Part shown: piece by piece, positions 1-60,645 of the stretch
How positions within the stretch are numbered: the stretch's first letter is position 1
How the letters are laid out: each line of letters starts with the position of its first letter
NCBI GenBank assembly: GCA_902615835.1
Contig: CACMQL010000008.1
Coordinates: 1 to 60,645, forward strand
From: an uncultured Verrucomicrobiota bacterium
GTDB taxonomy: Bacteria; Verrucomicrobiota; Verrucomicrobiia; Opitutales; Seribacteraceae
DNA length: 60,645 nucleotides
Direction of reading: 5' to 3'
Notes under the pieces: generated by a model
The model's database searches: none
What the model was told of the DNA's origin: nothing
What the model saw: the letters and a program-made list of their open reading frames with translations, nothing else
Program-made: the position numbers and the translations under genes

Positions 1-1137
1 GACGGTGCCCGCCTCGGTACCGTCGGTCTTCCAGAGCTCGGTTCCGTTACTGTCTTGAGCCCTAAACAAGAGCTTACCGTTGAATTCGGTGAAGTTTGAG
101 GGATATGAACTACTGGTGCCTTGATAGATGTCCTTGAGCATTCCTTTACTCATGATGGGTGGGTTGGAACCAAATGGATACCAGATTCCCTGGTTGGCAA
201 TCAGTTCAAGATTTCCCGTAATTTGCGTCCAATCACTTCCATTCATCTCTCCATTTAATGCGTCCAAGCGCATTGATTTACCCGAGGCTAGAAAACGAAT
301 GGATCGGCCATCCTGTCCCACCGCAGTGGGGAGGTAAATCCTGATTGTACTGTTAGCCTCCTGGCTGGCTAGTACGATTTGCTCAGCCGTAACATTAAGA
401 TCGCCGGACACGCTTGAGGAGAGCTTTGGAAATAGTTTGGACTGAAGACCGGGATCGAGCATATTTTGCGTGATGGTCCGGTTGAGATCAGCAAGAATAT
501 CTGCCGCCAGCCGGCTTCGGGTAATGGTGGTGTTTAAATCGGAAAGAATTTCAGAACTTAAACGGTTTTTCCCAATGGTTGCGTTAAGATCGTTGATTAT
601 GTCCGAAGCCAAACGACTTTTGGGGATGGTTGCGTTAAGTTCGGCAAGTACGCCCGAGGCAAGCATGGACCGGGAAATGGAACCGGGTGCCAGATGGACC
701 GACCCGGCATTCAGGGCATAGGGGACGGAGGCGAAGGCACGGTCTGGGGCGAGTTGTTGAAAACCATTCACACCGTCGCTGAACCAGACGCGGAGTTTAA
801 GGTTGGCTTGGGATGAGAAAATAGCTGGGTTCAGCGCTGACATTCCAGAAATGGATGCATTACCCAGAAGGATGGAATAAAGTCCCCCATCTACCTGAAT
901 ACTCACATTGGCATCAGGTTCCGAGCCGGCGGTGCTGGTGCCATCATTACTCCAGTAAGAGATCACGGAAGCATTCCTTTCGCTGACGATGGCAAATTTG
1001 AAGAAGCCTGTGCCTGCGAAGGGCTCACCTTGCACGGCGATTTGCCCGGCATAATTAAATATCGGGGGCACGGCTTGTGCCCAGTATAAGGTTGACGAAT
1101 AGAAAAGTAGATGGAGTAATATCCGAAAATTTTTCAT
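1..1137 (-). CDS. Secreted ELWxTDGT-repeat protein, N-terminal part (runs off left edge)
   Basis: The frame is open on the minus strand from ATG at 1137 to the window edge (379 codons seen). A signal peptide (residues 1-22, ending near AQA) is followed by a module of about 130 residues that looks like a secreted beta-rich domain (motifs NYAGQ, FKFAI, RVWFSDG, SVPYALNAG). Residues 155-226 are tandem 17-residue repeats around LNATI/LNRTI. The last visible residues (about 353-379) contain ELWKTDGTEAGT, the start of the ELWxTDGTxxGT repeats found in long secreted bacterial propeller-like proteins, so the missing C-terminus is probably a run of these. The N-terminal module and 17-residue repeats recur in the protein starting at 18483, where they carry a different C-terminal part. 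It is probably exported and located at the surface; the ligand is unknown. Confidence 0.8.
   Translation of the reverse strand, partial: MKNFRILLHLLFYSSTLYWAQAVPPIFNYAGQIAVQGEPFAGTGFFKFAIVSERNASVISYWSNDGTSTAGSEPDANVSIQVDGGLYSILLGNASISGMSALNPAIFSSQANLKLRVWFSDGVNGFQQLAPDRAFASVPYALNAGSVHLAPGSISRSMLASGVLAELNATIPKSRLASDIINDLNATIGKNRLSSEILSDLNTTITRSRLAADILADLNRTITQNMLDPGLQSKLFPKLSSSVSGDLNVTAEQIVLASQEANSTIRIYLPTAVGQDGRSIRFLASGKSMRLDALNGEMNGSDWTQITGNLELIANQGIWYPFGSNPPIMSKGMLKDIYQGTSSSYPSNFTEFNGKLLFRAQDSNGTELWKTDGTEAGTV
460..675 (-). repeat. Tandem 51-bp coding repeats (17-residue LNxTI units)
   Basis: Within the partial protein at the left edge, residues about 155-226 are four diverged 17-residue units and a partial fifth. 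Each has the pattern xxRLxxxIxxDLNxTI. They are degenerate at the DNA level but keep the period. The same unit occurs about 2.5 times in the protein at 18483 (its residues 153-196). They resemble the short helical linkers found between export modules and propellers in PVC surface proteins. Confidence 0.75.
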
Positions 1138-1238
1138 TATAACAATTGTGACACAAAATAGTAGATTCATGAAATATCACTTTGAGGCAAGAAAAGATTT
1201 CCAAGCTGGGAAAGAATGCCTGTATTAATTCTCAAGAT

Positions 1239-2729
1239 TTATAAGTCAAAATCCGGGGTCAATTCAAATTTTTCACCGGCTTTAATTTCGTGTTTTCCCG
1301 TATTATCAGGATCTTCGTCATTGCGATAAATTTGAATGGTGACCGGAACATTTTTTTGCGGGGGAGACCAGGCCCATTTTCCAATCTCCATGAAATTCAT
1401 CGGCACGCCTTCCTCCCAACTCAGGCCGGGGCCTTGACCCCGGACATAGGGCTTGTTCCCAATGCCAATCATAACCTTGGCAATCACGGAGGTTATTCCA
1501 CCCGAAGGTTTTCTTTTTGCCGAATCCTCTATGGATGGTTCTTTAGGTTTGGATGGCTCAATCGGTTTGTCGGAAAGCAGGGCATCCACTTTACGGAGGG
1601 TCTCTTCGGGGTCAGGCAACCCCAGGTCCAATTCATCCGGGGGGTCCGTGGGGATGGATTCGACTTCTTCAACTGGAATTTCCTGCTGCTCTGCTTCTTT
1701 CAAGTCTTCAAATTCGAGGTTTTCGAAAGTCTCTTCCTGCAGTTCCGGTTCGGAAGTGGATGCAGTTGGGGTTTCCTGCTGTTGCGGTTCAATTTCCGTT
1801 TCAGACATCTCAGCGTCTTCCTTATCGGCCAAGCCGGTCTCATCCAGGCTCTCCGCTTCAGCTTGGGCGGAATCTGGTGTTTCCCCCGGTGGATGATCAT
1901 CTAGATCGAGTGAATCATCATTTGAATCCTGGGGAATATCATCATTTTCGGTATCCAATTCAGCAGGGTCGGGAGAGAAGGCATCTTCGGTCAGAATTTC
2001 CTCCAGGGGGAGGTCCGGTGAAACCGCTACTCCAAGAATGTCTGCAGGCTCAGCCTCCTTAGGTGGTTGTTCTTGCTCAGTTGATACAACAGTTTCTTGA
2101 ACTGCTTGAATAATAGGGGCGGGAAATTCGGTCGGGAGTTTTGCAACCTGGGCATGGATTTCGGCAAGTTGCCCGGAGAGGCTGATGATGGATTTACTTA
2201 GTTCGGTAATGGATTGATGAGCCCGGGCAATTTCAGGGTCGGGTACAGGCAGTTCCGGTTCCCGCGCGGCAAATTCCTCCAGTCGCTCAAGTTTAAGGGC
2301 GAGCTCCTCCTTGGTTTCATTGAGGGTTTCGGATAATTGAGTAATTTGCGTAATATCCTTGGTGGAATCGGAGACGATTTTGTCAACCAGGGTGGGAACC
2401 TTGTCCACTTTGACGGAAAGGGTTTCGAGCTCATTGCCAACTTCTTTGAGGTCAAAATATACCTTGCGGAAAAGTTCATCGTCCTTGCGGTTGGCGGTTT
2501 GTAGGCAGAGCTGGAGGGAACGTTCCAAAAGAAATGGCATGAAAATAAGAAGGGATGCGGTACCCGATGCCAGAATGCACACCAGTAGTTGCCAGGTTTC
2601 CAACTGGCCGGAAAAATGGTAATGGTGATAGGCAAAGCCCAATGCTCCACTAAGAATAAAAAGGGCAGAAACAAGAAATGGCCATTTGGGTAAACCTTCC
2701 TGTTCGTGTTCTCGTTCTTCAAAATCCAT
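1239..2729 (-). CDS. Two-TM membrane protein with coiled coil and acidic linker, unknown function
   Basis: No family is recognised. The protein is about 496 residues. Two hydrophobic segments (roughly residues 16-37 and 47-68) anchor it in the inner membrane. A coiled-coil stretch follows (about 80-210, heptad-like ETLSVKVDKV and ETKEELALKLERLEEF), then a highly acidic low-complexity linker (about 215-410, rich in E, D, P and S). A compact C-terminal domain (about 420-496) contains NKPYVRGQGPGLSW, WAWSPP and VTIQIYRNDEDP and could be a beta-sandwich such as a carbohydrate-binding or Ig-like fold; that is a guess. ATG at 2729 is preferred over the GTG immediately before it (2732). It lies downstream of trpS on the same strand, with a gap of about 80 bp. 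Confidence 0.75.
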   Translation of the reverse strand: MDFEEREHEQEGLPKWPFLVSALFILSGALGFAYHHYHFSGQLETWQLLVCILASGTASLLIFMPFLLERSLQLCLQTANRKDDELFRKVYFDLKEVGNELETLSVKVDKVPTLVDKIVSDSTKDITQITQLSETLNETKEELALKLERLEEFAAREPELPVPDPEIARAHQSITELSKSIISLSGQLAEIHAQVAKLPTEFPAPIIQAVQETVVSTEQEQPPKEAEPADILGVAVSPDLPLEEILTEDAFSPDPAELDTENDDIPQDSNDDSLDLDDHPPGETPDSAQAEAESLDETGLADKEDAEMSETEIEPQQQETPTASTSEPELQEETFENLEFEDLKEAEQQEIPVEEVESIPTDPPDELDLGLPDPEETLRKVDALLSDKPIEPSKPKEPSIEDSAKRKPSGGITSVIAKVMIGIGNKPYVRGQGPGLSWEEGVPMNFMEIGKWAWSPPQKNVPVTIQIYRNDEDPDNTGKHEIKAGEKFELTPDFDL

Positions 2730-2809
2730 CACCTAATCATGTCCGCCAAGGATTTCATGATCGAAATATCCAAAAGAACCAAGCGAAAAATGAAGATTTT
2801 GAACAGAGG

Positions 2810-3898
2810 TCAGATACGGTATCGATCTGGAAATCCCACTTTCCGGTAGACTTTTGAAAGAATTTTAAAGGCTCTTTTTTGGGCGGCTTTTGCTCCTTCG
2901 GCTAGGACTGATTGGAGGTAGGACTTGTCTTCAATCAATTCTTTGTACCTGGTTCGTACGGGGGCGAGGGATTCAGCAATGATTTCGGTGAGTTCTGATT
3001 TGAGCTCACCGTACCCTTTGCCGGAGAAATATTCTTCCAGCTCAGAAATCGATTTTCCGGACAATGCGGAATGAATGGTCAGAAGGTTGCTGACCCCGGG
3101 CTTTTCCGGATTGGCGGTGATTTCAGATCCGGAGTCGGTAACCGCAGAGCCAATTTTTTTGCGGATCTGATCGGGTTCGTCCAGGATATAGAGGGTGGCT
3201 CTTTCATTCTCGTCAGATTTGGACATTTTGCGGGAGGGATCCGACAGGGACATGATTTTCGCCCCTTGTTTTGGAATGTAAGGCTCCGGTATGATAAAGG
3301 TTTCCGAATATTGGTGATTAAAACGCTGGGCGAGATCGCGGCAAAGTTCCAAGTGTTGGCGCTGGTCTTCCCCAACCGGAACGAGGTTGGCATTGTATAA
3401 AAGGATATCGGCAGCCATGAGAACGGGATAGCAGAGTATTCCCGCATTGATCGATGCTTGGGCACGGGCACCCTGGTGTTCAAATTTTAGATCATCCCCG
3501 TCGGTGTTTTCCGAAGCCCTGAATCCGAGTTTGGCAACCTTGTCCTTAAATTGGGTCATCCGTTGAAGCTCCCCAATGGGGGTGAGACAGGTGAGCACCC
3601 AGGCCAGTTCGGTATGACCCATGACATGGGATTGCACAAATTGATGACATTTTCGGGGTTCCAGTCCACATGCGATGTATTGGGCCACACATTGGAATAC
3701 ATTTTGGCGAAGAACGGCAGGTTTGGCAGGCGTGGTAATGGCATGCAGGTCGACAATACCGAAGTAGCATTCATGAAGATCAAGCATCTCTGACCAATTT
3801 CGCACGGCACCCAAATAATTTCCCAAAGTGAGAACACCCGTTGGTTGGGCACAGGTAAGGATTGTGGGTTTTGGTTTGCCTGAGTTATCTTTTTCCAT
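2810..3898 (-). CDS. trpS: Tryptophan--tRNA ligase
   Basis: Class I aminoacyl-tRNA synthetase that charges tRNA-Trp in the cytoplasm. Visible signatures are the N-terminal TCAQPTGVLTLGNYLGA (HIGH-type motif as TLGN, residues 24-27), the YPVLMAADILLY helix, VGEDQRQHLEL and KMSKS at residues 224-228. About 20 residues near 126-147 are inserted between the usual FKDK and the NAGILCYP region, so it is 362 residues against about 334 in E. coli. The open frame extends to 3961, but the start at 3898 is chosen because homologues begin just before PTILT and the extra 21 residues look non-coding. No Shine-Dalgarno is seen; a TATTATAC sequence lies just upstream. It is divergent from the ACP-FabZ gene across 84 bp. 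Confidence 0.95.
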   Translation of the reverse strand: MEKDNSGKPKPTILTCAQPTGVLTLGNYLGAVRNWSEMLDLHECYFGIVDLHAITTPAKPAVLRQNVFQCVAQYIACGLEPRKCHQFVQSHVMGHTELAWVLTCLTPIGELQRMTQFKDKVAKLGFRASENTDGDDLKFEHQGARAQASINAGILCYPVLMAADILLYNANLVPVGEDQRQHLELCRDLAQRFNHQYSETFIIPEPYIPKQGAKIMSLSDPSRKMSKSDENERATLYILDEPDQIRKKIGSAVTDSGSEITANPEKPGVSNLLTIHSALSGKSISELEEYFSGKGYGELKSELTEIIAESLAPVRTRYKELIEDKSYLQSVLAEGAKAAQKRAFKILSKVYRKVGFPDRYRI

Positions 3899-3982
3899 CA
3901 AGATGTATAATAAACATACAAATTTTCTTTCATACCTGATGCTGAGAAATCTCACGATCAAAAAAACTTCCCTAATTTAAAG

Positions 3983-4951
3983 ATGACAAAACAATCGGAT
4001 TCCACCGTTGAAGAAGATCTCAAAGAATTATTGAAAAGATGTCCCGTGGGTACCTATGAAGCTGCCCTGACCTTTCGAAAAAATAAAGATGTTTCTCAGG
4101 TGGAAACCATTGTCATGGGAATCATTGACCGTCATCTTGAGCCTGAGCAAAGAGAAATTCTTGCCGACAGTGATGATACCCTGAGGATGTATGAAGATTT
4201 GGGCATGGATTCGTTGACCATGCTGGAGGTGGTGATGTTGGTTGAACAGACGCTTGAAGTGAGTATAGACAATGAGGAATTACGAGATCTTCGAACCATT
4301 GGGGATGTAAAGGTATATTTAAACGCAAAAGCAAGGGGCGAAGAACCTCCCAAGCGCATGAAAACTTATCGGGTTGAAGAAATAGCATCCCTTATGCCCC
4401 ATAAAGAACCGTTTATGTTTCTTGAGTCCGCTTCTATTTCCGGAAACACGGCAACTTCACGCTACAAAATCTCCGGTAATGAATATTTCCTGGAGGGTCA
4501 TTTTAAGGATAATCCGGTTTTTCCGGCATCTATCATGATCGAGGCCCTGGGGCAGTTGTGTGTCTTTTTCCTAATCAAAGGGGAAAATGAAGCCCTTGAG
4601 CAAAAAGTCGATCCAAGTACGATTTATTTTACTTCCTGTGACGGGGTTAAATGCCGTCGGATCTGCAAGCCGGGTGATATCTTGGAAATGCAGGTAAAAG
4701 TGAACAGGATCCGGCATCCTCTTGCCAGTTTTCAAGGAGAGATTACGGTTGACGGGCAAAAAACATCCACCGCTGAGGAGGTCAAATTGGCCTTTGATTA
4801 CTATCCTGTGATTGACGGAGAAGTTTCCATCACCGCAAACATCCCTGAGCCCAGTTCCGGCAATGGCAATGGCAGTCATCCGGAACGATCCAAAGTTCTT
4901 AGCAGCGAGAAGGCGGGTCCGAGATTCGTAAAGTTTTCTTCGGATAGTTAA
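3983..4951 (+). CDS. Acyl carrier protein fused to FabZ-like 3-hydroxyacyl-ACP dehydratase
   Basis: A 322-residue two-domain protein. Residues about 38-116 are an acyl carrier domain with the 4'-phosphopantetheine attachment motif DLGMDSL (Ser77). Residues about 125-275 are a hot-dog dehydratase: MPHKEPFMFLE corresponds to the FabZ LPHRxPFLLVD motif, EGHFKDNPVFP carries the catalytic His173, and IMIEALGQ carries Glu187. The C-terminal 45 residues are a low-complexity tail. The expected reaction is dehydration of a 3-hydroxyacyl chain held on its own or a partner carrier domain. It is the first gene of an operon with two glycosyltransferases (10-13 bp spacing, then 1-bp overlap), and an SPT-like enzyme lies just beyond, so a role in a dedicated lipid or glycolipid rather than bulk fatty acid synthesis is inferred. 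Confidence 0.85.
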   Translation: MTKQSDSTVEEDLKELLKRCPVGTYEAALTFRKNKDVSQVETIVMGIIDRHLEPEQREILADSDDTLRMYEDLGMDSLTMLEVVMLVEQTLEVSIDNEELRDLRTIGDVKVYLNAKARGEEPPKRMKTYRVEEIASLMPHKEPFMFLESASISGNTATSRYKISGNEYFLEGHFKDNPVFPASIMIEALGQLCVFFLIKGENEALEQKVDPSTIYFTSCDGVKCRRICKPGDILEMQVKVNRIRHPLASFQGEITVDGQKTSTAEEVKLAFDYYPVIDGEVSITANIPEPSSGNGNGSHPERSKVLSSEKAGPRFVKFSSDS

Positions 4952-4964
4952 TCCAAACCCGTTG

Positions 4965-6194
4965 ATGGGTTTAGGTCCCCATAAATTAGAGAAAGTCGCC
5001 TTTTTCTACGCCACTTTTCCCCGCCCAACTGAAACATTTGTCAGGAGAGAACTTCGTGCCATGATCGAATTGGGACTTAATCCCACCCTCTTTTCCATCT
5101 GGAAGGGAAGGAAAATGTGGGAAGGTAATCCAATTGAGAAATTCCAGCTAATCAGGTTGCTGAGTCTGTTCTTTTGGATTCCATACTGGGCATTTCGGAA
5201 ACCGCATTCTTTTCGGGAGGTTCTTATTGCACTGTGGAATAGGCCCTGTCCAAACCTGCAGAACTGGAATGAAACCTTTTTGGGCCTGGGGTTTGCCCTG
5301 GTGGAAGCCCGCCGTATACAATCCAAAAAGTTTCAAATCTTACATGCAGTCTGGGCAACCATGCCTGCAACTGCTGCTTTTGCTTTGAGTAAGCTCATTG
5401 ATGTCCCTTTTTCGATGGGTGCGCATGCTTATGATCTTTTTCGCCAGGGAGGCGACTGGTTATTGAAAGAAAAGTTGGCCAATGCCTCGCTGATCAGAAC
5501 CTCTTCCAACTCATCGGCAAAAAGGCTGCATGCTCTGGGGTTAAATCATAGTAAGATAAAAGTTGTTCGCAGGGGCTTATCCAGTTGGCCAACGCGTAAA
5601 TCCTTTACTTTACACAATCCACCAGAATTATCCCTTCTCTGCGTCGGTCGATTGGTTGAAAAAAAAGGATATTTCCTGTTGATACGAATTTTAGATTTAT
5701 TGCAACAAAGAGATAAGGTTGATTTTCAATTGAAAATCGTTGGTGATGGACCGCTGAGGAAACCCTTGCAAAAAGAAATTAACCGAACCGGGCTGCATGA
5801 CTGCGTAGAGTTGCTTGGCCCGAAATCCGAAGATGAAATAAATAAGCTTTATCTTGCTTCTGATGTTATGCTATTTACCGGAATTATCGCATCCAATGGG
5901 GATCGGGACGGCATCCCTAATGTGGTGCCTGAAGCAATGTCTGCGGGTTGCCTGCTGCTTGCTTCTTCCTTTGCCGGTGCCTCTGAAGCCTTCGTAGACG
6001 GAGTTTCCGGCTTTTCCTTAAATCCAAGGAACCCAAAAGCTTGGATCGAAATAGTGGAAGATTTTGCGGCCAATCCATCAGCGTATGACAGAATCCGAAA
6101 AAAGGCCCAAGTAGAAGTGAGAGAACGATTTGATGTAAAACGCACGGCCCAAAATCTAAGAAAAGCCTTTGAATTAGTCATGGAGTCGAACTAA
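4965..6194 (+). CDS. Glycosyltransferase, GT4-like (GT-B fold)
   Basis: A cytoplasmic, probably membrane-peripheral sugar transferase of the WcaL/colanic-acid type. The N-terminus has FPRPTETFVRREL, which matches the FPxxSETFI motif of that group. HAVWATMPATAAFALSK and GAHAYDLF form the acceptor domain; LLCVGRLVEKKG, IVGDGPLRKPL and DGIPNVVPEAMSAGC form the nucleotide-sugar domain, with the EX7E-type motif present as D-x7-E. It has 409 residues from the ATG at 4965; a TTG directly before it (4962) is also possible and no clear ribosome site separates them. It sits between the ACP-FabZ fusion and a GT2 gene in one transcription unit, so it may glycosylate a lipid made by this cluster. The sugar and acceptor cannot be read from the sequence. 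Confidence 0.88.
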   Translation: MGLGPHKLEKVAFFYATFPRPTETFVRRELRAMIELGLNPTLFSIWKGRKMWEGNPIEKFQLIRLLSLFFWIPYWAFRKPHSFREVLIALWNRPCPNLQNWNETFLGLGFALVEARRIQSKKFQILHAVWATMPATAAFALSKLIDVPFSMGAHAYDLFRQGGDWLLKEKLANASLIRTSSNSSAKRLHALGLNHSKIKVVRRGLSSWPTRKSFTLHNPPELSLLCVGRLVEKKGYFLLIRILDLLQQRDKVDFQLKIVGDGPLRKPLQKEINRTGLHDCVELLGPKSEDEINKLYLASDVMLFTGIIASNGDRDGIPNVVPEAMSAGCLLLASSFAGASEAFVDGVSGFSLNPRNPKAWIEIVEDFAANPSAYDRIRKKAQVEVRERFDVKRTAQNLRKAFELVMESN

Positions 6195-7057
6195 TGATTC
6201 CTGAAGTAAGCTTGATTATTTCTGTTTTCAACCAGCTCGACTACACCAAGCGGTGTTTGAGTTGCATAGAAAAAACATTGAAAGGCAAAATAACTTATGA
6301 GGTTTTGATTGTCGACGATGGCAGCAAGGAGGAAACCATCAACTACCTCCGTTCCCTTGAGGATCCTCATTATGTAACCTTTAATGCTGAGAGTAGGGGA
6401 TTTGCCAAAAACAATAACCTGGCATCATCGCAGGCTAGGGGTGAGTATCTTTGTCTCTTGAATAACGATATCTTTGTGGAAGGTGACTGGCTGAGCCCAA
6501 TGATTAAAGTCTTCCAAGAGGAAGAGAAGGTTGGTTTGGTTGGAAATGTGCAAAGACTGGCTTTTTCAAACTGTTTTGATCATATGGGCGTGGTTTTTGG
6601 CCCATTGGGAAATCCAAGGCATTACGGGCAATGGTTTAAAAAGATAAAATTTAGAGGGGAGGTCAGAAAATGGAGTGCGGTCACGGCGGCTTGTTGTGTC
6701 GTAAGACGAGCGGATTTTTTGGCCATAGGGGGGTTTGATGAAATTTATCTCAATGGGTGTGAGGATGTAGATTTATGCCTTCGTTTCAACCGGCAGGGAT
6801 GCAATCATTATGTGGTACACGACAGTGTTGTCCTGCATGTGAAGGGTGCCTCCGCTGGCCGAAAGCTTTTTAATGATCGAAATTCGGAAATATTACTCAA
6901 ACGATGGGGGCAGGAGATAAGGGCAGAGGAATCGATTGCAGATCAGGTCCTCCATGCCAGGAATTACCTGTATCGAGGCTTTGTCAGGCCTTTTTCCACT
7001 CATTTTTTTAAGTGGCTGGAAGCACTCCTGATTTACTTTCGTTTGAAGCGGTTGTAG
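6194..7057 (+). CDS. Glycosyltransferase family 2 (GT-A fold)
   Basis: A 287-residue rhamnosyltransferase-like GT2 enzyme. The N-terminus VSLIISVFNQLDYTKRCL, VLIVDDGS, the SRGFAKNNN loop and LLNNDI (metal-binding position) define the nucleotide-sugar half. FDEIYLNGCEDVDLCLRF carries the catalytic ED pair. The C-terminal 40 residues are basic and aromatic and probably associate with the membrane. The start ATG shares one base with the stop of the GT4 gene (TAATG), which indicates translational coupling. It ends 5 bp from the convergent SPT-like gene. Substrate unknown. Confidence 0.9.
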   Translation: MIPEVSLIISVFNQLDYTKRCLSCIEKTLKGKITYEVLIVDDGSKEETINYLRSLEDPHYVTFNAESRGFAKNNNLASSQARGEYLCLLNNDIFVEGDWLSPMIKVFQEEEKVGLVGNVQRLAFSNCFDHMGVVFGPLGNPRHYGQWFKKIKFRGEVRKWSAVTAACCVVRRADFLAIGGFDEIYLNGCEDVDLCLRFNRQGCNHYVVHDSVVLHVKGASAGRKLFNDRNSEILLKRWGQEIRAEESIADQVLHARNYLYRGFVRPFSTHFFKWLEALLIYFRLKRL

Positions 7058-7062
7058 TGGTT

Positions 7063-8259
7063 TTAAATTTTGGATTTTGCGTAGTGCATCGCTTCTTCTA
7101 TTCGATCAAGATCTTCCTCGGTGTGAGAGGCTGAGATTGCGGTGCGAATAAGATCTTTCCCCGGCGGAACTCCCGGAGCAATTGAGATGATGGTATAGAT
7201 TCCTTTTTCGAGGAGGGCCTTCCAAAAATAATAAACCTTTTCCTTTTCGCCCAACACAATGGGAATTGCGGGCGTTTCACTTTCCCAAGTATCAAGCTCA
7301 AGTTCGCTCAGAATGGAACGGTATCGTTCCAGATTTTTAAACAGTCTCTCCCGGTGTTCAGGCTCAAGCTGTAAAATACGAAGGGCTTCTTTCGCACATG
7401 CACAGGAGGCGGGTGAGAGGGCCGCTGAAAATATGGTCTGCTTCGAATGGCTCCGCATGTAGTTAATCGCATCCTTATTGGAGGCAACAAACCCGCCGGA
7501 ACCTGCCAGTGACTTTGAAAAACTTGAACAGATTACATCCACTTCATCCGAGACTTCAAAGTGATTACATACTCCGCGGCCCTCCGAGCCCAGTACCCCG
7601 AATCCATGGGCATCATCCACCACCACAAAGGCTTTAAATTCCTTCGCCAAGTCGATAAAATCAGGAAGCTTCGCGATATGACCTTCCATGGAATATACCC
7701 CTTCGAGCACAAAGATTTTAGGATCATCCCTATCCTCGTATTCCAGCAGTTCTCGTAAATGTCGGGGATTGTTGTGAGAAAATCTCTCACATCTTGCCCC
7801 GCTCAGTTTGATACCGCTCCACAGCGAAGAGTGGAGGTTTTTGTCGGCAAAGAGAATGTCTTTCCGGTCAGCAAATCCGGTTACGGATGAGGCACATGCG
7901 AGGTATCCCGCAGAAAAGACATGACAAGCTTCTTTACCCACAAATGCCGCCAACTCTTCTTCCAGTTCCTGATGAAAAATCCTTCCTCCGTTGGCTAATC
8001 TGGCACCAGTGGTGCTCGATCCCCATTGCTGAATTGCTTTTTGCCCGGCTTCCTTGACTTTTGGATGATGGGTCAGGCCGAGGTAATCATTACTAGATAA
8101 CATAATGAATTCCCTGTCTTCTTTCCAAACCCGGGTTCCTTCCTGTTTTTCAAATATATGATAATAGGTATCGTACTTGAGCCGCAAGCGGGTGGCATCA
8201 TCTGATTGTATTCTTGCGTGGATCGGAGTTTTACTCCGCTGGAGAAAAGGAAGTACCAT
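7063..8259 (-). CDS. Alpha-oxoamine synthase, serine palmitoyltransferase-like
   Basis: A PLP enzyme that condenses an amino acid with an acyl thioester and releases CO2. Fold-type I motifs are SNDYLGLTHHP, LEGVYSMEGH, VVVDDAHGFGVLG and the PLP lysine in SSFSKSLAGSGGF (Lys249); His143 stacks on PLP. Features closer to bacterial serine palmitoyltransferase than to BioF or KBL are FSKS (BioF and KBL have LGK) and the GARLANG loop before HQELEEELA. It has 398 residues, as usual. No biotin gene is nearby, whereas an ACP-FabZ fusion and two glycosyltransferases converge on it, which fits sphingolipid or related aminoketone-lipid synthesis. In Caulobacter-type systems SPT uses an acyl-ACP. The family call is firm; the exact substrate is inferred. 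Confidence 0.88.
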   Translation of the reverse strand: MVLPFLQRSKTPIHARIQSDDATRLRLKYDTYYHIFEKQEGTRVWKEDREFIMLSSNDYLGLTHHPKVKEAGQKAIQQWGSSTTGARLANGGRIFHQELEEELAAFVGKEACHVFSAGYLACASSVTGFADRKDILFADKNLHSSLWSGIKLSGARCERFSHNNPRHLRELLEYEDRDDPKIFVLEGVYSMEGHIAKLPDFIDLAKEFKAFVVVDDAHGFGVLGSEGRGVCNHFEVSDEVDVICSSFSKSLAGSGGFVASNKDAINYMRSHSKQTIFSAALSPASCACAKEALRILQLEPEHRERLFKNLERYRSILSELELDTWESETPAIPIVLGEKEKVYYFWKALLEKGIYTIISIAPGVPPGKDLIRTAISASHTEEDLDRIEEAMHYAKSKI

Positions 8260-8294
8260 CAGAACACTAGCCTACCCAATAAGTCCTGTTGGTG

Positions 8295-8334
8295 AAAGAA
8301 AAAAGCCTCATCCTCATCTGAGCAGAAGAGGCTT
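8295..8334 (-). terminator. Rho-independent terminator of the ABC/DUF4340 operon
   Basis: On the minus strand a 7-bp stem (AAGCCTC / GAGGCTT, plus-strand arms 8303-8309 and 8328-8334) is followed directly by a run of T. It lies 18 bp beyond the stop of the DUF4340-PpiC gene and before the SPT-like gene, so it separates the two minus-strand units. Confidence 0.85.
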
Positions 8335-8351
8335 CTGAAAATCAACGGGAT

Positions 8352-10361
8352 TTATTCGGTTCTTTTAATCACATGAAACCCAAATCCGGTTTCGACCACT
8401 CCAGAAACTTCATCAATTCCAAGGGCAAAGGCGGCTTCGGAGAAGGGTTTAGCCATGACTTCAAATTTGAATTTTCCTAAGTCACCACCTTTTGTGCTAC
8501 TGGGACCATCAGAATGTTCTTTTGCCATCTCGGCAAAATCCTGCCCGTCATCAACGATTAATCCACGAATCCTTTCCGCTTCGGCTTTTGCCTCATCCTT
8601 AGATCTCGAAATATCCGCATCCGCACGGTCGGCACCTTGATAGGAAATCAGGATATGAGACGCCTGAACTTCCTCCGGTTTCTCTTCTTCCTCTTTTTCC
8701 TTGGCTTTGACAAAATCCGCCCGATCCAAGCGAATTTTCTCATACACTTCATTTGAAATCACGTAGTACCAGCCGGCCAGGTTCTCATTGAGTTCATTGA
8801 CCCGTGTTTGTGCCTTGGAGACTTTCCCCTGATATTCCGTTTGTTTTTGCGAATTGGATGCCTTTATGCGGGCAATTTCAGCGTCCCGGTCAGCCTTCTT
8901 TTTGGCAAAATTGTCCTCACCATCATTTGCATCCGTGCTGGTTACATTAGATTCTTGTAAATTGACCACTTCGGGAGTTGGCGGGGGAGGGGGGGTCAAA
9001 CTGGGAGGAGGTGATGGGGGAGTGAAATTCGGCGGAGGACCCGGGGGTGCAATCGATGGAATGGAAGGTTGTCCCTCCTCACCTTGGTCACCCGTATCCC
9101 CTTGGGAGCCGTTGGAGTCTTCAACCGCAGGTGATGCGGTGGATGAATTCAGATCAGCCTGTGGTAGGGCCAACGGTGTGGGGACGGGATCCAAAACGGG
9201 TTGATCCAGGAGGCTTTCATTGACCCGGGCGTAGGCATAGATGTAGCGGCTGTCGCCGGTTGAATTCTCATCGTCTTCCGAACCCCGGTAGGTTTCTCCA
9301 AAACGTAGGACATATTCCACTCCGTCTTTCATGCCCACGAGGACCTCCCCTTTTTGCGAAACAACCTTTAATTTTGGTTTACCGTTTGGGTAAGCGAGGG
9401 GCTTTCCGTCCTTGCCCAGCTCGTTAACCGGGCGGAAACCCTTTTGAATGAGGGAATTGGCACTGCTTTGGAGTTCCTGGATATTGTTCGCGTCTACAAA
9501 CTCGCTACCTTTGCGAAGGCTCGAAATGAGGATTTCTGGCTTTCTTTCAACATCAATGATTTCAAGATCATCGAAAGCATCCTTCATCTCATCAAGTTTT
9601 TCCTTATCGAGCTCTTCATCCCCGGACAAAGTGGATCCAAGTAGTTTCCATTCGGAATTGTCATAATCGAGTATTTGCTTGGCGGAGGGTGCAATTTTTC
9701 CGTCCTTGATCTCGTAATTATCAAAGGTGACCTGTTTGATGTTCCATTTGTCGATATCAAGGAAATCCTGCTCCACCCAATCAACAAACTTGGTGGTCAC
9801 ATCATTTACATTTTCCAGTTCAACCCGATAGACTGCATTTTCCTCGGGCTTTCTGACAAACCGGGTATTGTTCAAGCCATCGACTTCGTTCCCAATGATC
9901 AGTTGAGCCAGGTTTGCCCCCGTGTTGTTTTTCAGTGCGATCATTTTACCAATTCCTGCATCACTCGGATTGGCTTTGGAGGGATCAAGCACACCAAAAT
10001 TGGCGTGTTCACCAGCACCTTCAGCAGCCTGATCAATAATTCTTAGGTCGAAAAGAAGGGAAGAGACATTTTTGACCTGATTGTCGGCATTAGCCGGGTA
10101 ATCCACTTTTCCTGGTCTTTTAATCAGCCAGCCCTTTTCCGTTTGGGACACTTCAATCGACTTGGAAATTAGGTTGGTTTCATCAATTTCCACAATTTCA
10201 ATTCCCGTTGCCGAACGGGGGTCAAAGCTTTCAAAGAGGGCTTGCCCCATTTTACTTCCCTGAGCACTGGGGTCCCGGGCTTCAGGAGCGGTGATAAAAG
10301 CAAGAGCTACGCAAGCGGCCGCCACGGCGATAAAAATGATAGTTTTACTGTTTTCGTTCAT
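8352..10361 (-). CDS. DUF4340 protein with proline-rich linker and C-terminal PpiC rotamase domain
   Basis: A 669-residue protein. One N-terminal transmembrane helix (residues about 7-24) suggests a periplasmic body. Residues about 40-390 match the DUF4340 type that accompanies GldF/GldG-like ABC genes. A long spacer rich in proline and acidic residues (about 400-470, PPSPPPSLTPPPPPTP) and a charged coiled stretch lead to residues 565-669, a complete parvulin domain (ASHILISY, GQDFAEMAKEHSDGPSS, GGDLGKF, FHVIKR). Parvulins isomerise peptidyl-prolyl bonds and usually help periplasmic folding. The gene is third in an operon after an ABC ATPase and permease. The DUF4340-PpiC fusion is unusual and suggests a folding step coupled to what this transporter does. 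Confidence 0.85.
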   Translation of the reverse strand: MNENSKTIIFIAVAAACVALAFITAPEARDPSAQGSKMGQALFESFDPRSATGIEIVEIDETNLISKSIEVSQTEKGWLIKRPGKVDYPANADNQVKNVSSLLFDLRIIDQAAEGAGEHANFGVLDPSKANPSDAGIGKMIALKNNTGANLAQLIIGNEVDGLNNTRFVRKPEENAVYRVELENVNDVTTKFVDWVEQDFLDIDKWNIKQVTFDNYEIKDGKIAPSAKQILDYDNSEWKLLGSTLSGDEELDKEKLDEMKDAFDDLEIIDVERKPEILISSLRKGSEFVDANNIQELQSSANSLIQKGFRPVNELGKDGKPLAYPNGKPKLKVVSQKGEVLVGMKDGVEYVLRFGETYRGSEDDENSTGDSRYIYAYARVNESLLDQPVLDPVPTPLALPQADLNSSTASPAVEDSNGSQGDTGDQGEEGQPSIPSIAPPGPPPNFTPPSPPPSLTPPPPPTPEVVNLQESNVTSTDANDGEDNFAKKKADRDAEIARIKASNSQKQTEYQGKVSKAQTRVNELNENLAGWYYVISNEVYEKIRLDRADFVKAKEKEEEEKPEEVQASHILISYQGADRADADISRSKDEAKAEAERIRGLIVDDGQDFAEMAKEHSDGPSSTKGGDLGKFKFEVMAKPFSEAAFALGIDEVSGVVETGFGFHVIKRTE

Positions 10362-10406
10362 AATACCTAAATCAAAAAAAGTTGGTAAGGGATGGTAACG
10401 ATATCC

Positions 10407-13403
10407 TTAGGATCTTACTCTGAATGAATAAGCCCCTTGGATTTCTGCTTTTTTCTTCCGGTAAAACACCACCAAAGCAATAATGAGCAGGGGTAAGGGG
10501 GGTAGGAACACCGATAGTCTTTGGATGCTTTCCTGCTTCGCCTTAATTTCGCGGTCGCGTTTTCTTTCCGCGTCTTTGATTTTTGCGTTACTTTCCTTGC
10601 GAAGTTCGCGTTCTTTTTTCGCAAGGTTCTTCTGCAGTTTAGCCGCCTCGGTCTGCAAGACTTGCATAAATTGACCTTGTGTCATGGAACCCTGACTTCC
10701 CTGAACATCCGCTAGAGCTTCGTTTAGTTTGCGATTTTCATCCTGCAGAACTTGCTGGATTGATTGCTCGGCTTCCTTGATTGTCCGGGTGGCAACCTCC
10801 CTGGCTTCCTCAATGCTTTTCTCGAATTCCTCCAGGGTGCGGTGAAGTCTTCTCCGGTTTCTAATTTCGAGAAGGCTGTCCTCTCCGCTTAAACTATCAA
10901 TCAGGTTTAAACACAGGGTTACATTATCCACATCGAGGGGAAAATCTGAGTCCGGGCCGCGGCTGCGGATATTGAAGAAGGGATCGGCCAGTACATCGGA
11001 ATCCGCCACCAAAATTACATTCATTTGATTGGTTTGATTGCCATCCTTAACCGCCCCTGAAATGTTAGCGGCGATCACCTCGGCGTCCCCGGAACCAGGG
11101 TAGATGGTCCGGTCCGGGTTGAATCTTCGGGGGGTGCCGAATACACCACCCGTCCAAAAATTATCAACCGAAGTGGTTCCCGCTAAATTTCCGCCTCGGG
11201 TGGAAAGAATGGGCTTGAAAGTAAGAGCTGAATTTCCTTTCGGGTAAATGGAACCGGGACAGGTGAAGAGGCAATATTGCAATTCTGAAGTTTCAGGACC
11301 TTCTCCAAAAGAATTGGAAAGACCACCCACATAAACAAATTCATCCGGAAAGTTTTCAGATCTTGGAATTTTGGGGAATGGGTTGTAAGGATCACGGACC
11401 ACTCTCTTGCCCATTCCGTTTAGACGGGTTTCCACATTGGCCAGAAGCCGTTGCTCGACAAAGTTACGAATCGGATGATTGTAATCAAGATCCTGGACCG
11501 TTTTGCGCAATTCGTCCAGTTTTAAACTATCCCAATCACTTGAATAGAGCGGGGAGTTTGCATTGAGCCTAGCATTATACTCGGATGCTTTTTTGACCAG
11601 TTCATCCAATTTTGCAAAAAATTTACCAACCTCCGGAAAACGCCCTCTTGCCGGGGCAAGACTTTGGCTTGCATTAACCTGAAGGGAATTGAGCTCTTTA
11701 ATAATCGCTGCCAGTCTTTCCCTGGGGTTGACATTGAAGTGAATACCGAGAAGTTCCCAGAGTTTATTTAAGTCTCCCTTTTCCGGGGCGGGGGGAGGGG
11801 GCTGGCCGGGACCTCCACCTCCCTGATTATTCCTCCGCGGGTCATAGGTACCGGTCAGGCCACCTTGGATCAGGGGCAGAGGATCTTCAAAAATCGCGGT
11901 CGGGATACCGGATTTGATCGCAGAGATCAGCTCATCCAGTTTTTCGTTGTCGAGGTTGTTGGGTTGGACCACCAGCAAGGCATCATAATCATCCTTCGAA
12001 ACCTCGCCTCCGGTAATCTCTTGTACATCATATTGTTTACGAAGTTCGGTGATTACCTCCCAGGCCGGGGATCCTCCCCCCATACTAAATCCCATAATGC
12101 CCATGCCGCCCGTACCCAGCAGGGGAGCATCGGTGGCGAAAACACCGAGTTTCTTTTTCGAAACCGGGCCGCTTACCGCACTCAGGGTACGCATGATTTC
12201 ATATTCGACTGGTAGGCCCTTGTATAAGAATGGAATGGTTTGCTGGGATCCGTTACCTTTGAAAACAAGCCCAAGATACAAATCTTTCTGCCACGGCATG
12301 AAACGGCCGTCTTCCTGAACAAAGAGTGGCGGATTCACCCCATTCTGATTCTCCACGCCATATTTCTCTGCGGTAACGGATGCGTTATCCTCCGGGGTTA
12401 TCTGATGAATCTTGACCAGAACATTTTTACTTTCGCGATCAATTTCCTTCAGGGCAGTCAGTAAATTGATCCGGGTTTGCACATACTGTTCGGGCATGGC
12501 CTCGGCCGGGGATATAAATGCATCGATTTCGACCTGAGAATTTAGATTTTTCAACACGCTGATTGAACCGGAAGAAAGGCTACTGAGTTGTTCTTCGGTT
12601 GAATCTATACGGATCACATCATTGTAACGAAAAAACTGGGTGAGTCCCAGTGCGATAACCAAGGCAGCAACCACCCGGATCGAAAAATGGGTAATTTTCG
12701 AGGTTCCTTTAGTGCTGCCTACCCAGTGTCGACGACCAATCAATATCGAACATAGATAGAGCATGGCGATGGCTAACCCGGTAAAGAAGGCAATTCCTGA
12801 AATGCTGATGATGCCCCGGCTAAAATCAAGGAAGTTGTAGGAGATACCCCACTCGGAATCTGACAATAGGGCGATGGGAGCATTAAAAGCGACACCAAGA
12901 ACGAAGGCGACGGTCAGGTTGGCAGTGAGGAAGGAAGCGACCATGCCAATCGCAAGCATGCTCAGGCCCACAAACCAGTAGCCCACATAAGTGGAAAGAA
13001 GGAGTCCAAAATCGGGACTACCAAGCTGGCTGAGCACATAATAGTTTGCCAAAAGGGAAATAACGATGGAAGCGGAAAAGATGGCGACCGCTCCGAAATA
13101 TTTACCCAGAACCACATCAAAATCGCTCCCGGGTAAAGTGAGCAGGAGTTCGTCCGTTCCCTGTCTTCGTTCGTCTGCCCACACGCTCATAGTGATGGCG
13201 GGTATGAAGCCCAGGAGAATGAGAGGAAGGTATTTGTTTAGCTGGTCAAGGTTGGCAAGATTGGAATCAAAAAATTCCTGGGGCCAAAAAGCGGCCAATC
13301 CACTGGCAAGCAGGAAGGCACAAATAAAAACATACCCGCTCGGGCTTCCAAAATAGGAGGCAAGGTTTCGTTTAAAAACAGCAATAATAGCATTCTTGTT
13401 CAT
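10407..13403 (-). CDS. ABC-2 permease fused to GldG-like auxiliary domain
   Basis: A 998-residue fusion. Residues 1-240 hold about six membrane helices in the arrangement of GldF/NosY-type ABC-2 permeases (LLLTLPGSDFDVVLGKYFGA is the cytoplasmic coupling stretch). Another helix near 245-265 is followed by a large periplasmic GldG/IFT52-like domain (about 270-830) that includes GLPVEYEIMRTLSAVSG, FATDAPLLGT and a Gly/Pro insert near 535. A coiled coil (about 850-955) and a final helix (about 962-980, VFLPPLPLLIIALVVFY) close it. In Bacteroidota GldA, GldF and GldG are separate and are linked to gliding/type IX secretion; in PVC bacteria the permease and GldG-like part are often one chain. The cargo is unknown. 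The ATPase gene lies 43 bp upstream. Confidence 0.9.
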   Translation of the reverse strand: MNKNAIIAVFKRNLASYFGSPSGYVFICAFLLASGLAAFWPQEFFDSNLANLDQLNKYLPLILLGFIPAITMSVWADERRQGTDELLLTLPGSDFDVVLGKYFGAVAIFSASIVISLLANYYVLSQLGSPDFGLLLSTYVGYWFVGLSMLAIGMVASFLTANLTVAFVLGVAFNAPIALLSDSEWGISYNFLDFSRGIISISGIAFFTGLAIAMLYLCSILIGRRHWVGSTKGTSKITHFSIRVVAALVIALGLTQFFRYNDVIRIDSTEEQLSSLSSGSISVLKNLNSQVEIDAFISPAEAMPEQYVQTRINLLTALKEIDRESKNVLVKIHQITPEDNASVTAEKYGVENQNGVNPPLFVQEDGRFMPWQKDLYLGLVFKGNGSQQTIPFLYKGLPVEYEIMRTLSAVSGPVSKKKLGVFATDAPLLGTGGMGIMGFSMGGGSPAWEVITELRKQYDVQEITGGEVSKDDYDALLVVQPNNLDNEKLDELISAIKSGIPTAIFEDPLPLIQGGLTGTYDPRRNNQGGGGPGQPPPPAPEKGDLNKLWELLGIHFNVNPRERLAAIIKELNSLQVNASQSLAPARGRFPEVGKFFAKLDELVKKASEYNARLNANSPLYSSDWDSLKLDELRKTVQDLDYNHPIRNFVEQRLLANVETRLNGMGKRVVRDPYNPFPKIPRSENFPDEFVYVGGLSNSFGEGPETSELQYCLFTCPGSIYPKGNSALTFKPILSTRGGNLAGTTSVDNFWTGGVFGTPRRFNPDRTIYPGSGDAEVIAANISGAVKDGNQTNQMNVILVADSDVLADPFFNIRSRGPDSDFPLDVDNVTLCLNLIDSLSGEDSLLEIRNRRRLHRTLEEFEKSIEEAREVATRTIKEAEQSIQQVLQDENRKLNEALADVQGSQGSMTQGQFMQVLQTEAAKLQKNLAKKERELRKESNAKIKDAERKRDREIKAKQESIQRLSVFLPPLPLLIIALVVFYRKKKAEIQGAYSFRVRS

Positions 13404-13446
13404 AAATCAAAGATGTAAAAAAGGGTAAGAGTGAATGATCGCAACC

Positions 13447-14178
13447 TTAGGCTGCTTCCATGGTTTGACGATTGAACCAGGAGTCAAGTGAGGATTCACT
13501 ATTTAGTTCTTCAGGGGTGCCCTCAAAAATGAGTCTGCCGTGATTGATCAGAATGATTCGATCCGCAACTTCGGGGACCTCCTGCAAAATATGAGTGGAT
13601 AACAAAATGGTTTTACCCAGGCCCTTGATGGTTTTTCTGACTTCGAGTACCTGGTTGGGATCCAAACCAGCGGTCGGTTCGTCCATAATAAGCACATCCG
13701 GTTCGTGGAGCAATACATTGGCCATGCCTACACGCTGCCTGAAACCCCGTGACAATTTGCCAATTGGTTTATTCAAGACGGTCTGCAAGGCACATTGGTC
13801 AATCACCTGTTCAATGCGGCTCTGTTTCCTTGCAGATGGGATGCTTCTGGCATCTCCAAAAAAGTTTAGCAGGCTGATGGGGGTCATCTCTTCGTAAAGC
13901 GGGCCGTTTTCGGGTAAATATCCGATTCGGTTGGCCACTTCATCCCGGTTGTCGGCAACTTCCAAACCGCAAACTTTCGCCGTGCCCTTGGACGGGGCAA
14001 GGTAGCCGGTAAGCATTTTCATGGTGGTGCTTTTGCCAGCTCCGTTTGGTCCGAGGAATGCGACAACCTCTCCGCGTTTTATCGAGAAGGATAGATCTTC
14101 CACGGCAATAAAATCGCCGTAGTACTTACTTAGACCTTCAGTCTCGATCATGATGTCCGAGTATGAATTATCAGTCAT
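13447..14178 (-). CDS. ABC transporter ATP-binding protein, GldA-like
   Basis: A 243-residue ATPase partner of the downstream permease fusion. Walker A is GPNGAGKST (residues 43-51), the Q-loop region reads YLPENGPLYEEMT, the signature is LSRGFRQR (142-149), Walker B is VLIMDEP (162-168) and the switch His is in LLSTHIL. The LSRGFRQR/LSKGYRQR signature and the PENGPLY motif are typical of the GldA/CcmA-type subfamily. It is the first gene of the minus-strand operon, with a divergent promoter region of about 160 bp toward the secreted protein at 14338. Confidence 0.93.
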   Translation of the reverse strand: MTDNSYSDIMIETEGLSKYYGDFIAVEDLSFSIKRGEVVAFLGPNGAGKSTTMKMLTGYLAPSKGTAKVCGLEVADNRDEVANRIGYLPENGPLYEEMTPISLLNFFGDARSIPSARKQSRIEQVIDQCALQTVLNKPIGKLSRGFRQRVGMANVLLHEPDVLIMDEPTAGLDPNQVLEVRKTIKGLGKTILLSTHILQEVPEVADRIILINHGRLIFEGTPEELNSESSLDSWFNRQTMEAA

Positions 14179-14337
14179 TTAAGATAGTTAATTATTTGAG
14201 GATTAAAAGATATCAAAAGTTCCATGCGATACCAAGGCTGTGGGTTGTGCAAATTATATTAAAAAATCTTATATTGCTTTTGCTTCAAGAAGAAAAGCTT
14301 TGCCATTCAAACAAAATTCATCCTAGACTGTGTATAA

Positions 14338-15492
14338 ATGGCACGCAGCTCAACCATCATCGTATCACAATTCCTGCTTAGCTATTTGATATCAGGAACT
14401 TTTGTTTGGGGAAGTTCTTTTCCAGACTCAACAAACCTAGCATCCATGCAGGAGCCTTTGCGCATGGACGATTTGGATTCTTCGGGGTTCTTGTCAGTTC
14501 AAGCTACTGAAATCCCCTTTCCTCTTCTTTATCCGTCAGAGCTTTCCTTTTTTAATCTTCTAGATTCCGCAAGCCCCCAATTTCAATCATTGGAAACCCT
14601 TGAAAAACTCCCCGTACAAAATAAATTTCCGGCACCGAAATCCGATCCGATCCGCTATCTCCGAAAATCCCAACAATCAGACCTGTCCAATTCGAATAGT
14701 CTGCAGGATAAAAATGATCCGGTTGTTCAATTTTTAAAGGCATCTCCGCCTCAATCCCTACCCACCGACGCTGAATTACAATCCTTTCTCAAAAAGGGAA
14801 TAACAAAGGAACCCCAAAAGGCTAAACCCACAGAATTAACCGGCCGGAATATACTTGCCAATAAGAATTTTGCTGATTTTCGGAACGAAGCCGCCTCCTC
14901 CATGCTTCGCCAAATTTTTAAAGGGTCTTCCCCGAATTTGAAACCAGTCCAACCCAAAGATGAATTACTGTCATCCATCCCAACTCCCCCCATTCAGACA
15001 TCTTTCGCACCACCCAAGGTGGTCAAACCCCAATCAACTGCCAGGTCTTCAGCTTCCTCAACCTTAAAGTTCAAAGCCAAAAAACCCAATCATGAAGGCG
15101 AACTTGAGCCGGCCCAAGCCTCGGAGTTCTACCTCACGACTCAAAACCTCAATGATCTTCTCAAAAATTTGGAATCAGACCCTGCCATTGCCGGAGAAAT
15201 AAAGTCGGTGGCAGCGTTATGGGCCCAAGCGGAAAAAAATGCATACCAGGCACCCGAAGTGGCCCTCGGGGTAAAGTCAATCCTGCTTCAGGCAAAGGTA
15301 AGCAAAGCCCGCACCGATCCTTACGGGGAAGCCGCCCTCCGCGGGGTCCAACCAGATGAAAAATATTATCTCATTGGCATCGATAAGGATGTTGTTTCCA
15401 ATGTGGTCACGATCTGGTCCAAAGAAGTGGAAATCCAACCCGGGGAAAATGTGGTTGAGCTGAGTTCCAGTGATGTGATTTACCAGGAGTAA
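14338..15492 (+). CDS. Secreted Pro/Ser-rich protein of unknown function
   Basis: No family is recognised. The protein has 384 residues. The N-terminus (residues 1-26) looks like a signal peptide (IIVSQFLLSYLISGTFVWGSS). Residues about 70-250 are low-complexity, rich in Ser, Pro, Lys and Gln and probably disordered. The C-terminal 130 residues (from about AQASEFYLTTQNLNDLL) look folded, with a helical part and a final beta-like stretch (YYLIGIDKD, VTIWSKEVEIQPGENVVEL). The ATG is preceded by an A/T-rich TGTATAA and no Shine-Dalgarno. It is divergent from the GldA-like ATPase and could share its promoter region, but nothing shows a functional link. Confidence 0.7.
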   Translation: MARSSTIIVSQFLLSYLISGTFVWGSSFPDSTNLASMQEPLRMDDLDSSGFLSVQATEIPFPLLYPSELSFFNLLDSASPQFQSLETLEKLPVQNKFPAPKSDPIRYLRKSQQSDLSNSNSLQDKNDPVVQFLKASPPQSLPTDAELQSFLKKGITKEPQKAKPTELTGRNILANKNFADFRNEAASSMLRQIFKGSSPNLKPVQPKDELLSSIPTPPIQTSFAPPKVVKPQSTARSSASSTLKFKAKKPNHEGELEPAQASEFYLTTQNLNDLLKNLESDPAIAGEIKSVAALWAQAEKNAYQAPEVALGVKSILLQAKVSKARTDPYGEAALRGVQPDEKYYLIGIDKDVVSNVVTIWSKEVEIQPGENVVELSSSDVIYQE

Positions 15493-15610
15493 AGCTCCCA
15501 AAAGGACCGGCCAATCCCCCGGATTAGAGAAGTAATTCTCGCCAAACCGAAATTTCCTTTGTATGGGGATAGGTTTAATTATTACTGCTCCCCAACCTCA
15601 CTTGACTATT

Positions 15611-17605
15611 ATGCAAAATCAGGAAATTCTTCAAAGGGCCGCCGATCAAGCCCGCGGGTTGGCCATCGACGCCATTCATGCCTGTTCTTCCGGACACTTG
15701 GGACTCCCCCTCGGAGCCGCGGAAGTCGGGGCCGTTCTTTTTGGTCACGACCTGCAGGTCGATCCATCCGATGCCCAATGGATCAATCGCGACCGCTTTA
15801 TCCTGTCTGCCGGGCATGGGAGTATGTTCCTTTACGGATGGCTTCATCTTGCCGGATTTGATCTCCCCATGGAGGAAATCAGGAATTTTCGCCAATTGCA
15901 CAGCAAGACCCCCGGTCATCCTGAATACATGGAAACCCCCGGGGTCGAGTGCACCACCGGTCCACTGGGGCAGGGAGTAGGCAATGCCGTGGGTATGGCA
16001 ATCGCAGGGAAAATGGCGGCCGCCCATTTCAACACCGAAGAACATGAAATTTTCAATCATCAGGTCGTTGTGCTGGCGGGAGACGGATGCTTACAGGAAG
16101 GCGTGGCTGCGGAGGCTGCTTCCCTGGCCGGGCACTTGGCTCTCCATAACCTCACCCTGATTTATGATTCCAATGACGTTACCCTGGACGCCATGGCCGA
16201 TGCCTCCCAGAGTGAGAGTGTGTTCGACCGTTTTGCCGCCTACGGGTTCAATTGCATCCTGATTGAGGACGGACACGACCTGCAGGCCATTGCCGATGCC
16301 CTCGCCCAGGCCAGGGCCCAGACTGAAAAACCCACCTTTATTGAAGTCAAGACAACCATCGCCAAGGGAATCCCGGAAGTTGCCGGAACTGCCGGTGGTC
16401 ATGGCGAGGGCGGGGCCAAATTTGCTGAAGCGGCCCGTCAGGGCCTGGGGTTGCCGGAGGAAACATTTTATGTGTCCGGGGAAGTCCGTTCTTTCTTTGA
16501 AGACCGTAAAGCCCACCAAGTGGAAAGCCGCCAGCAATGGGATGTGACTTTTTCCGCCTGGCAAGCGGCCAATCCGGAAAATGCGTCCCTCCTCGCCTCA
16601 GGACTCAATCGGGAAGTCCCGGCAGATTTAGTGGAAAAGGTGCAGGTATTTGAGGAAGATGCCAAGGTAGCCACTCGTGCGGCAGGCAGCCAGATCATTA
16701 ATGACCTCGCCCAAGCGGTGCCCCTTTTGATCAGTGGTTCGGCTGATCTTCATGGATCCACCAAGAATTATATCAAGGAAGTGGGCGATTTTACCGCTGA
16801 TAATCATGCGGGTCGCAATATACTTTTCGGAATCCGTGAGCATGCCATGGGAGCGATCGTCAACGGAATTGGCTATTATGGAATCTTCCGTCCATCGGGG
16901 GCAACCTTTGCGGTCTTTGCTGATTACATGCGCCCATCGGTCCGCCTGGCCGCCTTGAGCAACCTACCCGTTTTTCACATCTGGACGCACGATTCCGTCG
17001 CCGTTGGGGAAGATGGGCCCACCCACCAACCCGTGGAAACGGTTAGTGGCTTACGCGTCATTCCAAACCTGGATGTCATCCGCCCCGCCGATCCCGAGGA
17101 AACAGCCGGTGCCTTTGTGGCCGCCCTGCAGAGAACAAACGGCCCCACCGGTTTAATTCTTACCCGTCAGGGAGTGCCCAATCTTTCGGAAATCCCGGTC
17201 TCAGAACGTCGAGAAGGCGTGCTCAAGGGTGGCTATATTGCCAAGAAAGAAACCGAAGAATTGGAACTGATCATCATGGCATCGGGTAGTGAGGTATCCG
17301 TCGCCATGGAGGCCGCCCAAAAACTTGGCGATTCCGTGCGGGTCGTATCCATGCCCTGCATGGAAAGATTTGACCGACAGGATTCCGCATACCGCGATGC
17401 AGTTTTACCCAGGGGTTTTCGTCACCGCATGGCAGTGGAAGCAGGAGTTTCCGATCTTTGGAGAAAATATGTTGGCCTGGAAGGGGTCGTGGTCGGGATC
17501 GACCGTTTCGGATTATCCGCCCCGGGAGGAACGGTGCTGAGCGAATTGGGGATCTCGGTGGATAATGTGGTCAAGCAGGCTGCACTGGCCGGCTTGAGAC
17601 TTTAA
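15611..17605 (+). CDS. tkt: Transketolase
   Basis: A TPP- and metal-dependent enzyme of the pentose phosphate pathway that moves two-carbon units between sugar phosphates. Motifs: [13 protein letters not shown] (substrate His), [15 protein letters not shown], the TPP motif beginning GDGCLQEG and ending in [15 protein letters not shown] (catalytic Glu), the [16 protein letters not shown] region and [15 protein letters not shown]. It has 664 residues, the usual length. The frame extends upstream to 15563, but the start at 15611 (MQNQEIL) fits homologues. The common SGHPGxPMG motif is SGHLGLPLG here, a conservative difference. It is transcribed alone; no Shine-Dalgarno is obvious. Confidence 0.95.
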
Positions 17606-17615
17606 TCGGAAGAGT

Positions 17616-17640
17616 CATTCCCGGCAGGGAATGCTCCCTG
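17616..17640. other. Two overlapping, mutually exclusive hairpins between convergent genes
   Basis: CATTCCC-GGCA-GGGAATG (17616-17633) and CAGGGA-ATGC-TCCCTG (17625-17640) are both perfect stems with four-base loops, and they share the GGGA arm. They lie 10 bp after the transketolase stop and before the convergent SGNH hydrolase end. No T-run follows on either strand, so intrinsic termination is not shown. Possible roles are a bidirectional transcript end or RNA stabiliser. Confidence 0.45.
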
Positions 17641-17662
17641 CACAGATGGGCGGGTGGAGGAT

Positions 17663-18364
17663 CTACTTTTTAAGACGATCAAGGATATCCTGGGCCACCC
17701 GTTTGGCGAGTGCCTCTGAGCCGTGGGGGTAGTAGTGAACATCCGCCACTCGCATCCAGTCTTTCATATTTTTCTTACTTGGGGAAAAAAGATCAAGGGT
17801 AGGAATTTTATGCTTCTTCATCACCCTCGCTGCCGCTTCGTTGTACCTAACGGAATCTCCCACATAACGGGCTCTTGATCCGGGAGGAATGGGGGTGGTG
17901 TTCCGCCAAACCAATTGCCTGGCCGATTTTTTCATCCGGATTATTAATTTTTCCAAATTCTTTTCGTAATCGGCAAGAGGAACCTGCACGATTCCGCCCT
18001 TTTCTTTGGGTACCAGGTTGGTACCGTCCTTTCCCATAAATTTCAGGTCATGGAGTCCCCAGTTAAAATGGATCAGGTCCCATTTTCTGTCCCCCAGCCA
18101 CTTATCTATTTCCATCAAGCCTTTGATGGTGGGCCCTCCATTGGTGGGGATTCGGTGCAAATTGACTTTTCCCTGGAGCAGGGCCCGGGTGGGCAGGGTA
18201 TAGCCGATACTAATCGAGTCCCCGATGATCAGGACATGGGGCAGGCCTTTGACCCCCTCGATGGGAGTCATCGGATTTACGCGCTTGGGCTTTGGGTTCT
18301 GTCCGAATGATAAGCAGGCAAAGAAAAGGGAAAGAACGATGGTTCCGAGGCAAGTATTTTTCAT
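17663..18364 (-). CDS. Secreted SGNH/GDSL-type hydrolase
   Basis: A 233-residue esterase-like protein. A signal peptide (residues 1-21, ending FGQ) is followed by block I IIGDSISIGY with nucleophile Ser50, the block III-like NWGLHDLK (N and H of the oxyanion region) and a final DVHYYPHG block with the Asp-His pair. It resembles the periplasmic SGNH hydrolases common in Planctomycetes and Verrucomicrobia that act on acetylated or sulfated polysaccharides; the actual substrate is unknown. It is transcribed away from the RCC1 gene at 18483 and ends convergently with transketolase. Confidence 0.88.
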   Translation of the reverse strand: MKNTCLGTIVLSLFFACLSFGQNPKPKRVNPMTPIEGVKGLPHVLIIGDSISIGYTLPTRALLQGKVNLHRIPTNGGPTIKGLMEIDKWLGDRKWDLIHFNWGLHDLKFMGKDGTNLVPKEKGGIVQVPLADYEKNLEKLIIRMKKSARQLVWRNTTPIPPGSRARYVGDSVRYNEAAARVMKKHKIPTLDLFSPSKKNMKDWMRVADVHYYPHGSEALAKRVAQDILDRLKK

Positions 18365-18482
18365 CAGGCCATCAAAATTTCGACCCCGAATTCCCGCAAG
18401 CTATTAAAAGTATAAAATTATATAAAAAAGGTTTGATCATGAGTCTTTTCTTAAATTATCAAGATTTCTAAAGCAAAGTATA

Positions 18483-21455
18483 ATGAAAAGCATCTCCCAT
18501 ATGGTTCTATTTTGGCTCGGAATGGTTGCATGCTTTATAAATGCCAGCCCGATCCCTTACACCGGGAAGATATCCCTGAATGGTATCAATTTTGATGGGC
18601 AGGCAAATTTTCAATTCACTATTTATACGGAGGATGGAAAAGCGGTCTGGCGGAACGGCAAGGATGCTCAATCCACCATCTCGGTTCCGATTAAGCAGGG
18701 GCGATATTCGGTTTTGCTTGGCGGGCAGGGGATGGACCCGATATCCCCGGAGTTGTTTTTAAACCACAAGGATTTATTTCTTTCGGTTTATGTGGATCTG
18801 AATGACGGCAAGGGTCTGCGTCACCTGCCCCCGGATCAGCCCATTCATTCAGTACCTCATGCATTGTCAGCGGATTTGGCAGAACGGGCTAAGGTGGCGG
18901 AGGAGGCAAAAATCGCAAACCAGGTTGTGGATGGTTCAATCACCAGAAAAAAACTGAGTCGCTCTATTCTGGCCGATCTCAACCGCACCGTGACCAAGTC
19001 GATGCTCGGACGGGATGTGCTCGCCGGCCTGAACCGCACCATTACCGGAGATATGCTCTCCCGCTCCCTTCGTCAGCAGATTGATGCTCCGGTCTCCGCG
19101 TCCCGCCTCGATCCGGCTCTCAAGGCTTATCTGTCACCTCTGCTAGAACCAAAGGCCACGGGCAGTGTCAGTGATTTAGATCGGTTGGAGGGTAAGAGCG
19201 TTACCCTGTCCGCCCCAACTGCCAGTGGGCAAAATCTGCGTTACCAGTGGAAGAAAAATGGTAATTCGATGCCCGGAGCAACCAGTAAAGACTTTATTAT
19301 CACCGACCTCAATGCCACCACCGACTCCGGAAATTATCAGGTTGTAATCTCCAATGATTTTGGGAGCTTTTCCAAACAAATTGCATAAAATGTATTTAGT
19401 GCCACAGCCGTGCAGATGGTTGTTGGGGATCATCACGCCCTGTATTTGGATGCGATGGGATTTCCTTATGGGGTGGGGCTCAATCAATTTGGTGAGATTG
19501 GCTCGGTTTCAACTGCAACCTCGATACCTATGCGGATTATTAATGAGCAAGTTGCCGGAATTGCAACCAGTGTGCAACATTCTCTGATCTTGAAAAAAGA
19601 CGGTTCGCTTTGGGGAGTGGGAAACTTATCTGTGATCGGAGGAACTGTCCAAAACCCAGTTAAGATAACCGATGGTCCGGTCAAGGATTTTGCTGCCGGT
19701 GAGTGTACGGTCTATGTGGTCCGCCCCGATGGATCCCTCTGGTCTGGCGGGTTAAATTCAAATGGTCGACTTGGGGACGGAACTACGCAGAATCGTTCCT
19801 CTCTGGTCAGGGTGATTGATTCGGGAGTGAAGAAGGTTTTTAGTGAGGGACAATACGCCGCGGTGATTAAGGAGGACGGTTCCCTCTGGACATTTGGGGC
19901 CAATCACTCTGGACAATTGGGAAATGGCACCCAAGTTGATTCTCCTACCCCTGTGCAGATTGAAACATCCGGAGTGGTGGATGTTTCCCCCTACTGGGAT
20001 AGTACCCTTTATGTGAAGTCAGATGGTTCCCTTTGGGGAATGGGAAGAAATCACCATAAAATGCTAAAAAAGGCTGAAACACATCGTTACCTTTCTCCGT
20101 TTAAAATGGTTGAAAGTGGAGTAACCAAAGCTGCGGTTGGGCACTGGTTTTTGATTTACCTACAGAATGATGGATCGGTTTGGGGCCGTGGACATAATTA
20201 CCATGGCCAACTTGGACAATCGGGTGGCTCTTCCTACTCCGATCCCGTTCAGATAGTATCCAGTGGAGCCGTGGATGTGGCTGCCGGAGCAGATTATTCC
20301 ATAATTCTGATGGAGGATGGAAAAATTCTAACCTTTGGTAGAAATAGTTATGGCCAGTTGGGTACGGGGGAAACATTACTTCATCAGATTCCACAAAAGC
20401 TGCCTAATTTAAAAGTTAAAGATGTGGCTACAAACTCATCTGGGTCCTACTTCGTTGATCAAAATGGTTCCCTTTGGTCAGTCGGATACGAAGATCACGG
20501 ACAGTTGGGGAATGGATCCGCCGGTCATTCCTCCGTTCCTGTAAAAGTGGTGGATGGAAATGTTTCATCGGTCGAAACCAACTCGTATCATGTCTTGTAC
20601 CGGGATGTAAATGGGTCCCTGCTTGGTTTTGGAAAAGGAACTCATGGTCGACTTGCCAACAATTCAATTATTAATCGGGAAAGTCCGATTATGGTGCAGG
20701 ATGGAAATGTATTATCCTATGATACTGGCGATCACTATTCAGCAATGGTGTTGACCGACGGTTCACTTTGGACATTTGGTCGAAATAATTACGGGCAGTT
20801 GGGCGATGGAACCACTACGGATCGGCTGACACCGGTTAAAATCGTTGATGAAAATGTGACCAAAGTAGCAATTGGAGAATCGCACACCGTTTTCCTAAAG
20901 AATAATGGTTCTGTTTGGGGAATGGGTTACAATAATGATTATCGTTTAGGTGATCTTAATACTTCCAATAAATTGGTTCCCCAAATAATCGTCGATGCTA
21001 ATGTGAGTGATATTGCATGTTCCAATCACGGTACATTTATTTTTAAAACCGATGGATCTCTCTGGGCAATTGGGCATAATGCACACTACCGTATGGGACA
21101 CAATGCTGGAACTGGTAACTATGCAACACCTCAGATGGTATTTGCCAGTGGGGTGCAGGCAGTATCCGGAGGACATGAGCATAGCCTTTTCCTGAAAACG
21201 GATGGTTCCCTATGGGTTGCCGGCTCGAATAAATTGGGCCGGGTGGGAACTGGGGCAAACAATGAAAGTGTGCAACTGACCAAAATTGTCGATTCCGGAG
21301 TGGCAGGAATATCTACAGGCAGAGAGCATTCCATTTACTGGACGACCAATGGTGAGGTTTATGTTTTTGGAAGTAATGCATATGGACAGCTTGGTTTGCT
21401 CGGCAGAACTTTAAATACCCACGAAAAACGGGTACTCTACGATCCGAATAAGTAG
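18483..21455 (+). pseudogene. Secreted Ig/RCC1-propeller protein interrupted by one in-frame stop
   Basis: Two open stretches, 18483-19388 and 19389-21455, lie in the same frame and are separated only by TAA at 19386-19388. Read through, the product would be about 990 residues: signal peptide (1-22), a secreted module like that of the protein at 1-1137 (23-150), 17-residue LNRT repeats (153-196), an Ig-like domain (about 228-305), then about 14 RCC1-type repeats (GSLWxxGxNxxGQLG), enough for two seven-bladed propellers. The stop falls in the last strand of the Ig domain, and the sequence after it (NVFSATAVQMVVGDHHALYLD) continues the expected linker into the first blade. No ATG or ribosome site restarts translation convincingly (GTG at 19410 is possible). 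It could be a recent nonsense mutation, phase-variable or suppressed reading, or a sequence error. Confidence 0.75.
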
Positions 21456-21533
21456 GACTTTTCCATAGTTTTTTTCTTTCTTTTGAGCACTGTCCGTTTG
21501 ACGAAAATCGGTTGGAGAGTTAAGGTAAAAAAC

Positions 21534-21749
21534 ATGAAACTCACGGCAGTAATTACCAAAGAAGAGGAAGGGTTTGTTTCGTTGTGCCCGGAATTGGACA
21601 TTGCGAGTCAGGGGGATACCAAAGAAGGGGCAAAAATAAATTTGAAGGAAGCGGTCGAGTTGTTTTTGGAATGTGCATCCAAGGATGAGGTTGAAAAACG
21701 GCTTTCTTCGGAATCTTTAGTTTCTTCCCTGGAGGTCAGTCTTGCCTAA
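21534..21749 (+). CDS. hicB: HicB-family antitoxin
   Basis: A 71-residue protein with the HicB partial RNase-H-like fold: LTAVITKEEEGFVSLCPELD, ASQGDTKEGAKINLKEAVEL. It lacks a C-terminal helix-turn-helix or ribbon-helix-helix domain, so it may repress poorly by itself. The ATG at 21534 with TAAGG upstream is chosen; an in-frame TTG at 21483 would add 17 residues not seen in the family. It overlaps the toxin gene by 8 bp. It is expected to bind and block HicA. Confidence 0.85.
   Translation: MKLTAVITKEEEGFVSLCPELDIASQGDTKEGAKINLKEAVELFLECASKDEVEKRLSSESLVSSLEVSLA
21731..21735 (+). promoter_or_regulatory. Ribosome binding site GGAGG deciding a TTG start for hicA
   Basis: GGAGG lies six bases before the TTG at 21742 and inside the end of hicB. 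In a window where such sites are rare, this fixes the hicA start as TTG and indicates coupled translation from the hicB message. Confidence 0.75.
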
Positions 21750-21963
21750 ATTGCCCCGAATTTCGGGAAAAGAAGTAGCTGGCATATTGGAGGTAAATGG
21801 ATTCACAAAGGTCCGGCAAAGGGGTAGCCATTTGGTTCTCCAAAAGAGACTGGAAACCACCACTGTTACCGTACCGGTGCCGGATCACAAAGAGCTCAAA
21901 ATGGGAACTTTACGGTCAATTATTCGGCAGTCTGGTTTGAGCAGGTCTCTGTTTGAGAAATAA
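21742..21963 (+). CDS. hicA: HicA-family mRNA interferase toxin
   Basis: A 73-residue protein with the double-stranded-RNA-binding-like HicA fold: LPRISGKEVAGILEVNGF, then RQRGSHLVL with the catalytic His, TVPVPDHKELKMGTLRSIIRQ. It starts at TTG 21742 with a strong GGAGG site. HicA cleaves mRNA when free of HicB. The order here is antitoxin first, the reverse of the commoner hicA-hicB order. A terminator follows. Its location beside a decaying surface-protein gene and a large PVC cytochrome gene suggests an acquired accessory pair. Confidence 0.88.
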   Translation: MPKLPRISGKEVAGILEVNGFTKVRQRGSHLVLQKRLETTTVTVPVPDHKELKMGTLRSIIRQSGLSRSLFEK

Positions 21964-22010
21964 ACTGCCTGAAAAGTTTTATGCTCCCTGTAAACCTTTT
22001 TCGAAAATAA

Positions 22011-22046
22011 GCCTCCAAAAATCAATTCAGCATGGAGGTGTTTTTT
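22011..22046 (+). terminator. Rho-independent terminator after hicBA
   Basis: The stem CCTCCA (22012-22017) / TGGAGG (22033-22038) has an A/T-rich loop of 15 bases and is followed by TG and six T. It lies about 50 bp after the hicA stop and before the PVC cytochrome gene. Confidence 0.7.
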
Positions 22047-22084
22047 ACTTTCTTTACCCCCATTCTTCATCATAAAAAAGTTTG

Positions 22085-25000
22085 ATGCCTGGGCTTCGAT
22101 TATTCTTTCTTTTTTTCTTTTCAATCTCGATCGGGTGGACGGAAAAATTTCCTGAGTTGCCTAACACTGAGTCGACCACGGATGCAGATCCGCCGAGTGC
22201 GGAGGAGGGTGCAAGAGCTTTTTCTTTACCTGAGGGAACCAAGGTAAAAGTCTGGGCAAGTGAGCCCATGGTGCAGAATCCGATCGCTATGGCGTGGGAT
22301 AGAAATGGCAGGATGTGGGTTGCGGAAAATTATACTTACGGGAGCCGGAAGATACGATTTGATCTGAGCCTGCGGGACCGGGTAATCGTTCTGTCCGATA
22401 CGGATGGGGATGGGCAGGCGGATACCCGGAAGGTATTTACCGACGAGGTGCAGATGCTCACCAGTGTGGAGGTTGGGCAGGGTGGGGTCTGGTTGATGTG
22501 TCCACCAAAATTACTTTTTATACCTGATCGGGATGGGGATCTGGTTCCGGATGGAGAACCCGAAGTCATGCTGGATGGGTTCGATGTCGCCCGGGGAAAT
22601 TATCATAATTTTGCCAATGGTTTACGATGGGGACCGGATGGCTGGCTTTATGGACGCTGTGGACATTCCTGTCCCGGGAAAATCGGGGTTCCGGGTACAC
22701 CGGATGAAGTAAGGTATCCGATTGACGGCGGAATCTGGCGTTATCATCCGCAGAGAAAAGTGGTCGAGGTCCTGACCCATGGTACGGTTAATCCATGGGG
22801 GCATGACTGGGATGAGCATGGGGAATTATTTTTTATCAATACCGTGATCGGGCATATGTGGCATATGATCCCCGGGGCTCATTACCGGGAGTCGGGAAGT
22901 GGAGCATCCCAGAACCCATTGATCTACGAACGCATGTCCCAGCATGCGGATCACTTCCATTACGATACCAATCTCGCCTGGCATAAGTCGCGCTATGGGG
23001 CGGCGGATGACTTTGGGGGTGGGCATGCTCATGTGGGGATGGCCATCTACCAGGCGGATCATTTTCCGGGTGAATGGAGGAATCGACTGCTGACCTGGAA
23101 CCAGCATGGGAGGAGGCTCAATCGTGAACGCCTGAAGAGGAAGGGGAGTGGGTATACCGGGGTGCACGAGACGGATGTGTTTGAGAATTCCAATGAATGG
23201 TTCCGGGGAATGGAAGTAAACGTGGGTCCGGATGGGGCGATATACGGACTCGATTGGAGTGATACCGGAGAATGCCATGACCATACCGGGGTGCATCGGA
23301 CGAGTGGAAGAATTAACAAATTTTATTACCAAAAGAATCCGGTGGTAGAATTGTCCCTGCTTGAAAAAGCAGAGGCAGATCCGGAAGCGGTCATTCGACA
23401 TCCCAATGCCTGGTTTGCCCGTCAGTGGTTACAGGCTCTTACAGAAAAGGGAGTGGGTATTAACGAGAAAACAATCCGGGTCTGCGAAGAAATCCTCGCT
23501 GATAAAAAGACAAAACCATCGATTCGTTTACGGGCAATGTGGGGTCTGCAGGCATTGAATAAATTAAATACGGAAAAATATTTGGATGATCCGAATGAAC
23601 ATATCCGTAGCTGGGCGATCCGATTGATGACTGATGACCAGGCGATTGATACCCTTTTCGGAACAAGGGAGAAAGCCTTGCCGGTGAAGAATCCAACTCC
23701 AGAAAAAAAGTTTATCTCCCTGGCAAAGACGGATGATTCCGGACTGGTCCGCCTGGCCCTCGCTTCGTCCCTGCAACGATTGCCGGTTCCATCCCGTGGG
23801 GGATTGGGCAAGGCTTTGGCTTCACGGCAGGAGGATGCCGGCGACCACAACTTACCGATGTTGGTATGGGCGGGTATCACTCCTTTGGTGGAAGATGACC
23901 TGAATGGATTGATCGGTATCGCCCGGGCCACGAACTGGCCCAAGTTACGAACCTGGATTGCCCGGGCCGTCACCGAGAGATCGGTAGAACAGCCTGAAGC
24001 GTTCGCCGATTTGTTGGACTTGGTTGGGGTGCAATCCCAATGGGCGGATTCATTACTGGCGGGAATCGAACGGGCAGTGACTGGCATGAACGGATTTTCC
24101 AGACCGGAGAAATGGGATCAGGTGCAGGGCAAACTGGGGACAAATCCAACGGTCTTGAAACTAAGCGTGCTTTTCGGAGACAAAGGGGCGATTGAAAAGA
24201 TGGAAGGACTGGTGAGGAATGCCCAGGCGGATACCGTTATTCGTAGGGATACCCTGAACATCCTGATTGAATCGAACGCATCAAACTTGAAATCCCTGTG
24301 TGTGCAGGCACTGGATGATTCGGAAATGCGGGGAATAGCTGCCCGGGGCCTGGCCAAATTTGCAGACATGGAAATCGGGAAAAAGCTGATCAGCCGGCTG
24401 GAAAAGTTTGCGGACCCGGAACGGGACAGGGTGGTGGAAATACTATGTGGTCGGGTCGCATGGGCCAGATTATTGATCGCCCGAATCGAGGCGGGCGAAA
24501 TTTCCAAATCCCTGATTTCTCCCTACCATGTTTCTCAGATAAAAGCCTTGAAGGATAACCAACTCAACAAAAGACTGGAGAAAACATGGGGGATTATAAG
24601 GACTTCTTCCACAGCCCTCACCCAAAAGAAGCAGGATTTTAAGCAGGAATTTACCATCCTCGGGTCGGGCAGGGCGGCCAATCTTTCTCATGGGCGCCAC
24701 CTCTACGAGCAACGATGCGCCAGTTGTCATGTGCTCTACGGACAGGGTGGAAAACTGGGGCCCGATCTGACCGGTTCAGGACGATCAAACCTGGACTATC
24801 TCTTGGAAAACATCGTTGATCCCAATGCCGCGGTTTCGGCGGACTACCGCATGCATGTGATCGAAATGAAGGATGGACGCATTCTTAGCGGAATGATCGT
24901 CGGGCAGGACCGGAATTCCCTGACCCTGCGGATGCCGGACTCAGAATTGGTGGTCAGTAAATCCACCATTAGCCAAAGGGAAGCATTGGCTGATTCAATC

Positions 25001-25102
25001 ATGCCGGTGGGTCTGCTGGATAACCTGAGCGGGGAAGGCAGGCGAGATCTGCTTGCCTACCTCATGCACCCAAGCCAGATACCGGTGGCTGAAGGATTAT
25101 GA
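22085..25102 (+). CDS. PVC-type membrane-bound dehydrogenase/HEAT/cytochrome c protein
   Basis: A 1005-residue exported protein. A signal peptide (about 1-20) is followed by a beta-propeller dehydrogenase domain of the type expanded in PVC bacteria (about 45-420: FSLPEGTKVKVWASEP, NPIAMAWDRNGRMWVAENY, DTDGDGQAD, FANGLRWGPDGWLYGR, HVGMAIYQADHFPGEW, EVNVGPDGAIYGLDW). A HEAT-like helical part (about 440-840) and a C-terminal c-type haem domain with CASCH (about residue 878) and a likely axial Met in DSIMPVGLL complete it. These proteins are thought to oxidise sugars or related compounds in the periplasm and pass electrons to the haem; the substrate is unknown. ATG at 22085 directly follows a TTG (22082), and either could start it. 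It is transcribed alone. Confidence 0.93.
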   Translation: MPGLRLFFLFFFSISIGWTEKFPELPNTESTTDADPPSAEEGARAFSLPEGTKVKVWASEPMVQNPIAMAWDRNGRMWVAENYTYGSRKIRFDLSLRDRVIVLSDTDGDGQADTRKVFTDEVQMLTSVEVGQGGVWLMCPPKLLFIPDRDGDLVPDGEPEVMLDGFDVARGNYHNFANGLRWGPDGWLYGRCGHSCPGKIGVPGTPDEVRYPIDGGIWRYHPQRKVVEVLTHGTVNPWGHDWDEHGELFFINTVIGHMWHMIPGAHYRESGSGASQNPLIYERMSQHADHFHYDTNLAWHKSRYGAADDFGGGHAHVGMAIYQADHFPGEWRNRLLTWNQHGRRLNRERLKRKGSGYTGVHETDVFENSNEWFRGMEVNVGPDGAIYGLDWSDTGECHDHTGVHRTSGRINKFYYQKNPVVELSLLEKAEADPEAVIRHPNAWFARQWLQALTEKGVGINEKTIRVCEEILADKKTKPSIRLRAMWGLQALNKLNTEKYLDDPNEHIRSWAIRLMTDDQAIDTLFGTREKALPVKNPTPEKKFISLAKTDDSGLVRLALASSLQRLPVPSRGGLGKALASRQEDAGDHNLPMLVWAGITPLVEDDLNGLIGIARATNWPKLRTWIARAVTERSVEQPEAFADLLDLVGVQSQWADSLLAGIERAVTGMNGFSRPEKWDQVQGKLGTNPTVLKLSVLFGDKGAIEKMEGLVRNAQADTVIRRDTLNILIESNASNLKSLCVQALDDSEMRGIAARGLAKFADMEIGKKLISRLEKFADPERDRVVEILCGRVAWARLLIARIEAGEISKSLISPYHVSQIKALKDNQLNKRLEKTWGIIRTSSTALTQKKQDFKQEFTILGSGRAANLSHGRHLYEQRCASCHVLYGQGGKLGPDLTGSGRSNLDYLLENIVDPNAAVSADYRMHVIEMKDGRILSGMIVGQDRNSLTLRMPDSELVVSKSTISQREALADSIMPVGLLDNLSGEGRRDLLAYLMHPSQIPVAEGL

Positions 25103-25220
25103 CACAAATAGTCGGGTCGGCATGGATTGATTTATGGATATTGAGTTGATAAGAAACGAATTTTTTCTAAGGTTATAGGATCTCTTTTATAACAACCCTC
25201 CAAACTAACCCTCTTATATC

Positions 25221-26522
25221 ATGAAGCTTGAGACCCAATGCCTGCATGCAGGATACCAGCCCGAATCGACCACCAACTCCTGTGCCGTACCTCTCTACAA
25301 GACCAGCTCTTATGTTTTTAACGACACGGAACATGCCGCCAATCTTTTTGGGCTGCGAGAGTTGGGTAATATCTACACCCGCCTGATGAACCCGACCACC
25401 GATGTTCTGGAGCAAAGAGTGGCGGCGATGGACGGGGGTGCGGCGGCTCTGGGGCTGGCCTCGGGAACCAGCGGGGTCTTCTATTCGATCATCAATATGG
25501 CCCAGGAAGGGGATGAGATCATTTCGGCTAATAATCTGTACGGAGGAACCTACACCCAGTTTAATGATATTCTTCCCAAACTAGGCATTACCGTAAAATT
25601 TGTCGACCCCAAGGATCCACGCAACTATGCCAATGCCATCACCGATAAAACCAAGGCTCTGTTTTGCGAAACCGTAAGCAACCCGGGCCTTGATGTTGCC
25701 GATATTGCGGCGATCTCTGACATCGGACTTGAACATGGTATTCCCACCATTGCGGACAGTACCTTTTCCACCCCATACCTGACCCGTCCAATCGAGCATG
25801 GAGCCGCCATCGTTATTCATTCGTTAACCAAATGGCTGGGCGGACATGGAACCGGGATCGGAGGCATCGTGGTTGATTCCGGTACCTTTGACTGGAAGAA
25901 CGGTAAATTTCCCCTCTACGACGAGCCGGACAATAGTTATCACGGGCTCCGCTGGGGACATGACCTGCCCGAACCGCTTGCCCCGCTCGCGTTTATTTTA
26001 AGAATGCGCACCGTTCCCCTGCGTAATCTCGGAGCCTGCATTTCCCCGGACAATTCCTGGCAGTTCCTTCAGGGAATCGAGACCCTGCCATTACGGATGG
26101 AGCGTCATTGTGACAATTCCCTGGCGGTGGCCAAGTATTTGCAGGAGCATGACTCCGTTGAATGGGTACGCTTCCCCGGTTTGGAAGGTGACCCGATGAA
26201 TGCCCTGAATCAGAAATATCTGGATGGCAAAGGTGGATCCATGGTAGTCTTCGGTATCAAAGGGGGTGCGGAAGCGGGACCCAAATTCATCGACAATTTG
26301 AAGCTATTTTCTCATCTCGCCAATGTGGGAGATGCCAAGAGCCTGGCAATCCATCCGGCGACCACCACCCACTCCCAGCTCAATGAGGAGCAGCAGCGGG
26401 CCGGGGGGATTACCCCTGAACTGGTGCGGCTTTCAGTTGGTATCGAGCATATTGACGATATTATCGGGGATATCGAACAGGCCCTTGCCGCCGCCACCGT
26501 GCCGGAACTGGCACCAGCCTGA
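25221..26522 (+). CDS. metY: O-acetylhomoserine sulfhydrylase (Cys/Met metabolism PLP enzyme)
   Basis: A 433-residue PLP enzyme that makes homocysteine (or methionine with methanethiol) from O-acetylhomoserine and sulfide. Motifs: ETQCLHAGYQPES, VPLYKTSSYVF, YTRLMNPTTDVLEQR, LASGTSG, the PLP lysine in HSLTKWLGGHGTGIGG (Lys204) and HPATTTHSQL. The long insert after GGIVVDSG and the overall length fit MetY rather than MetB or MetC. No SAM riboswitch or other leader structure is visible in the 118 bp upstream. A DUF1475 gene follows after 10 bp. Confidence 0.92.
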   Translation: MKLETQCLHAGYQPESTTNSCAVPLYKTSSYVFNDTEHAANLFGLRELGNIYTRLMNPTTDVLEQRVAAMDGGAAALGLASGTSGVFYSIINMAQEGDEIISANNLYGGTYTQFNDILPKLGITVKFVDPKDPRNYANAITDKTKALFCETVSNPGLDVADIAAISDIGLEHGIPTIADSTFSTPYLTRPIEHGAAIVIHSLTKWLGGHGTGIGGIVVDSGTFDWKNGKFPLYDEPDNSYHGLRWGHDLPEPLAPLAFILRMRTVPLRNLGACISPDNSWQFLQGIETLPLRMERHCDNSLAVAKYLQEHDSVEWVRFPGLEGDPMNALNQKYLDGKGGSMVVFGIKGGAEAGPKFIDNLKLFSHLANVGDAKSLAIHPATTTHSQLNEEQQRAGGITPELVRLSVGIEHIDDIIGDIEQALAAATVPELAPA

Positions 26523-26532
26523 GGAATATAAA

Positions 26533-26898
26533 ATGGGCAAGAGATTTGCCCTTGGATACCTGATCGTCCTTACCGTTGTGATGGGGGCTGCCCTGGCCTA
26601 CGGTTTTCTGGTAGGAGACTTTTGGGCAGATGGAGCGGAACTGATGGACAATCCGTGGGGGGTTGTTTCCCTGTTCGATGTCTATGTGGGATTCTTTTTC
26701 TTTATCGGCTGGGTCTGGTACCGTGAGTGTTGTCTCGGAGCCAAGGCTTTCATGACGGTGGCAATCCTGCTCGGAGGAAATCTAATCTGTGGGATTTATG
26801 CGGTGTTTACCTTGCTTACAAGCAAGGGTGACCCTCAGGTTTTCTTTTTGGGAAACGGGAAGAAAGAAGCTACGGTTTCCGAAACAGATAGTGACTGA
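26533..26898 (+). CDS. DUF1475-like small membrane protein
   Basis: A 121-residue protein with three or four membrane helices (about 5-27, 45-63, 72-98). The central NPWGVVSLFDVYVGFFFF and LLGGNLICGIYAV stretches fit the DUF1475 pattern (DPW..TLIDAYFGF ... LLGNIAMS). The ATG at 26533 has GAGG 9 bases upstream. The open frame upstream overlaps metY and is not used. It follows metY by 10 bp, so it is probably co-transcribed; its last 29 bases overlap the convergent methyltransferase gene. Function unknown. Confidence 0.75.
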   Translation: MGKRFALGYLIVLTVVMGAALAYGFLVGDFWADGAELMDNPWGVVSLFDVYVGFFFFIGWVWYRECCLGAKAFMTVAILLGGNLICGIYAVFTLLTSKGDPQVFFLGNGKKEATVSETDSD

Positions 26899-27910
26899 CC
26901 CACCATTCCTGCCCTTTGGCAAATCCGAAAGTCTCGGCACAGGCGAGGAAAAAGATGCGCCAGCGGTGAAACATCCTGATGGCTTCATCGGGGCTCATTT
27001 CCTTCTCGAAAATGGGTAAGACTTCGGTTTTTCTACGATCAAGGTTTTCCAGCCAGCATTCCGAGGTCTTGGCATAATGTTGCCCGGACCAACGCCAGCG
27101 GGATTCCAGTTCCAGTGGCCCGGCGATGCGTAAAAATAATTCATCCGCAGGCATGGTGCCACCGCTAAAAAAGTGTTTCGACATCCAGTCATCCTCGCCA
27201 TCAACTTCGAAGGGGTAGGAGGTGGAACGATGGCAGAAAACATGGGTGAAGAGTTTGCCTTCTTCTTTGAGCCATGCATGAATCCGTTTGAACAAACCCC
27301 GGTGGTTGCGGACATGTTCAAACATTTCCACGGAAACCACCCGGTCGAAAGTTTGGTCGGGTTCAAAGGTGTTCACATCCGCAGTGACCACCTTAAGGTT
27401 AGTCAGTTTTCTTTCCCTGGCCTGTCCCATTATATATTCACGCTGGGAATTGGAATTCGATACTGAGATAATCCTGGCTTGGGGGAATTGTTTCGCCATC
27501 CATAGGGACAGGGAACCCCATCCGCACCCGAGTTCAAGAATCCGCTGCCCATCCTCAAGGTCCGCATGTTCAGAGGTCAGTTCGAGAGCCCGGTCCTCCG
27601 CAGTGGAAAGGTCGCTTACCAGTTCTTCGAAATAGCAGGAGCTGTATTTGAGATTTTTTCCCAAGACCCGGTGATAAAAAAGGGCAGGCACTTCGTAATG
27701 CTGTTCATTGGCTTTGTCAGTAAGCACTGCAAGGGGTGATTCATCCACAGACCGCATATATTCTTCCACCAGTTCCGCATTGACTTCGCAATCATCAGTC
27801 CGGCATTGTTGAAGGCGTTTACGGCAAAGATTGCGGATTCCGGCCCGGATCAGAAAGTCGGGAACAAATCCGCGTTCAGCCAGTTCGATAAATGTGTCGG
27901 TCAGGCCCAT
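26870..27910 (-). CDS. Cyclopropane-fatty-acid-synthase-like SAM methyltransferase
   Basis: A 346-residue enzyme of the mycolic/cyclopropane methyltransferase family. HYEVPALFYHRVLGKN and YSSCYF match the lipid-binding N-terminal motif, ILELGCGWGSLSLWMA (residues 124-139) binds SAM, and VVSVEMFEHVRNH is the following active-site loop. It differs from the full Cfa in the same operon by lacking the long N-terminal domain, and it resembles UfaM-type enzymes that methylate unsaturated phospholipid acyl chains. It is the last gene of the eight-gene minus-strand operon begun by a sigma factor. The likely substrate is a membrane phospholipid acyl chain; whether the product is cyclopropane, methyl-branched or furan fatty acid is not decided by sequence. 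Confidence 0.88.
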   Translation of the reverse strand: MGLTDTFIELAERGFVPDFLIRAGIRNLCRKRLQQCRTDDCEVNAELVEEYMRSVDESPLAVLTDKANEQHYEVPALFYHRVLGKNLKYSSCYFEELVSDLSTAEDRALELTSEHADLEDGQRILELGCGWGSLSLWMAKQFPQARIISVSNSNSQREYIMGQARERKLTNLKVVTADVNTFEPDQTFDRVVSVEMFEHVRNHRGLFKRIHAWLKEEGKLFTHVFCHRSTSYPFEVDGEDDWMSKHFFSGGTMPADELFLRIAGPLELESRWRWSGQHYAKTSECWLENLDRRKTEVLPIFEKEMSPDEAIRMFHRWRIFFLACAETFGFAKGQEWWVSHYLFRKP

Positions 27911-27913
27911 GGT

Positions 27914-28714
27914 CTAGGAATCCGCCTTCCGGGGAGTTCGCGGAAAAAAGGAGGAAGTGGTCTTAACATAATTTTTGTATTCCTCTCCGCTGGCTTCCAG
28001 TTTACGGGCCTCGACGAAGGGAATCCCGGTGACTTTTACGAGAAATAGATAAAGGACGGGGGGAATGAGGAAGAGCCAGGGGCCACCGTCGGCAAAAAAA
28101 CCAAGCGGAATATAACCAAGCCATAGAATCCATTCAAAAAAGTAATTGGGATGCCTTGAATATTTCCATAGCCCGGTGTTGCATACTTCCTTCCGGCTGT
28201 CCTGATGTTTAAGTTTAAAGGCCCGCAATTGTTTATCCGCCAGGGTTACTCCAACAAAACCAGTGATCCAGATGATCAGACCGAGGTGGTCCCATATGCC
28301 AAGATCGCCCGGGTTTTGCACCAGGATTAAAAAGGGGGAAGCGAAAAGAACCACCCAGAAGGCTTGCACCTGAAAGAAAAAGAAAAAGCCCAGGTTAGCC
28401 TTTTTTCCGAGGTGCTCCCTCAGGTAGGCGTAGCGGGCATCCTCTGGTTTACCCCAACAGCGTCTGAGAAGATAGGTGCCCAAACGCAGTGACCATACCG
28501 CAAGAATTCCTTCCAGCACCGCAAGCCGGGCCGGATGGCACTGGTCTGATTGAATGACCAAAAAGCATAAACCGAGAACGCCGACCCCGTAAGCCCAGAG
28601 GACATCGACATAGGAGGTATTTTTAATAACCAGGGCAACCCCCCACCCAACAGCCATGACCACAGAAGCCCCCAACTGTCCGAATAAAAGAAGATCAAGC
28701 GTGCTCATGTTCAA
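27914..28714 (-). CDS. DUF1295 family membrane protein (steroid 5-alpha-reductase/ICMT-like)
   Basis: A 266-residue protein with six or seven membrane helices. The C-terminal motif NTGLWKYSRHPNYFFEW is typical of the DUF1295 and isoprenylcysteine-methyltransferase superfamily, where it binds NADPH or SAM; EEYKNYVKTTSSFFP closes the domain. It overlaps the DUF2878 gene upstream by 20 bp and lies 3 bp from the methyltransferase downstream, so it is tightly coupled in the lipid operon. A role as a lipid reductase is inferred. DUF1295 genes commonly sit beside cyclopropane synthase and FAD amine oxidase genes in light-stress clusters of Proteobacteria. Confidence 0.88.
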   Translation of the reverse strand: MNMSTLDLLLFGQLGASVVMAVGWGVALVIKNTSYVDVLWAYGVGVLGLCFLVIQSDQCHPARLAVLEGILAVWSLRLGTYLLRRCWGKPEDARYAYLREHLGKKANLGFFFFFQVQAFWVVLFASPFLILVQNPGDLGIWDHLGLIIWITGFVGVTLADKQLRAFKLKHQDSRKEVCNTGLWKYSRHPNYFFEWILWLGYIPLGFFADGGPWLFLIPPVLYLFLVKVTGIPFVEARKLEASGEEYKNYVKTTSSFFPRTPRKADS

Positions 28715-29231
28715 TAGTTGCTGGGAATTTCAGGTGGAGAAAGTGAAAGGCCAGTCCGGCAATCGCCCATTCCACGGCAATGCCCATGGCCGAGAACCAG
28801 GAATGGGTAAATTCGAGTACGCCCAATTGTTGTCCGGACCAATAGGCAATCACCCCGCCAAGGGCAAAACCGATGATCGAACGCATACTTTGATCAAGAA
28901 ACCAGGTAAATACGGGCCGTAACATGATGCCAAAACATACCCATAAGCTGATCATCCACAATGGATTACCCACGATGTTGGGGTAGGGGGGAAATTGTAA
29001 AAGATTAAGTTGCACCAGAGTGGCGTCCCCGAGGATCCCCAAAAAAAGACAAACCACTGCGAAGGGAAGGGAGTTGCGGAACCGTCCCGTCATCCAGGCC
29101 CTGCCACTGACCAACAAGATACCGATGTACGGAGATATTGCAGGAATGGGTGTTTTGATGGCAAGAACGCATAAGACCCAGGCTGCCTTAAAGATTAGAA
29201 TATCGAAGAGAAATGAAAACCTGGCATTCAT
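28695..29231 (-). CDS. DUF2878 family membrane protein
   Basis: A 178-residue protein with about five membrane helices. FKAAWVLCVLA, LGILGDATLVQLNLLQFP and GNPLWMISLWVCFGIML fit DUF2878, a family known mainly from Proteobacterial clusters with cfa, DUF1365 and an FAD amine oxidase. The start at 29231 forms an ATGA overlap with the cfa stop and has AAGGA nearby, so it is preferred over the upstream start at 29258. Function unknown; probably acts on or protects membrane lipid. Confidence 0.82.
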   Translation of the reverse strand: MNARFSFLFDILIFKAAWVLCVLAIKTPIPAISPYIGILLVSGRAWMTGRFRNSLPFAVVCLFLGILGDATLVQLNLLQFPPYPNIVGNPLWMISLWVCFGIMLRPVFTWFLDQSMRSIIGFALGGVIAYWSGQQLGVLEFTHSWFSAMGIAVEWAIAGLAFHFLHLKFPATIEHEHA

Positions 29232-30496
29232 GAGGGAAATCCTTTGGCCAATGTACATGCTGGTTTGGTCAGGAGGAGGTGTATGTCACCGGTGTATCCT
29301 TCTTCAAAACCCGCCTCGCAATAGCATAAATAATAAATCCAGGCCCGGCGGAACTGCTCATCATATCCGAGTTTGGCGATCCTGTCCTCATTTTCCAGAA
29401 AACGCAGGCGCCATTCCCGAAGAGTCCGGGCATAATGATAGCCGAAATCAAAAATATTGGTCGGGCGCAGGTCCGATTTCTGAACGACGGCTTCCACCAT
29501 GGCTGAGATGGAGGGAACATGACTGCCCGGAAATACGCGGGTACGAATATAATCAACTTCCTTACAATACTGGGAATATCGATGATCCGGCATGGTGATT
29601 GCCTGTATCATGGCGGCTCCATCGGGTCTTAGAAGATCAGCGATCTTGGAAAAATAGGTTGGCAGGTATTCGTGGCCGACCGCTTCGATCATCTCGATGG
29701 AAACCACGCGGTCAAAATGTCCGCTGAGATTGCGGTAATCCTGTTTTACGATGGAGATTCGATCCGCCATGCCCAGGTTTTCAACCCGATTACGGGCATA
29801 CTTGAATTGTTCGTCTGAAATGGTCGTGGCGGTAAGCTTGGCTCCGGTTCTTTGGGCAAGCCGGGCGGCAAAACCTCCCCAACCACACCCAATCTCAAGC
29901 ACCCGGTGGCCTGAATCAATTTTCAACTGATCAATAATACGGTCATACTTGGCAAGGGAAGCCTCTTCCAGAGTGGTTTTTTCACTTGCAAAGATTCCGC
30001 AGGAATAAGTCATGGTTGGGTCGAGCATCAACTTGTAAAAATCATTACCCAAATCGTAATGGAGGGAGATATTTTTACGGCTTCCCTGAATGGTGTTTTT
30101 TTGACTGAGAAGGTAGATCCACCGGGCACATTTATTTAAGAGGGTGGCCCAGCCACCTTCCATCCCGTCCATTACCTGCTTGTTTTGCAGAAAAAATCGG
30201 AAAAAACGGACGAGATCAGAGGAGTCCCAGTCACCAGCGGTATAGCTGTCGGCAACCCCGAGGGACCCTCCGAGGCAGGCCTTGCGAAAAAAGGCACTTC
30301 GATGAATCCGCAAATCAGCCTGTAAACCAACCCCATAGTCTTCGCCAAAGGTTTTTTGGCCGGATGAAAATTTGAGCTGAAGGCAGCCTTTTTCAGATAA
30401 CTTAAGTTGCCTGTAAAGTGCCTTTTCAAAAAAGCCCATGTTCCCTTCAGTATCTTTGGGATAGCCCACAAATTGATCTTCTGCCCGTTCAGTCAT
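29228..30496 (-). CDS. cfa: Cyclopropane-fatty-acyl-phospholipid synthase
   Basis: A 422-residue full-length Cfa that adds a methylene from SAM across the double bond of an unsaturated phospholipid acyl chain. An N-terminal lipid-binding domain (about 20-130, including VADSYTAGDWDS) is followed by ISLHYDLGNDFYKLML, MTYSCGIF, the SAM site VLEIGCGWGGFAARLA and VVSIEMIEAVGHEY. The desaturase in the same operon could supply its substrate. It overlaps DUF1365 upstream (8 bp) and DUF2878 downstream (4 bp). Confidence 0.94.
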   Translation of the reverse strand: MTERAEDQFVGYPKDTEGNMGFFEKALYRQLKLSEKGCLQLKFSSGQKTFGEDYGVGLQADLRIHRSAFFRKACLGGSLGVADSYTAGDWDSSDLVRFFRFFLQNKQVMDGMEGGWATLLNKCARWIYLLSQKNTIQGSRKNISLHYDLGNDFYKLMLDPTMTYSCGIFASEKTTLEEASLAKYDRIIDQLKIDSGHRVLEIGCGWGGFAARLAQRTGAKLTATTISDEQFKYARNRVENLGMADRISIVKQDYRNLSGHFDRVVSIEMIEAVGHEYLPTYFSKIADLLRPDGAAMIQAITMPDHRYSQYCKEVDYIRTRVFPGSHVPSISAMVEAVVQKSDLRPTNIFDFGYHYARTLREWRLRFLENEDRIAKLGYDEQFRRAWIYYLCYCEAGFEEGYTGDIHLLLTKPACTLAKGFPS

Positions 30497-31253
30497 GCGT
30501 AGCTTTCAAATGCTTGGGATGGGAAAAAAAAGGGCAACCTTTAAGGCGGAGTAGCAGGGCGTTCCAGTAAATGGCTGCCGACACTTTAACCGTCATGAAA
30601 GGGAACCGGAACAAGGCATAGGATAGGTTTTTGGAGGAGATGTCTTTTTGTTTCAAGTGTAAATGGGCAGAAAAGAAGTCTCGTTTGTTCTGCCGTAGAT
30701 ACATGTCCACCTTATTGGTTTCCCCGGGATTGAGGAATCTCCAGTCATATTCCACATCCATGCCAATGAAAGGGGAAACATGAAATTCCTTCCGAAATTC
30801 ATGCACACTTTTTCCTTTATTTTCTGAATCACCCCAATGAAAGCACCGAGCATATTTTTCACCCCAGGGCGTGTTGGTGATTTCCGCCATCACTGCACGG
30901 GGTTTTTTCAGATCATCCGCCCAGAGGTAGTAAAAAGTAACGGGGTTAAAACAATATCCAAAAGTACGGAGATGGGTCAGGATTGATACCCGTCCGGAGA
31001 TTTTTTCACCCAGTTGCTTACTCATGGTTTCGTGCACCGCCTGTTCCAGGGATTCAACTTCGGGTCGGTGATAATCAGATCTTTGAAAACTTCCGAGATT
31101 TGAACGATTGACGGACCAGAACCAATGATTACGGAAGAGAATCTTGAGTTCGTCGAGAAACAGATGAGCCATAAACAACTTGTAGCGGAGGTTGTGAACC
31201 TTGGGCGATTTTCGGTGATGGCTCACCTTTCCGAAATAAAGGCAACTATTCAT
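30489..31253 (-). CDS. DUF1365 family protein
   Basis: A 254-residue protein with the family start SCLYFGKVSHHRKSPKVHNLRYKLFM and the motifs SILTHLRTFGYCFNPVTFYY and WGEKYARCFHW. DUF1365 proteins are nearly always found between an FAD amine oxidase and a cyclopropane synthase, as here. The activity is undefined; a role in the same lipid modification is inferred from that conserved arrangement. Its start shares its last base with the amine-oxidase stop region at 31253. Confidence 0.92.
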   Translation of the reverse strand: MNSCLYFGKVSHHRKSPKVHNLRYKLFMAHLFLDELKILFRNHWFWSVNRSNLGSFQRSDYHRPEVESLEQAVHETMSKQLGEKISGRVSILTHLRTFGYCFNPVTFYYLWADDLKKPRAVMAEITNTPWGEKYARCFHWGDSENKGKSVHEFRKEFHVSPFIGMDVEYDWRFLNPGETNKVDMYLRQNKRDFFSAHLHLKQKDISSKNLSYALFRFPFMTVKVSAAIYWNALLLRLKGCPFFSHPKHLKATHD

Positions 31254-32488
31254 TAAAGCTCAGCCCCGAAAGCCTTGCAGACCCGCAGGCCGCTGGTAAG
31301 TCCGTCTTCATGAAAACCATAGCCCCAATAAGCGCCGCAAAGTGAAATTCCTTTTCTGCGAATAAAATTTGGATGGTTCGCCTGTGCTTCCCTGCGGCCA
31401 GGGTGGTAGGTGGGATGGGAATATTGAAACCTTGCGTGCTCCTTGCAGTTATCGATCTGATCATCTTGATTAAGGGACACACAGAATGGTTCCCGGGTGG
31501 GCAGGCTTTGCAGAATATTCATATCATAACTAACCAAGGCGCTCTCATGACCCGATCCGGGGAGGTAGGCGTTCCAACTGGCCCGGGCAGATTGTCTTTT
31601 GGGTAGAACGGAATCATCCGAATGCAGGGTTATGTTATTCTTTTCGTATGGAAATGCACGAAGCAGGCCCGTCTCTTCGGCATCAGGATGCTGCAGCAGC
31701 CGAAGGGACTGGTCCGCATGACAGGCCAGAATTACCTCATCAAATGATCGAGAGGAACCGTCGGGGAAATGCAGTTCCACTCCAGTTTTTGTCCGGTTGA
31801 CTTGCCGGACGGGGGAATCGAGTTTAAGCCTCCCTCCCAACTCTTGAACGATCACATCGACATAAGTCCTGGACCCGCCCTGAATAACCCTCCAGACCGG
31901 TCGGTTGTTAGCTTGGAGCATCTGATGATTTGAAAGAAAATCGGTAACGAATTCCATGGGGAATTTTCCAAAACGATCAATCGAACAAGACCAAAGTGCT
32001 GATCCGAGGGGAAGCAGGAAGGAATCGCGAAATCTTTTCCCCAGACGGTTGCGCTTGATGAAATGATCCACCGTTTCGTCGGGATTTGAAAGGTTTTCAG
32101 CAAGTTTATGAAACTTGAGAATATCCATGACCATACCCCAGTGGCCCGGACTGGTCAGGTTGCGGAAGTGCCCCAAAAGCCCCACAATGGATTCGCCACT
32201 GTATTCGATACCGGTATTTTCGGAACGTACCGAAAACCCCATGCGTGTTTGCTGAGAGACAACCTTGAGTTTTTCAAGCAAGCGAACAAAATTGGGGTAA
32301 TTTTCGCGATTGAAGACGATGAAGCCGGTGTCAACCTGAAAGATACCGGTCCGTCCCTTCGTTTGGACGGTGTTGACATGACCGCCTGGACGAGAATCAG
32401 ACTCAAATAGAGTGATTTCGTTTTCTTCGCCAAGCAGGTGGGCACAGATCAGTCCCGAGATTCCAGATCCAACGATTGCAATCCTCAT
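31253..32488 (-). CDS. FAD-dependent amine-oxidase-like protein (NAD(P)-binding Rossmann)
   Basis: A 411-residue flavoprotein. The N-terminus RIAIVGSGISGLICAHLLG, ESDSRPGGHVNTVQ and FQVDTGFIVFNRENYPNF bind FAD, and the C-terminal GISLCGAYWGYGFHEDGLTSG is the second FAD motif. It matches the FAD oxidases of DUF1365/Cfa light-stress clusters, where related proteins are implicated in oxidising methylated fatty acyl chains. It probably acts on membrane lipids. It lies 15 bp after the desaturase. Confidence 0.92.
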   Translation of the reverse strand: MRIAIVGSGISGLICAHLLGEENEITLFESDSRPGGHVNTVQTKGRTGIFQVDTGFIVFNRENYPNFVRLLEKLKVVSQQTRMGFSVRSENTGIEYSGESIVGLLGHFRNLTSPGHWGMVMDILKFHKLAENLSNPDETVDHFIKRNRLGKRFRDSFLLPLGSALWSCSIDRFGKFPMEFVTDFLSNHQMLQANNRPVWRVIQGGSRTYVDVIVQELGGRLKLDSPVRQVNRTKTGVELHFPDGSSRSFDEVILACHADQSLRLLQHPDAEETGLLRAFPYEKNNITLHSDDSVLPKRQSARASWNAYLPGSGHESALVSYDMNILQSLPTREPFCVSLNQDDQIDNCKEHARFQYSHPTYHPGRREAQANHPNFIRRKGISLCGAYWGYGFHEDGLTSGLRVCKAFGAEL

Positions 32489-32503
32489 CCGAGAATGAGG
32501 AAA

Positions 32504-33418
32504 TTACTGATCTTTTGCCTTTTCCTTGACCCAGGCGGGGACCGGACGAAGTTCGCTGACCAAACCGAAAAAAGACATCATTCGCAATACAGTATATGTC
32601 AGATCGTATTCCCCCTTGAAAAAACCCTGACGGGCAGAACCTGGAAAAAAATGGTGGTTGTTGTGCCAACCTTCACCGAATGTAAAAAGGGCTACCAAGG
32701 AATTGTTTCTGCTTTCGTCGCCGGTTTCGAACCTTTTCTTTCCCCACAAATGGGTGAGGGAATTGACCGCAAAAGTGGCATGGTATAAAAGGATGGTGGG
32801 AATTACAAATCCCCAGACAAAAGTCATCATACCATTCATCCCAGTCACCGTGCTGAACCAAGTCCATTCCCCTAATTGGTAGCATACTCCGCCCCAAATT
32901 ACCACGGGAATCCAATCATAACGGTTAATGAAACGAAGTTCGGGAAACTTAAGCCAGTCCGGAATTTCTTTCAGAAATGTGGGCACAGCATAATCGGTCA
33001 TAAACCATAAGGTGTGGCTCCAAAACAAACTATTTGTTTTGGGTGAGTGCATATCTTTATCAGTGTCAGAATGACGATGATGCCGCCGGTGATGTGCGGC
33101 CCACCAAAGAGGTCCTCTTTGAGCGGAACAACATGCAGTGAATGCCCCAAGGAACTGAACAATCCGGTTGGTCTTGAATGCCCGGTGTGAAAAATAACGG
33201 TGGTAAAACGCGGTGATGGCAAACATACGGACCGAATAGGAAATTATGCATACAAACAAACATGGCCAAACAAAAGGTTGCCAGAAAGAAAGTAAGAGCA
33301 ATCCGTGTATAATCAAATATGGAACGCAGCGGAACCACTCCACTTGTGCACCCGAATTGGGAGGTTCTGAGAAGGTCTCAGGAGGTGGGAGAACCCACTT
33401 GGCTATAGATTTTGACAT
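32504..33418 (-). CDS. Acyl-CoA/acyl-lipid delta-9-type fatty acid desaturase
   Basis: A 304-residue integral membrane di-iron enzyme. Three histidine boxes are visible: HRYFSH (residues 73-78), HHRRHH (109-114) and HNNHH (252-256). Hydrophobic helices lie near 33-70 and 165-215. It introduces a double bond in a saturated acyl chain, producing the substrate that Cfa-type enzymes need. It begins immediately after the sigma factor stop (TAAATG on the minus strand), so the two are translated from one message. Confidence 0.94.
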   Translation of the reverse strand: MSKSIAKWVLPPPETFSEPPNSGAQVEWFRCVPYLIIHGLLLLSFWQPFVWPCLFVCIISYSVRMFAITAFYHRYFSHRAFKTNRIVQFLGAFTACCSAQRGPLWWAAHHRRHHRHSDTDKDMHSPKTNSLFWSHTLWFMTDYAVPTFLKEIPDWLKFPELRFINRYDWIPVVIWGGVCYQLGEWTWFSTVTGMNGMMTFVWGFVIPTILLYHATFAVNSLTHLWGKKRFETGDESRNNSLVALFTFGEGWHNNHHFFPGSARQGFFKGEYDLTYTVLRMMSFFGLVSELRPVPAWVKEKAKDQ

Positions 33419-34363
33419 TTACGCGGCTGAATCCAAAATGAGTGAAAGTTCAAGAGGACTCATTTTGGTTTTACCACGTAATTCTTTTCCTACAAGCTTA
33501 TCTAGCTGACGAAAATCAAGTTTTCCACTCTGCATTAGAACTGCCCGCAATTTTCTTAGACCAAGAGCTTCCAATTGCCGAACTCGTTCACCCGATACAT
33601 TCAAGACATCTGCGATTTCGTCCAGCTTCATGGAATCATCTTGACCGATGCCAAATCTCATCGAAAGTACTTTTCTTTCGCGCTGGTCAAGAAAACTTAA
33701 GGCAACGGACATATCGTCCGAAAGAGAACCGTCTTCGCGGTAGGATTGATTGACCTCATCTTCGGCAGACATCATGTCAGAAAGTGTTTGGTTAGAATCT
33801 TCACCAAGTGGCTCATCCAAGGAAAGAGTGCTGGCAGGTGCGAACTTGACCCGGTTGGAAAGGTTGCGGTCCTTGCCCAAGATTTCATTTACCTCCGCAT
33901 CAGAAGGGGTTCTGCCAAGATCGACCTGTAATTGAGTCCGCACCAAATTTTCTTTACGTTTTCCTTGGGAAACATCATGCGGTACTGCGACCGCGCTTGA
34001 CATTTTACCGATCAAACGCTGAATACGTTGACGAATCCACCACGCAGCGTAGGTACTAAGTTTAATTCCTCTGGTATGATCAAACTTGTCAAGGGCCACA
34101 ACCAAACCGTGGATACCTTCCGCCATAATGTCTTCCATAGGGACGCAGGTTTGGCGAAATTTGAGGGCGATGGAAGCCACTAGACGAACATGTCTTTCAA
34201 TGAGTTCTTTACGTGCTTCATCACTGCCTTTAGACATTTTAATGAATAATTCGTCACACTCCTCTTTGGTAGGGGGTGCCATGCGTGAACGATCAGAGAT
34301 GAATCTACCTATCGGATCTAAGTTGCCGTCTTGGATAGTTGCGTGGGATTTAGTGTTTGCCAT
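33419..34363 (-). CDS. Sigma-70 family RNA polymerase sigma factor (group 2/3 type)
   Basis: A 314-residue sigma factor, first gene of the lipid operon. Region 2 spans about 45-118 (LIERHVRLVASIALKF, ILAEGIHG-like IMAEGIHGLVVALDKFD, STYAAWWIRQRI). Region 3 is about 125-190, and region 4 about 225-285 (LDQRERKVLSMRFG, LDEIADVLNVSGERVRQLE). The absence of region 1.1 and of the non-conserved insert, with regions 2-4 complete, makes it an alternative primary-like factor, not an ECF type. The frame extends to 34402; the ATG at 34363 (MANTKSH) is preferred. It probably transcribes its own operon and other genes here. Upstream lie CTAATAAG-type repeats. Confidence 0.92.
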   Translation of the reverse strand: MANTKSHATIQDGNLDPIGRFISDRSRMAPPTKEECDELFIKMSKGSDEARKELIERHVRLVASIALKFRQTCVPMEDIMAEGIHGLVVALDKFDHTRGIKLSTYAAWWIRQRIQRLIGKMSSAVAVPHDVSQGKRKENLVRTQLQVDLGRTPSDAEVNEILGKDRNLSNRVKFAPASTLSLDEPLGEDSNQTLSDMMSAEDEVNQSYREDGSLSDDMSVALSFLDQRERKVLSMRFGIGQDDSMKLDEIADVLNVSGERVRQLEALGLRKLRAVLMQSGKLDFRQLDKLVGKELRGKTKMSPLELSLILDSAA

Positions 34364-34402
34364 AACAGTTAATAGAACGAAAGGTTGTAATTCTAAGATC
34401 AC

Positions 34403-34444
34403 CTAATAGATGCTTATTAGAAAAATTTTTATGAGTCTTATTAG
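34403..34444. promoter_or_regulatory. CTAATAAG-type repeats in the divergent sigma/exonuclease promoter region
   Basis: CTAATA-6 bp-TATTAG (34403-34420) is a perfect dyad, and CTTATTAG occurs again at 34437-34444, 24 bp from its copy at 34413-34420. All lie between the sigma factor start (34363, minus) and the exonuclease start region (34450 or 34507, plus). This is a plausible operator for a dimeric regulator or a promoter element of an alternative sigma factor. Confidence 0.5.
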
Positions 34445-34449
34445 TTCAT

Positions 34450-35505
34450 GTGACCCTGTACCCGCTCAAGGGCTTCCCAAGTACCCTTATCACCCAAACA
34501 TTTTTTTTGAAAAACGAAGTTCTGGAATCAAGAATTCAAGGATTGTACTGTCCGGCGGGTGATTTTTTTATTGATCCCAGGGGAAATGTCCCCCGGGCCG
34601 TAGTCACGCATGCACACAGCGATCATGGCAGACCGGGACACGGCTCTTATCTTTGCTCTGATACCTGTGAACCCCTGCTAAAATTAAGAATTGGGCAGGA
34701 TTGCAGAATCGAAAGTCTTCCTTTTGGAAAGCAGATCAAGATTGGGGAAGCAATCGTTTCCTTTCATCCTGCCGGTCATATTCTGGGATCCGCTCAAATC
34801 CGGATTGAAGTGAGGGGAAAAGTATGGGTGGTTAGCGGGGACTACAAGCCACAAGCTGATCAGACTTGTGAAGCTTTCGAACTGGTAAAATGTCATGGAT
34901 ATGTGAGTGAGTGCACCTTTGGTCTTCCCGTTTACCGATGGCAGCCTGAACAAATGATTCATCAACAAATCAATCACTGGTGGGCAGAAAATGCCAGGGA
35001 TGGCCTGCCCTCCCTTCTTTTTGCATACTCCCTCGGCAAAGCTCAACGGATTTTGGCAGGACTGGATAACAATCTTGGTCAGGTTTTTGTACACGGTGCG
35101 GTTTATCCTTTTCTCGAGCACTACGAGAGGGCCGGTGCCAGACTACCTGCGGTTATCAAAGTGGAAAGAGGACAGGATCACGACTTTAATCAGGCAATGA
35201 TTATTGCCCCCCCTGCAGTTGAGGATTCGACCTGGACCCGTAAATTTCGGTCTGCCCGCAAGGGGTTTGCATCGGGGTGGATGGCTGTCCGCGGAGCCAG
35301 GAGGAGGAGAAACCTTGACCGTGGGTTCATCCTTTCCGATCATGCGGACTGGGATGGTCTGCTTGAGGTAATTAAAGCTACGGAAGCAGAGGAGATCAAG
35401 GTGACCCATGGAAACGGGGATGCTCTGACCCGCTATTTGCAGGAACAGGGCTCAAATTGCACGGTACTGGACGGCGCCGGAATCCGGGGAGAGGAGGAGG
35501 AATGA
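34450..35505 (+). CDS. Ligase-associated metallo-beta-lactamase/beta-CASP DNA exonuclease
   Basis: A beta-CASP nuclease of the type paired with ATP-dependent DNA ligases. GLYCPAGDFFIDP, the metal motif THAHSDHGRPGH, FHPAGHILGSAQIRI, VVSGDYKP, LLFAYSLGKAQRIL and LSDHADWDGL are present. It is expected to process DNA ends before ligation. The GTG at 34450 gives 351 residues; homologues begin close to residue 28, so TTG at 34507 is a realistic alternative. Its stop overlaps the ligase start (ATGA). The Lhr-type helicase that usually accompanies this pair is absent from the window. Confidence 0.88.
   Translation: MTLYPLKGFPSTLITQTFFLKNEVLESRIQGLYCPAGDFFIDPRGNVPRAVVTHAHSDHGRPGHGSYLCSDTCEPLLKLRIGQDCRIESLPFGKQIKIGEAIVSFHPAGHILGSAQIRIEVRGKVWVVSGDYKPQADQTCEAFELVKCHGYVSECTFGLPVYRWQPEQMIHQQINHWWAENARDGLPSLLFAYSLGKAQRILAGLDNNLGQVFVHGAVYPFLEHYERAGARLPAVIKVERGQDHDFNQAMIIAPPAVEDSTWTRKFRSARKGFASGWMAVRGARRRRNLDRGFILSDHADWDGLLEVIKATEAEEIKVTHGNGDALTRYLQEQGSNCTVLDGAGIRGEEEE
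35491..35500 (+). promoter_or_regulatory. Strong purine-rich ribosome binding site for DNA ligase
   Basis: GAGGAGGAGG lies just before the ATG at 35502, inside the end of the exonuclease gene. It decides the ligase start against the upstream in-frame start at 35457. Confidence 0.7.
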
Positions 35506-37163
35506 AAAAATTCGCCTCTCTTTTTCATGATCTTGATTCCATGACCAAAACGAATGACCGTCTGGACCGTTTAGTTGTCTACTTTGAAAATGCATGTCCC
35601 GGGGATTCCATTTGGGTCTGTTGGTTCTTGGCGGGGAACCGAATTAAAGGGGCCATCAAAACCGGCGAGCTTCGGTCTTTTTTGTCGGAAAGAGTAAATC
35701 TGCCCCTCTGGCTGGTTGAAGAATGTCATGACCGGGTGGGTGATCTGGCAGAAACCGTTTCCCTGCTGGCTGGTTCCAATACCGTAAACAAACCAATCAG
35801 TCTTGACGAAACCATCCGAAAATTTCTTATGCCTTTACGGACCATGGATACCGAAGAGAGAAAAGAAACTCTTTACCGGGCATGGGATTATCTTGCCATG
35901 GATGAAATGTTGCCCTTTCACAAGCTCCTGACCGGCGGTTTTCGAATGGGTGTTTCCAAAGGCAATCTTTGCAAGGCTCTTGCCCGTGTGGGCAAGGTGG
36001 AGCCGGCGGTGATTGCCCAGAGGTTATCCGGCAGCTGGAATTGTGATAATCTGTCGTTGGAAGACATTCTTGACCCGTCCGATGAAGCAAAGGATCGAAT
36101 CAATCGTCCCTTTCCCTTTTGTCTCGCCTCTCCGCTTCAGGAAAAAGCGGAATCTCTTGGAAAGATTGAGGACTGGCAGGTTGAATGGAAATGGGATGGT
36201 ATCCGGGCCCAACTTTTGACCACAGTCGGGGGATCCGGTATGCTATGGTCGAGGGGGGAAGAGTCGATGGATGAATCTTTCCCCGAAGTGCTTGAATGTA
36301 TCCCTCATCTACCCCCGGGCTTGTGCATGGACGGAGAAATTCTTGCCTGGGGCAGGGAGGGATTGCGTTCGTTTTCCCGTTTGCAGAAGAGACTTGGACG
36401 CAAAAATCCCGGGCCATCCATTCAAAAAAAAGAGCCCGTCCGTTTTCAGGCTTATGACTTACTGCGCGTTCATGGTGAGGATTTACGTTCGATGCCCATG
36501 GAAAAAAGAAGAGCAAGGCTGGAAGATTTACTGAAAAAAGTACCGGATCATTTGCCTCTTGGTATATCCTCCCTGATCAAGGAAAAGAGCTGGGCGCAAC
36601 TTGAACTTCGCAGGGAGGAATCAAGAGACCGGGGAGTGGAGGGCTTCATGCTGAAAAAAAAGGATTCAAAGTATGAGAGCGGGCGGGTGAGAGGTTCCTG
36701 GTTTAAATGGAAGGTAGATCCTTTTTTGGCCGACATGGTGGTGGTGAGTGCCCAGCTTGGGCATGGAAAAAGAGCGAATCTTTATTCGGATTATTCATTG
36801 GCGGTTTGGGATGAGTCCGGCAAACTGGTCACGGTGGCCAAGGCATATTCAGGATTGAGTAATGACGAGATCGAAGAAGTCGACAAATTTGTGAGGAAAA
36901 ATATCACCGGTAAGTTTGGACCCGTTCGTGGGGTTACCCCCAGTCTGGTTTTTGAAATTGCCTTCGAGGGTGCCCAGTCATCAGGGAGGCATAAATCAGG
37001 GGTAGCTTTGCGATTTCCAAGAATTCAACGCTGGCGTAAGGATAAAAAAATCGAGGAAGCGGATACCCTTGAAGTGATCCGGGGATATGCCGGAATGAAT
37101 GATGAGGTCTGCAATGAGACGGGACCCAAGAGCGATGCGGATGGGAATTTGCTTCTTTTTTAG
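35502..37163 (+). CDS. ATP-dependent DNA ligase (exonuclease-associated type)
   Basis: A 553-residue ligase that seals nicks through an enzyme-AMP intermediate. The N-terminal DNA-binding domain (about 1-205) is followed by the nucleotidyltransferase motif WQVEWKWDGIRAQ (KxDG lysine), CMDGEILAW, FQAYDLLRVHGEDLR, GVEGFMLKKKDSKYESGR and SWFKWKVDP, then an OB-fold part ending ALRFPRIQRWRKDK. This is the form genomically linked with the beta-CASP exonuclease. It overlaps the exonuclease gene by 4 bp and ends 13 bp from the convergent photolyase. Confidence 0.93.
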   Translation: MKKFASLFHDLDSMTKTNDRLDRLVVYFENACPGDSIWVCWFLAGNRIKGAIKTGELRSFLSERVNLPLWLVEECHDRVGDLAETVSLLAGSNTVNKPISLDETIRKFLMPLRTMDTEERKETLYRAWDYLAMDEMLPFHKLLTGGFRMGVSKGNLCKALARVGKVEPAVIAQRLSGSWNCDNLSLEDILDPSDEAKDRINRPFPFCLASPLQEKAESLGKIEDWQVEWKWDGIRAQLLTTVGGSGMLWSRGEESMDESFPEVLECIPHLPPGLCMDGEILAWGREGLRSFSRLQKRLGRKNPGPSIQKKEPVRFQAYDLLRVHGEDLRSMPMEKRRARLEDLLKKVPDHLPLGISSLIKEKSWAQLELRREESRDRGVEGFMLKKKDSKYESGRVRGSWFKWKVDPFLADMVVVSAQLGHGKRANLYSDYSLAVWDESGKLVTVAKAYSGLSNDEIEEVDKFVRKNITGKFGPVRGVTPSLVFEIAFEGAQSSGRHKSGVALRFPRIQRWRKDKKIEEADTLEVIRGYAGMNDEVCNETGPKSDADGNLLLF

Positions 37164-37176
37164 AAAGGGGCAAAAC

Positions 37177-38739
37177 CTAGTTCAAACTGGCTTTGAATCG
37201 GGCTAAGTTTTCTTTGGCCGCCAATTTACGATCAACCATTGGTTCGGGGTAATCCTTACCGATTACACAACCGGCGTGCTCCTGTACCTCCCGCGGGGCC
37301 AAATGAGGTTCGTAAATGTATTTTACGGGAAAGTTTTTTAATTCCGGTACCCAGTGCCGGATGAATCCCGCATCCACCGCGTCCACATTGAGGCTCGATT
37401 TTCCGTCCGGACAGGGGTTGTAGAGCCGGAAATAAGGCATGGAAAAGGGAGCCACCCCGGATAACCATAACCAGTTTGCATTGTTGAGGGCCCAATCACT
37501 GTCCAAGAGCTTTTGTTCAAAGACATTGCGTCCTTCTTGCCAATGTTGCCAAAGTTGGCCGCGTGTTAGAAAACAGGACACCGCATGGCGCCCGAGGTGA
37601 TGCATCCATCCAGTCGAGTCTAATTGGCGCATTAACGCATCCAAAAGAGGGAATCCCGTTTGACCATCCTTCCAGGCTGACAATTTAGTATCGTCCTTTT
37701 CTCCCCATTTTATTTTCTTACACATGGTATTGTCCTGATCGGAATCCCAATTGGGTACCGACAAGGAGAGGAGATAAAACATTTCCCGAAAAAGAAGCTG
37801 TCCATGGAGTGATTCAGGCGGGCCCGAATGTGGGCCTTCTCGGTTGGCCCTCTCGACTTCCATCCACAACCGTTTTACGGATAAGGACCCCGTTGCAATG
37901 TATGGGGACAAACCCGTAGTACTCGGTTCCATAGGGTTTTCAGGCAAATTGGTGGAAGTTGTTTTGGGCTTTCTGAATGAATTGACGAAATCCTGCCTGG
38001 AGGAAACCTTGCGCTCGAGACGGGCAAGAGCCTCAGTTTCTCCGCCCCTGAAATAAAAATTTTCAGCAGTGGTTTTGAGGAATCCGAGATCGGAGAATTT
38101 ATTTTTCAAAGAATTTACTGAATGAACCTCGCCGGCAAAATGACTGGAGACTTTCTTCAGGGAGAAGCCTTCGGGGGAATTTTTTAGATTTGCTGGTTCA
38201 GCAAGTGGATGGGGGATTTTGTAGAAACCTTCAGCATCTCTGGGATACGTGAGAGCAAAAACTTTCTCAATATCCTTCATCGATTTTGGGTTCTTAAATC
38301 CTGGTTGCGAAAGGGTTTTATCAAGATCCAAGAGGGTATGGGTGGCTGGATGAAAATGGGATTGAATGCTGGAATCTTTTGTGAGAAGCTCCGAAATCTT
38401 GCGACCATGGGGTTCAGAGCAATAGTCCGAAGAAAGTAATTTGAGATGATCGCCAAGGATGGACTTCAAGGATTGGATCGCATCTTGAGGAGAACCCCAG
38501 AATATGATCAGGGAATTGTCAGACTTGGATTTAATCCGGGAATTTAAATCATCGAGATTTTCGCAGAGAAAACGCAAACGGTTGTTACCGTATTTTTCAA
38601 ATTGAACACCGAATATCTCCGGATCCAAAATAAAAATCGGTAGCATGGATGTGATCTGATCATCGTTGATGATTTCGCACAGAGCGGGATTGTCATGGAG
38701 TCGAAGACATTTGCGGAACCAAACTATGGCGGAGCTCAT
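37177..38739 (-). CDS. Cryptochrome/photolyase, eukaryotic (6-4)/animal-CRY-like
   Basis: A 520-residue flavoprotein. The N-terminal antenna domain starts IVWFRKCLRLHDNPAL. The FAD domain has LSPYIATGSLSV, LHGQLLFREMFYLLS, KIKWGE, WKDGQTGFPLLDALMRQL, WMHHLGRHAVSCFLTRG and LLDSDWALNNANWLWLSG. These, especially the HHLxRHAVxCFLTRG segment and the WALNxxNWLWLS segment, match eukaryotic (6-4) photolyases and animal cryptochromes better than bacterial CPD enzymes. His381 and His385 correspond to the two histidines required for (6-4) repair. It follows the CPD photolyase gene by 42 bp. DNA repair is more likely than signalling, but both are possible. Confidence 0.85.
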   Translation of the reverse strand: MSSAIVWFRKCLRLHDNPALCEIINDDQITSMLPIFILDPEIFGVQFEKYGNNRLRFLCENLDDLNSRIKSKSDNSLIIFWGSPQDAIQSLKSILGDHLKLLSSDYCSEPHGRKISELLTKDSSIQSHFHPATHTLLDLDKTLSQPGFKNPKSMKDIEKVFALTYPRDAEGFYKIPHPLAEPANLKNSPEGFSLKKVSSHFAGEVHSVNSLKNKFSDLGFLKTTAENFYFRGGETEALARLERKVSSRQDFVNSFRKPKTTSTNLPENPMEPSTTGLSPYIATGSLSVKRLWMEVERANREGPHSGPPESLHGQLLFREMFYLLSLSVPNWDSDQDNTMCKKIKWGEKDDTKLSAWKDGQTGFPLLDALMRQLDSTGWMHHLGRHAVSCFLTRGQLWQHWQEGRNVFEQKLLDSDWALNNANWLWLSGVAPFSMPYFRLYNPCPDGKSSLNVDAVDAGFIRHWVPELKNFPVKYIYEPHLAPREVQEHAGCVIGKDYPEPMVDRKLAAKENLARFKASLN

Positions 38740-38781
38740 GGTGGTTGAAGAAATTCGGAAAGGGGTAAGAAAGTTAGAGGG

Positions 38782-40233
38782 CTACGCAGTCTTAAGGGTG
38801 GCCAGGGCAGCCAGGGCACGGGCCCGCCCCTCAGAATGGTCGATGCAGGGTTCCGGGTAATTGCCTCCCAAATCAACCCCGTTCTCTTCGAGCATGGAAG
38901 CGGGAGCTTCCCAGGGTTTAAAAACATATTTGGAGGGAAGATTTTCAAGTGGAGGAATCCATCTTTTGGCATATGCTCCACGGGCATCGAATTTTTCGCC
39001 CTGAGTAATGGGATTAAAAATACGAAAATAGGGAGCGGCATCTGCACCGCATCCGGCTGCCCACTGCCAGCCCTGGGTATTGCTGGCGAGGTCGGCATCG
39101 ACCAAGGTGTCCCAGAACCAGCGGGCACCTTCCGTCCATGAAATTAAGAGATGTTTTACCAAAAAGGATGCAACCACCATCCGCACCCGGTTGTGCATCC
39201 AACCGGTTTCGTAGAGTTGACGCATGCCGGCATCGACCATCGGGTATCCGGTGTTGCCAAGTTGCCACCGCTCAAGGTTGGTCTGGTCGTCAAGCCAGGG
39301 AAAGGCTGCATACTTGGGGCGTAAAGGCTGGTCAGGGATTGATGGATAATGATAAAGCAAATGATATGAAAATTCACGCCATCCGATCTCGACCAGAAAT
39401 TTATTTTCCCCACGATGACTACCCTGATTGTCTGCCTGAAGGACACTTTGACAGATTTGACGCGGGCTGATCAGACCCCAGGCGAGATATGGGGAGAGCC
39501 TGGAAGTGCCGTCGACGGAGGGATTATTTCGTCGGGTCGAGTACGAATGAGTAACTTCATTCACGGTTCTTTCCAGCTGGGCATGGGCAGCGGATTCGGA
39601 GACCGTCCAATGATCTTCCAGTTTTTGATGCCAACCGTAAGCCGGTAATAGATTGAGATCATCGAGGGATAGTTTTGGGGTAGGCGAAGAATTAAAACGC
39701 AAAATGGTTGGGTCGTAGTCGACCGGTTGCCTGTAGATGATGGGACGGGACTTTCTCCAGTAAGGAGTGAATACCTGAAAGGGGTTTCCAGATCCGTTCT
39801 TGGTCTCCCAGGGTTCCTGGAGCAGGGAGGCATTGAAAGATTCGGCGTCAATTCCCGCCCGATCCAGGGCATCTTCAACTTTCTCCTGAGTGGATAAGCC
39901 GGGCGGATCATAAGTCCTTCCGTAGAACACCTTTTCTGCACCATGATCCTTGGCAATTTGTGGAATCAGTTCGCCCGCTTTTCCCATCGCGATAATGAGC
40001 TCACCACCTAATTTGCGGATGTCCGTACCGAGGCTTTTCAAGGCGTGGTGAATCCACCATCGGGAGGCGGAACCAGGACTCCATTGGCCCCCTTCCTCCG
40101 GATTCCAGATAAAAACAGGTAAAATCTTATAGCCTCCTGAAACCGCGGCGTGCAGGGACGGGTTGTCCATCAGGCGAAGATCCTTGCGGAACCAAACGAC
40201 AGCAGTAGACCCGGAGGAATTTTCTGCAATCAT
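38782..40233 (-). CDS. phrB: Deoxyribodipyrimidine photolyase, class I CPD type
   Basis: A 483-residue enzyme that repairs cyclobutane pyrimidine dimers with blue light. TAVVWFRKDLRLMDNPSL opens the antenna domain; SRLSPYLAWGLISPRQI, WREFSYHLLYHYP, GNTGYPMVDAGMRQL, GWMHNRVRMVVASFLVK, and DADLASNTQGWQWAAG (FAD and substrate loop) followed by RIFNP are typical of class I. Its start overlaps the stop of the SDR gene (ATGA), so the two are coupled; the (6-4)-like gene follows. Confidence 0.93.
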   Translation of the reverse strand: MIAENSSGSTAVVWFRKDLRLMDNPSLHAAVSGGYKILPVFIWNPEEGGQWSPGSASRWWIHHALKSLGTDIRKLGGELIIAMGKAGELIPQIAKDHGAEKVFYGRTYDPPGLSTQEKVEDALDRAGIDAESFNASLLQEPWETKNGSGNPFQVFTPYWRKSRPIIYRQPVDYDPTILRFNSSPTPKLSLDDLNLLPAYGWHQKLEDHWTVSESAAHAQLERTVNEVTHSYSTRRNNPSVDGTSRLSPYLAWGLISPRQICQSVLQADNQGSHRGENKFLVEIGWREFSYHLLYHYPSIPDQPLRPKYAAFPWLDDQTNLERWQLGNTGYPMVDAGMRQLYETGWMHNRVRMVVASFLVKHLLISWTEGARWFWDTLVDADLASNTQGWQWAAGCGADAAPYFRIFNPITQGEKFDARGAYAKRWIPPLENLPSKYVFKPWEAPASMLEENGVDLGGNYPEPCIDHSEGRARALAALATLKTA

Positions 40234-40943
40234 GGATTCAACCGCAACATGGAGAGTCCGGCATCCACCTTGAGAATCTGTCCGGTGATGGATGTGGCTG
40301 CATCGGAATGAAGGAAGGCAAGGGTGGATGCGATCTCTTCCACTTCAGGGATTTTCTTTAAGGGATGCCTGCCTTCGATCATGGGCAGCATTTTTTCTCC
40401 GCCCACCATCGCGGTTCCCATTTCTGTGGGAGTCAGGGTAGGGGCCACCACATTCACCCTTACCTTGGGTGCAAGATCAGCGGCCAATGCGATCGCAAAC
40501 CCTTCCAATGCCGATTTGGCTGCGGAGATGGCACAGTGGTTGGGCAGGCCGGTGCGGGCAGCCACTGATGAGAGCAGGGCAATTGATCCATCCAAACGGG
40601 GCAACAAGGCTTGAATCGCGGTGAAGGCATCAAGCACACTGGTTTGATAAGCTTCCAGCATTTGTTCCGTTTTGAGGCGTTTGATCGGACCAAGAATGAC
40701 TTTACCCGGGCAGAAGGTCAGGGCATGAAGGGTTTCAGGCAGGGAGTTGAGATAGCTCGCCGGGTCGGTGGCACTGGCGGTGATCCACTGACACGACTCG
40801 GGTTTATTTTCGGGAATGCTTCTTGAAAGAGCGTAGACCTGGTGACCTGCTTGAACTGATAAATCCACCAGTGCACGGCCGATCCCGCGGGAGGCCCCAA
40901 TGATCAGGTGGTTGGTGGTATTTGATTTACTGGTTGAATCCAC
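40230..40943 (-). CDS. Atypical short-chain dehydrogenase lacking the catalytic tyrosine
   Basis: A 237-residue SDR fold. The nucleotide motif is IIGASRGIG (14-22), followed by LSSVAARTGLP with the active-site Ser126 and then HCAISAAKSALEGFA. The Lys143 of YxxxK is present, but the Tyr position is Ile139. VRVNVVAPTLTPTEMG closes the domain. Related SDR proteins in photolyase clusters also lack this Tyr, so the loss seems a subfamily trait rather than decay. It is the first gene of a three-gene operon with two photolyases and is divergent from umuDC. A role as a cofactor-binding or flavin-related protein is an inference. Confidence 0.88.
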   Translation of the reverse strand: MDSTSKSNTTNHLIIGASRGIGRALVDLSVQAGHQVYALSRSIPENKPESCQWITASATDPASYLNSLPETLHALTFCPGKVILGPIKRLKTEQMLEAYQTSVLDAFTAIQALLPRLDGSIALLSSVAARTGLPNHCAISAAKSALEGFAIALAADLAPKVRVNVVAPTLTPTEMGTAMVGGEKMLPMIEGRHPLKKIPEVEEIASTLAFLHSDAATSITGQILKVDAGLSMLRLNP

Positions 40944-41005
40944 ATTGATAGATCGTAGAATTCTTCAGATTAGATCAAGTTATTACTTTATCCTTCTCTT
41001 GCCTT

Positions 41006-41032
41006 TTTTGAATAATGTAACAACATTCAAAA
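41006..41032 (+). promoter_or_regulatory. Nested dyad upstream of umuD, candidate SOS operator
   Basis: TTTTGAAT (41006-41013) and ATTCAAAA (41025-41032) are perfect inverted arms, and inside them AATGT-4 bp-ACATT (41014-41027) forms a second dyad. The element ends five bases before the umuD ATG, where a repressor would block initiation. It differs from the E. coli LexA box. Confidence 0.5.
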
Positions 41033-41036
41033 GGTC

Positions 41037-41555
41037 ATGATGAACCGCGGAGGAAAAAGAATGGGTGCCGGTCGCCCCAAGGGTACCAATCACTACGGAG
41101 AGCCCACCAAACCGGTGCGTATTCCCGTGAGTAAAATTGATCGCGTGCTTCGCTTTGTCCGCGAGCGTGAAGATGGGATTCCCCTCTATGGAAATGAAGT
41201 GCCCGCCGGATTTCCCTCACCGGCTGATGATTATGCCGAAGGGGTTCTTGATTTGAATGCTCATCTCGTACGCGAACCCACCGCCACTTTTTTTGTGCGA
41301 GCCCGGGGGGATTCAATGATTGGGGCGGGGATTCATGATGGTGATCTGCTGGTGGTTGACCGCAGCCTGGAAGCCACCAATGGCAAGGTGGTGATTGTTT
41401 CAATTAACGGAGAGCTAACCGTAAAAAGGCTCCGCCAAGCCAAAGGCCGAACCTGGCTTATACCCGAAAACCCCGACTACCCCCCCATAGATTTTCAGGA
41501 ACAGGATGATACCCATTTATGGGGAGTGGTCACGAATGTGGTCCACTCCCTGTGA
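41037..41555 (+). CDS. umuD: UmuD-like SOS mutagenesis protein (LexA-type S24 peptidase)
   Basis: A 172-residue protein that is self-cleaved to activate translesion polymerase V. The cleavage site is probably Ala57-Gly58 in VPAGFPSP; the catalytic dyad is Ser93 ([12 protein letters not shown]) and Lys130 (GELTVKRL), spaced 37 residues as in E. coli UmuD. The N-terminus carries a [12 protein letters not shown] segment like an AT-hook, making it about 30 residues longer than E. coli UmuD. AAAGG precedes the ATG. The stop overlaps the likely umuC GTG start (GTGA). Confidence 0.93.
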
Positions 41556-42793
41556 TTGCTCTGGCGGACTGCAATAATTTTTATGTTTCCTGCGAGCGGG
41601 TTTTCCGGCCCTCGCTGGAAAAACGCCCGGTGATTGTACTTTCGAATAACGACGGTTGTGCAGTTGCCCGTTCGAATGAAGCCAAGGCCATTGGCATTCC
41701 CATGGGTGCCCCGTATCATCAGATTCGGAAACTTTGTGAAGGAAATGGCGTAGTCGTCCTGTCTTCGAATTACGAGCTCTACGGGGATATGTCGAGCCGG
41801 GTGGTCTCGGTGCTTGCCCATTTTGCCCCGGAACTGGAAGTTTATTCGATTGATGAGTCTTTTCTTGATTTAACCGGCGTACCGAATCCACTCCGGCTGA
41901 GTATACAGATGCGTGATCAGGTCAAACAGTGGACCGGCATCCCGATATCGGTGGGACTGGGGTCCACCAAGACCCTGGCCAAGGCGGCCAATCGTCTAGC
42001 CAAAAAGCAGGGAATCGGTTGTCAGCTTGTTGCAAAAGATGACCGCGAGGCATTGGAACGGATTGCGATTGAGGATGTCTGGGGAATCGGGCGAAGATTG
42101 AGTGTTCGTTTGCGGCGAATCGGCCTCCTCAATGCCTGGCAGTTTGCCCGGGCTCCTTCGCCCTCCATTCGGGCAATTGGGGGGGTGACTTTGGAGCGTA
42201 CACAGCGTGAACTGGGGGGAATATCCTGCCTGGAAATGGAGGAGATTTCGCCCCCCCGCAAGAATACCTGTTCCTCCCGCTCCTTTGGCAAACCAGTCAT
42301 GGAACTGGAAGAACTCGAAGAAGCCGTGGCCAACTATGCTATCCGAGCCACCCGGAAGGTCCGTTCGGAAGGCTCACTTGCTTCCGGTTTACAGGTGTTC
42401 ATCATGACCAACCGTTTTCGGGAAGATCAGCCCCAATATTCCAATTCGCGGGTTCTCGGTCTTGATGAGCCAACCGATGATCCCATCCGGATCGTTCAAA
42501 ATGCCAAAAAGATGCTGCGGGATATGTACCGTTCCGGATATGCCTACAAAAAAGCGGGGGTGATTCTGCTGGATCTGGTTTCATCGGCTTCCCGTCAGGG
42601 TTTACTTTTCGAAGAGCATGGCAGTCCGCGTCGTCAGGATTTTGTCAATGCGGTGGAAGAAGCCGCGTCCCGCTATGGTGGGGGTGGAGCCTTTTGGGGA
42701 GGTCAGGGGATTGGCAAACAGTGGCGAATGCGCCGGGAAATGCGTACCCCCCGCTACACCACCCATTGGGATGACCTCCCATTAGTTAGATAA
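41552..42793 (+). CDS. umuC: UmuC, Y-family DNA polymerase V catalytic subunit
   Basis: A 413-residue error-prone polymerase that copies past lesions with UmuD'. [17 protein letters not shown] has the first catalytic Asp, [24 protein letters not shown] follows, and [10 protein letters not shown] has the second acidic pair; [17 protein letters not shown] is the helix-hairpin-helix. The C-terminal end (about 360-413) carries DUF4113-like sequence ([23 protein letters not shown]-like [12 protein letters not shown]). The GTG at 41552 overlaps umuD; an ATG at 41519 would add 11 residues in frame. Regulated with umuD, probably by damage. Confidence 0.93.
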
Positions 42794-42808
42794 GTGAAAG
42801 TTTTTTTC

Positions 42809-44143
42809 CTATTTGCCGAAGTCAAAACAGGCAATTTGCTCGCCGTTACGGGCCAGCAGGTAGCCATTGACAAAGGCGGGTCCGTTCCAGCAACGGGCAT
42901 TGCCAAGGAGTTGACGGGAGGAAACTTCGCGGAATTTTTCCGGGGATGCATCGATCACTGAAAGCACGCCGGAATGTCCAAGAATCAATAGTTTTTGATC
43001 AAGCAGCAGGATTCTTCCATAGCTGTACTTCTTTCCCCGCCACATCAATTTACCCGTTTTCGCTTCCAAACAAACCAGTAGATTTTCACTGAATCCGTAA
43101 ATATACCCATTCTTGAACACGGGGTTGGAAAATTTGGCCTTTAAGTTTTTGGATGTCCAAGAGGATTCGACGCGATACTTTACACTGCCTGGTTCGCGGG
43201 CGACAATAAAACATTCCGCCCCTTTCCCATAACCAGCAGCGAGCACGAAGGAATTGGATGAGACCGGAATAGGCTGTGCGATCTGTACATTGTTTATGAA
43301 AATCTTCCAAGGTTTTTCCCAAAGGGTTTTACCGTTTCTGGGATCCAGGGAAACGATCTTTCCCACAACGGAGACGAGCAAATGGTCTTCGCCAAGGAGG
43401 CGGAGGATTTCCGGGGATAGGTAGACACCCTTACCGACCAGTTGAGATTTCCAGAGTTGTTTTCCCGTTTCAATTGAATATGCCCTTGCCGCTGCCGATT
43501 CACCACCCAAACTTAGGATGATCATATTATTCCAAATCAGCGGAGAGATGGAAAGACCCCATTCAGGAAATTCATAATCATCGGGGATAACAGGAATATT
43601 CCATTCCACTTTCCCCGTGTTTGCATCCACACGGCATAACCGACCGCTGGTAAAAAGGGCATAGATTTTCCCCTTGTACAATGTGGGGGTTGACCGCGGA
43701 CCCGTACCGCTAAACATATCATGCCATTTTGTGTTTTCTGCCACCCTCCAAACTTGCGTACCATCCTCTAAACTTCTGGCAGTCAACAGTTCTTGTCCCT
43801 GCTCCTGCTCCATGGTGACCACGAGTTTCCCGGAGGTTACGATCGAGGAATGCCCAAGTCCGCAGGTGGTGGACCATCTTTCCTTTGCTGGTTTGGTCCA
43901 ATCGATGGAAATGGTTTGAGCTGGAATGTGACCATTTCTTTTTGGCCCGCGGAATTGATTCCAGTTGGCGGATAGGTCCCGCAATGGTGGTCTGTAAAAA
44001 TCGCGTGGTGGATCCTCACTCCTTGGATTGCTACTGGATAAGTCCAAGTGGGGTATCATTCCACCTCGCCATTCCATACTTATGCATCCGCTAAGCAGAA
44101 GCAGGGCAAGTGATGGGAAAAGAAATTTACGAAATTTTTTTAT
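42809..44143 (-). CDS. PQQ-like beta-propeller lipoprotein, apparent AUA start
   Basis: A PQQ/WD40-like propeller of about 444 residues. Repeats such as ARSLEDGTQVW, VDANTGKVEWNIP, SIETGKQLWKSQ, LDPRNGKTLWEK and LEAKTGKLMW define the blades; NWNQFRGPKRNG is the usual opening of this family in PVC bacteria. The first ATG (44077) would omit the export signal. In frame upstream, codons from ATA at 44143 encode KKFRKFLFPSLALLLLSGC, a complete lipoprotein signal with lipobox LSGC, and that ATA overlaps the glutathione peroxidase stop as ATAA. The likely start is therefore AUA (or a mutated ATG). The role is unknown; probably an envelope assembly or binding protein. Confidence 0.8.
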   Translation of the reverse strand: MKKFRKFLFPSLALLLLSGCISMEWRGGMIPHLDLSSSNPRSEDPPRDFYRPPLRDLSANWNQFRGPKRNGHIPAQTISIDWTKPAKERWSTTCGLGHSSIVTSGKLVVTMEQEQGQELLTARSLEDGTQVWRVAENTKWHDMFSGTGPRSTPTLYKGKIYALFTSGRLCRVDANTGKVEWNIPVIPDDYEFPEWGLSISPLIWNNMIILSLGGESAAARAYSIETGKQLWKSQLVGKGVYLSPEILRLLGEDHLLVSVVGKIVSLDPRNGKTLWEKPWKIFINNVQIAQPIPVSSNSFVLAAGYGKGAECFIVAREPGSVKYRVESSWTSKNLKAKFSNPVFKNGYIYGFSENLLVCLEAKTGKLMWRGKKYSYGRILLLDQKLLILGHSGVLSVIDASPEKFREVSSRQLLGNARCWNGPAFVNGYLLARNGEQIACFDFGK

Positions 44144-44676
44144 CCCTGGAGAGCTTCTTCGATTGCCTTGATTAACTTTCTGGAAGTCGGAGAGGTCATG
44201 CTGCCAAAACGGTCAATGGGATTGCCGTCCTTACCCACAAGGATTTTTCCAAAATTCCATTTAACATTTCCCTTGAGTGGTCCGTTCTCACCAATGATGT
44301 CTTTGTAGATTGGATGGCGATTTGGTCCGTTCACATTGATCTTGGAATACATGGGGAAGCTGACACCGTACTTAGTGGAGCAAAATTCCTTGATTTCAGA
44401 TTCGGAACCTGGTTCCTGTCCTCCAAACTGGTTGCAGGGAAAACCGCAAACAACCAAGCCTTGGTCCTTGTATTTATCGTATAGTTCCTCAAGTCCCTTG
44501 TATTGACGGGTAAACCCGCAACGGGAAGCGACATTTACCATTAGAATGACTTTACCCTTATGCTCGGCAAGAGTGGTGGATTCTCCGTCAATTGATTTCA
44601 GGTCGTGGTCGTAAATGGATTTTGCGGTGGCTGTCATAATGATTGCAAGATTAAGAAGAAAAATAAGTGTCTTCAT
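44140..44676 (-). CDS. Glutathione peroxidase (Cys type), exported
   Basis: A 178-residue thiol peroxidase that reduces hydroperoxides. A signal peptide (about 1-18) suggests a periplasmic location. NVASRCGFTRQYKGLEELY holds the peroxidatic Cys, VVCGFPCNQFGGQEPG the Gln and the possible resolving Cys, and VKWNFGKILVGKDG the Trp. Such enzymes often use thioredoxin rather than glutathione. It overlaps the SOUL gene upstream by 4 bp (ATGA) and the lipoprotein gene downstream (ATAA), giving a three-gene operon. Confidence 0.93.
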   Translation of the reverse strand: MKTLIFLLNLAIIMTATAKSIYDHDLKSIDGESTTLAEHKGKVILMVNVASRCGFTRQYKGLEELYDKYKDQGLVVCGFPCNQFGGQEPGSESEIKEFCSTKYGVSFPMYSKINVNGPNRHPIYKDIIGENGPLKGNVKWNFGKILVGKDGNPIDRFGSMTSPTSRKLIKAIEEALQG

Positions 44677-45269
44677 GGTTGTTTCGGTGATTTAGGTTGA
44701 GATGGAATGTTGGTTGGTTGAATTTTAATCCGCCGTATGGGAATGTGAATTTCTGATCTTTTGAATAGACCAGGAATAAAGGGCCCGTTCCAGTAGACGC
44801 CATAAGGTGCCCCGTCGGGCTCAAAAGTGGTATTTTGATCAAGCCACTGGGTAAGCCGACTTACATTATCCAGAAATTTTTTTTCAGAATAGCTTCCACG
44901 GATACCGATCGAGACAACCTTACGGGGAGGAATTTTGCGTATCTGAACCTGATCCGAAGATTCAATTTTTCTGGAAAGATCTTTACTCCCAACAAAAAAT
45001 CTCATTTTGCCCGGATTTATGTCCGCTTCCACAGGGGTAGTCATGGAAATATCATTTTGGTTGATGTAACGGAATAATTTTCGAAACAGCCCGTTGTTTT
45101 CACTAAAGTATGATTTGTTCGTAGATGCCTCCATCGCCATTCGCTCAGGAAGTTCCAAAACAACAATTTTACCCACCGGTGTTTTGTCATGCATGTTTTC
45201 GTACGCAAACAAACTCAAGGAAAGCATTGTTGAGGCGATGGAGAGTATAAATTTCAATAACCTATTCAT
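44673..45269 (-). CDS. SOUL-family haem-binding protein, exported
   Basis: A 198-residue protein. A signal peptide (about 1-22, LSLSLFAYEN) is followed by the SOUL/HBP domain with LFRYINQNDISMTTPVEAD, the family signature, IRKIPPRKVVSIGIRGSYS and GVYWNGPFIPG near the end. SOUL proteins bind haem or porphyrins and are found in bacterial light-stress clusters. It is the first gene of the operon with glutathione peroxidase and the PQQ-like lipoprotein, a plausible porphyrin- and peroxide-handling set. Confidence 0.88.
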   Translation of the reverse strand: MNRLLKFILSIASTMLSLSLFAYENMHDKTPVGKIVVLELPERMAMEASTNKSYFSENNGLFRKLFRYINQNDISMTTPVEADINPGKMRFFVGSKDLSRKIESSDQVQIRKIPPRKVVSIGIRGSYSEKKFLDNVSRLTQWLDQNTTFEPDGAPYGVYWNGPFIPGLFKRSEIHIPIRRIKIQPTNIPSQPKSPKQP

Positions 45270-45364
45270 CGTTTCATAAGTGGGTTTAGATCAACTAGAA
45301 ACTTTTCTTTCCCGGAAGCGATGGCAGAAAACCGGAGGTCTGTCATTTTTTTGGAATTATAAAA

Positions 45365-45949
45365 TCAAGTTTTGATAACGCGGAAGGTCAGATTAATACG
45401 GGGGCCAATCGGTTTTGCAGTGCGGGGAATCTCATGCAGCCAATGATGCTGGGTGGGACCGCTCATTAAAAGAAGACTGCCATTTTGTAATAATATTTCA
45501 TGTTTCAGTTGGTTGGCTTTATATTTTTTATGCCTGAATTTGAATTTTCTTTCCGCTCCCAAACTCACGGAGGCGATCACCGGGTTTTTACCCAGTTCTT
45601 TTTCATCATCACTATGCCATGCGACCCGGTCTTTCCCATTCCGGTAGTAATTGATTAAAACTGAATTAAAGGAAATCCCAGCGATCGGTTCGATGGATTT
45701 TTTGATTTCTAGGAGTTCGTCCGTCCATGGTTTTGCTATCATTTGAATACCCGAGTAGGAGTACGACATTCCCATGTCCCCATGCCAGGATTCGAGACGA
45801 GGAACCAGGCTTTCCTTCCCGTAAAACTTGATCCTGTTTTGCACCCATGGGATATTTTCCTTGAGGCCATGGAATAATTTTTCAGCAATCTCAATCGGAA
45901 AGTGTTGAGCAAACATTTGTAGTTCGGCATCTGGAAGAGAAATTTGCAT
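45365..45949 (-). CDS. alkB: AlkB-like 2-oxoglutarate/Fe(II) dioxygenase
   Basis: A 194-residue oxidative demethylase that removes alkyl groups from DNA or RNA bases. YSYSGIQMIAKPW, VLINYYRNGKDRVAWHSDDEKELG (iron-binding His-x-Asp), LLMSGPTQHHWLHEIPR (distal His) and RINLTFR (2-oxoglutarate Arg) are complete. It belongs to the short ALKBH2/3-like group common in marine bacteria. The ATG at 45949 with GAGGGG six bases upstream is chosen over a TTG at 45961. It follows the HDOD gene by 24 bp. Confidence 0.92.
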   Translation of the reverse strand: MQISLPDAELQMFAQHFPIEIAEKLFHGLKENIPWVQNRIKFYGKESLVPRLESWHGDMGMSYSYSGIQMIAKPWTDELLEIKKSIEPIAGISFNSVLINYYRNGKDRVAWHSDDEKELGKNPVIASVSLGAERKFKFRHKKYKANQLKHEILLQNGSLLLMSGPTQHHWLHEIPRTAKPIGPRINLTFRVIKT

Positions 45950-45973
45950 AGAACCCCTCAATCTATCCGAAAT

Positions 45974-46882
45974 CTATTCCTTTGAAAATAGGGCCAAGTG
46001 CTCGGCCTCCGCATCCAAGGCATCCAGCACCACTTCCTTACATTTCTCAAATTCCTGACCATCGATTTTTCTGCGTCTCAGAAAGTCTGAATCTAGTTGG
46101 AATTTAAATGAGCATCCGCTGTTACCAAAATTTAGTTCTTTAATAATATGGTTTGCCAAAATTATGATATCAGTAAGCTTGTGGAGGTTGGGATCTTCAA
46201 GCTCTAATCTTTTTTCTTTGTTAAGAGTATGATGCCATCGAGTTGTGCATTCAATAACAGGAGAAATTGACCATTTTTTTATGATCAGCGCACCGAGCTT
46301 ATCATGCCCTAGGGTATTGAGTTTCTTTTCCGTGGTATCCAAAGAGCAGTTATATCTACTCGTATGTCTTATTTCCCGAAGGAATCTCTTGAGTGAAAAT
46401 TTTATTTTGGCGACTTTTCCCAAGTCATGCAGTAATCCACAAGAATAAGCCTGATCACAATGTTTTAGCTCGAACCTTTCTGCGAGAGATTCCGAAGCAA
46501 TGGCAACTCCACAGCTGTGTTTCCAAAACTCTTCAAGATTGAAACCTGAGTTATTTTCAAGCTCCTTAAATATCTCAAAAACAGAGGTATTCAGGGCAAT
46601 TTTTTTAACTTTCTCCAACCCAAGCCTTTGGATTGCAATGGAAATACAGGTTATCCTTTCCGCAGAACCCTGACGCATTTCCAAGTTATTGGCGAATTTT
46701 AAAATTTTTGAAAATATCGATTTATCATTTTTCAAAATATCACGAATAGCAAACAGTGCTGCGTTGGTATCAGAAATAATCTTCATCAAGTCGTTCATTA
46801 TGAGGGGGATGCTTGGGAGCTCTCCGGCAAGGCTATCGACTATTTCGTGATATTCAGATGGTGGATCAGTAATAAATACCAT
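45974..46882 (-). CDS. HDOD domain protein
   Basis: A 302-residue protein with the HDOD fold, a relative of HD phosphohydrolases used in signalling. ELPSIPLIMNDLMKIISD, the SKILKFANNLEMRQ helix, ISIAIQRLGLEKVKKIAL and CGLLHDLGKVAKIKF carry the HD pair; WSISPVIECTTRWHH follows. HDOD proteins usually act as regulators rather than enzymes. Its coding sequence looks more A/T-rich than the neighbouring genes. It is co-transcribed with alkB; a link to the damage response is inferred. Confidence 0.88.
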   Translation of the reverse strand: MVFITDPPSEYHEIVDSLAGELPSIPLIMNDLMKIISDTNAALFAIRDILKNDKSIFSKILKFANNLEMRQGSAERITCISIAIQRLGLEKVKKIALNTSVFEIFKELENNSGFNLEEFWKHSCGVAIASESLAERFELKHCDQAYSCGLLHDLGKVAKIKFSLKRFLREIRHTSRYNCSLDTTEKKLNTLGHDKLGALIIKKWSISPVIECTTRWHHTLNKEKRLELEDPNLHKLTDIIILANHIIKELNFGNSGCSFKFQLDSDFLRRRKIDGQEFEKCKEVVLDALDAEAEHLALFSKE

Positions 46883-46950
46883 GTAAACTACCTTTTAATA
46901 AATGAGCGTATAGATCAATTAAAATAGTGCTAGAAATTAATGATTTAGGT

Positions 46951-47658
46951 TTACACTAAGTTAAAAATAAGAAATTTACTATTTGCTGAAGCATCAAAGC
47001 TTAATTCTTTATCCGCATCTTCAATCCCCAGACCATCCGCTTTATGAAGTTTCTGTTCATTGACCATGGTTTCTCCCTCAATCAGTTGAATCCAAAGATT
47101 GGGTAATCCGGGGTTTGGCTTCCATTTGAAATTTTCTCCAGCTTGCAGTCGAACCATGGACACTTCTGCATCTTGACGAATTTCAATGGAATCACCCCGT
47201 CCGTCCCCCGAAAAAAGCAGCTTCTTGTTATTGGCAAAATTTTCAGTGGATAATTTCTTTTGAGCATATCTAGGCTTTCCACCTCCCTGATTTGGCCGCA
47301 TCCAAATTTGGTATAGCTCAGTCTTTTCAGAATCGGATGGATTGAATTCGCTATGTTGCACACCCTCTCCGGCACTCATGTATTGTAGGTCTCCCGCCTC
47401 CATCACTGACCCGTTACCCATACTGTCCCGGTGCTCCAGTCGTCCGGACAGTACATAGGTGAAAATTTCGGCATCCCGATGCGAATGGGTTGGAAACCCA
47501 CCTCCTGGTTCAATGACATCATTATTCATGACCTGTAATGAATGAAATCCGCAGTGATCAGGATCGTAATAGTTGGCAAAAGAGAAAGTGAATCGTGCAT
47601 GGAGCCAGCCATGCTCCGCGGTTCCTCGTTGATGGGCAGGTCGGTATTTATATATCAT
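46951..47658 (-). CDS. Pirin family protein (bicupin, YhhW-like)
   Basis: A 235-residue bicupin. The N-terminal cupin has HARFTFSFANYYDPDH, VIEPGGGFPTHSHRDAEIFTYVLSG and GEGVQHSEFNPS, with the metal-binding His residues and Glu; the second cupin is degenerate. YhhW-type pirins can oxidise quercetin, and others are redox-sensing regulators. It is divergent from the FAD oxidase at 47750 across about 90 bp. Confidence 0.92.
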   Translation of the reverse strand: MIYKYRPAHQRGTAEHGWLHARFTFSFANYYDPDHCGFHSLQVMNNDVIEPGGGFPTHSHRDAEIFTYVLSGRLEHRDSMGNGSVMEAGDLQYMSAGEGVQHSEFNPSDSEKTELYQIWMRPNQGGGKPRYAQKKLSTENFANNKKLLFSGDGRGDSIEIRQDAEVSMVRLQAGENFKWKPNPGLPNLWIQLIEGETMVNEQKLHKADGLGIEDADKELSFDASANSKFLIFNLV

Positions 47659-47749
47659 AAATCTTTTTTATCGGTGTTCTTCTCTTCTTCCAAGAATTCA
47701 TTGGACGGTAGTTCTTTCAATATTTTTCATTTGCGATAAAGTAACGGGA

Positions 47750-48724
47750 ATGAAAATTGTTGTGATCGGGGCAGGCATATCCGGATCGGTGTGTGCATGG
47801 AAACTTGCCAAAGAGGGGCATGATGTGACCCTTGTGGAAAAGGGCAGGGGTGTGGGTGGTCGAATGGCAACCCGTAGGATGGAGGGGGCAAAAATTGATC
47901 ACGGCGCGCAGTTCTTCACGGTCAGGGATCCAAGAATGGTAGAACTTTTATCTCTTTGGCAGAATGAAAAAGCAGTGATTCCATGGTACGATCATATTCC
48001 GGGAAGACCGGATGTCCCCAAGGGGCAAAGATACCGGGGTTCTGAGGGCATGACCTCTCCGACCAAGATTCTGGCCAAAGAGTTCACGGTGGAGACTTCT
48101 TTTTTTCTTCAGAGGATTGAGCAAAAGGAGAACATCTGGACTTTACACCCAAAAGACGACGGGCAGCGGACACTGGAAGCGGATCATTTGGTCCTCACCA
48201 TACCATCCATACAATTACTGGAGCTTTTCCAAAGAAGTGATTACGAGTTGGATGAGGATACCATGATTCGTCTTCGATCCATTCGGCACACTCGATGCCT
48301 CGCCGTATTGGGAATTATGGACCGACCCTCATCCTTGGAGTCTCCTGGCACGCTCACTCACCCTGTTCCCGAGATTGATTGGATTTCGGATAATCAGGTT
48401 AAAGGAATCTCCCAAAAACCGGCTTGTACCATTCATGCCTCGGATGAATACTCGCAAAAATTTTGGAATGCTTCGGATTCCGAGAGGGTTCCTTCCTTAC
48501 TTTCGATTGCTGAGGAGAATCTGAATGTAAAAATAATGTCCTGGTCATCCCATCGGTGGGGATTCGCCAAACCGGTGGTTACTTTTGGAGCAACTCACTG
48601 GCATTCCTCCCCAAGGGGCATCACCCTTGCCGGTGATGGGTTTGGCGGGGAAAGAATAGAAAAGGCGGCCATGTCCGGCTGGGACGCTGCCGCTGCCATT
48701 ATTGGAGAAACTGTTTATACTTAG
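47750..48724 (+). CDS. FAD-dependent NAD(P)H oxidase/amine oxidase, renalase-like
   Basis: A 324-residue flavoprotein. KIVVIGAGISGSVCAWKLA and VEKGRGVGGRMATRR bind FAD, KIDHGAQFFTVRDPRM is typical of renalase-like enzymes, and ITLAGDGFGGERIEKAAMSG is the C-terminal FAD motif. It may oxidise wrongly reduced nicotinamides or another small substrate. Its last 4 bp overlap the convergent outer-membrane gene. It is a different family from the FAD oxidase at 31253. Confidence 0.9.
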   Translation: MKIVVIGAGISGSVCAWKLAKEGHDVTLVEKGRGVGGRMATRRMEGAKIDHGAQFFTVRDPRMVELLSLWQNEKAVIPWYDHIPGRPDVPKGQRYRGSEGMTSPTKILAKEFTVETSFFLQRIEQKENIWTLHPKDDGQRTLEADHLVLTIPSIQLLELFQRSDYELDEDTMIRLRSIRHTRCLAVLGIMDRPSSLESPGTLTHPVPEIDWISDNQVKGISQKPACTIHASDEYSQKFWNASDSERVPSLLSIAEENLNVKIMSWSSHRWGFAKPVVTFGATHWHSSPRGITLAGDGFGGERIEKAAMSGWDAAAAIIGETVYT

Positions 48725-49587
48725 AATTGGTATTGATATCCGATTTCAAAAACACCCCCACTTTTCACATCACGATCCCGAATGGACCCGGTTGATTCAA
48801 TTTCCAGTTCTCCGGCAAAATCATACCCTGCACCCGCAAAAACCGAGTGATCATCATCAAAGCTCCATTGCAGGTTTACAGAAATTCGGTAGGAACGATA
48901 CCTAAGGTTTCGTTCTTCCAGTATGCCTCCGTAGGTAGCTTCCGTGTTCCATCGGTTGCCCACAAATTGTCCTCCCAGCTTGAGTGCCAGGTAATCCGAG
49001 AGTTGGTAATTGTATCGGATGATCGGTCCGGCAATAACGAGGCTTGACCGGTCAGACGGTTCCCAAATCAATCCAAGTGCCGGCACAAATAAATCGTCAC
49101 CGATACCCGTGGTGTAAAGGGCTCCGAAAATCCATTGCAAATGGTCAGACTGCTTCCATTTCGCCCCGCCAATGGTCAGAAAATTAAAGGCATCCTTGTC
49201 CGTATTTTCATAATCACCAGCCAGGGTGGGATTGAAAAGAAATAGCCAGTCCAAGGTGTCACTGCTTTTTTTACTGAGAAAAAAGGGGAGATCCAGGGAG
49301 TGCAGTCTATCCTCATCGAGTTCCATGGGATCGGTGAAATCAAGATCCGTTGACTGGTAACGAACCCCGGCGGCAAATTTCCAGTCTCCGGCCTCCTTGA
49401 AAAAGACCGGGGTACGAATTTCCCATTGATTATAACCAATTTCAGCATTGGTCCCTTTGATTTCCCGATCTGAACCGCTTTCATAAGCCAAGCGAATGGA
49501 AGCCAGATCAGACATACCTTCCTGGGCCTTCATCATAATGCATGACAATATGAGTAAGAAAAACGCGAGACTAATACTACTTTTCAT
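48721..49587 (-). CDS. Predicted outer-membrane beta-barrel protein (DUF6268-like)
   Basis: A 288-residue protein. A signal peptide (about 1-22) is followed by repeated amphipathic strands with aromatic girdles (FAAGVRYQSTDLDF, SSLVIAGPIIRYNYQLS, HSVFAGAGYDF) and a C-terminal Phe (EIGYQYQF), as expected for a barrel recognised by BamA. The family resembles DUF6268. Function unknown. It shares a divergent promoter region with the SRPBCC gene, where CTAATAAG-type motifs lie. Confidence 0.8.
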   Translation of the reverse strand: MKSSISLAFFLLILSCIMMKAQEGMSDLASIRLAYESGSDREIKGTNAEIGYNQWEIRTPVFFKEAGDWKFAAGVRYQSTDLDFTDPMELDEDRLHSLDLPFFLSKKSSDTLDWLFLFNPTLAGDYENTDKDAFNFLTIGGAKWKQSDHLQWIFGALYTTGIGDDLFVPALGLIWEPSDRSSLVIAGPIIRYNYQLSDYLALKLGGQFVGNRWNTEATYGGILEERNLRYRSYRISVNLQWSFDDDHSVFAGAGYDFAGELEIESTGSIRDRDVKSGGVFEIGYQYQF

Positions 49588-49656
49588 CTATTCTTATTAG
49601 TCGGCGCCCACACCTTGGTCAAGGGGAGGTTGCTCTACAGAGAAAAGACTAATAGG
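49569..49656. promoter_or_regulatory. Three CTAATA-core motifs between the barrel and SRPBCC genes
   Basis: GACTAATA (49569-49576), CTTATTAGTC (49593-49602) and GACTAATAGG (49647-49656) lie in the divergent region. The middle one is six bases upstream of the barrel gene start on the minus strand. They match the repeats at 34403-34444 in front of the sigma factor, so a common regulator or sigma specificity is possible. Confidence 0.4.
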
Positions 49657-49665
49657 AAAAAACCT

Positions 49666-50124
49666 GTGCACCATTTGAAACAGACACAAACCCTGCCAGT
49701 CGATCGGGAAATTCTCTGGGAATTTATTTCGGTTCCCCAAAACCTGAACAAGATTACTCCTCCGGAAATGGCTTTCGAAATTATCGGGGAACCACCGGAA
49801 AAAACCTTTGCGGGACTGCTTCTGGAGTATCGGGTGAAAGTCCCGCTGCTTGGCTGGTCGAGCTGGCTCACTGAAATAAAATATGTGGAGGAGGGATTTT
49901 CATTTATGGATGAGCAACGCGTGGGTCCTTACAAGTTGTGGTTGCATACTCATAAATTGGAAGATACCGATGAAGGTACCCGAATGACTGATGATATCCG
50001 TTACCTCGTTCCATTTGGTCCAATCGGCTTGCTGGCAAATGCCCTTTATGTAGGAAGAACCCTTCGCCAAATTTTTCACTACCGAAGGGTGAAAATGGAG
50101 GAAATTTTTGGCAATACCCAATGA
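49666..50124 (+). CDS. SRPBCC family protein (ligand-binding START-like)
   Basis: A 152-residue protein. HHLKQTQTLPVDREILWEFI, PQNLNKITPPEMAFEI, the LLEYRVKVPLLGWSSWLTEI stretch and a C-terminal helix (GRTLRQIFHYRRVKMEEIF) are characteristic. The family binds hydrophobic ligands. The GTG at 49666 with AGGA upstream is preferred; a TTG at 49615 adds 17 basic residues not seen in homologues. It overlaps the DUF2071 gene by 4 bp. SRPBCC genes are regular members of Proteobacterial photolyase/FAD oxidase clusters. Confidence 0.9.
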   Translation: MHHLKQTQTLPVDREILWEFISVPQNLNKITPPEMAFEIIGEPPEKTFAGLLLEYRVKVPLLGWSSWLTEIKYVEEGFSFMDEQRVGPYKLWLHTHKLEDTDEGTRMTDDIRYLVPFGPIGLLANALYVGRTLRQIFHYRRVKMEEIFGNTQ

Positions 50125-50867
50125 TCCAAACTTTTTTGGATAAATTCATGGTGCAGCGTTGGAGTGATCTGCTTCTCCTTCACTGGCCCGTTTCGCAGGA
50201 AATTCTTCGCTCCACCATCCCTGATGATCTGGACTTGGATCTTTTTGAAGGACAGGCATGGACCAGCGTGGTTGGTTTTCATCTGTCTGGATTACGGATA
50301 CATCCCGTTCGTTGGATTCCATGGGGAGAATTTGATGAGGTAAACCTGAGAACTTATGTAAAAAGGGCGGATGGGAAAAGAGGGGTCTGGTTTTATTCCT
50401 TGGATTCAACGGATATATTTGCGGTGTTCGGTGCGCGCATTCTCTACGGACTCGACTATCGTTCAGCCCATATAAACAGAACTTTAACCGCTCGTGCCCT
50501 CTTTTATGAATCGACCACTCATTGGATATTCAGAAAGATACCTGCCAGATTTGGTGCTCAGTTGGATAAATCCGCCGGTTCATCAAGGATTGCCCGGGGA
50601 CCGCTCGATCAGTTTTTACTTGAACGGTACCGGTTTTGGGCAAGAAGAATGGCAGGAAGCAAATCAAGTTCTGCTCAGGTCAGGCATCGTCCCTATGATG
50701 CGGTGAGATTAAAAAGTGCTGAATATCGGGGAGGTTTGTTTGAAGCTTTTGGGCTGCCCGAGCCTCAGGTTCCACCGGTCATAGCTCATTACTGTCGGGG
50801 ATTTTCAGTGGAAGCATCCGCTCCGAATTGGCTTTATAAGACCGCGGGCCAGGCAAACCAAAGGTAG
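50121..50867 (+). CDS. DUF2071 family protein (YqjF-like)
   Basis: A 248-residue protein with the family layout: VQRWSDLLLLHWPVSQEIL, FEGQAWTSVVGFHLSGLRI, FDEVNLRTYVKR, GVWFYSLDST and the C-terminal HYCRGFSVEASAPNWL. The fold is acetoacetate-decarboxylase-like; no reaction is established. It is coupled to the SRPBCC gene (ATGA), and its last 34 bp overlap the convergent anti-sigma gene. Confidence 0.88.
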   Translation: MIQTFLDKFMVQRWSDLLLLHWPVSQEILRSTIPDDLDLDLFEGQAWTSVVGFHLSGLRIHPVRWIPWGEFDEVNLRTYVKRADGKRGVWFYSLDSTDIFAVFGARILYGLDYRSAHINRTLTARALFYESTTHWIFRKIPARFGAQLDKSAGSSRIARGPLDQFLLERYRFWARRMAGSKSSSAQVRHRPYDAVRLKSAEYRGGLFEAFGLPEPQVPPVIAHYCRGFSVEASAPNWLYKTAGQANQR

Positions 50868-52033
50868 GTAAAGTCTTTGATTCTGTTGATGCCATAAATC
50901 TTTCTTTCCTGCAGGTCTTTGAGATCCGTGGACTGGTGACCCCGTAACATGGAATCTTCAATCAGTTTCCACAGATAATAGTCTTGCAATGCCATGCCTG
51001 ATATCACCGAAGATCCTGAGGTTATTTCTCGTAGGGATCTGTGTTCATGATCTGACATCTTAGCGGTGGCCACGGCGAGGGTTGCTCCGGGAATGGCATC
51101 TTTGAGGAGCTCCATGTGAAAATCACCCGTGGAGGACCGGGGAGCAAGCAGATTGGCCAAACAATACATATTCGCATCGTATTCGGCAAATTCAATACAT
51201 CTTTCGGTCACGGGGCCGTCAAAGAAATGGCCACATTTTACCTGACCCTTTGACGAGAAATATGCATGCTCGGCTCCCCACCATTTGGTTTGCAAAAGTC
51301 CCGCTCCGTGTAATCGGAGTTTTTCATCTTCGACCAAGCCTTCCGGATCAAGGTCTTTAAAAGATGCTCTCATAATTTTTAATTGATCGCGGCAAAGGTA
51401 AAACATCCTGCGGGTATCCGCTAGGTTTGCCTTATTCTCCCGCAAACGGTCCGAAAAGAAAGAGAGCGAAGGGAGAGTGGCAAGGGCAGTACGCAATACG
51501 GAACGGGAGACCGGATTTTCACTCTTAAGATTATGTCCCAGAATTTGATCAACTCCTTGGCTCAGGGATGGCTTTGAGCGGAGAACGGATTGAAGGTCGT
51601 CAAATTCTCCGGCAGCTGCTTTGGAATTACCCGAAATCAGAGGGAGAAGATTCTGTAAATGATCATAACTGGCAAGAACTTCGTTTTTGATGGCTCCCTG
51701 TTGAATGTCGTTAATGTCGACCGAGGCATCCCCTCCTTGATAACGATTCATGGAAAAGGAGAAGTTGTTGCGCAGTCGGGAAATGTCGTCAGTGCTAAGG
51801 AAGGGATCAAAATCCATCTTGGGCTCGCAATATTCCATGACCCTCGAACGAACTTCATTGCTTAAGGAGGCAGGAGCCGCAGTCATCGAAAGACTTGCGC
51901 AGTCCTCCTGCGCTTCGACTAAAAACTTACGGACATCATCATCTTCTTCCAATCGTGCTTCGAAAAGAAGGGAATCTTCCTTGGGTAAGACACCAAGCGT
52001 GTAATCAAGAGCTTTTTGTTTAAGAGATTCCAA
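50834..52033 (-). CDS. Putative soluble anti-sigma factor with unrecognised C-terminal domain
   Basis: A 399-residue protein. Residues 1-75 (ALDYTLGVLPKEDSLLFEARL, AAPASLSNEVRSRVME) resemble the N-terminal anti-sigma domain of RskA-type factors, without a zinc HxxxCxxC motif. No membrane helix follows. Residues about 85-399 form a domain I do not recognise, with LVEDEKLRLHGAGLLQTKWW, KCGHFFDGPVTERCIEFAEYD, HMELLKDAIPGATLAVATAKM and HRSLREITSGSSVISGMALQD, several cysteines and histidines, and a Trp-rich end. It follows the ECF sigma gene by 92 bp, the standard position for its regulator. A cytoplasmic sensor for a chemical or redox signal is inferred. Confidence 0.72.
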   Translation of the reverse strand: MESLKQKALDYTLGVLPKEDSLLFEARLEEDDDVRKFLVEAQEDCASLSMTAAPASLSNEVRSRVMEYCEPKMDFDPFLSTDDISRLRNNFSFSMNRYQGGDASVDINDIQQGAIKNEVLASYDHLQNLLPLISGNSKAAAGEFDDLQSVLRSKPSLSQGVDQILGHNLKSENPVSRSVLRTALATLPSLSFFSDRLRENKANLADTRRMFYLCRDQLKIMRASFKDLDPEGLVEDEKLRLHGAGLLQTKWWGAEHAYFSSKGQVKCGHFFDGPVTERCIEFAEYDANMYCLANLLAPRSSTGDFHMELLKDAIPGATLAVATAKMSDHEHRSLREITSGSSVISGMALQDYYLWKLIEDSMLRGHQSTDLKDLQERKIYGINRIKDFTYLWFAWPAVL

Positions 52034-52125
52034 GATTAATCCTTACTAATGGAATTACGGAGCAATACAAACCTGTGAGGCTGGTTGTGCCAGGCAATCA
52101 ATGTTTTTAAGCTATACATACATGG

Positions 52126-52683
52126 TCAAGTCCGTAAGGTGGCCAGGGTGTGTCTAAGTTTTTCGATTCCTAGACGAATGCGTGATTTGACTGTCCCAAG
52201 AGAGAGTTCCAAACGTTCAGAAATTTCTTCATGATTTAAACCCTTGAAATAGGAAAGTTCCAAAACTTTCACCTGCTCGGGGGGAAGCTTTTCAAAAGCC
52301 CGCCTCAGATGACTACGCTCATCACTAACGGTTGCCTGTTCTGCACCATCGGAGGCATTCTGATCCTCTCTCCCTGAGAGAATCTCATCCGATTCACCCC
52401 GATCGACTCTTCTTTTCCGGGAACGTACGCGGTCAATGCTTCGGTTGCGGGTCAAAACCAAGAGCCAGCTGCTGAATTTCCCTTTATCCGGTGCATAGGA
52501 TTCAGGCTTGCGCCAAAGAAAGGCAAAAATGTCTTGAATTACCTCTTCAGCTTCCCAACGATCGCCAAGAATTTCCAGGGATAAGGAAAACATTGCACCG
52601 GCAAACCCGTCGTATAAATCCACTAAGGCGGAGGAATCTCCGTCTTTTATTTTGTACCATAAGTCATTTTCGATCGTAGGCAT
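52126..52683 (-). CDS. ECF sigma factor (SigK/RpoE-like)
   Basis: A 185-residue extracytoplasmic-function sigma factor with only regions 2 and 4. Region 2 (about 20-90): LVDLYDGFAGAMFSLSLEIL, AEEVIQDIFAFLWRK and SSWLLVLTRNRSIDRVRSRK. Region 4 (about 128-180): FEKLPPEQVKVLELSYFKGL, NHEEISERLELSLGTVKSRI. The sequence is close to the group controlled by RskA-type anti-sigma proteins. The adjoining anti-sigma gene and the surrounding photo-oxidative genes suggest a stress role. An inverted repeat with 8-bp arms lies just upstream. Confidence 0.93.
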   Translation of the reverse strand: MPTIENDLWYKIKDGDSSALVDLYDGFAGAMFSLSLEILGDRWEAEEVIQDIFAFLWRKPESYAPDKGKFSSWLLVLTRNRSIDRVRSRKRRVDRGESDEILSGREDQNASDGAEQATVSDERSHLRRAFEKLPPEQVKVLELSYFKGLNHEEISERLELSLGTVKSRIRLGIEKLRHTLATLRT

Positions 52684-52690
52684 AAGTTAT

Positions 52691-52726
52691 CTTTCATCCG
52701 ATAGGATAGTCTGTTTCTGATGAAAG
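52691..52726 (-). promoter_or_regulatory. Perfect 8-bp inverted repeat upstream of the ECF sigma gene
   Basis: CTTTCATC (52691-52698) and GATGAAAG (52719-52726) are perfect inverted arms with a 20-base spacer. The near arm is 7 bases before the sigma ATG, so it overlaps the ribosome-binding or promoter area. It could be an operator, or an RNA hairpin controlling translation. Confidence 0.45.
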
Positions 52727-52916
52727 AAGGCGTTTACCGCAATTGATTTTTTGCAGTCTCTTGCTGATTTTCCCTAAAAATGGGATATAAAAAGGCTCCT
52801 TACAAGGCGTATAACGGATGCTTTCTGGATTTCCGGGCCAGTTGGCTAATTTTCCCTTTTCCAGATCCTGAGTAATTGTTGGCATCCTCACCCAATGAGG
52901 AATGTTTTTGATCCGC

Positions 52917-53306
52917 TTATCCTTCTTCCATTTGATGAGCCTGAAGATCTGGAAGCTTGACCACCGCCAGGGCTGATTCCTCACAGGCGGCCAATTTTAC
53001 CTTGGGAGCGATTCCCGCTTCTAGGGCTTCCTGCCAACGCCCGGCACACAAACACCAGCAATCCCCCTCCTTCAATCCCGGGAAGTTGTATTCCGGCCGG
53101 GGAGTGGAAAGATCATTACCCATTGCCTGACTGAAGGCCAGAAATTCAGTGGTCATACGGGCACAAATCACATGCATGCCTCCGTCATTTTTGTCGGTTT
53201 CACAAGTGCCATTTCGGTACCATCCAGTGCTCAATTTATTGCAGCAAGGTTGCAAGGGTTCTCCCATGACATTTTTCGGTCCTTCATTTTTAATTGGTGC
53301 TATCAT
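52917..53306 (-). CDS. DUF2237 family protein
   Basis: A 129-residue protein that matches the family along its whole length: NVMGEPLQPCCNKLSTGWYR, GTCETDKNDGGMHVICARMT, FLAFSQAMGNDLSTPRPEYNF and PGLKEGDCWCLCAGRWQEAL. The several conserved cysteines suggest metal or redox chemistry. DUF2237 genes are frequent neighbours of photolyase clusters. The ATG at 53306 has no strong ribosome site. Confidence 0.93.
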   Translation of the reverse strand: MIAPIKNEGPKNVMGEPLQPCCNKLSTGWYRNGTCETDKNDGGMHVICARMTTEFLAFSQAMGNDLSTPRPEYNFPGLKEGDCWCLCAGRWQEALEAGIAPKVKLAACEESALAVVKLPDLQAHQMEEG

Positions 53307-53504
53307 ACTTCTTAATTCAAGCCGACTTCAGTGTCCTCACAAGCTCGAAATGTTGGATGAGGAAGGAAATTCGTCAAAATTTCTGCAATACTTAGAGGTT
53401 AATTTTTTCAACATAAACTTTCATCATACCAGCCACACCTCTTCCCCGTTTTAATCCTTGGCAAGACTCTTGACCTTTCAAAAGGGAATTACTTGTGTCT
53501 GGAG

Positions 53505-53786
53505 ATGAAAGCTACACTGATTGCTCTGTTTGTCGCCCTGCTCTTTCTTGGGTGTGGGCGTGACCGGTTGGTTGACTATCACGACAACGGGCAGAAGAAG
53601 TGGGAACGCCACTGGAAAGGCCAGCATTTAGATGGGCCCGTTACTTGGTGGTACGAGAACGGGCAGAAACGGCAACAATTAAACTATAAGGACGGGAAGC
53701 AGCATGGGCCTTCCATTTGGTGGAATGAAAATGGGAAGGAATTATATCGCAAAACCTACAAGGACGGCGAAGAAATCAAAGACTAA
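53505..53786 (+). CDS. Small MORN/YwqK-repeat lipoprotein
   Basis: A 93-residue protein. A lipoprotein signal (KATLIALFVALLFLGC, lipobox LFLGC) is followed by two and a half YwqK/MORN-type repeats: DYHDNGQKKWE, GPVTWWYENGQKRQQ and GPSIWWNENGKELYR. These repeats are beta-hairpin scaffolds for membrane or protein contact. ATG at 53505 is taken; a TTG at 53493 has a better placed AAGGG and would add four residues. It stands alone beside a repeat block. Function unknown. Confidence 0.75.
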   Translation: MKATLIALFVALLFLGCGRDRLVDYHDNGQKKWERHWKGQHLDGPVTWWYENGQKRQQLNYKDGKQHGPSIWWNENGKELYRKTYKDGEEIKD

Positions 53787-53835
53787 CAATTCCCCCCCTC
53801 ACCATTCCGGCCTAGCCCCCAAGCCATCATTCCGG

Positions 53836-54006
53836 AACCAGTAATTGGAGAGTCAAACGCATACCCCCCAGCATCCCCCGATACACGATGGATTGCCGCG
53901 TCGTCCATTCTGCCCTCCTCGCAATGACAAACACCATGTACTTTCACCTAATCACCCTTGTCATCGCGAGGGCGAATCCCGTGGCGATCCACTGGTCCTC
54001 AGTAAC
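53836..54006 (+). repeat. Composite repeat unit, copy 1
   Basis: Runs from ACCAGTAA through GAxACxCGATGGATTGCCGCGT, the CCTCCTCGCAATGACAAACAC arm and the GTCATCGCGAGGGCG...CACTGG arm to the next CAGTAA. Boundaries are approximate. Confidence 0.6.
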
Positions 54007-54069
54007 CGATCCGCACCCTCCTTCACGCTTGTCATCGCGAGGGCTGAAAGCCCGCGGCGATCCACTGGG

Positions 54070-54233
54070 AACCAGTAAGCAAAGAGAAAAGTCGCCCGCG
54101 TCCTCCGAGACCCGATGGATTGCCGCGTAGTCCGCTTCCGCTCCCTCCTCGCAATGACAAACACTACGCACCTACACCACCCTTGTGATCCCGAGGGCGG
54201 AAGGCCCGCGGTGATTCACTCTGAGTCAGTAAT
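54070..54233 (+). repeat. Composite repeat unit, copy 2
   Basis: Same order of arms as copy 1: ACCAGTAA, CGATGGATTGCCGCGT, CCTCCTCGCAATGACAAACAC, then a diverged CCCGAGGGCGG...GGTGATTCACT arm and CAGTAA. A single extra forward arm (about 54028-54078) separates the two copies. Confidence 0.6.
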
Positions 54234-54295
54234 CGAAGGGCTAACTGCATTTCCTGCGTGACCCATCGGCGATTTCCTGCAACTTATTCACATAA

Positions 54296-55657
54296 ATGGC
54301 AGAATTTTTATCTTCATTCTCGGGATGGCTCTGGGGGAATTTGCTCTACCTTTTGTTGGGTGGAGGATTTTTCTTTGCAGTATTTTCCCGTTTTTCTCCT
54401 TTTCGCTATTTGGGTCATGGACTGGCCTTACTGCTGGGCAAAAATGTAGAGAAGGAGGCACCCGGGGAGGTGAGTCATTTTCAGGCTCTTTGCAGTGCGT
54501 TGTCCGGTACGGTCGGGATGGGCAATGTGGCGGGCGTGGCGGTTGCCATTACCCAGGGCGGGCCAGGAGCCTTATTCTGGATGTGGATCTGTGCCCTGCT
54601 CGGAATGGCCACCAAGTTCTACACCTGTTCGCTGGCAGTGATGTATCGGGGAAAGGATGAAAACGGGGTAGAGCAGGGGGGGCCAATGTATTTTATACGG
54701 GAAGGACTTGGTGAGAAGTGGAAACCCCTGGCTATCTTGTTTGCCGGATGCGGGATGTTTGGCTGTCTGCCCCTGTTGCAGTCCAATCAATTGACCCAGA
54801 TTATGAACACCATGTTTTTCGAACCGCAGGGCTGGTTTGTAGGTTCAGAGGATACAAGGCAGATGGGAAATGCCCTGTTCGGCTTATTTCTTGCCGTAGT
54901 GGTGGGTTTGGTGGTGATTGGTGGAATTAAGCGAATCGGATCCGTTGCTGCCCGTTTGGTTCCGGGAATGGTGTTTTTATACGGAGGTACCTCCCTGTTT
55001 ATTATTTTACTCCATGCTGATCGAATATTTCCATCTCTCAGTCTTATCTTTTCTGATGCTTTTACCGGCCAGGCGGTCGCGGGAGGAGCACTGGGCATGG
55101 TGATCGTGACGGGAGTCCGCCGGGCCGCCTTTTCCAATGAGGCGGGAATGGGGACCGAAGCCATGGCACACGGAGCGGCCAGGACCAGGGAGCCGATTCG
55201 CGAAGGAGTGGTGGCGATGTGGGGACCGGTTATCGACACCTTGCTGATGTGTACTCTGACCGGACTGGTCCTGATGGTCACGGATGTCTGGGATTCCGGA
55301 ATTGGTGATGGCGTGCTCCTGACCACGCAGGCGTTTCAGCTCGCACTTCCCGGTGTCGGACCCTATCTACTACTTGCCGGCGTGCTTTGCCTGAGTTTTT
55401 CTTCGATGCTCGGGTTTTCTTATTATGTGGTGAAGTGTGGCTGTTTTCTTTTTGGACAAAAAGCACGATTGCCAGTACTTGGATTTTACTTACTCACGAT
55501 CGTAGTTTCTGCAATGGTGAAAATGGAGGTAATTATCAATTTTCTGGATATTGCGTTCGGGCTGATGGCGATCCCCACGATCCTCTCGAGCATGCTATTG
55601 GCTCCCCGGGTGAATGAGGCGGCTCGGAGGTATTTCGCCGGCTTGAAGACGGCCTGA
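54296..55657 (+). CDS. Sodium:alanine (AGCS family) symporter
   Basis: A 453-residue inner-membrane transporter with about ten helices that takes up alanine or glycine with Na+. Family motifs: ALCSALSGTVGMGNVAGVAV, ITQGGPGALFWMWICALLGM, YRGKDENGVEQGGPMYFI, and RRAAFSNEAGMGTEAMAH, the AGCS signature. It is slightly short at the C-terminus but complete. The ATG at 54296 directly follows the repeat block, and no promoter can be assigned. Confidence 0.94.
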   Translation: MAEFLSSFSGWLWGNLLYLLLGGGFFFAVFSRFSPFRYLGHGLALLLGKNVEKEAPGEVSHFQALCSALSGTVGMGNVAGVAVAITQGGPGALFWMWICALLGMATKFYTCSLAVMYRGKDENGVEQGGPMYFIREGLGEKWKPLAILFAGCGMFGCLPLLQSNQLTQIMNTMFFEPQGWFVGSEDTRQMGNALFGLFLAVVVGLVVIGGIKRIGSVAARLVPGMVFLYGGTSLFIILLHADRIFPSLSLIFSDAFTGQAVAGGALGMVIVTGVRRAAFSNEAGMGTEAMAHGAARTREPIREGVVAMWGPVIDTLLMCTLTGLVLMVTDVWDSGIGDGVLLTTQAFQLALPGVGPYLLLAGVLCLSFSSMLGFSYYVVKCGCFLFGQKARLPVLGFYLLTIVVSAMVKMEVIINFLDIAFGLMAIPTILSSMLLAPRVNEAARRYFAGLKTA

Positions 55658-55823
55658 GTCAGCTAAGTAATTTCCCAGGCGGGAGGGCATACCAAATGGT
55701 GAGCACGCAGGGAGCAATAAAAATGGCAATCTTATGATCCAGGAATCAAATCCTTGAGGATGATTGAGCGTAGATTGCCAGGTTATGGGTATTTTCGAAA
55801 AAATATAAAAATTCCTGGAAAAT

Positions 55824-58196
55824 TTATTCTCCGTAGGGTATCCAAATGTTTTTAACTTCAGTGGATTGAATGAGAAAATCTTTGCCCTCGCCCTGTTTAT
55901 GATCCATCCAGTTTCTGTCTTTTCCATGGTTCAGCCAGGTGCGTTTCAGGTTGGTTGTGGAGAGTTTTTCAACCGTCGCTGAGAGTCCCGAGGATCCGAA
56001 ATACCAGACCGCATCCAAGTCCATGTGCCCGGATAAAGATTCAATGACTTCGCCATGCCTGGCCGTTACCAGATTGACCACGCCGGACGGTAAGTCCGAA
56101 GTCTCAAAGACTTGGTAGAGGTCGGTGGCTGAAAGAGGAAAAGGCTCGGATGGAACAACAACACAGGTATTTCCCATGGAAAGGGCCGGAGCGATCAGGG
56201 AGATAAGTCCAAGCAAGGGCAATGCGTCCGGACAAATTATACCAATCGTACCAACCGGTTCCTTCATGGCCAGGGCGACTCCCCGGATGGGTGCTCCATG
56301 GACGGCCCCGTCGTATTTGTCGGCCCAGCCCGCATAGGTGAAAAGACGTTCGATGGAAAGTTTTACTTCTTCTTTTGATTCCTTGCTATCTTGCCCGGTC
56401 ATCTCTGATATTCGTCGAGCAAATTCATCTGCCCGGATGGAGAGATTTTCACCCAAGTAATAAAGGATCTGGGCACGGAGATGGGCAGTTGATTTGGCCC
56501 ACGAACGGGCGGAGTTGGCAGCTTCCACGGCGTTGCGGATGTCTTTGCGGTTTCCTTGGCCAACCAGCCCCATCTGTTTACCATCCCGGGAAAAAATCGG
56601 GTATGAGTAGCCACTGTCCCCTCGTGTCTGTTTCCCACCAATGAAGAGTTTCGGAGTCCGGTCGATACCCGGGTCGGATGGCTCAGGAGTTCCTTGCCTC
56701 GGGTTAATTCGTTCAAGGGGTTTGTCGGACAGGTGAACGGACCGGGTGTAGGCATAAAGTCCTTCCCATCCGCCCTCGCGTCCAAATCCGCTTTCCCTTC
56801 TCCCTCCAAACCCGGTGGAGGCATCGAATTGGTTGGTGGAGTTAATCCAGGCGACCCCGCAAATAATTTTGGGAGCTAGATCGAGGGCGAGATTGATATT
56901 TTCAGTCCAGATCGAGGCGGCCAAGCCGTAGCGGGTATTATTGGCAAGGGCCACTGCTTCTGCAGGTGTACGGAATGTGGTTCCGACCAAAACGGGACCG
57001 AAAATTTCTTCCTGCATCAATCGACAGGCGGGATCAACATCCGTGATCAGGGTGGGCGGATAGAAGCATCCTTCTTTTGGAAGGTCGCATGATCCAACAT
57101 ACTCGTTTCCTCCCTCTTTTAATCCTTCCTCCACCTTTTGTGAAATTGATTCCAGTTGTTTCGGATCGACAATCGCACCCAGGTCCACCGATTTGTCCAT
57201 GGGATTCCCTACCCGTAACTTATCCATCCGGGCTCTCAGTTTTGTATGAAATTTCTCGGCTACACCTTCCTGTACGAAAAGCCGGGATCCTGCACAACAG
57301 ACCTGTCCCTGATTAAACCAGATGGCATCAACCAATCCTTCCACCGCACTGTCCAGGTCAGCATCATCGAATACGATGTAGGGTGACTTCCCACCCAATT
57401 CAAGAGTGAGTTCCTTGCCCTGTCCCGCGGTGGCCTCCCTGATTTTACGTCCCACATCCGTGGAGCCGGTGAATGCGACTTTATCCGCTTCCTCATGGGT
57501 CACGATCATTTCGCCCACTTTTCCGTCTCCGGTAATGATGTTAAGGACTCCTGCGGGCAACCCTGCTTCCATGGAGATCTCGGCCAGGAGCAGGGCGGAT
57601 AATGAGGTGTATTCCGCTGGTTTGATCACCACGGTATTTCCCATGGCCAAGGCTGGGGCAATTTTCCATGCCAGCATAAGCAAGGGGAAATTCCAGGGAA
57701 TTACCTGCCCCGCGACTCCATGTGCCCGATAGTCGGGCATCTCCTTTTCCATCAGTTGTGCCGCACCGGCATGAAAGTAGAAATGTCTGGCTACGAGTGG
57801 TATATCAATATCGCGACTTTCGCGAATGGGCTTTCCATTGTCCAATGTTTCAACGACCGCCAGGAGGCGGGAATGTTTCTGCACCAGCCGTGCGATTGCG
57901 TAAAGAAATTTTGCCCTGGCGGGTCCTCCCATGCCTTCCCAATCTGCCTGGGCCGACCTGGCACAATGCATGGCATGATCAACATCCTCGAGTTGGGCTT
58001 GGGAGATAGTGGCCAAGATCTCACCAGTGGCGGGATTTCGGCTTTCGAAAGATTCACGATCTTCCGGGCTATTGAATTGCCCATTGATAAAGTGCCCGAA
58101 TTTTGCTCCGTTTTTTTTGATCCAGTCCTTGGCGGGTCTTGGATCCTCCGGGGCATTCCCGTAATCCATCGTTTCCAAAATTTCTTTTACTTTCAT
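55824..58196 (-). CDS. ALDH16-type double-domain aldehyde dehydrogenase
   Basis: A 790-residue protein with two ALDH-like domains. The first (about 30-495) is complete: GQVIPWNFPLLMLAWKIAPA, FTGSTDVGR, TLELGGKSP with Glu266, and NQGQVCCAGSR with catalytic Cys300. The second (about 520-770) keeps the fold (EPVGTIGIICPDALPLLGL, SLIAPALSMGNTCVVVPSEP) but lacks the catalytic Cys and Glu motifs. This layout and length are those of the ALDH16 family, in which the second domain is structural. It lies 3 bp after deoC, so it may oxidise the acetaldehyde released from deoxyribose 5-phosphate. Confidence 0.9.
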   Translation of the reverse strand: MKVKEILETMDYGNAPEDPRPAKDWIKKNGAKFGHFINGQFNSPEDRESFESRNPATGEILATISQAQLEDVDHAMHCARSAQADWEGMGGPARAKFLYAIARLVQKHSRLLAVVETLDNGKPIRESRDIDIPLVARHFYFHAGAAQLMEKEMPDYRAHGVAGQVIPWNFPLLMLAWKIAPALAMGNTVVIKPAEYTSLSALLLAEISMEAGLPAGVLNIITGDGKVGEMIVTHEEADKVAFTGSTDVGRKIREATAGQGKELTLELGGKSPYIVFDDADLDSAVEGLVDAIWFNQGQVCCAGSRLFVQEGVAEKFHTKLRARMDKLRVGNPMDKSVDLGAIVDPKQLESISQKVEEGLKEGGNEYVGSCDLPKEGCFYPPTLITDVDPACRLMQEEIFGPVLVGTTFRTPAEAVALANNTRYGLAASIWTENINLALDLAPKIICGVAWINSTNQFDASTGFGGRRESGFGREGGWEGLYAYTRSVHLSDKPLERINPRQGTPEPSDPGIDRTPKLFIGGKQTRGDSGYSYPIFSRDGKQMGLVGQGNRKDIRNAVEAANSARSWAKSTAHLRAQILYYLGENLSIRADEFARRISEMTGQDSKESKEEVKLSIERLFTYAGWADKYDGAVHGAPIRGVALAMKEPVGTIGIICPDALPLLGLISLIAPALSMGNTCVVVPSEPFPLSATDLYQVFETSDLPSGVVNLVTARHGEVIESLSGHMDLDAVWYFGSSGLSATVEKLSTTNLKRTWLNHGKDRNWMDHKQGEGKDFLIQSTEVKNIWIPYGE

Positions 58197-58199
58197 AAG

Positions 58200-59246
58200 T
58201 TATCCCATGGCGTGCCGGTAGGCGGCCGAGTAGTGGCCAGACACAAAATGTTCAAGTTGTCGTTCGATATCTCCAAGAAGACTGGAGGCACCAAAACGAA
58301 AAAGATCAGGCTGCAACCAACGGTCACTCAGTTCCTCCTTGATCAAGGCAAGATAGGTAAGGGCATCCTTGGCCCTGGAAATCCCTCCTGCGGGTTTATA
58401 CCCCACATAATATCCGGTTTGGTCATAATAATCACGAATCTGACGGATCATGGTAAGGCTGACTGGAAGCGTTGCATTCACACTTTCCTTACCGGTGGAA
58501 GTTTTAATAAAATCAGCCCCCGCCATCATGCAGATCAAAGATGCCCGGGCCACATTTCGCAGGGTACCCAGTTCCCCAGTCGCAAGAATTGCTTTGATGT
58601 GAGCCTCCCCACAAGCTTCGCGGAAGGCTTTCATTTCATCATAAAGAGCCTGCCAATCCTGGGAAAGCACATGCCTTCTGGAAATAACGATATCAATTTC
58701 TTTGGCTCCGTCCTTTACGGATTCCCCTATTTCTGCCAGTCGGAGGGAAAAGGGGGACAGTCCAGCAGGAAAACCAGTGGATACCGCCGCCACCGGAATC
58801 TTCGTTCCTTCAAGGGCGGATACGGCCGCCTTCACCATGTCATGATATACACAGATCGCACCGGTGGTGATGGTGCCCGGTTCGATTTCAAGGGCTTCCA
58901 GAATATCCTTTTGTAACGGAAATTTTGCTTTCTGGCATAACCGTCGGACTCGATTTTCGGTATCGTCCCCCGAAAGAGTGGTCAGATCAATACAGGTGAT
59001 TGCCTTGAGTAACCAGGCAGCCTGATGGGCTTTTTTGATGGAGCGCCGGCCGGGCAATGCCTGGCATCTTCTTTCAATGGCCGAGGTATTTGCCTGTACG
59101 GTGAGGGCCCAGTCGAGGTCCAACTCGGTGCCGGGATTGCGGGGTAGTCCTTGGGTTATATCGATCAAAATAATGGAAAATGAATAATCCAAGATTCTTG
59201 GGTGTTTTGGGAATACTGGCAAGGCTTGATCTTTTTCTGTAAGCAC
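58200..59246 (-). CDS. deoC: Deoxyribose-phosphate aldolase (eukaryote-like DERA)
   Basis: A class I aldolase that splits 2-deoxyribose 5-phosphate to acetaldehyde and glyceraldehyde 3-phosphate. NPGTELDLDW, QAAWLLKAITCIDLTTLSGD, KAILATGELG (Lys) and DFIKTSTGKES (Schiff-base Lys), then GYKPAGGI. The long form with the TCIDLTTLSGD block is the animal-like DERA group. The start is uncertain: the GTG at 59246 leaves only 13 bp before the divergent cdd gene, so a start nearer NPGTELD, such as an in-frame TTG, is likely. It is co-transcribed with ALDH16. Confidence 0.93.
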   Translation of the reverse strand: MLTEKDQALPVFPKHPRILDYSFSIILIDITQGLPRNPGTELDLDWALTVQANTSAIERRCQALPGRRSIKKAHQAAWLLKAITCIDLTTLSGDDTENRVRRLCQKAKFPLQKDILEALEIEPGTITTGAICVYHDMVKAAVSALEGTKIPVAAVSTGFPAGLSPFSLRLAEIGESVKDGAKEIDIVISRRHVLSQDWQALYDEMKAFREACGEAHIKAILATGELGTLRNVARASLICMMAGADFIKTSTGKESVNATLPVSLTMIRQIRDYYDQTGYYVGYKPAGGISRAKDALTYLALIKEELSDRWLQPDLFRFGASSLLGDIERQLEHFVSGHYSAAYRHAMG

Positions 59247-59259
59247 GGCAATCTTTGGT

Positions 59260-59658
59260 ATGATGAGTGATCTTTTTGAAAAAGCACGGGCAGTTCGCGA
59301 AAACGCCTATGCCCCGTATTCGAAATTCAAAGTGGGGGCGGCCGTCCGGACTGTAACCGGAAAAGAATTTGTGGGGTGCAATGTCGAAAATTCCGCCTAT
59401 CCGCAGGGCACCTGTGCCGAAGCGGGTGCGATTGCCGCCATGATTGCCGCCGGGGAAAAAGAAATTGCTGAAATTTGTATCGTGGCGGACAGCCCGTCTC
59501 CGGTTTCCCCATGTGGTGGATGCCGGCAAAAACTGGCTGAATTTTCCAAACCTTCCACCTCCGTACTCTTGGCAAATCTAAATGGAGTTCTCGTAAATCA
59601 TATGCTTAGAGATTTACTTCCCCATTCTTTTTCATCTGATCATCTTCCGAACGGATGA
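59260..59658 (+). CDS. cdd: Cytidine deaminase
   Basis: A 132-residue homotetrameric-type enzyme that converts cytidine and deoxycytidine to uridine and deoxyuridine. NAYAPYSKFKVGAAV, NVENSAYPQGTCAEAGAI (zinc Cys and catalytic Glu) and SPCGGCRQKLAEF (two zinc Cys) are complete. It starts at the first of two tandem ATGs and overlaps deoA by 4 bp (ATGA). It is divergent from deoC, forming a nucleoside catabolism locus. Confidence 0.95.
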   Translation: MMSDLFEKARAVRENAYAPYSKFKVGAAVRTVTGKEFVGCNVENSAYPQGTCAEAGAIAAMIAAGEKEIAEICIVADSPSPVSPCGGCRQKLAEFSKPSTSVLLANLNGVLVNHMLRDLLPHSFSSDHLPNG

Positions 59659-60645
59659 ATATTCCACTTTTTTTAGCCAAGGTACGGGACCGGGTTCCAT
59701 TGGAACAGGCCGAGATGGAAGAATTCGCGGGAGGGCTTGCCGATCATACGGTGAGTGATGCACAGGCAACCGCCTTTGCCATGGCGGTCTTTTTACAGGG
59801 ACTAAGCGAACGGGAACGAGTCGACCTGACCCTGGCGATGAGGGATACCGGTCATGTTCAACAGTGGGATCTTTCAGGTCCGATACTTGATAAACATTCA
59901 ACCGGTGGAATTGGGGATAATGTTTCCCTGGTTCTCGCTCCGATGCTCGCTGCTTGTGGTTGTTATGTTCCCATGGTGTCCGGTCGCGGACTTGGTCACA
60001 CCGGTGGAACCCTTGATAAACTGCAATCGATACCGGGATACCGAACCGAGGTATCCGGAGAGGAATTTGGGAAAGTGGTGACTGATGTGGGATGTGCAAT
60101 CGTGGGAGCGGGAGTGGGGATTGCTCCGGCGGATAAAAGATTATACGCCATCCGCGACCTGACCGGTACCGTGGAGAGCGTGGATCTGATCACTTCCTCA
60201 ATTCTTTGCAAAAAGTTGGCCATGGGATTGGAAGCGCTAGTTCTGGATGTGAAAGTTGGTAGCGGGGCCTTCATGAAGACTATGGTAAAGGCAACGGAAC
60301 TTGCCCACTCATTGGTCGCCGTGGCCAATGGGGCAGGGTGTAAGACCACCGCCCTGCTTACGGATATGAATGAATCTCTGGCAAGTACGGCAGGGAATGC
60401 TCTCGAGGTTCATTCCGGCCTGTCCGTTTTGAAGGCTGAACGCACAGAGAAACGATTGCTTGAGTTATCGCTGGCATTGGGTGCAAACCTGCTGGTTTCT
60501 AGTGGAATGTTTGCAAGCGAAAAGATGGCCAGACGAAATTTACAGGATTCCTTAAGCTCCGGTAAAGCGGCTGAGATTTTCGGGAAAATGGTGGGAGCCC
60601 TTGGGGGCCCAAACGATTTTATTGAGCGTGCCGATGTGTACTTGC
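59655..60645 (+). CDS. deoA: Thymidine phosphorylase, C-terminus cut by window end
   Basis: About 330 codons are visible from ATG 59655 to the window edge. It splits thymidine or deoxyuridine into base and 2-deoxyribose 1-phosphate. DKHSTGGIGDNVSL is the family signature; GRGLGHTGGTLDKL, PADKRLYAIRDLTGTVESV (substrate Arg and Lys region) and LDVKVGSGAFMK follow. It is coupled to cdd. With deoC across the promoter the set lacks only a phosphopentomutase to complete deoxynucleoside breakdown; that gene is not in the window. Confidence 0.95.
   Translation, partial: MNIPLFLAKVRDRVPLEQAEMEEFAGGLADHTVSDAQATAFAMAVFLQGLSERERVDLTLAMRDTGHVQQWDLSGPILDKHSTGGIGDNVSLVLAPMLAACGCYVPMVSGRGLGHTGGTLDKLQSIPGYRTEVSGEEFGKVVTDVGCAIVGAGVGIAPADKRLYAIRDLTGTVESVDLITSSILCKKLAMGLEALVLDVKVGSGAFMKTMVKATELAHSLVAVANGAGCKTTALLTDMNESLASTAGNALEVHSGLSVLKAERTEKRLLELSLALGANLLVSSGMFASEKMARRNLQDSLSSGKAAEIFGKMVGALGGPNDFIERADVYL

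Follow-up and report, generated by a model that had tools for sequence, protein, structure and literature searches.

The RpoE-ChrR (ECF11) system answers singlet oxygen through promoters with the consensus TGATCC-N16-CGTA, and its core regulon includes phrB, an SDR and homologues of ufaD, ufaO and ufaM (PMC5507510, PMC4336711, PMC6852236). It is found in Rhodobacter, Pseudomonas and Shewanella; glutathione peroxidase belongs to the Shewanella regulon, and in Rhodobacter the alternative sigma factor RpoHII is an ECF target. The furan fatty acid pathway of Rhodopseudomonas palustris is encoded by ufaD-ufaO-ufaM (RPA2571-2569), an order matched by PSPTO_1118-1116, and by fufM (RPA0924). FufM/LIME1, the dimethyl-furan enzyme, belongs to the coclaurine N-methyltransferase group, FufM being related to AT4G33110 (PMC7380195, PMC10940516). 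In Chlamydomonas, the SAK1 singlet-oxygen regulon induces GPX5, CFA, SOUL, a CNMT-annotated gene, DUF1365 and DUF1295 (PMC4067076).

The locus described here lies in a 60.6-kb window (the whole stretch of DNA analysed, 60,645 nucleotides) from an uncultured Verrucomicrobiota bacterium. It resembles the RpoE-ChrR core regulon in its promoter type and in its photolyase, SDR, UfaD, UfaO and UfaM genes; a glutathione peroxidase is again present, and the predicted sigma factor target is group-2-like. Unlike the RpoE-ChrR systems, it has an uncharacterised anti-sigma-like protein where ChrR would be expected, and its proposed second-tier sigma is RpoD/RpoS-like, not RpoH as in Rhodobacter, with its gene within the furan operon. 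The enzyme families and the ufaD-ufaO-ufaM order are those of R. palustris, but here all the genes lie in one operon together with a desaturase, DUF2878, DUF1295 and a sigma gene at its head (Table 1).

Table 1. Genes and predicted promoters of the lipid operon and neighbouring stress loci (positions in the window).
Feature	Position	Strand	Remarks
Group-2-like (RpoD/RpoS-type) sigma factor	33419..34363	-	314 aa, first cistron; from Pfam and closest relatives
Membrane fatty-acid desaturase	32504..33418	-	histidine boxes HRYFSH, HRRHH, HNNHH
FAD amine-oxidase-like protein	31253..32488	-	UfaD candidate
DUF1365 protein	30489..31253	-	UfaO candidate (O2-dependent furan-ring formation)
CMAS methyltransferase (first "Cfa")	29228..30496	-	UfaM candidate
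DUF2878 membrane protein	28695..29231	-	
DUF1295 steroid-reductase-like membrane protein	27914..28714	-	
Coclaurine-N-methyltransferase-like methyltransferase (mt2)	26870..27910	-	FufM candidate (second methylation to dimethyl furan fatty acid)
Predicted ECF11-type promoter, TGATCT-N16-CGTT	34376..34401	-	12 nt before the sigma ATG
Second photolyase/cryptochrome-DASH-like protein	37177..38739	-	from Pfam
DNA photolyase	38782..40233	-	
Short-chain dehydrogenase (SDR)	40230..40943	-	first gene of the photolyase operon
Predicted promoter, TGATCT-N16-CGAT	40952..40977	-	second of the regulon, upstream of the SDR-photolyase operon
SOUL heme-binding protein and glutathione peroxidase (GPX)	44140..45257	-	likely TTG start of SOUL about 45257
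Predicted promoter, TGATCT-N16-CGAT	45268..45293	-	third of the regulon, upstream of SOUL-GPX
Putative anti-sigma	50834..52033	-	399 aa; uncharacterised conserved C-terminal domain, no Pfam match; follows the ECF gene
ECF sigma factor	52126..52683	-	likely reader of the three promoters

Results

An eight-gene operon headed by a group-2-like sigma factor

The first-pass annotation had described eight closely spaced genes opening with a primary-like sigma factor, and both points hold. All eight open reading frames are present between 34363 and 26870, co-directional and no more than 15 bp from their neighbours: the sigma and desaturase genes abut (0 bp), 15 bp separate the desaturase from the FAD gene, and the following junctions measure -1 (FAD-DUF1365), -8 (DUF1365-cfa), -4 (cfa-DUF2878), -14 (DUF2878-DUF1295) and +3 bp (DUF1295-mt2). 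The Pfam assignments are as claimed, namely sigma70 r2/r3/r4, FA_desaturase, Amino_oxidase/NAD_binding_8, DUF1365, CMAS, DUF2878, DUF1295 and CMAS, in gene order. Sigma-70 promoter and terminator scans inside the operon, a check for internal promoters, returned matches no commoner than in shuffled sequence, and Rfam gave no match.

The same eight-gene order was found in all four genera of a marine Opitutales family, the exceptions being contig ends and one locus lacking a DUF2878 match, and so the arrangement is more than chance. A search of related genomes for the sigma-desaturase pairing likewise recovered it in all four genera, always with the sigma gene directly 5' of the desaturase gene. 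The lipid cassette is widespread elsewhere in the phylum without the sigma, which was not found in the 387 genomes sampled in the phylum outside this family.

The sigma factor has regions 2-4 of RpoD type and lacks region 1.1, and the genome encodes a separate primary sigma; its best models are RpoD and RpoS, with scores below the curated cut-offs. On these features it would class as a group 2 (RpoD-like, alternative) sigma factor. Its start is placed at the ATG at 34363, because in-frame stops immediately precede this position in several relatives. The C-terminal tail is conserved. In region 4.2, every family member has G or A at the position equivalent to R584. The primary sigma of the same genome retains the R584 equivalent, and region 2.4 of the operon sigma differs as well; its promoter specificity has therefore probably been altered.

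The lipid enzymes

The desaturase probably supplies cis-monoene acyl chains. Homologues of UfaD (FAD), UfaO (DUF1365) and UfaM (CMAS) follow contiguously, in the experimentally proven ufaD-ufaO-ufaM order, and the DUF1295 gene adjoins mt2 in most cassettes. Kinship of mt2 to UfaM, raised in the first-pass annotation, gave way to a different placement: mt2 matches coclaurine N-methyltransferase at E 2.7e-72 and E. coli Cfa at 7e-23, and so groups with the coclaurine N-methyltransferases, as FufM does. Through this kinship, and through the relation of FufM to AT4G33110, mt2 is a predicted FufM-type second methylase. The Ufa and FufM assignments follow from families, gene order and published similarity. 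A furan fatty acid gene set, one of the options previously suggested, fits: the operon encodes homologues of every known furan fatty acid enzyme and, judged from sequence, looks like a complete dimethyl-furan route. Published work was also searched for a link between Verrucomicrobia and furan fatty acids, with no relevant result.

Promoter motifs at three operons

Within the window, TGATCY-N16-CGWT has three matches, each at the start of one of three operons. In the family, 27 of 27 loci have a TGATCY-N16-CG site directly before the sigma start, with variable spacer sequences. At the SDR-photolyase operon the N16 form occurs in 30 of 32 loci and an N17 form in the other two. The SOUL-GPX site also occurs in relatives of two genera; the remaining two genera and the sister family did not show it, most of the SOUL loci examined having been selected by the motif pattern itself. 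Control starts in the same loci carried no motif (0/31 for ecf, 0/22 for xnuc, 0/20 for phr2, 0/10 for metY). Other genome-wide matches to TGATCY-N16-CGTTNTA (for example on contig C4 of the same genome) had no recurring downstream gene and were treated as chance.

The -10 element in the family is mostly CGTT or CGAT, not CGTA as in the ECF11 consensus. The exact consensus, TGATCC-N16-CGTA, is found at an SDR locus of the sister family (L264), and order-level relatives without the sigma carry TGATCC-N16-CGTA before SDR-phr and TGATCC-N16-CGAA before the desaturase, and also keep the ECF gene. The core genes thus have predicted promoters of the type that marks ECF11 regulons. The contrast drawn earlier with the ECF-driven gene sets of Proteobacteria largely disappears, because the operon start carries an ECF11-type site that is conserved even where the sigma is missing.

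An ECF sigma factor and its putative anti-sigma

The ECF gene and the sigma operon share a contig, 8-22 kb apart, in 17 family genomes. Presence of the two coincides (Fisher p about 0.001), a value confounded by linkage and incomplete genomes. Against solved structures the ECF protein is about equally close to RpoE (1.4e-21) and SigK (ECF19-like; 3.2e-22). No regulon-type site precedes the ECF gene in the 31 loci, and nothing therefore points to the autoregulation that is usual for ECF sigmas.

A ChrR zinc/cupin anti-sigma was sought in 28 family genomes, and matches over the cut-off appeared in G004 only: a ChrR-like protein that is probably a contaminant, and a different, unrelated cupin protein. 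A weak ChrR-cupin match in the window at 47341-47514 is pirin. An AlphaFold prediction for the 399-aa anti-sigma-like protein, made from three sequences, had a mean pLDDT of 49 and was set aside.

Discussion

We consider it likely that the window holds an ECF-driven photo-oxidative-stress island, with the operon as its lipid arm and the group-2-like sigma as its second tier. From the observed gene content and order, conservation, promoter footprint and family assignments we infer the sigma that reads the site, the signal for induction, the enzyme chemistry and the existence of second-tier targets, as follows. The ECF sigma, which is presumably sequestered by the anti-sigma-like product of the following gene, would be released under photo-oxidative (light/singlet-oxygen) stress and, from TGATCY-N16-CG(T/A)T, would transcribe at least three operons: SOUL-GPX, SDR-photolyases and sigma-desaturase-ufaD-ufaO-ufaM-DUF2878-DUF1295-fufM. 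The desaturase would provide monoenoic acyl chains, which UfaM would methylate and UfaD desaturate before UfaO uses O2 to form the furan ring; addition of a second methyl by FufM would give dimethyl furan fatty acids, which would act as singlet-oxygen scavengers. The sigma made from the same transcript would switch on further genes through a promoter specificity of its own, placed below the ECF sigma as RpoHII is below RpoE in Rhodobacter.

Autoregulation by the operon sigma had been the original expectation, and a version in which a group-2-like sigma with acquired ECF-like specificity reads TGATCY-N16-CG(T/A)T at its own operon and at the photolyase operon would account for the invariable site upstream of its gene and for its altered regions 4.2 and 2.4. 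We regard it as quite unlikely: sister-family genomes without the sigma retain the sites in front of the desaturase and at their counterpart of the SDR-photolyase operon, in Proteobacteria this motif is served by an ECF sigma, and the nearest kin of the operon sigma are of RpoD and RpoS types. Nor is it probable, though slightly less improbable than self-activation, that the sigma is a passenger or a mere local amplifier that boosts its own operon and has no separate regulon. Its confinement to one family and the lack of a definable second-tier promoter would fit such a role, but it is intact and well conserved in four genera and ends in a characteristic tail that is itself conserved, as a functional regulator should be. 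We therefore propose, tentatively and with rather less confidence than the ECF-driven island itself, that this RpoD/RpoS-like subfamily of one marine Opitutales family acts as second tier in a singlet-oxygen cascade from within an ECF-controlled furan operon, and that an unrecognised anti-sigma sensor replaces ChrR.

The lipid product could also be cyclopropane or methyl-branched, the first Cfa-like enzyme making cyclopropane fatty acids while the FAD and DUF1365 proteins act on other lipids. That enzyme is a CMAS family member and could be a cyclopropane synthase, and plant fusions of an FAD domain with this kind of methyltransferase have been reported to make cyclopropanes. Against this, the fad-DUF1365-cfa order is that proven for ufaD-ufaO-ufaM in R. 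palustris, Q replaces the His at the position of E. coli Cfa H266 in the cassette enzyme (81 of 81 homologues), and the same operon encodes a FufM-type enzyme, R. palustris FufM having been shown to act on furan fatty acid. We judge a cyclopropane route rather unlikely and favor furan lipids.

An ECF-driven furan operon here would mean that the singlet-oxygen/furan-lipid response, known chiefly from Proteobacteria, reaches Verrucomicrobiota of the sunlit ocean, with a defined promoter motif and a list of candidate targets. It would be a second, apparently independent example of a photo-oxidative ECF regulator with a sigma cascade beneath it, and it suggests that another protein stands in for ChrR. 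The compact operon offers a test bed for the cassette members DUF2878 and DUF1295. The Chlamydomonas SAK1 regulon comprises the same families but is eukaryotic and regulated by a phosphoprotein; their co-induction by singlet oxygen in green algae hints at an ancient shared module.

The gene content is also like that of the LitR/CarH-controlled phrB-ufaM light loci of Pseudomonas, which are light-induced and share photolyase, SDR, FAD oxidoreductase and UfaM genes. Next to the operon, the window shows no ORF for a LitR/CarH-type MerR/B12-binding regulator. A candidate MerR/B12-like gene, judged by eye from the sequence, adjoins the cassette in other Opitutales (L068, L069).

A conserved operon of candidate furan fatty acid enzymes

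The minus strand carries eight closely packed ORFs led by the group-2-like (RpoD/RpoS-type) sigma gene, with position and packing as in the first-pass annotation, and each was assigned by Pfam to its expected family. The sigma gene starts at ATG 34363, directly 5' of which relatives have same-frame stops. The operon is real and conserved, and its enzymes are members of a known pathway.

Coordinates of features in the window
Feature	Position	Strand	Location
Eight-gene operon	26870-34363	-	
Group-2-like sigma	33419-34363	-	first cistron
Ligase-associated exonuclease, ATP-dependent ligase	34450-37163	+	divergent from sigma gene
UmuD-like S24 peptidase, UmuC-like polymerase	41037-42793	+	divergent from SDR-photolyase promoter
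AlkB-like dioxygenase, HDOD-like protein, pirin	45365-47658	-	between ECF and SOUL-GPX
399-aa anti-sigma-like protein	50834-52033	-	after ECF
ECF sigma	52126-52683	-	
Conserved block CAAAAAATCnnTTGCGG	~52740-52770	-	~70 nt before ECF start

Work in R. sphaeroides and R. palustris has proven the roles of UfaM (CMAS), UfaD (FAD protein) and UfaO (DUF1365), along with that of FufM in forming the dimethyl product (Lemke et al., PMC7380195); the published plant relative of FufM is LIME1 (AT4G33110; 38% identity). The fad-DUF1365-cfa order of the window is that of R. palustris RPA2571-2570-2569 and P. syringae PSPTO_1118-1117-1116. Glutamine replaces His266 of E. coli Cfa, a bicarbonate-site residue, in 81/81 homologues of the cassette "Cfa", which argues against a canonical Cfa without proving UfaM identity. 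The desaturase, with three histidine boxes, is probably the maker of the monoene substrate. Kinship of the second methyltransferase, mt2, with UfaM was not upheld: its match to coclaurine/pavine N-methyltransferases is much stronger than that to Cfa, and it retains their E-x-F-E-H motif. LIME1 is a member of this CNMT-like group.

The source genome is 61% complete, and those of its relatives that have names are uncultured Opitutales/Opitutia known through metagenomes and single-cell sequencing. Relatives (n=92) were searched with desaturase and sigma queries and the flanking DNA was then read. The gene order, including the sigma-desaturase arrangement proposed for a search of related genomes, is common to all four genera of the window's family; outside it, the sigma was found in 0/387 other genomes of the phylum at E 1e-55. 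Most loci have divergent exonuclease/ligase genes upstream of the operon and photolyase genes farther upstream. One relative (G016) and the loci of a further genus have no exonuclease and ligase between photolyase and sigma.

The cassette itself is widespread, occurring also in a sister Opitutales family, other Verrucomicrobiota, Lysobacterales, Methylococcales, Planctomycetes and Obscuribacterales. In other Opitutales families, genes near the cassette, assigned from sequence by eye, include a MerR/B12-type regulator (L068, L069), an ECF/anti-sigma pair (L073) and an ECF (L071). The cassette is accordingly an old lipid module whose regulators can be exchanged.

An ECF11-like promoter and its probable sigma factor

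The 5' DNA of 27 sigma genes from the window's family can for the most part not be aligned across genera; the exception is TGATC(C/T)-N16-CG(T/A)TNTAT about 12 nt before the ATG, a proximity suggestive of leaderless or near-leaderless mRNAs. TGATCC-N16-CGTA is the ECF11 consensus by ChIP-seq in P. syringae (PMC5507510) and that of Shewanella RpoE2 (PMC4336711). The motif precedes the SDR-photolyase operon with N16 in 30/32 loci and N17 in the other two. SOUL-GPX, too, has it upstream, both in the window and among relatives from two genera, where the pattern itself had served to choose most of the SOUL loci; it is absent from unselected SOUL loci of the remaining two genera and of the sister family. 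At other genes of the same loci it was not found (ecf 0/31, xnuc 0/22, phr2 0/20, metY 0/10, pirin 0/7). With CG(A/T)T, the pattern occurs three times in the window, at the sigma, SDR-photolyase and SOUL-GPX starts, all on the minus strand.

The first-pass annotation expected the operon sigma, as first cistron, to autoregulate. In the sister family, two genomes (91 and 95% complete) carry the cassette, lack this sigma and keep the sites (in one, TGATCC-N16-CGTA at SDR-photolyase in L264 and, ahead of the desaturase, TGATCC-N16-CGAA in L067; TGATCT-N16-CGA at SDR-photolyase, L265, in the other), together with ECF orthologues 57-73% identical to the window's. ECF is present in 30/42 genomes of the window's family, lies on one contig with the sigma operon, 8-22 kb apart, in 17, and has SigK and R. 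sphaeroides RpoE as nearest kin among solved structures. From these comparisons the TGATC-type site is assigned to ECF, and autoregulation becomes a minority alternative.

With ECF as the reader of the site, its activation would yield the group-2-like sigma as a product. This proposed position below ECF resembles that of R. sphaeroides RpoHII, which depends on RpoE, but the window sigma is from another sigma class. Its contacts in regions 2.4 and 4.2 are unlike those of the primary sigma encoded in the same genome, one of the changes being R584-equivalent to G/A. These differences, and a conserved additional tail at its C-terminus, make it probable that it recognizes a promoter class of its own. 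The proposed wiring is a novel variation: an ECF11-like regulon that lacks ChrR and has a primary-type sigma within the furan operon.

Signal and neighboring genes

ChrR was not found in the window's family beyond a probable contaminant. N-terminal helices of the 399-aa protein resemble an anti-sigma domain; its C-terminal domain is very highly conserved and has no Pfam match, and structure prediction was of too low quality for use. This putative anti-sigma, present also in the sister family, is possibly a new class of light/singlet-oxygen sensor. Light or singlet oxygen is the likely signal, given the two photolyases, SOUL, GPX and furan-lipid genes, the ECF11-like promoter and the parallel with the Chlamydomonas singlet-oxygen gene set (PMC4067076). 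The CAAAAAATCnnTTGCGG block, kept in many genus members, is distinct from the TGATC-type site and might serve as a promoter for another sigma.

The SOS-type UmuD-like and UmuC-like genes are part of the same island. In Oceanospirillales and related loci (L135, L137, L139, L148, L153, L157, L159, L164) a photolyase directly precedes the cassette, and several (e.g., L148, L159, L164) also have TGATCC-N16-CGTA sites before the desaturase.
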